A DNA stretch of 26,453 nucleotides from a virus: positions 1 through 26,453 of the IMG/VR virus record IMGVR_UViG_3300035698_033610; one strand, given 5' to 3'. Both the position numbers and the translations under genes were made by a program. Of the stretch, positions 1 to 26,453 are shown piece after piece; positions within the stretch are counted from its first letter, which is position 1; every line of letters begins with the position of its first letter. The notes under the pieces are model-generated. The model was not told the origin of the DNA. It saw nothing but the letters and a program-made list of their open reading frames with translations, and ran no database searches.

Positions 1-159
1 GTCTGTCTTTTCGCTTACAGTTGCCTCGTAGCAAACTGCGTGCCTCTGACGATTCAACCTTGCTCTTAGTGCGAATAGCCCTGCCTGCTTTATAGTTCCA
101 TTCTTATAGCTTTCAATTCCGTGAGCGTCTGCTATTCCTATTTTGGTTTTAGTTTTCAT
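1..159 (-). CDS. Hypothetical phage protein, C-terminus cut by window edge
   Basis: The reading frame is open from an ATG at 157-159 (minus strand) to the left edge, giving at least 53 residues beginning MKTKTKIGIADAHGIESYKN. The N-terminus (KIGIADAHGIES) looks like the beta-strand start of a folded enzyme or binding domain, but I cannot assign a family. It lies 19 bp after the stop of the next upstream gene (179-709) and has the same A-rich leader (ATAAACAAAACT before ATG) as the other leftward genes, so it is very likely part of the same operon. Product length and function cannot be judged because the rest is outside the window. Confidence 0.6.
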   Translation of the reverse strand, partial: MKTKTKIGIADAHGIESYKNGTIKQAGLFALRARLNRQRHAVCYEATVSEKTD

Positions 160-178
160 AGTTTTGTTTATTAACTCT

Positions 179-709
179 TTAGTGTTTCCAGTTCTTACTA
201 CCATTTTCCCCTGATTCATTAAAATACTCCTTGATTATAGGTTTCTTGCTTTGGGGATCTATTACTTCATATATTTTACTAAAATCTGCAAAATGGGGCG
301 AAGTTTTAGTTTCTTGCAATATCCATCTTAAATCATGAGAGGATCGCCACAAGGAGAATCTTCTATAATAGTATTGACCTCCTATCATTCCATTGTCTTC
401 TCCAATCCTTGCAATGTGCGATGGTTCAACGCTTGCTTTTTCGGCGGGGCTTAATTTATGTTGAAGGCATAATCTGACAGCCATTAGAAGATAGATATAT
501 TTGTCTCCCTTAATTATTTCTTGCTTAAAATCAATTATTCTATATTTTCTTCTGTATTCAGAGTAATTTTCCATTATGTCTATACAATCCTCTTCTGTTA
601 ATTCCTCTCCAGATAATTCTATTACCTTTCGGATATCAAACATATTGATCAATCCACCCTTCTGAACCCTTACATAAGCATTAAATTTTTCTTTTGTTAT
701 ATTTACCAT
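179..709 (-). CDS. Phage protein with N-terminal DUF5049-like 'NMFD' segment
   Basis: The product is 176 residues. I chose the ATG at 707-709 (MVNITKEKF...) rather than an upstream ATG at 749-751, because the operon's leader motif (AATAAACAAAGCT) sits directly before 709; the longer reading would add 14 unremarkable residues. Residues 1-55 contain VQKGGLINMFDIRKV followed by LSGEELTEEDCIDIMENY. This resembles the short phage domain built around an N-M-F-D motif (DUF5049-like, recognised from memory). The remaining 120 residues, rich in Tyr and Trp (GGQYYYRRFSLWRSS), are unknown to me. It is an operon member with an unknown early function. Confidence 0.7.
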   Translation of the reverse strand: MVNITKEKFNAYVRVQKGGLINMFDIRKVIELSGEELTEEDCIDIMENYSEYRRKYRIIDFKQEIIKGDKYIYLLMAVRLCLQHKLSPAEKASVEPSHIARIGEDNGMIGGQYYYRRFSLWRSSHDLRWILQETKTSPHFADFSKIYEVIDPQSKKPIIKEYFNESGENGSKNWKH

Positions 710-786
710 AGCTTTGTTTATTATAAAGAGATAACTATTTAAGATACGCACTCTTTTTTAGTTATACCTGATTAGCTATTAAAGCT

Positions 787-1077
787 TTAATCAATATCAA
801 CATATCCTAAGAAAATAATCTCACAGAGGATATTCCAAAAATCCTCCGTAATTCTAAGCCCCGAAGCTCCGCCTTCAATAAATCCATCTTTTCTCCATCC
901 TGATAAGATTTTCCTTTCCTCTGGCGATACTTTATTTGGGTCAATTCTCTGGTCATTAATCATTACATATTGGATATAAACCATCAGTCGTAACTCTTTC
1001 ACATTCATTTCTTTGCCAAGTAATTCAATTGACTTGCTTTTTATTCTGTCAGTGAGTTGTCCTCTTAATTGTGTCAT
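787..1077 (-). CDS. Hypothetical phage early protein
   Basis: The product is 96 residues with no membrane segment or signal peptide. Notable stretches are MNVKELRLMVYIQYVMINDQ, EERKILSGWRKDGFIEGG and a C-terminal EIIFLGYVDID. This compact alpha/beta layout resembles small proteins often found in early operons of metagenomic tailed phages, but no function is known to me. The start is preceded by TAAACAAAGAT, the recurrent leader. It is the first clear gene downstream of the leftward promoter at 1209-1237, which would give a leader of about 125 nt containing a short ORF. Confidence 0.7.
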   Translation of the reverse strand: MTQLRGQLTDRIKSKSIELLGKEMNVKELRLMVYIQYVMINDQRIDPNKVSPEERKILSGWRKDGFIEGGASGLRITEDFWNILCEIIFLGYVDID

Positions 1078-1085
1078 ATCTTTGT

Positions 1086-1178
1086 TTAACTGCTTAATTG
1101 ATTATCTAATACTTTTTGTTTCGTTATGTTCAAGGGTCTTAGCTCCCCCTCGCACCCTTCTCTAAACACGCCACGCAT
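1086..1178 (-). CDS. Possible leader micro-ORF (30 residues)
   Basis: An ATG at 1176-1178 opens a 30-residue frame (MRGVFREGCEGELRP...) between the 1209-1237 promoter and the gene starting at 1077; its stop codon falls 8 bp before that start. A purine-rich AAGAGAG precedes the ATG. The same stretch contains a weak hairpin (AAGGGT at 1132-1137 pairing with ACCCTT at 1154-1159). It could be a leader peptide or chance; there is no recognisable domain. Confidence 0.3.
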   Translation of the reverse strand: MRGVFREGCEGELRPLNITKQKVLDNQLSS

Positions 1179-1208
1179 CTCTCTTAACTCATTTTCTATC
1201 CTTGTTCT

Positions 1209-1237
1209 ATTGTATCATATCATAGCAACCCTGTCAA
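1209..1237 (-). promoter_or_regulatory. Sigma70-type promoter, leftward
   Basis: Read on the minus strand, a perfect -35 TTGACA (1232-1237) is followed by a 17-bp spacer and -10 TACAAT (1209-1214, 5 of 6 consensus). It lies in an intergenic gap and points at the genes at 1077 and below. A 12-bp element shared with the other leftward promoter lies 18 bp upstream (1256-1267). Confidence 0.75.
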
Positions 1238-1255
1238 GTGCCTAAAATAAAGAGT

Positions 1256-1267
1256 CATAGAATTAGG
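1256..1267. repeat. 12-bp element upstream of promoter (copy 1)
   Basis: CATAGAATTAGG occurs here and again at 3983-3994. Both copies are intergenic and both lie upstream of a leftward TTGACA promoter (18 bp and 70 bp from the -35). This is a candidate activator or repressor site, inferred from position only. Confidence 0.35.
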
Positions 1268-1327
1268 TTATTAAAATGCCAAGTCGCACAGGGAGGGACA
1301 AAACTGCTCTGTCAAATTAGAGGTAGT

Positions 1328-1408
1328 TTAGGTCAACTCACCCTTATAAAGTCCCTTAGAGAGCAACTGTGAGCGTCGTTTTTGGGGAGTTTTCCCTAAA
1401 TTGACCAT
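1328..1408 (-). CDS. Possible micro-ORF 'MVNLG' copy 1 (26 residues)
   Basis: An ATG at 1406-1408, just after the stop of the 1413-1616 gene, opens a 26-residue basic frame (MVNLGKTPQKRRSQLLSKG...). Its first codons lie inside a 15-bp direct repeat (1395-1409) also found at 1888-1902, where it again follows a gene's stop and again starts MVNLG. It may be a coupled small peptide or only a repeated 3'-end sequence. Otherwise this 330-bp gap (1078-1412) holds only the promoter and the leader ORF. Confidence 0.25.
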   Translation of the reverse strand: MVNLGKTPQKRRSQLLSKGLYKGELT

Positions 1409-1409
1409 T
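1395..1409. repeat. 15-bp direct repeat, copy 1
   Basis: CCTAAATTGACCATT is identical at 1395-1409 and 1888-1902. In transcript sense each copy sits 3 to 4 nt after a stop codon (genes 1413-1616 and 1906-2418), so the repeat tracks gene ends. It may be recombinational or a processing site. Confidence 0.55.
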
Positions 1410-1412
1410 TAT

Positions 1413-1616
1413 TCAACCGTTTAAGAGTTTCCAGTTTTTAGGATCTTCTAAGAAGGTAAGAAGTTTCAATACTGTTTTTCTTCCATAATTATCATTAGCT
1501 AATTTACTAAAGCCCCACTTTATTCCTACTATATCAATTTTGCCCTTGCTATTTTCAATTATAATCAATGGTGTTTCATTGATAAAGTCTTTTGCTAATT
1601 CTTTAGTAATCTTCAT
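1413..1616 (-). CDS. Small hypothetical protein
   Basis: The product is 67 residues: MKITKELAKDFINETPLI..., then a beta-like segment (IIIENSKGKIDIVGIKWGF) and a helical C-terminus (RKTVLKLLTFLEDPKNWKLL). There are no cysteines, membrane segments or known motifs. The leader is A-rich without an SD. It is the fourth certain gene from the left in the leftward operon, and the first of those transcribed only from the distal promoter at 3884-3912. The family is not recognised. Confidence 0.6.
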   Translation of the reverse strand: MKITKELAKDFINETPLIIIENSKGKIDIVGIKWGFSKLANDNYGRKTVLKLLTFLEDPKNWKLLNG

Positions 1617-1651
1617 AATTTATTTTGTTTTTATTTTATATCCTGTTTCGT

Positions 1652-1843
1652 CTAACAGTAAACACTGTTGAAGTTACTGATGTTTAGGTATTCTCCTCCC
1701 CTGATATTATACTTTGTTTTAATCTCTTCTATTCTTTTATCTTTTTCTTTTTCGCTATCAAGAGGACTTAGTGTTTCTGATCCCTCCCAAAAGAACCCCT
1801 TGCCTCTATTAACTTTTATGTCATAGCTATATTTTTTGTTCAT
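1652..1843 (-). CDS. Small hypothetical protein
   Basis: The product is 63 residues, charged (SEKEKDKRIEEIKTKYNI), with an aromatic N-terminal half (GKGFFWEGSETLSP). No domain is recognised. It begins after an A-rich leader (AAAAAACAACTAGAGAGACT) containing GAGAG, the closest thing to an SD in this operon. The gap to the next gene downstream is 35 bp. Confidence 0.55.
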   Translation of the reverse strand: MNKKYSYDIKVNRGKGFFWEGSETLSPLDSEKEKDKRIEEIKTKYNIRGGEYLNISNFNSVYC

Positions 1844-1868
1844 AGTCTCTCTAGTTGTTTTTTCTTTA

Positions 1869-1901
1869 TTATCTTTTTATGGCTCTGCCTAAATTGACCA
1901 T
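1869..1901 (-). CDS. Possible micro-ORF 'MVNLG' copy 2 (10 residues)
   Basis: An ATG at 1899-1901, 4 nt after the stop of the 1906-2418 gene, encodes MVNLGRAIKR and stops. Its first codons are the second copy of the 15-bp repeat. It is too short to call with confidence and is listed because the same N-terminus appears at 1408. Confidence 0.15.
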   Translation of the reverse strand: MVNLGRAIKR

Positions 1902-1902
1902 T
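1888..1902. repeat. 15-bp direct repeat, copy 2
   Basis: Identical to 1395-1409, located directly 3' of the stop codon of the 1906-2418 gene. Confidence 0.55.
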
Positions 1903-1905
1903 GGT

Positions 1906-2418
1906 TCACTCGCTTAGCGTATAAATTAGATCTATTTCTCCTTTTATTTTCTTGTCCCACATCTTATTTTTATTAACATCCCACCTTAATCCTTTATACC
2001 AACTCCATCGCCATTTTGCATCGTTCTCAGAGTAATATCGTTTGTCCATCCAATAAGTTTGAGATCCGTCAGATATAGCATCCCTTTCTGCCAATTCTCT
2101 ATTTTCTTTTCTGTTAGAGGGTTCGTTTTTAATCAAATCGCTTTCTGTTTTTGTTAGCTTTCTTAATCCAGGTTTATAAATCTTCATTTCTCTTCCTTCA
2201 TATTCTACTAAAGATGCAACGGGTAACTCCAAGAAACTTCCCTTTTGACTTCCTCGTTCTATTTCCAAATATATTCCATTTGTTTGTGTCTTCAAAATCT
2301 TGCGGGATATATTCAATCTGTTTTTTATTGTTTCACTCCCACCGCTAAGAGAATTAAAAGTCATTTTCAATTCTTTGCCTAGTTGTAAATCTCTTTTTAA
2401 ATCTGTTAGTGTTTTCAT
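1906..2418 (-). CDS. Phage early protein of unknown function
   Basis: The product is 170 residues. The N-terminal half (MKTLTDLKRDLQLGKELKMTF, then TNGIYLEIERGSQKGSFLELPVAS and MKIYKPGLRKLTKTE) resembles a small beta-rich phage family seen in early regions of many tailed phages, in which a strand pattern K-x-Q-T-N-x-x-x-L precedes a 'P-x-A-S' turn. No function is established to my knowledge. The C-terminal 80 residues are Trp/Tyr-rich (QTYWMDKRYYSENDAKWRWSW) and may bind nucleic acid or protein; that is inference. The leader carries the GGTCGACATAATAAACAAA element shared in part with other genes of the operon. Confidence 0.65.
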   Translation of the reverse strand: MKTLTDLKRDLQLGKELKMTFNSLSGGSETIKNRLNISRKILKTQTNGIYLEIERGSQKGSFLELPVASLVEYEGREMKIYKPGLRKLTKTESDLIKNEPSNRKENRELAERDAISDGSQTYWMDKRYYSENDAKWRWSWYKGLRWDVNKNKMWDKKIKGEIDLIYTLSE

Positions 2419-2430
2419 ATTATTATTGTT

Positions 2431-2451
2431 TTTTGTTTATTATGTCGACCC
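2431..2451 (-). promoter_or_regulatory. Recurrent SD-less leader element, copy 1
   Basis: In transcript sense the leader before the gene starting at 2418 reads GGGTCGACATAATAAACAAA. Related sequences (GATCGACATAACTAATAAA and AGGTCGGAAGCATAACTAA...) precede the genes starting at 3370 and 3838. The common core is TCG(AC)ATAAYWAAYAAA with no Shine-Dalgarno. Confidence 0.45.
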
Positions 2452-2465
2452 TTTACTTCCTCTAT

Positions 2466-2996
2466 TTAACTTAGCATCTCCTGCAATCCTTCTTGTCCGC
2501 CATCAATCTCATTTAGCCATTTTCTAATCACCCCTAAGTCTTCATTTTTTACTACTACCTTAGAGGCGGTTGAGAATACGTTAGAAGTGATCCCAAAAAT
2601 CCAGTAAAGCTTACGGGGAGCTACTATCTTTTGGTTCTGTAAATCTGAAAATAGCTCGTGTAAATCTATTTTTCTTTGAGTTGTTTCGTCTGGGAATCCT
2701 GTGATCCATCCATCAGCTATTACCGTAAATCCTTTTTTTATCTCCCAGTCAGTGTATCCTCTCCAGGCATCAGTTGAGACCCATTTCTCTTTGATTATGG
2801 GATCAGGCATTTTTCCCGTCTCTAATTCTTCCAAGTTCCTGGTAAAGTTCTTAACTTCTATCTGGCCTGGCCCAAAAATCATCAGAGTTGAGGGATACTG
2901 CATTTCTTCTTCCTTACATCCTTCACACATAATTTTTCCGTCTGGGGTTATAGTATAGTCCTCGCATTTTTCGCCACAAAAATCACATTTTTTCAT
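2466..2996 (-). CDS. Protein with N-terminal four-Cys zinc finger
   Basis: The product is 176 residues. Residues 1-30 form a C4 zinc finger: CDFC at 4-7 and CEGC at 24-27 with a short beta-hairpin (YTITPDGKIM) between, typical of treble-clef or rubredoxin-type knuckles. The remaining 145 residues (GPGQIEVKNFTRNLEEL... then WVSTDAWRGYTDWEIKKGF) have no assigned family. A role in nucleic-acid or protein binding is plausible but inferred from the finger alone. Its 44-bp upstream gap contains no SD; AAGAAGATC is the best purine stretch. Confidence 0.7.
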   Translation of the reverse strand: MKKCDFCGEKCEDYTITPDGKIMCEGCKEEEMQYPSTLMIFGPGQIEVKNFTRNLEELETGKMPDPIIKEKWVSTDAWRGYTDWEIKKGFTVIADGWITGFPDETTQRKIDLHELFSDLQNQKIVAPRKLYWIFGITSNVFSTASKVVVKNEDLGVIRKWLNEIDGGQEGLQEMLS

Positions 2997-3040
2997 AGTA
3001 TTAAGATCTTCTTATAAAGCAATCCGACTAAAATTGCTCT

Positions 3041-3370
3041 TTACTCTACTGATAATTGCCAAGACTCTGCATCCCACAATTTTGATACGGGGATAGCTCC
3101 ATCTCCTGTTAGGGTATTCAAAACAAGATCCTTAATCTCCTTCGCTATCTTCTTATCATTAACATCTATTCTCTTGTCGGGATCTAAATTGTATTTTTCT
3201 CTTAAGTGTCTTGCGAAGTCATCCAAATCCCAGCCGATCGCCCTACTAAAGAATTTTGCCATCTGGCCCAGCCAAAATTCCTTTGCCTCTTTATTGCTCT
3301 TTATGAGCATGATATAAAGATCTTGTCCGAACCCGTATGCATTAGGTTTAAAACAAAGTTTTGTTTTCAT
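3041..3370 (-). CDS. Hypothetical helical phage protein
   Basis: The product is 109 residues: MKTKLCFKPNAYGFGQDLYI followed by mostly alpha-helical sequence (EAKEFWLGQMAKFFSRAIGW, DDFARHLREKYNLDPDKRI, IAKEIKDLVLNTLTGDG). There are no catalytic motifs and no membrane span. It is preceded by the recurrent leader element. Function unknown. Confidence 0.65.
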   Translation of the reverse strand: MKTKLCFKPNAYGFGQDLYIMLIKSNKEAKEFWLGQMAKFFSRAIGWDLDDFARHLREKYNLDPDKRIDVNDKKIAKEIKDLVLNTLTGDGAIPVSKLWDAESWQLSVE

Positions 3371-3386
3371 AGCTTTTATTTATTAG

Positions 3387-3406
3387 TTTATTAGTTATGT
3401 CGATCT
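3387..3406 (-). promoter_or_regulatory. Recurrent SD-less leader element, copy 2
   Basis: In transcript sense AGATCGACATAACTAATAAA, 16 nt upstream of the gene starting at 3370; it matches the core found before the genes at 2418 and 3838. It partly overlaps the region just after the stop of the small membrane-protein gene. Confidence 0.45.
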
Positions 3407-3409
3407 TTA

Positions 3410-3559
3410 TCAATAAGGATATGTAAAGCCAGCTATTATAAGGGATAGAACAAGAATCAGTATCAACCCTGCTTCTGCTATAACCTCTCTTCTTTGCTTA
3501 GCTTTAGCTTGCCTTTGCTCGTAGTGTTTAAAGCGAATCCTATAATCGTTTAAAGTCAT
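3410..3559 (-). CDS. Small single-span membrane protein (49 residues)
   Basis: An ATG at 3557-3559 opens a 49-residue frame: a charged N-terminus (MTLNDYRIRFKHYEQRQAKA, then KQRREVIAEA) followed by one hydrophobic span of about 18 residues (GLILILVLSLIIAGFTYPY) ending the protein. This is an N-in/C-out or tail-anchored layout. It fills exactly the gap between genes 3041-3370 and 3569-3838 on the same strand with an A-rich leader (GCTAAATAAAAAAT). Early phage membrane peptides of this size often target host envelope functions, but nothing here shows which. Confidence 0.6.
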   Translation of the reverse strand: MTLNDYRIRFKHYEQRQAKAKQRREVIAEAGLILILVLSLIIAGFTYPY

Positions 3560-3568
3560 ATTTTTTAT

Positions 3569-3838
3569 TTAGCTTATAAATTGCATCTTGCCTATTTTAG
3601 CCAAACCAATAGCATCTTGTTTTAGCTTTTTGGCCAGCTCTATCGCCAGCACCTTAACGCTTTGCTCTTTTTTAGTTTCAATCTCTATGATCAATGACTT
3701 TTCCGGCTTGCCTTGCCAGTAGCCCAATCCCTTAAATGTAGTAAAGCCATTGAAGCGCCTGCTCGTTAGTTGTATAGCTTTTTTATCTTCAAGCTTGCCT
3801 GTCTTGTTATTAGTTCCGATATATAATCTGTATAACAT
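3569..3838 (-). CDS. Hypothetical phage protein, first gene of leftward operon
   Basis: The product is 89 residues starting MLYRLYIGTNNKTGKLEDKK, with a later block FNGFTTFKGLGYWQGKPEKS and a helical C-terminus (LAIELAKKLKQDAIGLAKIG). The pattern 'YRLYIGsNNKTGkLE ... GYWqGk.EkS..vEI' recurs in small phage proteins I recall, probably a compact ferredoxin-like alpha/beta fold, with no known activity. It is the first gene after the consensus promoter at 3884-3912, so it should be among the earliest and most strongly expressed products. The leader is about 40 nt, A-rich, without an SD. Confidence 0.65.
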   Translation of the reverse strand: MLYRLYIGTNNKTGKLEDKKAIQLTSRRFNGFTTFKGLGYWQGKPEKSLIIEIETKKEQSVKVLAIELAKKLKQDAIGLAKIGKMQFIS

Positions 3839-3851
3839 AGTTATTTTGTTT

Positions 3852-3877
3852 TTATTATTAGTTATGCTTCCGACCTT
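3852..3877 (-). promoter_or_regulatory. Recurrent leader element, copy 3
   Basis: In transcript sense it starts AAGGTCGGAAGCATAACTAA and ends in TAATAA; it lies immediately downstream of the 3884 -10 box, so it would form the very 5' end of the transcript. Confidence 0.4.
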
Positions 3878-3883
3878 TAACTT

Positions 3884-3912
3884 ATTATATAAAATTTATT
3901 TAAAGCTGTCAA
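3884..3912 (-). promoter_or_regulatory. Full-consensus sigma70 promoter, leftward
   Basis: Read on the minus strand: -35 TTGACA (3907-3912, 6/6), spacer of exactly 17 bp, -10 TATAAT (3884-3889, 6/6). It is the best promoter in the window and drives the leftward small-gene operon beginning at 3838. Confidence 0.85.
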
Positions 3913-3982
3913 GCCATGTTTTTTGCTCTTAGCCCTTTGTTTATATAGCCTAAGATGCCCTGTGGAAAACTTTTTAGAAATG

Positions 3983-3994
3983 CATAGAATTAGG
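3983..3994. repeat. 12-bp element upstream of promoter (copy 2)
   Basis: CATAGAATTAGG, identical to 1256-1267, flanked on both sides by the 14-bp direct repeats and 70 bp upstream of the 3907-3912 -35 box. Confidence 0.35.
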
Positions 3995-4057
3995 AATGGA
4001 ATGGAAAACTTTTTAACTTGGGTCCAGTATTAGGTTTTTCTTTTTAGATATTTTCAG

Positions 4058-4174
4058 ATGGGAGATAGCTTAGCTTTATATTATGTGCGAAGGAAAAAGA
4101 AGGTGCGGGGAATAGTTATGTTTTATAATGAGGGGAATTTTAGAAAAGCCATAAAAAAAAAGAGAATAGATTAA
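4058..4174 (+). CDS. Possible small basic protein (38 residues)
   Basis: An ATG opens a 38-residue frame that is strongly basic (YYVRRKKKVRGIV, RKAIKKKRID). It is the only rightward candidate gene in the divergent control region. No SD and no recognisable domain; the low complexity in Lys/Arg could equally come from the A-rich DNA. Not convincing alone. Confidence 0.25.
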   Translation: MGDSLALYYVRRKKKVRGIVMFYNEGNFRKAIKKKRID

Positions 4175-4252
4175 AACCCACTCTACCCTCTCCCCTATTC
4201 ACACCCAAAATCTCAAAATCCGCCTCTGTTCTTCCTAGGAGAAGCCATCCCC

Positions 4253-4281
4253 TTGACTTTTCTCTCTCTATACGCTACAAC
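4253..4281 (+). promoter_or_regulatory. Candidate rightward promoter for the capsid module
   Basis: TTGACT (4253-4258, 5/6) and TACAAC (4276-4281, 4/6) separated by 17 bp, about 75 bp before the first rightward gene. Weaker than the two leftward promoters, which fits a regulated late promoter. Confidence 0.4.
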
Positions 4282-4333
4282 AGATATAGTTCTTTCAAAT
4301 ATCTTTACATCTGAAGTCAAATAGGCAAGAAGT

Positions 4334-4345
4334 CCTCTTAAGAGG
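4334..4345. repeat. 12-bp perfect palindrome before first late gene
   Basis: CCTCTTAAGAGG is a perfect palindrome 12 bp upstream of the ATG at 4358. GAAGTC occurs three times around it (4313-4318, 4329-4334, 4350-4355). It could be an operator or a small stem near the start codon; the gene has no SD. Confidence 0.4.
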
Positions 4346-4357
4346 CATTGAAGTCCT

Positions 4358-5113
4358 ATGAAACTATCTAATTATGAAATGGAGATTCTCGTAAATGGTC
4401 ATCCTGTTAAAGAATACGAACATGATAGGAAGATTTTTATTGAGGGTCGCAAAAGTGTAGAATATTCCATTAAAATCAAAAACAACGGTTATTCTAGAAT
4501 TCTAGCTATTCCTACCGTTGATGGTTTGTCGGTTCTTAATGGAAAAGAAGCAAGTTATAACTCTCCAGGATATATTGTGGAAGGAAGTTCTTCTCTGGTT
4601 ATTGATGGCTGGAGAACTTCTGAGAAAGATGTAGCTGAATTTTATTTTAGCTCATCAAAAGATTCTTATTCCCGCAAAAAGGGGAAAGGTAATCTTGGGG
4701 TAATAGGTTGTGCTATCTTTCAAGAGAATTTGATGAATCAGTCATGGGTAATTCCGAATAGACGTTTCTGGATACAACCTTGGAATCCTTGGAATCCTTG
4801 GTTTCAAACCACGACTTATGCAGGTGATACAACAGGTACGGATTTGTCAGGAGATTTCACTATGGGAAATTCGTATGTGAACCAATGTTCAAATTCGTCT
4901 ATTAGTCAAGATATTGGAACTGGATTTGGGGAGAGCAAAGAATCTAGGGTGACATTAGTGGAGTTTGATAAACGGGATATTCCCGATGTCGTCTTTTCTA
5001 TCCTTTATAATACCAAGAAAGGGTTGGAGGAAATTGGTATTGACTTTAAGAAAAGACCGATGTATGTAGCTCCACGGGCATTTCCCAATGGGTTTTGCCA
5101 ACCGCCCCGATAA
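4358..5113 (+). CDS. Widespread phage/bacterial protein of unknown function
   Basis: The product is 251 residues. The N-terminal ~125 residues form a beta-rich domain: EMEILVNGHPVKEY, IEGRKSVEYSIKIKNN, AIPTVDGLSVLNGKEASY, GYIVEGSSSLVIDGWRTS, GNLGVIGCAIF. I recall this order (ILVNG.PV.EY ... EGR...E..I...N ... VPSVDGLSV..G ... GWR) from proteins common in marine phages and some bacteria, without known function. A low-complexity middle follows (QPWNPWNPWF), then a second part (SRVTLVEFDKRDIPDVVFSI, KKGLEEIGIDF). It is the first gene of the late block, next to the portal gene, so a virion or decoration role is plausible (inference). No signal peptide. Confidence 0.65.
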   Translation: MKLSNYEMEILVNGHPVKEYEHDRKIFIEGRKSVEYSIKIKNNGYSRILAIPTVDGLSVLNGKEASYNSPGYIVEGSSSLVIDGWRTSEKDVAEFYFSSSKDSYSRKKGKGNLGVIGCAIFQENLMNQSWVIPNRRFWIQPWNPWNPWFQTTTYAGDTTGTDLSGDFTMGNSYVNQCSNSSISQDIGTGFGESKESRVTLVEFDKRDIPDVVFSILYNTKKGLEEIGIDFKKRPMYVAPRAFPNGFCQPPR

Positions 5114-5202
5114 TAAATAAGTTTATTTGACTTCGGGTTTAAGGATATTTTAGAAAGATACTTGACCTTATTACATTAGCTATGTTATTCTAATTTAGTT
5201 TA

Positions 5203-6717
5203 TTGAACCTGGGGACAGAAGAAACTGTGTCTATTTTTGATTTGTTTAGAAAAAATAAAATCCTTGAAAAGCCCAAAGAAACTGGGAGAAAAGAAGTATT
5301 AACCATTAAGGAATTGGTGAAAGAATTGGGCGTGGCTAGGGAAGGAGTAATTTCTTCCTATGAGGCAGAAGAGAACCCAGATGACTTAGGTCCTGAAACT
5401 TATATTGAGATGCAAAAAAACGATGGCGAGGTTCAGGCGATAGTTAGACTATTCTCTCTTCCTATACAATCCACCCCTTTTCACATTTTGCCCTCTCCTG
5501 GAGATAAAGGAGAAAGAGATTTTATAGAAAATGTCTTTACTTCCCCTCCCTATTTAGGCGGTATGACTACTCCGCTTTCTTTTATTATTGCTGATATGAC
5601 TCGGGCTGTTTTTGAGGGATTTCGTTTGTATGAAAAAGTGGCTAGGATTATAGAAGATGGCGAATATAAAGGAAAAGTGGGTTGGAGAAAACTAGCTCCT
5701 CGAGATGCCAGAACCATTGACTTGAAAGCTGATGAAAATGGAGGATTCAAGGGTGCCCATCAGGAGACTACCTTTGGCTCAAGGGCAATCTCGGTGGATT
5801 TACCTCCAGAAAAGTGTATGTTGTTCACTTTCCAAAAAGAGAAGCATTGGCTCTACGGAGAATCTATCCTAAAAACTGCTTTTTATCACTATGATAAAAA
5901 GCATAGATTGTATTACATCGCTCATAAAAAAGCGGAAATTGAAGCTATGGGATTAAAAATCCTGAAAATAAACCAAACCTTAACTTCCACACAGAAAACA
6001 GAAGCTGAAAAAGTAGTAGATACTATAGGAATTAACTCAAGGGTAACCCTTCCGCCTGGCGTAGAGCTGGAGATTGAAAGGGGAGGAGGCGGTTATGACC
6101 CTTTGCCCCTAATAGAACATCACGATTTGATGATGACTCGTTCCGCTTTGATGCAAGCCATGAATCAAGTTAAATATGCCTATCCTTATGGGAAAGGAAC
6201 TGCATCCTCTCAATTCCTAATTCTAGCCATAGAATCCATAATGAAGCAAATGGCAACAACCTTGAACAATTTTGCGATTGCTCCCCTGATTGATTGGAAT
6301 TTTAAAAGCTCGGCATATCCAAAAATTCAATTTGAAAAACTTTCAGACTTATCACAGGTCTTCTTAAGAGATATCTTTGAGAAGATAACTAAATCTAAAG
6401 TCGTCCTACCAGAAGGATTCGTAAATGGGGTTATTGATGAAATTGCGAGAGGTCTGAATCTGAAATGGGTGAGAGAAGATTCTAAGGATGAAACTGAAAA
6501 TCCCGAAGAGAAACCTGAGGGTAAAGTTCAAAATAAAAAAGCTTTCCAATCTTTTGAAAGGGGAAAGATTCAAAAATCTAACGAACTCAAAATTGAAGCA
6601 CCCTCTACTCCCCAAAAAACCAAGGAAAAATTATTAAGAGTTAGGAAAAGTTCTGAGCTAGAAGAAAAATGCTTTAAGTTAGGACAAAAATTTGCTTATG
6701 TCAGATACCAAAACTAA
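5203..6717 (+). CDS. Portal protein, Mu gp29-like (DUF935-type)
   Basis: The product is about 504 residues. It forms the dodecameric ring at the head vertex through which DNA passes. The sequence shows the order of this family: an N-terminal helix-rich part, 'ND-GEVQAIVRLFSLPIQSTPFHI' (residues ~72-95), a conserved Phe-rich step (FEGFRLYEKVARII, WRKLAPRDARTI), a helical wing (LYGESILKTAFYHY) and a C-terminal part ending in a charged tail (~430-504) that may contact scaffold. Length is usual. The start is uncertain: TTG at 5203 is first in frame after a stop, and GTG at 5227 after GGGGACAGAAGAAACT is equally plausible; no ATG lies near. The gene overlaps the zinc-ribbon gene by 20 bp. No terminase gene is adjacent. 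Confidence 0.85.
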   Translation: MNLGTEETVSIFDLFRKNKILEKPKETGRKEVLTIKELVKELGVAREGVISSYEAEENPDDLGPETYIEMQKNDGEVQAIVRLFSLPIQSTPFHILPSPGDKGERDFIENVFTSPPYLGGMTTPLSFIIADMTRAVFEGFRLYEKVARIIEDGEYKGKVGWRKLAPRDARTIDLKADENGGFKGAHQETTFGSRAISVDLPPEKCMLFTFQKEKHWLYGESILKTAFYHYDKKHRLYYIAHKKAEIEAMGLKILKINQTLTSTQKTEAEKVVDTIGINSRVTLPPGVELEIERGGGGYDPLPLIEHHDLMMTRSALMQAMNQVKYAYPYGKGTASSQFLILAIESIMKQMATTLNNFAIAPLIDWNFKSSAYPKIQFEKLSDLSQVFLRDIFEKITKSKVVLPEGFVNGVIDEIARGLNLKWVREDSKDETENPEEKPEGKVQNKKAFQSFERGKIQKSNELKIEAPSTPQKTKEKLLRVRKSSELEEKCFKLGQKFAYVRYQN

Positions 6718-6814
6718 AATTTGTCCTAAATGCGGAAGAAAAAATGAGGAAAGCCGAAAGTATTGTAAATACTGCGGTTGGCCTCTTGAAGTTCAGCAGA
6801 AGAAAGATGGTTAA
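6698..6814 (+). CDS. Small zinc-ribbon protein (38 residues)
   Basis: An ATG inside the end of the portal gene (20-bp overlap) opens a frame MSDTKTKICPKCGRKNEESR ... KYCKYCGWPLEVQQKKDG. The CPKC-x10-CKYC pattern is a classical zinc ribbon. Its stop TAA (6812-6814) overlaps the start of the following gene (ATG 6807-6809) in ATGGTTAA, so translation of the three genes is probably coupled. The tiny size and tight packing support a real gene. The role could be virion assembly or nucleic-acid contact; unknown. Confidence 0.75.
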   Translation: MSDTKTKICPKCGRKNEESRKYCKYCGWPLEVQQKKDG

Positions 6815-9056
6815 AAAGACAGCTAAAAGGTTAGTTCCAACTGATATTCCAGAGTCATTGCGACCTGGAAAAACAATTCCCTTGCCAGGAAGGATTTTAG
6901 TTTCTCCTCAGGGAACTTTGATTTGGGAACGGAAGAAAAAAGCAATAGTTTCTTCAAGGAAAACAGAAAAATATATCGGAATTCCGATTTATCTCATTGA
7001 AGACGACAAAGCACTAGGAATTATTGAATTAAAAAAACCTAGAAAAATTAACTTACAAGAATTCAAAGAGTTAAGAAAATATCACAAGATATCTGATAAG
7101 GAATATAAAAAATGGTGGGCTAGTAAAAAATTTCTCTATTACTATCCGATTGAGCTAATCTCAAAGTTTGAACCCACCAAAGAGATTTTACGACCAACAG
7201 GCTCTCGAGTTTGGTTAGAGTCGGTAACATTTAAAAGTTTGGATATGGTTAATCCTTCGGGGATGACAGATGAAGAACTGATAGAAGTTCACGAGAAACT
7301 TCATAAGATGTGGCGGGAAGCAGCTGGATCTAAAGAAGACATTATGAATTATCATATTCTTATTAGGAAAGAATTGTTGAGCAGGAAGTTAAAGTACGGA
7401 AATATTGATGAATTAGACAAAAAATCAATGGAGTTCCAAGAAAGATTTAGCAAGTCAGGATATAAACTTACTTTCTATGGCACAAAAGGATTAGTTAAAG
7501 AAGAGGGTCTTGGGCATAGATTTCATACCTCTATTCTTTATGAATTTCAGGGAAAGAAACTTTTAGTTGATTATGGGAAAACAAATCAAGGAAATTTGGC
7601 TAAAATCAAACCTGACTATATTTTAGTTTCTCATAGTCATCCTGACAGTATAGGGGGACTTCAGGATTCTTCCATTATTGTTTCAAAGGAAATTGTGAAA
7701 GAAATTCCTGAACTCTACAAAGATTTTAATATTAACGCCAAAGCAGAATACGAGCCTTATAAAACTTTTCGTTTGGGTTCTTTTAAGATAACTCCAATTC
7801 CCGTTTTACACAGTATTCGGGCTAAAATGCATGTTTTTCTGATTCAAATGGGGAATAAAAAAGTTTTGCAGGCTACCGATATTTTATCTTGGCATTCTGG
7901 AGATAGGGAAAAGTATGTGAAAGGGTTAGATCTAGCCATAATTGATGGTTCTTCCTTAACTAAAACTTTAACAAAAGGAAAGTCAGGTGAATCCTATGGG
8001 CATAGTTCAGTAGCTAACCAGCTGAAAAATTGGTATTCTCCTAAAAATGTGAAAAGAGTTATAGTTACCCATTTAGGTAAAGAACCTTTGAGCTTAGGAG
8101 ACAACGAACTCTTGGCAAAAATAAAAGAGATGACAAAAGTTCCAGTTGCTATTGCTACCGATAATACTGTTATCAATTTGGGTGAGAATCTAGCCCCGAT
8201 TTATACCTCTGGGAAAGTGATGGGGAGACCAATTTTCTTGAAGGATGTTTTGCCTTATTTTAAGAACTTTATAATCCAAAAACCGCTTATTTATTTAACT
8301 GGAGGGCTTGTGAACAGGGGTTCAACAAGGAGCGGTGTTGATATCTTAATGCCAAATTGGTTGAGTTCTGACACTAGAAGAATTATTGAGTTCAGAATTA
8401 GCAGAAGTGTTCCTTGGCATGTCAGAAGAAGACTACACTTTGTTTATGATAAATTCTCTACTCCTTTCACCAATGCTATTCCTCTTTATAATTTAACGAT
8501 TTTGAGGAATAAAGATAAGATGATGAGACTATCTGAAATCTTTATGAACCCATTTCCTAATGAGCATGCTTGCCGTCTTCATCCGCCAAAGGATTATGAC
8601 AGATTTTTCAGGCAGAATTGTAAAATCAAGCATAATGGGAAATGTATTCATCTTATTTTTGGAGTTAAGGAAGGAAAATCAGAGATTCAGACAATGAGAT
8701 ATTCAATAGATACATGGACTGTAAGCGAAGCAAGAAGCCATTGTAAATCCAAGAAAGGAATGTTTGAACCAGCCAAGATTGAAAAGAAATTGAACCAAGA
8801 TGCAAATTGGGCAAAAGTAGCATATCGCTATGTTTTATCCCAGCAACAAATGACCTTATGGGTCAAAACTTTGCCATCAGAAAAAGCTAGAAGGGTCAGG
8901 GATGCGATGGAGAACTTCAAGAAACTCCATCCTTTCAAGTTAGAATGGACAGATAATGTTGTTTCTTGGTTGGAACTGAGACCTAATGAAATAAAAGGTC
9001 TGATGATTTCGCAATTAGAAATGAAAAAATCAAGGAAAGTTCCACCCATCTTATAA
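6807..9056 (+). CDS. Multidomain capsid-module protein: PUA/ASCH-like + metallo-beta-lactamase fold + NTase-like + 'EHACR' domain
   Basis: 749 residues from the ATG at 6807. An earlier ATG at 6744 would add 21 residues that merely read through the zinc-ribbon gene in another frame. Residues ~10-135 (PLPGRILVSPQGTLIWERKK, YIGIPIYLIEDDKALGII) look PUA/ASCH-like. Residues ~220-450 are a metallo-beta-lactamase fold: H276-S-H278-P-D280-S281-IGG, H335, D358 and H422. The usual Asp-His pair is Asp-Ser, so one metal ligand is missing. Residues ~490-560 (LTGGLVNRGSTRSGVDILMP) resemble a polymerase-beta-type nucleotidyltransferase motif but lack the second Asp. Residues ~580-650 carry the phage domain PNEHACRLHPPKDYD ... 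TMRYSIDTWTVSEARSHCKS. A head-morphogenesis role is inferred from position between portal and protease. Domain calls 1 and 3 are tentative; the MBL call is firm. Confidence 0.7.
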   Translation: MVKKTAKRLVPTDIPESLRPGKTIPLPGRILVSPQGTLIWERKKKAIVSSRKTEKYIGIPIYLIEDDKALGIIELKKPRKINLQEFKELRKYHKISDKEYKKWWASKKFLYYYPIELISKFEPTKEILRPTGSRVWLESVTFKSLDMVNPSGMTDEELIEVHEKLHKMWREAAGSKEDIMNYHILIRKELLSRKLKYGNIDELDKKSMEFQERFSKSGYKLTFYGTKGLVKEEGLGHRFHTSILYEFQGKKLLVDYGKTNQGNLAKIKPDYILVSHSHPDSIGGLQDSSIIVSKEIVKEIPELYKDFNINAKAEYEPYKTFRLGSFKITPIPVLHSIRAKMHVFLIQMGNKKVLQATDILSWHSGDREKYVKGLDLAIIDGSSLTKTLTKGKSGESYGHSSVANQLKNWYSPKNVKRVIVTHLGKEPLSLGDNELLAKIKEMTKVPVAIATDNTVINLGENLAPIYTSGKVMGRPIFLKDVLPYFKNFIIQKPLIYLTGGLVNRGSTRSGVDILMPNWLSSDTRRIIEFRISRSVPWHVRRRLHFVYDKFSTPFTNAIPLYNLTILRNKDKMMRLSEIFMNPFPNEHACRLHPPKDYDRFFRQNCKIKHNGKCIHLIFGVKEGKSEIQTMRYSIDTWTVSEARSHCKSKKGMFEPAKIEKKLNQDANWAKVAYRYVLSQQQMTLWVKTLPSEKARRVRDAMENFKKLHPFKLEWTDNVVSWLELRPNEIKGLMISQLEMKKSRKVPPIL

Positions 9057-9177
9057 CGACAGTGGTGGAGAGAGGCACGAAATTAAAAAGGTCTTGAGCT
9101 TTTAGAAAGGAGTGATTAAGCAAATTTTTTGCGATGAAAAAGAGTTTATTGCCTTAAACTTGACCTTAACTTATAAT

Positions 9178-11691
9178 ATGCTAAAATACCCACAAATAGA
9201 ATTTTATTTTCCGATTGAACTAAGCTCTAAGAAAGCCGAAAAAGAGAGATTTGTTTTAGAGGGTTTTGCTATTGGGAATGATTTTGACTTACAGAACGAT
9301 ATTGTTTCCGATTCTGCTTTGAGAAAAGCTACAAAAAGATTTAAAGAAAAAGGAAAGGTTTGTTTAAATCACACAAAAAGGATAATCGGAAAAGTTATAG
9401 ATTGCCATTTTACGAAAGGAAAACTCTGGGTAAAGTTAGAGATAACCGAGCCAGAGATTATAGAAAAAATAAAGTCGGGAGAACTCAATTGTCTGTCGGT
9501 AAAAGGACAGTTCAATTATAATGAATTTGAGAGAATCACTCCCCTTAATAAGTTCTTATTTAGAATCGTTAAGGATGCAAGCTTTGAGGAAGTTTCATTA
9601 GTACCTCAAGGTGCGAATCCAGAAGCTAAAGCTATTCAATGGTATGTTCAAAAAGCCTTTGAATTGGCAGAAAATATTATGAACAAAAACTTAAAGGAAG
9701 ACTTCGAAAACTTAAGCGAGATTGAGGAAGAAGAGACTGAAGATATTGAAGAAAGCGAAGAGGAAAAAAAGACTGAAGATACTGAAGAAGAAGAGGAAGA
9801 AGAAAAAAAAGAAGAAGGAGAAACAGAGGGAGACAATACAGAACTAGCCGAAAAAGCTGAAAAAACCGAAGAGGGTGCCGAAGAGGATGCCGAGAAAAAA
9901 ACCGAGGAGAAAGCTAAAGAGGGAATAGAGGAGGAAGCCGAAGAAGAGAAAACAGAATTAGCTGAAGGAGCTTGGAAGTATTGTGTTTGCCCTAAATGTG
10001 GGTATTCTCAAAAACACGAAGTTGGAAAACCTTGTGGAAAGATTAAATGTCCTAAATGTGGAGTTAAATTAGAGGGTAGCAATTCCAATGTACTTGAAAC
10101 TGAAAAGGAATTATATGTTGAAAAATCGGCATATACAAAATGTATGGACAGAGAATTAAAAAAGGGAACTCCATTTAAGGAGGTGGCTAAAAAATGTAGC
10201 AAGGATGCAAAAAGCGAAGGTAAAGTTAAGAAGATTTTACAAGTTGAGAAATCAGCTTATACGGATTGTATGAAAAGTGAAATGAATGGAGGAAAGTCAA
10301 TGGAAGAAGCCACTAAAATCTGTAAAAAGACTGTAGAAAAAGTGGAAAAGAAAAGTAATTATTCCTATGGCTATCCTTATGCTTATCCTTATCGCTATCC
10401 CAAGAGAGTCGAGAAAACTGGCGAAGCTACTAAGGCAATTGAATCAATTGAAAAATTGATTGGTGAAATTACCGATAAAAAAGCTGTTCCTATCCTGAAA
10501 AAAATCAAGGTTATGTTAGACAAAATTGGAACTTATCCTTATCCTTATCCAGAAAAAAAGAATTTGTCCGAAAACGAAAATGAAAAAATAGTTTATCAGA
10601 TAATCAATTCTGGTGATATTGAATTAGGAGATGGTTCAAGGTTTGAGAAAGAATTGTTAAGAACTGGAACTTGGTTTCACGGAGCAGGCAAGAATGGAAT
10701 TCTTGAGATAACGAAAGATGTCCTAAAGAAAATTATTCAGAATTTCAAAGCTAAGGTTATTGATAATGTCTTTGTGCCATTAGGGCATCCTGTTAGCGAT
10801 AGTCCTTCCAAGAATACTGGTGAGGTGGTCAATCTAAAAACTTCTGAAGATGGCGAAAAACTTTTGGGAGAATTTGAGATTAAAGATGAAAGTACTGCTG
10901 AAAAAATCAAGAAAGGATTAATCAAGGGGATTTCAGCTAGTATTGCTGAGAATTATATGAAGAAAGATACTGGTGAACAGGTGGGTCCAACCTTATTCCA
11001 TGCTGCTCTAGTGAGTGAACCATATGTTAAGGGGATGGCGGGTTTTGTTCCTTTATCGGAAGCGACAGAAGATAGTTTGATAATTCCAATCTTGAATATG
11101 GAAGCTCCCTTGACTTTGGAAGAATTAAGTGTTAAGATTGAGAAAGTGGAACAAAAATTAAAATTAAGTGAAACTTCAGAAGAAGAATCTTCAGAGGAAG
11201 AATCTTCAGACGAAATTTCTGAGTCTTCTAAAGTCGGTGGAAAGACCGAAGAGGAAGAGGAAGAAAAGAAAGCTGAAGAAACCGAGACCGAGGAAACTGA
11301 AACTGAAGAGGCTGAGGCTGAGAAAGGAGTTGACTTAGCCGACGCTGAGAAAGAATTCGAAAGACTCTTAAGACAGGGCAAAGTAGTTCCTGTTGAAAGA
11401 GAGCTTCTAGTTTCTTTGATGACTTCGAACCAAGAAATTCAGTTATCAGGTGGAAGAAAAATTCAATCTGGGCAAGCTCTAATTAAATATCTGGACGAAC
11501 AATCTCCTAAATTTTCTTTAAAGGAAGAAGGCACTTCAACGCCAAAAGCCGAAGAAGAGAAGAAGGGAAAGGGAATTCCTAAAGATGTTAATGAGGAACT
11601 TGAAAAGATGGGATTCTCTGACGATCAGGATAAGCAGGCAGTTCACGAAGAATTCAAAAAGGAAAAAGAAGAAGAATTGACTCCATTCTAA
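9178..11691 (+). CDS. Head maturation protease/scaffold with two protease-type domains
   Basis: 837 residues from the ATG at 9178 (a GTG at 9112 in frame abuts AAAGGAG too closely to be favoured). Residues ~15-155 resemble the XkdF/HK97-type prohead protease: VLEGFAIGNDFDLQNDIVS, a His in CLNHTKR, a Ser in LSVKGQFNY and FEEVSLVPQGANPEA. An acidic linker (~165-265, mostly Glu) follows, then a zinc ribbon (CVCPKC/CGKIKCPKC, ~269-297), two related repeats (KSAYTKCMDRE and KSAYTDCMKSE, ~316 and ~358), Tyr-Pro runs (YPYAYPYRYP), a Mu-I-like domain (~483-628: TGTWFHGAGKNGILEITKDV, FVPLGHPVSDSPS, IKGISASI, AALVSEPYVKG) and another acidic tail. Protease-scaffold fusions just before the capsid gene are normal; two different protease folds in one chain are not. 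Confidence 0.75.
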   Translation: MLKYPQIEFYFPIELSSKKAEKERFVLEGFAIGNDFDLQNDIVSDSALRKATKRFKEKGKVCLNHTKRIIGKVIDCHFTKGKLWVKLEITEPEIIEKIKSGELNCLSVKGQFNYNEFERITPLNKFLFRIVKDASFEEVSLVPQGANPEAKAIQWYVQKAFELAENIMNKNLKEDFENLSEIEEEETEDIEESEEEKKTEDTEEEEEEEKKEEGETEGDNTELAEKAEKTEEGAEEDAEKKTEEKAKEGIEEEAEEEKTELAEGAWKYCVCPKCGYSQKHEVGKPCGKIKCPKCGVKLEGSNSNVLETEKELYVEKSAYTKCMDRELKKGTPFKEVAKKCSKDAKSEGKVKKILQVEKSAYTDCMKSEMNGGKSMEEATKICKKTVEKVEKKSNYSYGYPYAYPYRYPKRVEKTGEATKAIESIEKLIGEITDKKAVPILKKIKVMLDKIGTYPYPYPEKKNLSENENEKIVYQIINSGDIELGDGSRFEKELLRTGTWFHGAGKNGILEITKDVLKKIIQNFKAKVIDNVFVPLGHPVSDSPSKNTGEVVNLKTSEDGEKLLGEFEIKDESTAEKIKKGLIKGISASIAENYMKKDTGEQVGPTLFHAALVSEPYVKGMAGFVPLSEATEDSLIIPILNMEAPLTLEELSVKIEKVEQKLKLSETSEEESSEEESSDEISESSKVGGKTEEEEEEKKAEETETEETETEEAEAEKGVDLADAEKEFERLLRQGKVVPVERELLVSLMTSNQEIQLSGGRKIQSGQALIKYLDEQSPKFSLKEEGTSTPKAEEEKKGKGIPKDVNEELEKMGFSDDQDKQAVHEEFKKEKEEELTPF

Positions 11692-11726
11692 GTTCGATTA
11701 AAAATTAATTTCAATTAAAAATTAGT

Positions 11727-12167
11727 ATGGCAAATGTAAGTGAAGCTAGAGAAGCCAAACGGCAAGACGGACTCATCCTTAGCTATTCTATTAAGGAAGA
11801 TGAGAGTATTTACAAGGGCACATTTGTTTGCGTAGCTGCGGATGGTTATGCCATTCAAGGTTCTGATACCGCCGCTTTAAAACTCGTAGGAATGGCAGTA
11901 GAAGATTCTACTGGAGCAGATTCAGCTGATGGAGAACGAAATATTAGAGTTTTCAAGACTGGTTGCTACGAAGTAAATACGGCTGCTGACCTTGGACAAG
12001 GGTCTGTTGGAACACTAGTATATATTTCTGACAATAATACTGTTGATAAGAAAGGGACAACCGCCAATGATATTTTGGCTGGACAAGTGGTAGAATATCT
12101 TGATACTACTACAGTCAGAATTGATATTAGCTATGCCACAGCTTACAGCCCAACTGACGCAACATAA
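11727..12167 (+). CDS. Head decoration/fibre-like small protein (DUF2190-like)
   Basis: The product is 146 residues, Ala/Gly/Thr-rich and beta-strand-rich, starting MANVSEAREAKRQDGLILSY. It has the order typical of small decoration proteins encoded just before the major capsid gene: an early 'Y.G.FV.V...GYA..GSDTA.LK.VG.A' block (IYKGTFVCVAADGYAIQGSD), a mid 'G.....AADLGQ......V.D' block and a terminal 'AGQVVEYLDTTTVRIDI'. These sit on the capsid surface and stabilise it. The position two bases before the capsid ORF agrees. No SD; leader AATTAAAAATTAGT. Confidence 0.75.
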   Translation: MANVSEAREAKRQDGLILSYSIKEDESIYKGTFVCVAADGYAIQGSDTAALKLVGMAVEDSTGADSADGERNIRVFKTGCYEVNTAADLGQGSVGTLVYISDNNTVDKKGTTANDILAGQVVEYLDTTTVRIDISYATAYSPTDAT

Positions 12168-12169
12168 AT

Positions 12170-13108
12170 ATGTTAGTTAAAACAGATATTCCGAAGTTAT
12201 TATTAGCTGGGATGAAGAAAGAGTTCCTTAAAGCATATGAAGAAGAGCCCGTTCCTGATTATGATAAGATAGTTACTGTCATAAAATCCACCAAAGATAA
12301 GGAAACCTATCCTTGGCTTGGGGCAGTAGCTAAGATGAGAGAATGGAAAGACGAAAGGATAACTAAGGCGTTTTCCGAATATAAGTTTACGGTAACCAAT
12401 CGTTCCTTTGAAGGAACTATCTCTGTGGATAGAGATGCGATAGAGGACGAGCAGTATGGTCAGATTATGGTCAGAGTTAGACAGTTGGCTCAAGAAGCCA
12501 AACGGTATTGGAGAGAATTGGTCTTTGACCTTTTAGGTCAGGGTAATAGCACTAGTGGATCTGGAAACTTTGACGGTGTAGATATTGGCTGTTACGACAC
12601 TAAAGCATTTTTCGCTACAGATCACGCCTCAGGACTTGCTACGGGTCAAGACAATATAGGTTCAGCTGCTCTGGATTATAGCAATCTTCAGACTGCTATC
12701 ACCTCAATGAGAAAGTTCAAGGATGACCAAGGAAAGTTTATGAATGTTCAGCCTGATACCCTAGTAGTCAACCCAGACGAACAGTTTACTGCTCAAGAGA
12801 TTCTGAATAGCCAGTTCTATCCCGAGACTACTGCTGGAAGTGGTGCTAAACTTGCTGTTAATGTCCTGAAAGGTGCTCTAAACCTGATAGTTACTCCTTA
12901 TATAGATTCTGGGACTTGGGTAGTCTTAGATACCAAGGGAGTGGTAAAGCCAATTATTCAGCAAGTCAGAAGGAACATCGAGTTTACCGCCTTGACAACT
13001 GGAGCAGAAGCCTTTATGAGAAAGAAATTACTGTTTGGTGTTGATATGAGAGGAGAAGTAGCATTTGGGATGTGGCAGTATGCATTTGGTTCTCACAACG
13101 GTTGGTGA
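12170..13108 (+). CDS. Major capsid protein, Mu gpT-like
   Basis: The product is 312 residues, a usual length for the gpT family with HK97 fold. Seen: the N-terminal TDIPKLLLAGMKKEFLKAYE, the conserved 'F.V.NR.FE.TI.VDRDAIEDEQYG' segment, which in this family precedes the spine helix (MVRVRQLAQEAKRYWRELVF), FFATDHAS, DYSNLQTAITSMRKFKDDQG, an 'LVVNP..' strand, and a C-terminal MRGEVAFGMWQYAFGSHNGW. No separate delta domain is obvious; the scaffold is probably the preceding protease gene. Its TGA lies at the head of a structured intergenic stretch. Confidence 0.9.
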   Translation: MLVKTDIPKLLLAGMKKEFLKAYEEEPVPDYDKIVTVIKSTKDKETYPWLGAVAKMREWKDERITKAFSEYKFTVTNRSFEGTISVDRDAIEDEQYGQIMVRVRQLAQEAKRYWRELVFDLLGQGNSTSGSGNFDGVDIGCYDTKAFFATDHASGLATGQDNIGSAALDYSNLQTAITSMRKFKDDQGKFMNVQPDTLVVNPDEQFTAQEILNSQFYPETTAGSGAKLAVNVLKGALNLIVTPYIDSGTWVVLDTKGVVKPIIQQVRRNIEFTALTTGAEAFMRKKLLFGVDMRGEVAFGMWQYAFGSHNGW

Positions 13109-13142
13109 AATAGCTTCGAATTAATAATAATCCTCTAAGTTA

Positions 13143-13249
13143 TCTGCTAAGGGAAGATTCTTGTGAAATCTTATGAACTTAGCAGAATGGAGAGACGGGG
13201 ATTACGAAAAAAGATTAGAGGATTGGGTCTCTCCAAACCCCCTAATCTT
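13143..13249 (+). other. Structured intergenic RNA candidate (interleaved stems)
   Basis: Stem 1: TCTGCTAAG (13143-13151) pairs with CTTAGCAGA (13178-13186), 9/9, with an inner AAGATT/AATCTT pairing. Stem 2: GGAGAGAC (13189-13196) with GTCTCTCC (13227-13234), 8/8. Stem 3: AAGATTAGAGG (13211-13221) with CCCCTAATCTT (13239-13249), 10 of 11, followed by AAAAAA. Stems 2 and 3 interleave, so they form either a pseudoknot or a switch. It lies exactly between the capsid gene and the glycan cassette. Confidence 0.5.
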
Positions 13250-13286
13250 AAAAAATGTTCAAAAAAGAGATTCCCATAAAATATAA
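13173..13286 (+). CDS. Possible small ORF upstream of methyltransferase (37 residues)
   Basis: The ATG at 13173 lies in the loop side of stem 1 and opens MNLAEWRDGDYEKRLEDWVS followed by PNPLIL. The composition looks protein-like (Trp, Asp, Arg balanced) rather than random AT-rich sequence. It overlaps the start of the methyltransferase gene (13255) in another frame (+1). It could be a short coupled peptide or the displaced N-terminus of the methyltransferase. The overlap with RNA stems is a caution. Confidence 0.35.
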   Translation: MNLAEWRDGDYEKRLEDWVSPNPLILKNVQKRDSHKI

Positions 13287-13806
13287 TAAGGAATATTTCA
13301 GATTAATATCTGATACATATAAGACAACTGCTAGAATCATTAACCAGATTCGGTGGGATTTTGTTAAGGAAATTAAGCCAAAAATAGTCCTAGATTATGG
13401 GGCTGGGGCTTGTTTTCTTTCTAAGTATGCTCCCAAGGGAGTAGTAGTTGATACTTACGATATCGGAGATTTTCCTGTTAAATATACTGGAATCAGGCAT
13501 AAGTCTTATGACCTGATTTTTTTGTGTGATGTTTTAGAGCATATACCTGACTTCCGAGAATTTGATTATCTTTGGGAGAAAGCTGAATATGTTTATATTT
13601 CAATTCCTATTTTACCTAAAGGTCGAGAATTAAAGACTTGGAAACATTTTAAGCCAGGGGAACATTACCATTATTTTACCGAAAGGAGCTTGGATTTATT
13701 TTTTGAAGGTAGAGGGTTTGAGAATATTAAATCTGGTTATCCTGAATGTAAGATACGAAGTGATATTTATAGTGTTCTTTATAAAAGAAGTATAATTTTA
13801 AAGTAG
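13255..13806 (+). CDS. Class I SAM-dependent methyltransferase
   Basis: The product is 183 residues. Motif I is VLDYGAGACFL (residues 45-55), motif II ends VDTYDIGDFP, and the post-motif 'YDLIFLCDVLEHIPD' is the typical methyltransferase-11/25 type segment. A His-rich GEHYHYFTERSLDLFFEGRG follows, as in small methyltransferases that act on sugars or peptides. The N-terminus is short (44 residues before motif I). First gene of the glycan cassette; 4 bp separate it from the kinase gene. It is one of three methyltransferases near a SAM synthetase gene, so a methylated glycan is likely (inference). Substrate unknown. Confidence 0.75.
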   Translation: MFKKEIPIKYNKEYFRLISDTYKTTARIINQIRWDFVKEIKPKIVLDYGAGACFLSKYAPKGVVVDTYDIGDFPVKYTGIRHKSYDLIFLCDVLEHIPDFREFDYLWEKAEYVYISIPILPKGRELKTWKHFKPGEHYHYFTERSLDLFFEGRGFENIKSGYPECKIRSDIYSVLYKRSIILK

Positions 13807-13810
13807 AAAT

Positions 13811-14593
13811 ATGAAAATTGCTTTACTTGGTGATTCTTTTATCGACGAATATATCTTTGGAGAAATAGAAAGAGTTTCTCCAGAAGCTCCAGTTCCTGTT
13901 TTAGATGTAAAACATAAAGAAAGAAGAGGAGGGGGAGCTATTAATGTTGCCAATAACCTTTTTGGATTAGGAGTGGATTTTACTTTATTTACTATTACTT
14001 CAATGAAATTGCCTTATAAAGTTATTACTCCTAAGAGTTGTACTGCTTTGAAAAAAACTAGATATGTGGGAAGCAGAGGTTCAATGAAGCAACAAATCAT
14101 GCGAGTGGATGAACCCAAAGAATATCTAAAGCAAGATTTGAAAAAAATGGTTTATCCTAGCTTTAGTGATTTTGATATTATTGCCTTTATAGATTATAAT
14201 AAGGGGACGATTAAGGAAGGGAAGGCTACTATAGTTGATTCGAAAAAGAAGGATTTGTCTGTTTTTAAAGGAACAGAATATTTAAAAATCAATTTAGGAG
14301 AATGGAAGAATTCAACAAGTGGCGACAATTTTCCTAAAATATTTGTGACTAAGGGGGAGAAAGGAATTGATTATTTTGAGTATGGTCAGCTTAAGTTTAG
14401 CGAACCAACACTATCTCAAGAAATTGTGGATATTTCAGGGGCTGGGGATACAGTTATGGCTACTATGATTTATTGTTTGGTTCATAATATAACCGACCCT
14501 AGAAAAATGATGCAGTTAGCGAATAAAGCTGCGGGAATAGTAATTGGTAAGTTTGGGACAGCCTCTGCAACATTTAAAGAGTTAAATCTATGA
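13811..14593 (+). CDS. hldA: PfkB-family kinase, D-glycero-D-manno-heptose-7-phosphate kinase-like (HldA/HldE N-domain)
   Basis: 260 residues against ~315 for the usual HldE kinase domain. The family would phosphorylate heptose 7-phosphate at C1 in ADP-heptose synthesis. Seen: GDSFIDEYIFGEIERVSPEA (residues 7-26), whose 'GD..lD.Y..G...R.SPEAPVPV' is diagnostic of this branch, the substrate Gly loop RRGGGAINVANN (38-49), and the anion hole/base ISGAGDTV (208-215, catalytic Asp213). The shortening falls in the middle of the domain, not at either end. It overlaps the MetK gene by 4 bp (ATGA). Its partner adenylyltransferase is encoded separately at 19465. Confidence 0.8.
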   Translation: MKIALLGDSFIDEYIFGEIERVSPEAPVPVLDVKHKERRGGGAINVANNLFGLGVDFTLFTITSMKLPYKVITPKSCTALKKTRYVGSRGSMKQQIMRVDEPKEYLKQDLKKMVYPSFSDFDIIAFIDYNKGTIKEGKATIVDSKKKDLSVFKGTEYLKINLGEWKNSTSGDNFPKIFVTKGEKGIDYFEYGQLKFSEPTLSQEIVDISGAGDTVMATMIYCLVHNITDPRKMMQLANKAAGIVIGKFGTASATFKELNL

Positions 14594-15552
14594 TTAAAAT
14601 TGCCGAATTTTGTCGCAAAGGGCACCCTGACCGACTTTCTGATATTATAGCCGATGCCTTACTTGATGAATATTTAAAGCGAGATTCAAATGCACGAGTG
14701 GCTTTGGAGGTATTTGGGTGTCATGGAGTAATTACGATTGGAGGTGAAATTACAACCAATAGTCATGTTGAGATTGCTAAAGTGGTTAGGGATGTTTATC
14801 AAGAAATTGGTTATCAGGATAATGTAGGAATTCATGTTAATATTAAAAAACAATCTCCTGAAATTAAGAAACTAGCCGATGTGGGAGCAGGGGATTCTGG
14901 GATAACTACTGGTTATGCGACAGACGAAACGCCTGAAATGCTACCCAAAGAGGTAGTAATAGCGAAACAAGTTTGTTCTGCCCTTGATGATTTGTCCTAT
15001 TTGAAACCAGATGGCAAGGTTCAAGTAGTTCTAGACGGAAATGAGGTTATTGAGCTAATAGTTTCAGTTCAGGCAGAGAAGAAGTTCCGACCTCAACTTG
15101 AGAAATTTCTAAAATCAAAATATCCTTCTAAAAAATTACACCTAACACTTTTTCAAACTGGTGGTTTTGATGCCGATACTGGGCTGACTGGCAGAAAAAA
15201 TGTATTGTGGTATGGACCTAGAATACCAATTGGTGGTGGTTCATTCGCAGGCAAAGACGCCACCAAGGTGGATAGAAGTGGAGCTTACTGGACAAGATGG
15301 AAAGCGAAGAAAGCTATTGAAGAGTTAGGATATAGCGATTGTCTTTTTGAATCTTCGTATGTGATTGGGAAGAGCGAACCTCTTGCAGTTAGATATTGGG
15401 GGACTAAAGACGGCAAGTCCGTTTATGGCGAGGATTTTGGGGGGATTCCGCTCCGAGTTCTTATTAAAAAATTGGGACTAAAAAAGCCAATCTATAAGCA
15501 GGCAAGTTTATTAGGTCATTTTGGGAATCAAATCTTATCATGGGAAAAATGA
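14590..15552 (+). CDS. metK: S-adenosylmethionine synthetase (MetK-like)
   Basis: 320 residues against ~380-400 for bacterial MetK; the reaction is methionine + ATP to SAM. Key signatures are present in order: GHPDRLSD (11-18, catalytic His12), EVFGCHGVITIGGEITTN (40-57), GAGDSGITTGYATDETPEML (99-118), GLTGRK (198-203), GGGSFAGKDATKVDRSGAY (215-233, catalytic Lys/Asp) and a C-terminal GHFGNQ. The missing ~60 residues are lost from loops between motifs, so the enzyme is compact rather than broken. ATGA coupling to the kinase gene. In a cluster with three methyltransferases it presumably raises SAM supply. Phages more often encode SAM-destroying enzymes, so this is unusual. Confidence 0.85.
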   Translation: MIKIAEFCRKGHPDRLSDIIADALLDEYLKRDSNARVALEVFGCHGVITIGGEITTNSHVEIAKVVRDVYQEIGYQDNVGIHVNIKKQSPEIKKLADVGAGDSGITTGYATDETPEMLPKEVVIAKQVCSALDDLSYLKPDGKVQVVLDGNEVIELIVSVQAEKKFRPQLEKFLKSKYPSKKLHLTLFQTGGFDADTGLTGRKNVLWYGPRIPIGGGSFAGKDATKVDRSGAYWTRWKAKKAIEELGYSDCLFESSYVIGKSEPLAVRYWGTKDGKSVYGEDFGGIPLRVLIKKLGLKKPIYKQASLLGHFGNQILSWEK

Positions 15553-15637
15553 AATACATTTCTGCTCCAGAAAGTTTTATTCTAATCCAAAATATGACTT
15601 GACTTCTGGTTTTATAGGACATATGATGGAAGTATGA
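15549..15637 (+). pseudogene. Possible gene remnant between metK and HNH gene
   Basis: ATGA at the end of metK opens a 17-residue frame (MKYISAPESFILIQNMT) that stops at 15600-15602. In a different frame, 15602-15637 reads TSGFIGHMMEV then stop, resembling the nucleotide-binding turn of SDR proteins (G-x-G-F-I-G). The DNA there (CTTCTGGTTTTATAGGA) matches the intact epimerase start near 16190 (CTTTTGGCTTTATCGGA) at 14 of 17 positions. This may be a decayed fragment left when the HNH gene inserted. Confidence 0.3.
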
Positions 15638-16164
15638 TTACCATAAAATGTCCCTGTGGAAGGACTATTTCCACTTTTCAAAGTAGAATAGGGCGAAAAA
15701 AATATTGCTCTAAAAAATGTTTTTACAGATATAGAAAGAGACCGAGTGGTTTAAAATATAATATCAAGGTTGAAAATAAGGGTTGGTTTCAAAAGGGAAA
15801 AGTTCCCCCTACAGCTTGGAAGAAAGGAGATACTCCTTGGAATAAAAATTTGAAAGGGATTCATTTATCTCCAGAAACCGAATTTAAAAAGGGAGAAAAT
15901 CTTGAGGAGAAAAATAATAAATGGAAAGGGAATGATGTGGGATATGGAGGAATTCATACTTGGATAGAAAGAAAATATGGTAGTGCTAACAAATGTGAAA
16001 ATAGAGAAAATAATATATTAGATTTTAAATGTTCAAATAAATCTGACAATTATAACTGGGCATTGATAAAAGGAAAAAGGTATGAGAGAAAAAGAGAAAA
16101 CTTTGTGATGCTTTGCCGTTCTTGTCATCTCAGATACGATGAAATTAATAAAAAAAAGAGATAA
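15634..16164 (+). CDS. HNH homing-type endonuclease with N-terminal zinc knuckle
   Basis: The product is 176 residues. The N-terminal CPCGRTISTFQSRIGRKKYC ... SKKCF is a four-Cys zinc knuckle seen in free-standing phage HNH enzymes. The middle contains NUMOD-like repeats (KGWFQKGKVPPTAWKKGDTP, WNKNLKGIHLS). The C-terminal HNH part is IHTWIERKYGSANKCENREN ... NYNWALIKGKRYERKRENFV then MLCRSCHLRYDEINKK: beta-beta-alpha-metal type with the CRSCH second pair. The canonical first His-Asn of HNH is replaced by 'NYNWA' as in related phage enzymes. It lies between metK and the epimerase and overlaps the latter by 26 bp, as expected for an inserted selfish gene. Confidence 0.8.
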   Translation: MITIKCPCGRTISTFQSRIGRKKYCSKKCFYRYRKRPSGLKYNIKVENKGWFQKGKVPPTAWKKGDTPWNKNLKGIHLSPETEFKKGENLEEKNNKWKGNDVGYGGIHTWIERKYGSANKCENRENNILDFKCSNKSDNYNWALIKGKRYERKRENFVMLCRSCHLRYDEINKKKR

Positions 16165-16966
16165 AAAAAAGATAATGATAACGGGAGCTTTTGGCTTTAT
16201 CGGAAGAAATCTGGTCAAGGAACTAAAGAAAGACAGTCAAAACTCTCTTGTTCTCTGGGGAAAAGATGTTTGTGAAACGATTGCTATCAAAAATAACTTT
16301 GATGTAATTTATCATTTGGCTGCTAATACTGATACTAGATTTCCCAATGATGTTGAAATGTATCGGAATAATATTCTTGGATTCCTTTCTGTTCTTGATT
16401 TTGCCCTTAAAGGAAAATCCAAACTAATTTATGCTTCATCTGCTTCTCAATTCGGAAATTATAAGAAAACTGCTTATGCCGAATCCAAGATTCTGATAGA
16501 CAGAATAGCTGAACACTTCTTTGATAAACTCCCAATGGTTGGTTTGAGATTTTTTAACGTCTTTGGTTCGGGCGAAAAAGAGAAAGGCAAGATGTCTAGT
16601 ATGGTTACTCAATGGACAGAACAGCTGAAAGCAGAAAAACGCCCTAGAGCTTTCCTAGAGGAGAGAAAAACGAAAAGAGACCATATATATGTCAAAGATG
16701 TGATAAAAGCTCTCAGGGTAGCTGTAGAAGTTCGTAGTGGCATCTATGATGTGGGGTCGGGCAAGCCAGCGACATTTGATAGAGTTTTGAACTTAGTGCA
16801 AAAATATCTAGGAACTGAGAGAAAACCAATTTATATTCATAATCCATATAAGGAACATTACCAAAAAGGAACTAAAGCCAATCTGAATTGGGACTTTGAA
16901 CCTGATTATTCTCTAGAGGAAGGAATTAAGGATTATTTAATTCATAAGAAATATGAAAAAAGTTAA
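16139..16966 (+). CDS. hldD: SDR nucleotide-sugar epimerase, ADP-heptose 6-epimerase-like
   Basis: 275 residues (HldD is ~310). The family converts ADP-D-glycero-D-manno-heptose to the L-glycero form using NADP. Seen: Rossmann GAFGFIG (16-22), the active-site IYASSASQFG (97-106) and Tyr113-x3-Lys117 (YAESK). The substrate part FFNVFGSGEKEKGKMSSMVT followed by KRDHIYVKDV and 'GIYDVGSGKPATFDRV' matches HldD closely ('YFNVYGP.E..KG.M.S ... KRDF.YV.DV ... GIFNLGTG.A.SF'), as does HYQKGTKANL near the end. Start at 16139 (inside the HNH gene) keeps the first beta strand; no better start is visible. Among extended SDRs this branch fits best, but a dTDP/GDP-sugar epimerase is the alternative. Confidence 0.75.
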   Translation: MKLIKKRDKKKIMITGAFGFIGRNLVKELKKDSQNSLVLWGKDVCETIAIKNNFDVIYHLAANTDTRFPNDVEMYRNNILGFLSVLDFALKGKSKLIYASSASQFGNYKKTAYAESKILIDRIAEHFFDKLPMVGLRFFNVFGSGEKEKGKMSSMVTQWTEQLKAEKRPRAFLEERKTKRDHIYVKDVIKALRVAVEVRSGIYDVGSGKPATFDRVLNLVQKYLGTERKPIYIHNPYKEHYQKGTKANLNWDFEPDYSLEEGIKDYLIHKKYEKS

Positions 16967-17579
16967 AAAAGTTTGGGGTTCAGAGTTGTGGATCACAAAT
17001 TCCAAGAAATATTGTGGTAAAAAGTTATTCTTGAAAAGAGGTTATCGCTGTTCCATACACCATCACAAAATTAAAGATGAAACATTCTTCATAATTCGTG
17101 GGAGGGTTCTAATGGAGGTTGGAAAGAAAAAATGGATTATGGAATATGGCGATGTTCAGCATATTGAACCAATGTGCAATCACAGATTTACTGGATTGAC
17201 AGATGCTGAAATCATTGAGTTCTCAACTCAACATCTTGAATCTGATTCTTACCGAAAAACAAAATCCGAGAAATGCAGTTTGCGAAAAGCTTATGATTAT
17301 GATGGGGTAGTTAGTAAAGGAATTAAGCTAGAACCCGAAGCTCCGATTATTACAGGGCGGAGCTTTGAGGAACTTAATAGAATTGATTCCAAAAAGACGA
17401 AAGGGCATGTAATTTACTTTAATCCAGTTGCCTGGGGAGAAAAAACCCTGGAAAAGGAAATTGAGTGGAAGGCAGAAATGATAAAGAAATTGAAAATAGA
17501 AGAATATTACGAGGATGATTGTAGAATAATTGTGACTCTAACAGAAAAGTGTCCAAAGTGTAATATAATCAAGGTATAA
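16953..17579 (+). CDS. Cupin-domain protein with C-terminal extension (sugar isomerase-like)
   Basis: The product is 208 residues. The N-terminal cupin (1-105) has VWGSELWITNSKKYCGKKLF, metal ligands H36-H-H38, E43 and probably H77, and 'FFIIRGRVLMEVGKKKWIMEYGD'. This is the type found with sugar-phosphate isomerases, as in the phosphomannose-isomerase C-domain. The C-terminal ~75 residues (GHVIYFNPVAWGEKTL ... EDDCRIIVTLTEKCPKCNII) are a separate unknown segment with a CPKC pair. It overlaps hldD by 14 bp, so it is coupled to it. In an ADP-heptose setting it might replace the missing GmhA-type isomerase, but that is only inference. Confidence 0.65.
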   Translation: MKKVKKVWGSELWITNSKKYCGKKLFLKRGYRCSIHHHKIKDETFFIIRGRVLMEVGKKKWIMEYGDVQHIEPMCNHRFTGLTDAEIIEFSTQHLESDSYRKTKSEKCSLRKAYDYDGVVSKGIKLEPEAPIITGRSFEELNRIDSKKTKGHVIYFNPVAWGEKTLEKEIEWKAEMIKKLKIEEYYEDDCRIIVTLTEKCPKCNIIKV

Positions 17580-17588
17580 GAACATGAT

Positions 17589-18392
17589 TCAAGAATTAGA
17601 TATCAAGGGAACAGATGGGGAATTCTGATGAAGATGAGTATGACAATTTTTACATAAAGTAATGCCGTTGTCCAAGTCCCATAGAAATTTATATTTCAAA
17701 GCTCTTTTATAAGTTATTTTTCTGTCTGAATATGCATATCTAATTTCGTTGATGATAGAAAAAAAATCTACGAAATGATGGGCGATTAACTTTTTCTTAT
17801 CATTACAGGACTGACAGGTGCTATCTCTTTGAATAATCTTATTTCTCCAGTCTCGATATGATTGACTTCCCCTAATCTTTCTGGCAATTATCTTAACATC
17901 GGTCTGATACGGATGCTGAATTTTATAAGCTGTTCTCGGTAGATGATTCTTCACTCCTTCACTGATATTTTTTTTGTGTTTCTCTGAAATCTTTTTTCCG
18001 AGTTTAGCATTTCTCATTTTTATTCTCGTTTTTTGGCTTACTTTCCTTCCTTTCGGAAGTGAATATCCCTTTTTATTTTTATTCCAAGGGATATGTCCCT
18101 TTTTGAAATTTCCAGAATTTCGATATCCTTTATGACCCTTTTTGAAATAGCCCTTATTAAGTTTACCATTTCTTATAGCTTGGCTATAGCAGTTTTTTGA
18201 ACAATATTTTCCTCTTCCGCTTTCAATCCTTGAAGGACTAATCATAATTTTTCTTTCACAATTCAAACATTTTCTAGTAATTCTTGTTATCTTAGATTTT
18301 CCAAAACATTTTTGAGAACAAAATTTTTGATTAGGGAAACGAGCATTGAATGCTTTATGACAGAATTTACAAGTTTTTTTTAATCCTTTCAT
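17589..18392 (-). CDS. HNH homing endonuclease with NUMOD3-like repeats, antisense to cassette
   Basis: 267 residues from the ATG at 18390-18392 (MKGLKKTCKFC...). An upstream ATG at 18431 would add 13 residues inside an inverted repeat. N-terminal zinc knuckles: CKFCHKAF ... CSQKCF and CLNCERK ... CSKNCY. DNA-binding NUMOD3-type repeats: KKGHKGYRNSGNFKKGHIPW, then KGRKVSQKTRIKMRNAKLGK. The C-terminal HNH: YRDWRNKIIQRDSTCQSCND, IAHHFVDF and LDNGITLCKNCHTHLH, with all key His/Asn/Cys present. It is the only leftward gene in the whole late region and converges on the cupin gene with 9 bp between stops: a mobile insertion. Confidence 0.85.
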   Translation of the reverse strand: MKGLKKTCKFCHKAFNARFPNQKFCSQKCFGKSKITRITRKCLNCERKIMISPSRIESGRGKYCSKNCYSQAIRNGKLNKGYFKKGHKGYRNSGNFKKGHIPWNKNKKGYSLPKGRKVSQKTRIKMRNAKLGKKISEKHKKNISEGVKNHLPRTAYKIQHPYQTDVKIIARKIRGSQSYRDWRNKIIQRDSTCQSCNDKKKLIAHHFVDFFSIINEIRYAYSDRKITYKRALKYKFLWDLDNGITLCKNCHTHLHQNSPSVPLISNS

Positions 18393-18400
18393 AATAAAAG

Positions 18401-18452
18401 CCCCCACAAACTTGGAGGTCGGTGGGGACATAAAATGAAATGACCTCCAAGT
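18401..18452 (-). promoter_or_regulatory. Competing hairpins before the antisense HNH gene
   Basis: Stem A: ACTTGGAGGTC (18410-18420) and GACCTCCAAGT (18442-18452), perfect 11/11 with a 21-nt loop. Stem B: CCCCCAC (18401-18407) with GTGGGG (18422-18427), in minus sense followed by CTTTTATT and then the ATG at 18392. A and B share the loop region and probably exclude each other. Stem B would hide the only G-rich stretch near the start codon, or act as a terminator. This resembles the RNA-hairpin control known for T4 homing endonuclease genes. On the plus strand stem A sits 27 bp before the next gene. Confidence 0.5.
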
Positions 18453-18479
18453 AATTTTATTATAAACAATTAAAAAATT

Positions 18480-19529
18480 ATGTCAAATTATTCAAATATC
18501 AATATTCATTGGGATAAATGGGCAGAGGAACATCCTGCAATAGTTAATAAGAAAAGGAAAATAATCTTGAGACAAGGTCAATCTCCTGGAGATATTTTGA
18601 CTATGAGTAGAGCAATAGCGGACTTGAAAGCAAGTTATCCGAATTATCAAATTGATATTCGTTGTCCCGCAATGGAAGTTTGGAAAAATAGCCCTCATCT
18701 GACTCCCTTAAAAGAAGATGATCCCGAAGTTGAAACTTTTAACATAGGTTATCCTTTAATAAATGAAAGCGGATGGAGAGGATTACATTTTTCTGATGCC
18801 TTCCGCTATGATATGGAGGAAAAACTCGGTGTTCCGATTAAAAAAACTGGAATAAGACCAGAACTTTGGATTTCAGAAGAGGAGAAAAGTTGGTATAATC
18901 AGGTTCATTGCGAATTTGGTTGGGATGGTCCTTATTGGATTCTCAATGCTGGACATAAATCTGACAATGTTCTCAAGCAATATCCAAGATGGCAAGAAGT
19001 GGTTGACTTATTGAATAAGTATTTTCAAGGGAAAGTTAAGGTAGTGACTATCGGGCATCAAGACCATATCCATCCAAAATTGAATGGTGTCCTTGATTTA
19101 GTAGGCAAAACAAATACCAGAGAGCTTATTAGATTAATGTATTGGGCTCACGGTTCGGTTGGTCCTATTAGTTTTCAGTTTGTTATTTCTGCGGCTTTTG
19201 GTCAGCCAGCAGTTGTTGTTGCAGGGAACAAGGAGGGATTGCGTTGGCAAGCTTATAACTGGATTAGATATATCTGTAATACTGGTTGTTTCCCAGAATT
19301 TCAGTGGGATGGATGTTGGAAAGGAGGACAAGGCAAGAAATGCCCTAATTTAGTTGAGACCGATAAAGGTTTAGTTCCTAAATGTTTTGAAATGATTAAA
19401 CCCGAAGAAGTAACTAAAGCTGTAACTGATTATTATGAGGGAGGAAGATTAAAATTACCAAGCGATGAAGAAAATTATAAGTTTCAAAAAGCTTTTAAGC
19501 ATTTCCAAAAAAGCCAAAAGAGAAGGTAA
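18480..19529 (+). CDS. GT9/heptosyltransferase-like glycosyltransferase with Cys cluster
   Basis: The product is 349 residues, GT-B-type. The N-terminal domain begins KIILRQGQSPGDILTMSRAI (27-46), the 'G.GD.l...p.l..lk..yP...I' pattern of heptosyltransferases. The C-terminal domain has WILNAGHKS (~153-161), KVVTIGHQDH and LVGKTNTRELIRLMYWAHGS ... GPISFQFVISAAFGQPAVVV, the GT9 nucleotide-sugar pocket. A Cys group near the end (C266, C270, C279, C288, C302; ICNTGCFPEFQWDGCW) looks metal-binding and recalls the iron finger of autotransporter heptosyltransferases, though the spacing differs. It overlaps the adenylyltransferase gene by 65 bp. The donor is likely ADP-heptose made by its neighbours (inference). 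Confidence 0.75.
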   Translation: MSNYSNINIHWDKWAEEHPAIVNKKRKIILRQGQSPGDILTMSRAIADLKASYPNYQIDIRCPAMEVWKNSPHLTPLKEDDPEVETFNIGYPLINESGWRGLHFSDAFRYDMEEKLGVPIKKTGIRPELWISEEEKSWYNQVHCEFGWDGPYWILNAGHKSDNVLKQYPRWQEVVDLLNKYFQGKVKVVTIGHQDHIHPKLNGVLDLVGKTNTRELIRLMYWAHGSVGPISFQFVISAAFGQPAVVVAGNKEGLRWQAYNWIRYICNTGCFPEFQWDGCWKGGQGKKCPNLVETDKGLVPKCFEMIKPEEVTKAVTDYYEGGRLKLPSDEENYKFQKAFKHFQKSQKRR

Positions 19530-19932
19530 AAAGATAACTTTTACCAATGGCTGTTTTAGGATTGTCACAATTGCTCACGCTAGGTATCTCCAAGAAGCCA
19601 GAAAATATGGCGATATTTTAATAGTTGGTCTTAACAGCGATTCTTCGGCTAGAAAGCTAAAGGGCGATTCAATAGTTCCAGAAAAGCAAAGAGCGGAATT
19701 GCTTTTCCCTTACGCTGATTATATTTACATCTTTTCTGGTTATTCGCCAATGCCAATTTTGAAAAAATTGAAGCCCAACTTCTACATTAAGGGTGGAGAT
19801 TATAAAAAAGAGAGAGCCGATAAATCTGGATGTAGAGAGTTTGTGAAAAGTTATGGAGGCAAGGTGGTCTTGACAAAATTGACCTTGAATGTTTCTACAA
19901 GTAAAATAATAAAAAGGATTAAATCTTCTTAG
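19465..19932 (+). CDS. hldC: ADP-heptose adenylyltransferase-like (HldE C-domain/HldC)
   Basis: 155 residues, the normal length of the adenylyltransferase half of HldE. It would join heptose-1-phosphate to ATP, giving ADP-heptose. Seen: ITFTNGCFRIVTIAHARYLQ (24-43), GDILIVGLNSDSS (49-61), RKLKG, EKQRAELLFPYADYI, 'IKGGDYKKE' (108-116) and the STSKII motif (144-149). The usual HxGH catalytic motif reads T35-I-A-H38: the last His is kept, the first His and the Gly are not. Some HldE-like proteins carry T-P-G-H here, so activity may remain. The long overlap with the preceding GT9 gene implies coupling. Together with the kinase at 13811 this rebuilds HldE as two proteins. Confidence 0.75.
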   Translation: MKKIISFKKLLSISKKAKREGKKITFTNGCFRIVTIAHARYLQEARKYGDILIVGLNSDSSARKLKGDSIVPEKQRAELLFPYADYIYIFSGYSPMPILKKLKPNFYIKGGDYKKERADKSGCREFVKSYGGKVVLTKLTLNVSTSKIIKRIKSS

Positions 19933-19967
19933 CGAGATATTATTAAAAGAAAGAAGAAAATTTCATT

Positions 19968-20795
19968 ATGATAAAAGCAAATCCAAAAATGGGAAAAACT
20001 AAAATTGGCATAATTGGTTCAGAAGGAGTTGTTGGGGGTTCGCTGAAAAGATATTTCCAAAAGCAAAAGAACTTTGAACTCTTTTTTTACGATAAGGGCA
20101 AAAAGATAGGTTCTATAGAAGAGGTTTCTAAAGCTGACTATATCTATGTTTGTGTTCCTACTCCCACAATTAATGATAATGGGGTTGGAAGACATTGTGA
20201 TACTTCAATTGTGAGAGAAGTGATTAAACAAATTCAAGGGGAGAACAAGATAATAATCATTAAATCAACCATAACTCCAAGAACTACCGAAACAATTCAA
20301 GAGGAATTGCCAAATCACAAGATTCTTTTTAATCCAGAATTTCTAACGGCGGAAACTCCTGACCAAGACATAAGTTATCCAGATCGTCAAATTGTAGGAT
20401 TTACAAAAAAGAGTTATGACGTAGCTGGAGAAATAATGCTTCAGCTTCCCCTAGCTCCGTTTGAAATGATAATGCCGGTTACTGAAGCTGAGATGGTGAA
20501 ATATGTCAGTAATTGTTGGCTTTCAACTAAAGTAATATTTGCTAATCAGATATATGAAGTTTGTCAGAAACTTGGAATCGATTACAATAGGGTTAAAGAT
20601 GCTACTGTCGCTGATAAGAGAATATGCAAGTCACATCTTGATATCTTTCATGGCGGGTATCGTGGTTTTGGAGGTTATTGTCTCCCCAAAGATTTAGAAG
20701 CTTATATTGGTTTTGCCAAAACTTTGGGCTTTGAAGATAAATTATTAAAGATTGTGAAAGAAATTAATGATGGACTTATTTCCCAAAATAAATAG
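19968..20795 (+). CDS. UDP-glucose/GDP-mannose dehydrogenase-like, short form
   Basis: 275 residues, or 268 from Met8. The family oxidises a nucleotide-sugar C6 alcohol to the acid with two NAD. Seen: Rossmann KIGIIGSEGVVGGSL (12-26), VCVPTPT (61-67), IIIKSTITPRTTE (96-108), FNPEFL (121-126), Lys178/Asn182 in MVKYVSNCWLSTKVIFAN and the catalytic Cys238 in GGYRGFGGYCLPKDLEA. Thus the NAD and central domains with all catalytic residues are present, but the whole C-terminal UDP-binding domain (~150 residues) is absent; the family is usually 430-450 residues. The stop is followed by a normal gap and the next gene, so this is a short form rather than a recent break. Substrate unclear. Confidence 0.75.
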   Translation: MIKANPKMGKTKIGIIGSEGVVGGSLKRYFQKQKNFELFFYDKGKKIGSIEEVSKADYIYVCVPTPTINDNGVGRHCDTSIVREVIKQIQGENKIIIIKSTITPRTTETIQEELPNHKILFNPEFLTAETPDQDISYPDRQIVGFTKKSYDVAGEIMLQLPLAPFEMIMPVTEAEMVKYVSNCWLSTKVIFANQIYEVCQKLGIDYNRVKDATVADKRICKSHLDIFHGGYRGFGGYCLPKDLEAYIGFAKTLGFEDKLLKIVKEINDGLISQNK

Positions 20796-20826
20796 CAATA
20801 AGATAAATTCTAAATAGTTTATAATT

Positions 20827-21729
20827 ATGGGTTTTTCTAGTTATCAAAAACATTTTTCAGAGGGAGAATTCATTGGAGGAGGACGGGGAGAAAAAAGATT
20901 TCAATTAATTGATTGGAATCTTATTAAAGGACATTCAGTTCTTGATTTGGGCTGTTCTAATGGAATGTTGGCTATCGAGGCAAAGAGGAGAGGAGCAACC
21001 AGAGTTGTTGGAGTGGACAGAGACGATTGGATTTCTTCTGTTCGAGAATCAATTAAAGAACTAAATCTTGATATTGAATTTTGGGAATTGGATATTGAAA
21101 GTCCAGAATTCAAGAATTTCTGTCCCAAATTTGATGTGGTCTTTTTCTGTTCTATGCTTTCTCACATGCATGACCCGAAAGGAATGTTACGTTGGATTGA
21201 TTCTCATACTAAAGAAGTGTTTTACTTTGAAAGTAATCTAGGAGAAAGCCGAAAACCACAGATTGAATCGGTTAAAAAGTTTACTTCATTTGATGTAATT
21301 AAGTTTTTGCACAGAAGCGATGCATCTAATGAGGGAGTGCGATATATGTGGGCTTGCGGAAGAAGAGGAAAAGAAAACAAAATTGAATCTTGGAAAGATG
21401 TTCCCATAACCTTTATTCCTATAGATAGAATTCGAGGACCTCTTGAAGATAAGTGTAGCCAGGTTCTGCCGAATGAGCGAATTCAAGTGTTAAAAAAGAA
21501 TATTCAAGAGAATGGGCTTATGTCTCCTCTCATTGTGAAAAAATCGATTAGAATAGATTTTGATTATGATGGAATTGAGGGAGGAAAGAGATATTGTATT
21601 TTAAGAGAGCTTGGATATAAAGATGTTCCATGCAAAATCATACCCAATATTTCAAGTAAGCAATTGGTAAAAGAAGACAATAAAAATTTTCAATTAGAGC
21701 AACCAGAAGAAAATGTCAAAAAAACTTAA
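20827..21729 (+). CDS. SAM methyltransferase fused to ParB-like domain
   Basis: The product is 300 residues. N-terminal class I methyltransferase (~30-185): motif I VLDLGCSNGMLA (38-49), acidic loop VGVDRDDW (61-68), FWELDI, 'DVVFFCSMLSHMHDP' (103-117). C-terminal ParB/sulfiredoxin-type domain (~192-275): VPITFIPIDRIRG, then RIQVLKKNIQENGLMSPLIV, and GIEGGKRYCILRELGYKDVP, which corresponds to the 'G.HRy.A...LG...vPc' core. ParB domains bind CTP/ATP or act as nucleases or kinases in other proteins. The fusion may couple methyl transfer to nucleotide binding, but the target is unknown. It overlaps the next gene by 17 bp. Confidence 0.75.
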   Translation: MGFSSYQKHFSEGEFIGGGRGEKRFQLIDWNLIKGHSVLDLGCSNGMLAIEAKRRGATRVVGVDRDDWISSVRESIKELNLDIEFWELDIESPEFKNFCPKFDVVFFCSMLSHMHDPKGMLRWIDSHTKEVFYFESNLGESRKPQIESVKKFTSFDVIKFLHRSDASNEGVRYMWACGRRGKENKIESWKDVPITFIPIDRIRGPLEDKCSQVLPNERIQVLKKNIQENGLMSPLIVKKSIRIDFDYDGIEGGKRYCILRELGYKDVPCKIIPNISSKQLVKEDNKNFQLEQPEENVKKT

Positions 21730-22645
21730 CCAATATGCAGTCGTAATGACTGCTACATCAGGAATGTTACCTGGAGTTAACGCCTTTGCCAATGGACTCG
21801 ATTATTATGACAATAGAGTTGATTTCTATTTGGTTGGGGATGAAAAGATTGAAAAATATGTGGAAGAAGCTCAAAAGGTTCCTGATTTTAAAGTGAATTT
21901 CTTTTTCAAATCCATTGAGCAGGGAAATAAAGATTGGCCAGTTCCCCCTGAGAGAAAGAGTGGTTGGCAAGTTCGCTTTTTTCGTTATAAGGAGGCTATA
22001 GAAATCGGTGAAGATTATGATTCTGTGATGATAGTAGATGCAGATATGCTTTGTTTAAATAATCTAATGCCCTACTTTAGGCTTGCCCATGATTCAAAAT
22101 GGATAATTTTGCCAACAAATCCATGGGGCATGAAACTAGAAAACATATTAGAGTTTGGGACAAGTGGATTAAAAGGAGCTTCGTCTCCACCCTATCATAA
22201 CATGCCATTGTTTCTTGATGTCAAAGAATGGAAATGGTTCTTGGAAGAAATTTGGAAGAATGGATTAGCCAATTCTTATGGAGATATGGTTAATGTTTCC
22301 AGAACAATCATAGATAATAAATTATACTTAGATAAAGTTTTAGCTCTTCAAAATCAACTTTGGATTCTCTCCACATTTTATTTGGAAAAAATTAAAATTG
22401 AGAAGCTAGGTGGAAAGGAATTTCTTATGCAGATGGAGGAAAAAATCAACACCGTGCATAGACGTTGGTGGGATAATGGAGTTTGTAAAAAATTTATCAG
22501 CGACATCGATGACAAGAAGACGCATGGAAGTTTAGACAAAGCCAAAAATAATGTCAAATTGTTCTGGTCAATGTACAAGAAGTTCAATCAAAATCACAAG
22601 ATAAAAATAGATTGGCCATTCAATTGGTACGAAGATAATAAATAG
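21713..22645 (+). CDS. GT-A fold glycosyltransferase
   Basis: The product is 310 residues. GT-A features: an N-terminal strand QYAVVMTATSGMLPGVNAFA (6-25), a second strand VDFYLVGDEKI, a Gly-Trp-helix segment RKSGWQVRFFRYKEAIEIGE, and the DxD metal site SVMIVDADMLCLNN (104-117, Asp109/Asp111). It lacks signs of membrane attachment. A C-terminal His-Arg-Trp-Trp (NTVHRRWWDNG) is consistent with a GT8-like late metal ligand. The donor and acceptor are unknown. It overlaps the methyltransferase-ParB gene and is followed 18 bp later by another methyltransferase. It is similar in layout to the GT at 23976. Confidence 0.7.
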   Translation: MSKKLNQYAVVMTATSGMLPGVNAFANGLDYYDNRVDFYLVGDEKIEKYVEEAQKVPDFKVNFFFKSIEQGNKDWPVPPERKSGWQVRFFRYKEAIEIGEDYDSVMIVDADMLCLNNLMPYFRLAHDSKWIILPTNPWGMKLENILEFGTSGLKGASSPPYHNMPLFLDVKEWKWFLEEIWKNGLANSYGDMVNVSRTIIDNKLYLDKVLALQNQLWILSTFYLEKIKIEKLGGKEFLMQMEEKINTVHRRWWDNGVCKKFISDIDDKKTHGSLDKAKNNVKLFWSMYKKFNQNHKIKIDWPFNWYEDNK

Positions 22646-22663
22646 ATTTAACTTACAACAAAT

Positions 22664-23188
22664 ATGTCTAAAGATTTTGAAATAAAAGATGAACATATTC
22701 AGTGGATTCTTGAAAGATATGCTGGTTTTCTTAAAAATAAAGAAAATTCAAAAATTCTTTGGGGAAATCGCAGTATCTGGAAGAAGGACTGGATAGTTCT
22801 TAAGAGATTCTTGAAAGAACAGAATATTAAGAGTGTTCTTGAATATGGTTGTGGACTTTCCACGGAACTTATAGAGTTAGAGGGAATTAAGGTTGTTTCT
22901 TTGGAAACTTCAGACTGGTGGGCAGAAATTAATAGAAAGGTTATTAAGAATGAGATAATTGAATACGAAGAAGGAAATCTTCCCAAAATTGATGGTATTT
23001 TTGACCTAGCTTTTGTTGATGGTCCTCAAACTGGGCAGAGAATACCCGAAATTATTCATGCCAAGGCTCATTCAAATATAATTTTCTTCCATGATTTGGA
23101 TACTAATCGCATCAAGGTCGTGGAGGATTTAATGAAAGATTGGAAAATCATAGAAGGATATACCAACCAATTTTGGAAAAAGGCATGA
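22664..23188 (+). CDS. Class I methyltransferase-like protein
   Basis: The product is 174 residues. A helical N-terminus (IKDEHIQWILERYAGFLKNK, WKKDWIVLKRFLKEQ) leads into motif I SVLEYGCGLSTELI (57-70) and motif II 'VVSLETSDWWAEI'. Then comes 'IFDLAFVDGPQTGQRIPEII', the strand-4 segment with VDGP seen in O-methyltransferase-like and FkbM-like proteins, and FFHDLDTNR, which is a His-Asp pair. It is shorter than usual; the last strands are minimal (WKIIEGYTNQFWKKA). Third methyltransferase of the cassette. Its TGA overlaps the following ATG (ATGA), so they are translationally coupled. Confidence 0.7.
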   Translation: MSKDFEIKDEHIQWILERYAGFLKNKENSKILWGNRSIWKKDWIVLKRFLKEQNIKSVLEYGCGLSTELIELEGIKVVSLETSDWWAEINRKVIKNEIIEYEEGNLPKIDGIFDLAFVDGPQTGQRIPEIIHAKAHSNIIFFHDLDTNRIKVVEDLMKDWKIIEGYTNQFWKKA

Positions 23189-23958
23189 TTGAAAACTTTA
23201 AAGATAAGAAATTAGTTGAATATTTGCAGGATGAGCAGAAGGTTTTGGTGAGATTCGGACATGGATTGGGCGACACTTTTCTTTGGATGCCTACTTTTGA
23301 GAAGCTAAAAAAAATATATCCAAAAGTTTCTTTTGATTTATATGTAGAGTCTGGTCAGGAAGAAATATTTCAATCCATAAAAGACAAAGATGCTCCTGGA
23401 TACGACTTAGTATTCTCTTTGAATTTTCCAATGTCAGAGGGTTCAAATTTAACCAAAGCCCAAAAATGTTGCATTGAAGAGATAGGAATTGAATCACCAG
23501 TGGAAGAAGTTTATAAACCTCAAGAATATGAAAGTCCTTTTGTTGCTATTCATCTAATGGGGACAGCCTTACCAGGAAGCGTAAACTGCCCAGAAGAAAT
23601 TGCCAGACAGATTTGGCAAGAGGTGAAGGATTTTGGTAAGATTCCGATTGAGTGCCATTTTGAACATTGTTGGGCAAATCCAAATAATAAGAAATATGGC
23701 TTTATAGATATTTCGGTCAGAGGTTATCAAGCAAAAGTTTCCAATCTGATAGGATTAATCCAACATAGTTTTGCTACGATAGCCGTAGCTTCAGGGCCAT
23801 TTGTAGTTGCTTTATCTGTGATGCCTAAAAGATTATTATATCTTGAGAAAAGTCATCCGCTAAAAACTTATACCCAGAGGGCAGATGTGAAAAAAATTAA
23901 GATTTCAGAATATCGGGTAGGGATGATAAAGGAATTTTTGGAAGGTTTGAATAAATAA
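23185..23958 (+). CDS. Second GT9/heptosyltransferase-like protein
   Basis: 257 residues from the ATG at 23185 (ATGA overlap). An earlier ATG at 23140 would add 15 residues and a 49-bp overlap, and is less likely. N-terminal pattern KVLVRFGHGLGDTFLWMPTF followed by EKLKKIYPKVSFDLYV is classic GT9; the second half has FVAIHLMGTALPGSVNCPEE, IPIECHF and 'LIGLIQHSFATIAVASGPFV', the sugar-nucleotide pocket. It is short (usual ~330) and lacks the Cys cluster of the 18480 protein. It may add a further heptose or be a partner subunit. Neighbours: methyltransferase upstream, GT-A transferase downstream. Confidence 0.7.
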   Translation: MIENFKDKKLVEYLQDEQKVLVRFGHGLGDTFLWMPTFEKLKKIYPKVSFDLYVESGQEEIFQSIKDKDAPGYDLVFSLNFPMSEGSNLTKAQKCCIEEIGIESPVEEVYKPQEYESPFVAIHLMGTALPGSVNCPEEIARQIWQEVKDFGKIPIECHFEHCWANPNNKKYGFIDISVRGYQAKVSNLIGLIQHSFATIAVASGPFVVALSVMPKRLLYLEKSHPLKTYTQRADVKKIKISEYRVGMIKEFLEGLNK

Positions 23959-23975
23959 TCTAAGAAATTTAGAAT

Positions 23976-24914
23976 ATGTCGAGACCAAAAAGTAAAAATG
24001 TTTCAATCGTGGCTGCTTCCTCTAATTATTTAGGAGAATTGAACGCTCTCTTTAACTCCATAGATTACTGGGAAATAGATACCGATGTAGTTTTGCTTTC
24101 CTATAAATTGCCCGAAGATTACCTGAAAAGGATTCAGGAAGTTTTTGATTTCAACATTAAGATTATTCAAGCTCCAGAAGGAGAGCAAATTAGAATGACT
24201 GCCATTGAGAGATTTAGAGTTGCTTGTGAGGAAGGAAAAAATTACGAAGCGATACTATTATTAGATGCAGACATATATTTCACAGCAAATGTTGATTTAT
24301 ATTTTGATGTAGCAAGTAAAGGTTTTATAATTACCTCTCATAATGGAATGATAATTGGTTTTGGCAAATCATACCAAAGAGATTATAATGTAGATTTAGG
24401 AGTTCCTGATTATCCTTATGTAAAAGTTCATAGTACAGTTCCTATTTGGCTCAGTCCTAAAGATTTGGATTGGTTCAAGGCTTTATATGATTCCAGAGAA
24501 ATGGATAATTTTGATGACTTGATGTATCTAAATGTATTAGGAATAAAAATGGGAAAGAATAAAAGAATGCTTAGCTTACAAGCGTTCCAAAGTACAAATA
24601 TTCATCACTGGTCTATGAAATTGGAGACAGGTTTAATAAGAAAAGGGGATTTGGTATTGACGGGAGTAGAAGGAGAGAATCTGAGCGTACACGGAAAATT
24701 CTCAATGGAGGCTTATTATAAGGATTTAATGAAAGTAATGGATGGTTATCTCAAAGATGAAGGTTTTACAGAAAAAAGACATCGTGAAAAAGTATTAAAA
24801 TCAAGAGAAATTATGTTAGAAGAGTTTATGAAATATACTTATCTGTGTAAGTTAGATTTGAGAGATTTCATTCACATAGAATGGTTGGAAAAGAAATTAA
24901 AACCTTTAGAATAG
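23976..24914 (+). CDS. GT-A fold glycosyltransferase (last of cassette)
   Basis: The product is 312 residues. Seen: VSIVAASSNYLGELNALFNSI (first strand and helix), a second strand TDVVLLSYKLPEDYL, 'QIRMTAIERFRVACEEGKNY' and the DxD site AILLLDADIYFTANVDLYF (92-110, Asp97/Asp99). A late His (NIHHWSMKLE, ~211-220) could be a third metal ligand. The C-terminal ~60 residues are helical and charged. Soluble, no membrane segment. The gene ends in TAG and is followed by the structured region at 24968-25088, which probably marks the end of the cassette transcript. Confidence 0.7.
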   Translation: MSRPKSKNVSIVAASSNYLGELNALFNSIDYWEIDTDVVLLSYKLPEDYLKRIQEVFDFNIKIIQAPEGEQIRMTAIERFRVACEEGKNYEAILLLDADIYFTANVDLYFDVASKGFIITSHNGMIIGFGKSYQRDYNVDLGVPDYPYVKVHSTVPIWLSPKDLDWFKALYDSREMDNFDDLMYLNVLGIKMGKNKRMLSLQAFQSTNIHHWSMKLETGLIRKGDLVLTGVEGENLSVHGKFSMEAYYKDLMKVMDGYLKDEGFTEKRHREKVLKSREIMLEEFMKYTYLCKLDLRDFIHIEWLEKKLKPLE

Positions 24915-24967
24915 TTACTATAATTGACCCAACCCAAAGAATAAAATAGAATAAAAGAAAAAAAAGT

Positions 24968-25059
24968 AGATTCCCTCTCGCCGAGCCTATTTTCTGGGTG
25001 GGGAGACTCATTCAGTAATGGGTGAGGATTTCTTGATGGGAATCTCTTTTTCCTCGCCC
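24968..25059 (+). ncRNA. Structured RNA candidate with possible pseudoknot
   Basis: Three long-range pairings are visible. P1: AGATTCCC (24968-24975) with GGGAATCT (25038-25045), 8/8. P2: GGGTGAGGA (25020-25028) with TCCTCGCCC (25051-25059), 9 bp with one G-U; it interleaves with P1, so it is a pseudoknot or a switch. P3: CTCTCGCCGAG (24975-24985) with CTCGTCGAGAG (25070-25080), 10 of 11, competing with the terminator-like hairpin. A small hairpin ACTCATT/AATGGGT (25007-25024) lies inside. CTTTTT follows P1. No known ribozyme or riboswitch core recognised; no coding frame spans it convincingly. Confidence 0.45.
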
Positions 25060-25061
25060 AT

Positions 25062-25088
25062 AAAATGGACTCGTCGAGAGTTCATTTT
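25062..25088 (+). terminator. Terminator-like hairpin
   Basis: AAAATGGACTC (25062-25072) pairs with GAGTTCATTTT (25078-25088): 11 bp with one G-U and a 5-nt loop, then GTTTATG. The T-run is partly inside the stem and the mirrored A-run makes it look bidirectional. It lies 28 bp before the first micro-ORF, so it would cut cassette transcripts from the fibre operon. Confidence 0.45.
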
Positions 25089-25115
25089 GTTTATGCCTTA
25101 AATTAAGAATAAAAA

Positions 25116-25205
25116 ATGAGAAAGGAATTTTTAAACGACCTCGCTTGGTCTAAGATAGCCAAATCTAAATGGACGGATAGTCCAGAGGATTTTGTCGTGA
25201 TATGA
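25116..25205 (+). CDS. Micro-ORF 1 before fibre gene (29 residues)
   Basis: ATG after AATTAAGAATAAAAA, the same SD-less A-rich leader as elsewhere. The peptide MRKEFLNDLAWSKIAKSKWT then DSPEDFVVI has ordinary protein composition. Its TGA overlaps the next ATG (ATGA at 25202-25205), which argues for real, coupled translation. No domain known. Confidence 0.4.
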   Translation: MRKEFLNDLAWSKIAKSKWTDSPEDFVVI

Positions 25206-25279
25206 AACTTTGGCGTAAACTAAAACAATACTTCCGTAAGCCAGAAATAGAGTTTAATAAAGGTCGAGTTAATAACTAA
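25202..25279 (+). CDS. Micro-ORF 2 before fibre gene (25 residues)
   Basis: Starts in the ATGA overlap with micro-ORF 1 and encodes a basic peptide (MKLWRKLKQYFRKPEIEFNK) that ends 15 bp before the fibre start. The amphipathic basic N-terminus could bind a membrane or be a chance product of A-rich DNA. No known family. Confidence 0.35.
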   Translation: MKLWRKLKQYFRKPEIEFNKGRVNN

Positions 25280-25294
25280 CTAAAATTAAAAAAT

Positions 25295-26453
25295 ATGTCA
25301 TTCTTAAATGTAAAAAATAGAGCAAAAAGCACATTAGCTTCAGGAATTGACGATTCTGTTACTGAATTAACGGTAGCAACAGGAGAAGGGGCTTTATTTC
25401 CTGCTACTAACTTTATGATTACCATAGAAGACGAGAGATTGCTTTGCTCGTCAAGAACTGGGGATGTTTTAACTGTGGTAAGAGCTCAAGAAGATTCTTC
25501 GGCTGCCGCTCACGCACAAGATGTAGTAGTTGAATCAAGGGTTACTGCTGGAGTTATCAAAAACCTTGAAAGAGGTTGCGGACGAATTAATGTAGAAACC
25601 TTATCAGGCGACAAAACGCTTACAGCTGGAACTGAAGAGATGTATCAGTATTTAAATCCAGGTGGTACGGCCAGAAATATTACTCTTGATACCGCTTCAG
25701 CAAAGGCTGGAGATAGATTTGTTATTGTAGATAACGGCGTATGGAATGAAAATCAAGGAATAGCTATATTACAAGGAGTAACACCTATAGATTCTCTGTG
25801 GGTAGGAAGCATTAAAGAATTTATATTTGATGGGACGGACTGGTTTGTGCCTTATAAAAATAGTGTTGCGATTGGATATAATTCAGAGGCTACTATTAAG
25901 GCTGTAGCAATAGGGTCAGGAGCAGATGCTGATACTTATGGAGTAGCAGTTGGATTTTACTCAGAGGGACGCAGCAATGGAGCAGCAGTTGGATATTATG
26001 CAGATGGACACAGCAATGGAGCAGCAGTTGGATATTATGCAGATGGATACAACGCTGGAGTAGCAGTTGGATATTACGCAAAGGGGTATACTTCAGGAGT
26101 AGCAGTTGGACATCACTCAGAGGGATATTCTTACGGATTAGCACTTGGATATTATGCAAAGACCAACAGTAAGAAATACTCAATGGCTTTAGGGTATAGA
26201 TCAGAAACTGAAAGAGTAGGAGAACTATCAAGAAATATAAACGGAGATGACAATGACCAAGAAAACAATATCATAATTCAGGGTTGGGAAAAGGCGACAG
26301 CAAATGCTACTCCCGTAGAAATGTTAGCTGGCGGACAGGCAAGTGAGAGATTTCTCGTAAGGGCAAGTTCAGTTGTAACCTTTACAATGCTAATAACTGC
26401 AAGAGATAATGTTTCGGGTGATTGTGCCGCTTACAAGGTTGAGGGAGCAATCA
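25295..26453 (+). CDS. Tail-fibre protein with YadA-like head repeats (C-terminus outside window)
   Basis: ATG after AAATTAAAAAAT; 386 codons are open to the right edge. The N-terminal ~90 residues (MSFLNVKNRAKSTLASGIDD, SVTELTVATGEGALFP, ERLLCSSRTGDVLTVVRAQE) form the attachment part common in phage tail fibres. Next is a beta-rich linker (~90-185), then seven to eight tandem 13-residue repeats (~190-306; AVGYYADG type) as in the left-handed beta-roll heads of trimeric autotransporter adhesins. After that comes a second beta domain (AGGQASERFLVRASSVVTFT) typical of fibre proteins. It would assemble as a trimer and bind the host surface. First gene after the glycan cassette. Confidence 0.85.
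   Translation, partial: MSFLNVKNRAKSTLASGIDDSVTELTVATGEGALFPATNFMITIEDERLLCSSRTGDVLTVVRAQEDSSAAAHAQDVVVESRVTAGVIKNLERGCGRINVETLSGDKTLTAGTEEMYQYLNPGGTARNITLDTASAKAGDRFVIVDNGVWNENQGIAILQGVTPIDSLWVGSIKEFIFDGTDWFVPYKNSVAIGYNSEATIKAVAIGSGADADTYGVAVGFYSEGRSNGAAVGYYADGHSNGAAVGYYADGYNAGVAVGYYAKGYTSGVAVGHHSEGYSYGLALGYYAKTNSKKYSMALGYRSETERVGELSRNINGDDNDQENNIIIQGWEKATANATPVEMLAGGQASERFLVRASSVVTFTMLITARDNVSGDCAAYKVEGAI
25862..26212 (+). repeat. Tandem 39-bp repeats encoding YadA-type head motif
   Basis: Units start at 25862, 25901, 25940, 25979, 26018, 26057, 26096 and 26135, each 39 bp (13 codons), core G-x-A-V-G-Y-Y-A-x-G; a last partial unit (MALGYRSETE) follows. Units at 25979 and 26018 are nearly identical in DNA, showing recent duplication. 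Confidence 0.85.

Follow-up and report, generated by a model that had tools for sequence, protein, structure and literature searches.

The window, by which we mean the whole 26,453-nucleotide stretch of viral DNA analysed here (IMG/VR record IMGVR_UViG_3300035698_033610, a 26-kb fragment), contains among its head genes a fusion gene that can be traced, by comparison with its relatives, to a protein joining a DNA ligase to 3'-phosphoesterases, of which it is a reduced version. As far as sequence can establish it, the full forms in related viruses carry a YhfI/RNase Z-like metallo-beta-lactamase (MBL), an MNT-like nucleotidyltransferase (NTase), an ATP-dependent DNA ligase and LigD-type 3'-phosphoesterases on one polypeptide. 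It seems to us reasonably probable that this is a head-module protein of the polyvalent, "carrier plus cargo" type, that DNA ends are processed and sealed by its full forms, and that the window copy is a derivative which has been maintained but has lost most of its catalysis. The relatives suggest that a DNA-repair machine is made as part of the head-building module in these viruses, and the family behind the window gene is more interesting than the window copy.

The fusion gene and its immediate surroundings comprise the following features, all given in window coordinates.

5203..6717 (+): Mu-type portal protein, directly upstream of the fusion ORF (PF06074, Portal_Mu, 5e-31; phrog_113 portal, 5e-36)
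6807..9056 (+): fusion ORF, 749 aa, without internal stops (770 aa if started at the in-frame ATG at 6744)
6831..7235 (+): N-part, residues 9-143, PUA/ASCH-like by secondary structure (alignment of 10 loci)
7236..7451 (+): helical segment, residues 144-215, common to all carrier genes
7452..8186 (+): MBL domain, residues 216-460 (PF12706, phrog_392, 1zkp, YhfI)
7647..7649 (+): Ser281 codon AGT, replacing the last His of HxHxDH (CAT in 5/5 relatives)
8238..8531 (+): MNT-like NTase domain, residues 478-575 (Foldseek; HI0073, Z 7.2)
8334..8336 (+): Gly510 codon GGT, replacing the first catalytic Asp of the D-x-D pair (Asp in 9/9 other sequences)
8547..8780 (+): PNEHACRL phage domain (52-61% to L021, L025, L028 and L017)
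8790..9053 (+): C-part, residues 662-749 (58% over 92 residues to L002 1641-1732)
9071..9160 (+): phosphoesterase 2 remnant (last 30 residues), non-coding, with in-frame stops (50% over 30 residues to L010)
9112..11691 (+): ORF of the XkdF-type head maturation protease, downstream of the fusion ORF (phrog_976, 1e-16; PF14550)

Because the proteins of the relatives begin at the point corresponding to window residue 9, translation probably starts at 6807 or at a codon close to it; a start at 6744 is possible and unsupported. The protease ORF opens at 9112, and from the reading frames and the alignment with relatives its likely start is the ATG at 9178; genes for a cement protein and then a gpT-like major capsid protein follow it. 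A chance match as the explanation of the fusion ORF is ruled out by Pfam (Lactamase_B_2, 1.5e-9), by fold (Z 17.9) and by homologues (68-74% identity to five relatives). The protease itself (9178-11691) has two protease-like halves lying far apart, zinc-ribbon-like CxxC motifs, and a stretch of GYPYPY-like repeats, rich in Tyr and Pro, which the relatives have in longer form. On the 3' side of the capsid gene there is a large island (13255-24914) of ADP-heptose and glycan synthesis look-alike genes, namely an RfaE-like kinase and cytidylyltransferase, a heptosyltransferase, an epimerase, a MetK-like gene and glycosyltransferases, and a similar island is found in the relatives. Two look-alikes of HNH-type homing endonucleases with N-terminal zinc-ribbon segments, at 15634-16164 (+) and 17589-18431 (-), were recognised by eye among the glycan genes.

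The predicted fold of the N-part is rich in beta structure. It aligned with the ASCH profile in hhalign over 90 columns (E 0.0056, score 23.1, against a highest score of 17.3 in 20 column shuffles), a weak signal with a probability of 6.6%, and an ASCH match was absent from the Pfam scan of the window protein. Profiles of the N-part and of the NTase gave no matches among PDB sequences. The MBL domain matches Lactamase_B_2 above the curated cut-off as well as phrog_392, a metal-dependent hydrolase, and 1zkp was also matched in a profile search; none of the MBL subfamily models reached its cut-off for the window protein. A model of the whole protein, of modest confidence (mean pLDDT 59, the N-part and MBL being better than the remainder), aligned over its MBL part with 1zkp (Z 17.9, rmsd 3.2, 209 residues) and YhfI (Z 17.5), and the next matches were RNase J, PqqB, PhnP, a cAMP-binding MBL and Apyc1. 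In this predicted structure the alpha-beta/beta-alpha fold of the MBL superfamily is confirmed. A beta-CASP (SNM1/Artemis-type) nuclease was considered and seems unlikely, as the RNase J rows cover the MBL part of the model only and the family is without a beta-CASP-sized insert; RAD51C, the sole hit when the whole protein was compared with the PDB by phmmer (E 0.5-0.6), was taken as chance. For the NTase, a second model (mean pLDDT 77) placed MNT antitoxins at Foldseek ranks 1-3, with probabilities of 0.95-0.99 but E 0.02-0.05. Its structural alignments included HI0073 (the best), MNT, MntA and Pol beta/mu, with NTases filling most of the top rows, and these matches suggest a minimal Pol-beta/MNT fold for residues 478-575.

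The PNEHACRL domain occupies the place of everything from the ligase through phosphoesterase 1 in the relatives, and the same module occurs in Roseobacter and Synechococcus phages, close to the N-terminus of their protease-capsid polyproteins. The counterpart of the C-part is the link between phosphoesterases 1 and 2. A preliminary description, made from the window sequence alone, had read an MBL fold, an NTase-like domain and a C-terminal phage domain between portal and protease, in an order that it could not match to any described capsid-associated protein. Portal_Mu upstream and the XkdF-type protease downstream bear out the location; the structure prediction and fold search that it proposed recovered the MBL fold, and an MNT-like fold among the matches of the NTase part; the phage module recurs in other phage proteins; and no description of such a fusion was found in the literature.

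Five relatives are 68-74% identical to the window protein over residues 1-578, with the gene at the same place. One was found with the window protein, more with the protein of that relative, and one in a bacterial MAG; two of the records, L007 and L009, are nearly identical. In all five, the N-part, MBL and NTase run on into an ATP-dependent DNA ligase (PF01068, 2e-14), the sole ligase detected in those records. The four complete proteins have 1,563-2,241 aa, two of them with inteins, and share the order N-part, helical segment, MBL, NTase, ATP-dependent DNA ligase, further domain, LigD-type 3'-phosphoesterase 1, C-part and phosphoesterase 2. The phosphoesterase is recognised by TIGR02777 (1e-6) and an HxxxxxHxDxR-like motif. 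KxDG ligases adenylate and seal DNA, and LigD phosphoesterases clean 3' ends. In the fifth relative (L056, the one in the bacterial MAG) the contig ends inside an apparent intein placed after the ligase active site. The intein-like inserts are at three different sites: two lie at separate positions in phosphoesterase 1, in L006 (8001-13655) and L010 (8004-14726), and the third is just after the KFDG motif of the ligase in L056 (991-3402). The L006 intein gave a weak LAGLIDADG match, and the other two were recognised by eye, as was an additional Dam-like DNA methylase domain between the ligase and phosphoesterase 1 of L010. Ku (PF02735) was absent from 20 records, mostly fragments. Among 379 genomes of the phylum of the L056 MAG, the carrier was found in that MAG alone, and none was found in a plasmid search. 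Neither Pfam search nor tblastn found a ligase elsewhere in the window, and since the record is a fragment, one could lie elsewhere in the genome of the window virus.

A portal scan yielded 22 loci, in which the slot after the portal is modular; a carrier scan added no new viruses, and the NTase-ligase alignment in viral contigs and the portal alignment in genome contigs were too loose as scans. The carrier is joined to an AAA+ ATPase in L021 and L025-L028, to an S78-like protease in L017 and L018, and to a degraded MBL in L024, while PNEHACRL occurs alone or with a phosphoesterase in L029-L031 and L035. One carrier is thus found with several cargos, always between portal and protease. In L021 (2695-4902), L025 (10515-12791) and L028 (4196-6505) it is the carrier together with PNEHACRL that is fused to the AAA+ ATPase in this slot, and a DEDD-type exonuclease gene is in the same slot after the portal in L032 (3464-4018) and L034 (2366-2896). 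In archaeal (ANME) viruses an NTase-ligase(-phosphoesterase) directly follows the portal, as seen in ANMV-1, in one MAG each of Methanophagales and Methanosarcinales, and in the viral contig L052. L052 and L058 have the N-part as the C-terminus of the portal polypeptide itself (portal by PHROG, 1e-15 and 2e-14), and the window N-part is 42% identical to the portal C-terminus of L052; of all the observations, this fusion points most clearly to the portal as the place where the carrier part acts. The ligase gene of L052 (8149-13541) is split: one ORF encodes the NTase together with the first half of the ligase, a second encodes the remaining ligase and both phosphoesterases, and about 2.1 kb of other ORFs lie between them.

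The full forms could instead be ordinary intracellular DNA-repair enzymes that are made with the late head genes and never enter the virion, the window copy simply decaying. Phage Corndog provides a precedent, as its enzymes encoded between portal and protease were not found in virions (PMC4351075), so gene location alone proves nothing about presence in the virion; the inteins and methylase within the fusions also show a tolerance for non-structural cargo. We regard this explanation as unlikely, because the N-part belongs to the portal polypeptide in two archaeal lineages, PNEHACRL is found in protease-capsid polyproteins, and the carrier is kept with unrelated cargos, even after cargo loss. 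Under the carrier-plus-cargo reading that we prefer, the carrier part would direct the protein to the portal or deliver it into the prohead, and we infer localisation in the virion and injection. The cargo of the full forms would act on the viral DNA during packaging or soon after ejection, trimming, filling and sealing its ends or nicks, and would amount to a Ku-less, NHEJ-like set of end-processing enzymes. In the window virus the catalytic job would have been given up and the protein kept for a carrier or structural role, its MBL perhaps with a residual or binding function.

The residues to which the preliminary description had drawn attention in the MBL (H276, H278, D280, S281, H335, D358 and H422) are all at the named positions, and the NTase-like motif GGLVNRGSTRSGVDIL and PNEHACRL are both present in the ORF. 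The metal motif reads HSHPDS in the window and H[SA]HPDH in all five close relatives, and AGT for CAT at residue 281 is a two-base change. The NTase pair is G-V-D in the window and D-x-D in nine other sequences (GD[IL]D in 5/5 close relatives; the four archaeal-virus-type NTases in the alignment also retain D-x-D), so the single Asp was correctly seen, the missing carboxylate being the first Asp. What had to be given up of an interpretation that is right in part, in which the MBL fold, NTase-like domain, phage domain and undescribed order all stand, is the implication that Ser281 and the single Asp are features of the family: in the homologue alignment both are unique to the window. The descent from a fusion of DNA ligase and 3'-phosphoesterase was beyond what the window sequence alone could show. 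A pseudoenzyme across the whole family is ruled out, the catalytic sites of the relatives being intact.

MBL phosphodiesterases use HxHxDH, and Pol-beta NTases require two or three carboxylates. The window has lost the HxHxDH of RNase Z, YhfI and Apyc1, with the further ligands H335, D358 and H422 present, and it departs from the hG[GS]...DxD pattern of active Pol-beta NTases. Judged by these residues, the window NTase is almost surely dead and its MBL appears impaired. The MBL may nonetheless not be dead, as six of its seven metal-site residues are still there and with Ser281 in place each site region keeps at least three potential zinc ligands; class B1 metallo-beta-lactamases function without the second His, so some zinc binding may be retained. 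Of 231 MBL and NTase columns that are otherwise invariant, 24 are changed in the window (9.8% in the MBL and 11.5% in the NTase, compared with 2-7% and 0-4% in the relatives), and the two catalytic changes show no statistical enrichment among them, so their weight rests on the function of the residues.

These partly preserved sites bear on a further explanation, that the protein serves counter-defence, its MBL being a cyclic-nucleotide phosphodiesterase of the YhfI/Apyc1 type that remains functional in the window with a changed zinc site, and its NTase being, or having been, an MNT-type protein-modifying enzyme, so that the target is not DNA ends. YhfI and its B. anthracis homologue are the closest solved folds, a cAMP-binding MBL and Apyc1 were matched as well, and both YhfI and Apyc1 cleave cyclic nucleotides (PMC9117128). 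The proximity of the NTase to MNT antitoxins and the six remaining metal-site residues also fit. However, Apyc1 relies on the HxHxDH that the window has lost, no PADLOC or Apyc1-type family matches were obtained, and in the relatives the MBL is joined to a ligase and a 3'-phosphoesterase, which points to DNA. We therefore consider a role in counter-defence quite improbable.

With the carrier-plus-cargo reading retained, the reduction of the window gene can be followed at its 3' end. The window protein is without the ligase and both phosphoesterases, and ends where phosphoesterase 2 begins in the relatives. Immediately beyond, the remnant at 9071-9160 aligns with L010 at 26.9 bits, compared with a maximum of 18.9 among 394 pieces of 160 bases drawn at random from the window record, and on this basis the window gene is the reduced form and the full form is ancestral. 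What remains of the protein has evolved under purifying selection (dN/dS of about 0.06-0.14 for comparisons in which dS was computable, many dS values being saturated); pairwise ratios so near saturation can neither date the losses nor tell whether constraint fell after the catalytic losses. In the carrier gene of L024 (1878-3173) the MBL is 36% identical and the whole HxHxDH stretch is missing, an independent second loss of the metal site. The "structural relic" that the preliminary description offered as one option comes close to the evidence. The reverse history, with the window form ancestral and the ligase forms later gains, would accord with the simpler forms having carrier and PNEHACRL in other viruses, but we hold it to be very improbable: it is already contradicted by the phosphoesterase 2 remnant behind the stop codon, the NTase-ligase is common to distant archaeal viruses, and the catalytic residues are intact in all other branches. 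Scarcely credible is an assembly artefact in which two related viruses were joined into a chimera at the PNEHACRL domain, for although the exact window architecture is found in a single metagenomic record, H281S takes two nucleotide substitutions, the reading frame runs uninterrupted through 750 codons, and other viruses also have PNEHACRL behind the same carrier.

A bolder proposal, which we put forward tentatively and regard as doubtful, is that a lineage of tailed viruses of bacteria and archaea mounts on the portal a Ku-independent, all-in-one end-joining machine (MBL hydrolase, NTase, ligase and 3'-phosphoesterases) acting on genome ends in the virion or on entry, the window protein being its pseudoenzyme carrier. 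Should the full forms indeed work at the portal, the virions would bring a DNA-break repair system of their own into the cell, and the circularisation or mending of genomes by tailed viruses of uncultured archaea and bacteria would become testable. The window also illustrates how multi-enzyme proteins may decay, with active sites and cargo lost and the carrier staying, and the comparison ties together the portal-adjacent "ligase" of ANMV-1, the portal fusions of ANME viruses and the Mu-portal viruses as one modular slot.

Several known systems share parts of this architecture. The MBL resembles the YhfI, RNase Z, PhnP and Apyc1 hydrolases in fold (Z 14.8-17.9), whereas the window has HxHxDS; for the anti-Pycsar protein Apyc1 the fold match has Z 14.9, and its family was not listed in the Pfam scan. 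MNT and HI0073 minimal nucleotidyltransferases are the best fold matches of the NTase part, but the window has lost the first catalytic Asp. The full relatives share with LigD of bacterial NHEJ a ligase and a LigD-type 3'-phosphoesterase, both absent from the window protein, and differ in that neither a primase-type polymerase domain nor Ku was matched, an MBL and an MNT-like NTase being present instead, so that they would function like a LigD minus its polymerase; phage Corndog, a precedent for end joining by a phage, seems to recircularise through NHEJ using a Ku of its own (PMC4351075). The ANMV-1 "ATP-dependent DNA ligase" (AJP62006.1) has an NTase-ligase-phosphoesterase directly after the portal and is about 32% identical to the full form, although it is annotated as a ligase only and the N-part and MBL are absent. 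The polyvalent proteins (PMC5512222) are likewise multi-domain proteins with unrelated catalytic domains and variable cargo, encoded among portal-terminase head genes. Disparate domains are combined in the window (MBL, NTase and PNEHACRL) and in the relatives (up to ligase, methylase and phosphoesterases), the gene lies with the portal-terminase virion genes in the window and all full relatives, and the Dam-like methylase of L010 and the minimal NTase domains are cargo in common. The text of PMC5512222 does not name an MBL, the ligases it mentions are RNA ligases, and it does not describe a DNA ligase or LigD phosphoesterase. Unlike the proteins described there, ours show no MuF domain, and they are carried by archaeal viruses, whereas archaea were noted as poor in polyvalent proteins (Iyer et al. 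2017, PMC5512222). By analogy, it is nevertheless a polyvalent protein that the window protein and its full forms would most resemble in the way they work.

Follow-up and report, generated by a model that had tools for sequence, protein, structure and literature searches.

A cupin-fold candidate isomerase fused to a HAD-like domain in a putative phage NDP-heptose cassette

Introduction

Can a phage make an activated heptose from a metabolite of its host when its genome carries neither GmhA nor GmhB of the canonical route? Phage ADP-heptose enzymes are already known from cyanophage annotations and from Tang et al. 2024 (Science 385:678), who, as summarised in PMC11461863 and PMC11573728, found that viruses encode working NDP-heptose enzymes. 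The same summaries describe the phosphatase as absent in viruses, so that the phage heptose pathway has until now looked incomplete. Here, we analyse a 26.5-kb stretch of viral DNA, the whole of an IMG/VR record and hereafter the window, in which a sugar cassette lies between Mu-type head genes and a tail-fibre gene (Table 1). An initial annotation had proposed that this phage makes or boosts ADP-heptose, with the GmhA and GmhB steps left to the host. The first part of this proposal is supported by our family assignments and by the kinase and epimerase trees; as to the second, we describe likely substitutes for both enzymes: one phage protein joins a cupin to a HAD-like domain.

Table 1. Genes and domains of the heptose cassette and its borders, with positions in the window
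Feature	Coordinates	Strand	Evidence
Major head protein (Mu-type), upstream border of the cassette	12170..13108	+	phrog_371 9.5e-65; tblastn to Mu-like phage capsids
SAM-dependent methyltransferase	13255..13806	+	Methyltransf_23 8.6e-12
HldA-like D-glycero-D-manno-heptose-7-phosphate kinase (predicted)	13811..14593	+	TIGR02198 4.6e-50; PDB 4e84 1e-40; tree
S-adenosylmethionine synthetase MetK, shortened phage form	14590..15552	+	TIGR01034 2.9e-68; phrog_1569 2.3e-70
Zinc-finger/HNH-like gene, probably inserted endonuclease	15634..16164	+	sequence pattern only
HldD-like ADP-heptose 6-epimerase, SDR (predicted)	16139..16966	+	TIGR02197 6.2e-54; 3sxp 1e-33
Cupin domain, residues 1-108; proposed sedoheptulose-7-phosphate isomerase (GmhA substitute)	16953..17276	+	PF01050, PDB profiles, AlphaFold, Foldseek
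HAD-like domain, residues 109-208; proposed heptose-1,7-bisphosphate phosphatase (GmhB substitute)	17277..17579	+	motifs, alpha/beta model, tblastn bridge
HNH-type homing-endonuclease-like gene, inserted on opposite strand	17589..18431	-	weak HNH_2 0.011
GT9-like glycosyltransferase, candidate heptosyltransferase	18480..19529	+	hhalign vs E. coli WaaC/F/Q/U 97.3%, 2e-11
HldC-like heptose-1-phosphate nucleotidyltransferase (predicted)	19465..19932	+	TIGR02199 1.2e-39
Shortened nucleotide-sugar dehydrogenase	19968..20795	+	TIGR03026 6.2e-44
Methyltransferase fused to ParB_N-like domain	20827..21729	+	Methyltransf_25 3.1e-11, ParB_N 5.1e-8
Possible GT-A glycosyltransferase	21713..22645	+	DxD-like 'DAD' motif only
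Possible methyltransferase	22664..23188	+	Methyltransf_23 0.043 (weak)
Possible GT9-like glycosyltransferase	23185..23958	+	hhalign 88.7%, 2.6e-6, 62 N-terminal columns; weaker than 18480
Possible GT-A glycosyltransferase	23976..24914	+	DxD-like 'DAD' motif only
Tail-fibre-like protein, runs off contig, downstream border of the cassette	25295..26452	+	phrog_6427 9e-13, phrog_8469 1.4e-8

Results

The placement of the cassette between capsid and fibre genes, as first described, is borne out by the head protein upstream and the fibre-like protein downstream; portal and prohead protease genes were also identified in the flank. Two genes within the cassette, the zinc-finger/HNH-like gene at 15634, for which a Pfam search gave no match, and the HNH-type gene at 17589, stand outside the heptose pathway. 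Searches for the host through the major head protein returned two weak matches among 371 genomes from one DPANN phylum; the 333 genomes from a CPR phylum gave none, and the 345 from the phylum to which a Bacteroidetes MAG belongs gave one.

The protein encoded at 16953-17579 consists of an N-terminal cupin and a C-terminal HAD-phosphatase-like domain. The cupin, modelled by AlphaFold with a pLDDT of 92.6, scores 25 bits against PF01050 (cut-off 23.6), a threshold also passed by relatives L034, L100 and L147, and the Lyx_isomer cut-off is passed by L100 and L118. Its metal ligands H36, H38, E43 and H77 are kept, as is the HxH..K.E motif in 232 of the 235 cupin family members. Searched against the PDB, the cupin profile aligns over almost its full length with D-lyxose and D-lyxose/D-mannose isomerases (6e-8 and 4e-7), and Foldseek places an archaeal phosphomannose isomerase (TM 0.85) among the top matches of the cupin, together with D-lyxose isomerases at 22% identity and an rmsd of 1.4-1.5. 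In these profile and structure matches, the isomerases share their rank with KdgF, quercetinase and oxalate decarboxylase, and the functional diversity of cupins counts against an isomerase assignment. The earlier label of a cupin isomerase-like protein nevertheless holds in that this cupin is closest to aldose-ketose sugar isomerases; what it overlooked is the second domain.

The HAD-like domain is identified less securely, through motifs, modelled topology and a bridging match. Its motifs DYDG, ITGR, K and EDD, candidates for HAD motifs I (DxD), II (T/S), III (K) and IV (acidic), are conserved in four relatives, its modelled alpha/beta structure is consistent with the Rossmann-like HAD fold, and tblastn links it (2e-12) to a Stenotrophomonas phage protein that in turn matches the polynucleotide kinase family phrog_415 (1.8e-15). 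A search for a direct HAD family match found none, and an hhalign comparison with the mini-HADs of cyanophages was not significant (0.3%). The matches listed by Foldseek for the fused model were all taken by the cupin half and therefore do not inform on the HAD half.

Linkage and fusions connect the cupin with the heptose kinase, and its distribution is complementary to that of GmhA. Of 85 phage loci, 75 have the cupin no more than 8 kb from the kinase, and of 78 loci retrieved with the cupin as query, 51 have a kinase nearby; in about half of the cellular loci the cupin has no kinase nearby. The cupin and kinase are fused in L147, L152, L165, L275-L277 and L282, and kinase-GmhA fusions (L278-L280) carry their isomerase candidate at the same end; the archaeal cupin thus takes the very position on the heptose kinase that GmhA has in the fusions of other genomes. 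The PHROG name for this cupin, 'cysteine dioxygenase', was rejected in view of structural neighbours that include sugar isomerases, the heptose-gene context and these fusions. Within a single archaeal phylum, the presence of the cupin and that of GmhA are nearly mutually exclusive among genomes carrying the kinase: in a test that ignores relatedness, uses thresholds set after the scores had been seen and includes incomplete MAGs, GmhA occurs in 1 of 15 genomes with the cupin versus 27 of 35 without it (50 kinase-carrying genomes, p=4.1e-6), and under strict cut-offs in none of 8 versus all 18 (p=6.4e-7). In a broader set of 32 genomes selected by their cupin, which adjoins the kinase in nearly all of them, 10 also have a GmhA-sized SIS protein.

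The GmhA family PF13580 (SIS_2) was found in none of 50 phage records and has no match in the window, where family searches also found no canonical GmhA or GmhB, as the initial annotation had stated, but the two domains of the 16953 protein plausibly supply both steps. The cupin may be GmhA-like in action, though it is not itself a GmhA. As for the phosphatase, canonical GmhB adjoins the cupin in eight phage loci, small HADs adjoin it in cyanophages (PDB 9iqw, 1.9e-21), and in about half of the phage loci no phosphatase was detected.

Sugar-nucleotide pathways often include cupin epimerases, and RmlC-type cupins act on other NDP-sugars. The cupin could in the same way act late, as an epimerase or ketoisomerase on NDP-heptose, with the heptose phosphates coming from host GmhA and GmhB, and the weak GMP_PMI and general cupin matches of the window copy fit such a role. 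We regard this as unlikely, given that the structures nearest to the cupin over its full length are those of aldose-ketose isomerases and that it swaps with GmhA both in fusions and across genomes, a pattern not expected of an enzyme acting later. Our preferred reading, based on sequence and models, assigns the GmhA step, probably, to the cupin domain and, with less confidence, the GmhB step to the HAD-like domain. The loss in one relative, L259, of the cupin metal ligands together with the catalytic Asp of the kinase also counts in favour of this reading.

All the genes reported for this cassette were confirmed as intact open reading frames, and the best-matching families of the kinase, nucleotidyltransferase and SDR are HldA, HldC and HldD, all under the strict NCBI cut-offs. 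The kinase scores 170.5 bits against TIGR02198, with ribokinase, the next unrelated family, at 33; because this is below the curated equivalog cut-off of 345 bits, we file it as HldA-like rather than HldA. Heptose-7-phosphate kinase tops its PDB profile matches, with the next family at 3e-10, it is 28% identical to the N-terminal half of E. coli HldE (1e-33), and it keeps the catalytic GAGD at residues 210-213. For the SDR, 183.3 bits against TIGR02197 (best non-HldD model, 47; equivalog cut-off, 274.6) likewise make it HldD-like; its top PDB match is H. pylori HldD, and its S, Y-x3-K and 'KG' lysine align with those of E. coli HldD. In trees, the kinase groups with E. coli HldE (0.997) and the SDR with HldD (0.944), both apart from outgroups; neither falls outside its Hld family, and the nucleotidyltransferase tree is weakly resolved. 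The nucleotidyltransferase scores 135 bits against TIGR02199 (NCBI cut-off 181.5) and is 39% identical to the C-terminal half of E. coli HldE. It has TIAH in place of the HxGH motif, the sole such case among relatives resolved in our motif survey, the others having HxGH or, once, HPAH; we therefore file it as HldC-like, and the window enzyme may have reduced or changed function.

The remaining genes would serve glycan assembly and methylation. One of two GT9-like proteins noted earlier, 18480, resembles the heptosyltransferases WaaC, WaaF and WaaQ by profile (237 columns in hhalign), with a marginal Pfam match below the cut-off (E=0.037); the assignment of 23185 is weaker. Run against PDB sequences, the GT9-like profiles gave no matches, and an AlphaFold model of 18480 was discarded (pLDDT 39). 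The methyltransferases at 13255 and 20827 are clear, and the third, 22664, is weak; relatives L001 and L005 carry the 13255 protein as a fusion with an HldC domain. The two proposed GT-A transferases do show 'DAD' motifs, but family searches with 21713 and 23976 found no significant match. Both the SAM synthetase and the sugar-nucleotide dehydrogenase are present, the latter shortened: its residues 51-269 align to positions 71-295 of the 413 in the TIGR03026 profile, leaving the catalytic Cys region in place and the C-terminal domain missing. The genes for methyltransferases, MetK and one or more GT9-like enzymes occur in linkage, and a methylated heptose glycan on the virion or the host surface, as first suggested, may be the product. 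We found nothing bearing on a role in the window for ADP-heptose as an immune agonist in animals.

The altered nucleotidyltransferase motif, the shortened dehydrogenase and the inserted HNH-like genes could instead mark a partly decayed cassette whose genes are passengers in this phage, and decay is real in relative L259, which has lost both the cupin metal ligands and the catalytic Asp of the kinase. This we consider improbable for the window, where all cassette genes are open, codon usage agrees with that of the head genes (r=0.96), and the kinase GAGD and cupin ligands persist. That the substrate is a different sugar phosphate (e.g. a hexose or other heptose), yielding an NDP-sugar other than NDP-D-glycero-D-manno-heptose, would suit the sub-equivalog Hld scores and the deviant nucleotidyltransferase motif but is very unlikely, as kinase, nucleotidyltransferase and SDR each match Hld families by a wide margin and sister cassettes contain canonical GmhB.

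Discussion

We judge it likely that the cassette constitutes a phage NDP-heptose pathway, with the cupin as isomerase and the HAD-like domain as phosphatase, joined to enzymes for glycan assembly and methylation; judged from its genes, the window appears to encode most or all enzymes for ADP-heptose. In the proposed route, the cupin domain would replace GmhA in converting host sedoheptulose-7-phosphate into D-glycero-D-manno-heptose-7-phosphate, which HldA would phosphorylate at C1. The HAD-like domain would then remove the C7 phosphate in place of GmhB, HldC would activate the product to NDP-heptose, and HldD would epimerise it. GT9-like enzymes could transfer the heptose onto a glycan of the host surface or virion, where MetK and the methyltransferases could modify it.

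Compared with the bacterial pathway (GmhA, HldE, GmhB, HldD), the window has homologues of HldA, HldC and HldD but, instead of a SIS-fold GmhA and a canonical GmhB, a cupin and a small HAD-like domain. The cyanophages P-SSM2, S-CAM1 and P-TIM68 share with the window HldC-like and HldA-like proteins, a HAD, the same cupin family and an HldD-like SDR, and in P-SSM2 and S-CAM1 the heptose cluster also adjoins fibre genes. The window phage, with its Mu-type head genes, is unrelated to cyanophages and adds methyltransferases and MetK; its cupin and HAD-like domain are fused, whereas in cyanophages they are separate genes, annotated 'cysteine dioxygenase' and 'phosphoheptose isomerase'. In contrast to the viral enzymes of Tang et al. 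2024 as summarised, both the window and the cyanophages have small HAD-type phosphatase candidates, and a cupin is the candidate for the isomerase. Known cupin isomerases (D-lyxose isomerase 2y0o/7nzo, archaeal phosphomannose isomerase 7zvy) have the same fold and metal-ligand motif as the window cupin and convert a ketose to a manno-aldose, analogous to the step proposed here; the window cupin is about 15-22% identical to them and would act on a phosphorylated seven-carbon sugar.

The substitute isomerase and the hidden phosphatase appear to be new, and a search of open-licence PMC literature for cupins with heptose or GmhA found nothing relevant. On balance, we lean towards the view that NDP-heptose synthesis in a large number of phages and in many DPANN archaea and CPR bacteria begins with a cupin-fold isomerase of sedoheptulose-7-phosphate that is unrelated to GmhA, and that, with this enzyme fused to a HAD phosphatase, the virus described here encodes every step of a route that starts at a central metabolite of its host. 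This would be a clean case of fold replacement at one step, in which the two folds even trade positions in their fusions to one and the same kinase. Should the cupin prove to be the isomerase, the widely used annotations 'cysteine dioxygenase' and 'phosphoheptose isomerase' need correcting, the role of heptose in phages becomes testable through one-gene complementation, and many phages, DPANN archaea and CPR bacteria would gain a complete or near-complete route to activated heptose.

Hld homologues and a proposed cupin isomerase

We show that the kinase (13811), the NTase (19465) and the SDR (16139) of the sugar cassette are Hld homologues, as the initial annotation had proposed, matching the HldA, HldC and HldD models in HMM searches at 4.6e-50, 1.2e-39 and 6.2e-54, respectively, with scores under the equivalog cut-offs and unrelated families far lower. 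The best PDB matches are heptose-7-phosphate kinase 4e84 for the kinase, HldD 3sxp for the SDR, and 5x9q, a bacterial putative cytidylyltransferase, for the NTase. The proposed placement within the Hld families held for the kinase, which groups with E. coli HldE (support 0.997), and for the SDR, which falls inside the HldD clade (0.944), both in trees with outgroups; the NTase tree was weakly supported. The kinase retains GAGD, and the HldD catalytic positions align in the SDR. The NTase carries TIAH at the site where those relatives whose motif could be read show HxGH or, once, HPAH; this is a real reservation about the window's own copy.

Our data identify a cupin as a candidate for the isomerase step of GmhA, for which it would substitute. 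Protein 16953 had been annotated as a cupin, which stands for its N-terminal half, and a second, alpha/beta HAD-like domain had been missed. AlphaFold yields two well-predicted domains (pLDDT 92.6), one all-beta (residues 1-107) and one alpha/beta (112-208). The cupin half scores above the Pfam cut-off for the mannose-6-phosphate isomerase C-terminal family, a profile built from 20 sequences of the cupin family matches isomerases of D-lyxose and of D-lyxose/D-mannose along almost its whole length, and the best Foldseek matches include D-lyxose isomerases and, at TM 0.85, archaeal phosphomannose isomerase. D-lyxose and phosphomannose isomerases interconvert a ketose and a manno- or lyxo-configured aldose, and the conversion of sedoheptulose-7-phosphate to D-glycero-D-manno-heptose-7-phosphate is the same chemistry.

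The cupin lies within about 8 kb of the kinase in 75 of 85 phage loci found with the kinase, and the kinase is present in 51 of the 78 loci found by the cupin query, with many contigs short and some common to both sets. Among 50,697 phage records, 35 hold the kinase, 35 the cupin and 31 both, a count that leaves out Stenotrophomonas phages matching the HAD half only and includes several near-identical records. A search of 50 whole phage records found no GmhA (PF13580). Nine of the phage loci found with the kinase encode a canonical GmhB, and the cupin is present in eight of these nine.

In DPANN archaea and CPR bacteria, genes for the cupin, SDR, kinase, GmhB and NTase are consecutive in operons. 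The isomerase candidate is attached to the C-terminal end of the kinase both in kinase-cupin fusions (L147, L152, L165, L275, L276, L277, L282) and in kinase-GmhA fusions (L278, L279, L280), and an NTase-GmhB fusion adjoins several of each type. Among 50 strong-kinase genomes of one archaeal phylum, GmhA is present in 1 of the 15 that have the cupin versus 27 of the 35 that lack it (p=4.1e-6, relatedness not corrected); in a stricter set from that phylum (curated kinase cut-off, cupin at least 100 bits), the counts are 0 of 8 versus 18 of 18 (p=6.4e-7, likewise uncorrected). The GmhA threshold was placed in a score gap, and 25 of 27 threshold combinations gave p<0.05, the exceptions combining the strictest kinase and GmhA cut-offs.

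In a relative phage (L259:4914-6312), the cupin half no longer has its HxH/E/H metal ligands, and in the kinase next to it GAGD has become GAGA, without the catalytic Asp; the HAD-like half is intact. The two losses fit a single pathway being lost together. A PIG-L deacetylase gene lies at 4264-4917 of L259.

The proposed phosphatase step

Residues 111-208 of the 16953 protein have a match in a small Stenotrophomonas phage protein, which in turn matches phrog_415 polynucleotide kinase (1.8e-15), as do cyanophage mini-HADs (2.9e-8). The HAD-like motifs DYDG, ITGR, K and EDD of this half are kept in four relatives. The HAD assignment is indirect, and the position of the domain suggests a GmhB role, less securely than the isomerase role of the cupin. 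In cyanophages, a small HAD protein (DxDGT) that differs from the window domain adjoins the cupin, and its profile matches the capsule-biosynthesis HAD 9iqw (1.9e-21). PHROG 1238 labels this protein phosphoheptose isomerase, a name that its motifs do not support. The cyanophage genes of PHROGs 1238 and 7851 (L002:8710-9370, L003:8719-9400), named "phosphoheptose isomerase" and "cysteine dioxygenase", resemble a small HAD phosphatase and an isomerase-like cupin, and both names are probably wrong.

Cassette layout and glycan genes

Features of the window and their coordinates
Feature	Position	Strand	Remarks
Mu-type portal, prohead protease, decoration protein, major head protein	5.2-13.1 kb
Large head-region protein	6744-9056		internal metallo-beta-lactamase-fold domain (Lactamase_B_2 1.5e-9)
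HNH-like gene	15634-16164	+	zinc-finger/HNH-like, inside cassette; no family match
Cupin-HAD protein	16953-17579	+
HNH-like gene	17589-18431	-	zinc-finger/HNH-like, inside cassette
Methyltransferase	20827-21729	+	fused to ParB_N-like domain, unusual for a sugar cassette
Tail-fibre-like protein	starts 25.3 kb

The window is the entire IMG/VR record of 26,453 bases, itself a genome fragment. The cassette sits between the head genes and the tail-fibre-like gene, on the plus strand save one HNH-like gene; both HNH-like genes are likely inserted homing endonucleases. Codon usage of cassette and head genes correlates (r=0.96). Shine-Dalgarno motifs are nearly missing upstream of most genes and leaders are A-rich, which narrows the range of possible hosts. 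The homologue of gene 6744 in a relative phage (L005:4-2928) seems to carry an intein-like insertion.

Of the two GT9-like proteins proposed, 18480 is GT9-like in profile comparison and 23185 may be; other viral contigs (L267-L270) encode closer relatives of 23185 (50-56% identity). MetK and two of the three suggested methyltransferases are clear and fit the methylated product envisaged for an ADP-heptose cassette. For the shortened NDP-sugar dehydrogenase, a role in sugar oxidation is possible, and 21713 and 23976 were assigned to no family. The window shares head genes, kinase, cupin-HAD, SDR and GT9-like genes with the relative phages L001 and L005, whose other cargo differs (e.g. LicD-like, cytidylyltransferase and further methyltransferase genes), as expected for a variable surface glycan. 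In both relatives, a methyltransferase-HldC fusion with intact HxGH (L001:8687-9706, L005:6932-8020) corresponds to 13255 and 19465, which are two separate genes in the window.

Heptose genes have already been annotated in cyanophages, and a paper that summarises Tang et al. (PMC11573728) calls NDP-heptose roles in viruses unsolved. Among open-licence PMC papers, none was found linking a cupin with GmhA and heptose. As far as we have checked, three elements are new: the cupin as a candidate GmhA substitute, the mini-HAD and cupin-HAD proteins as phosphatase candidates, and a heptose cassette in a Mu-headed phage group.
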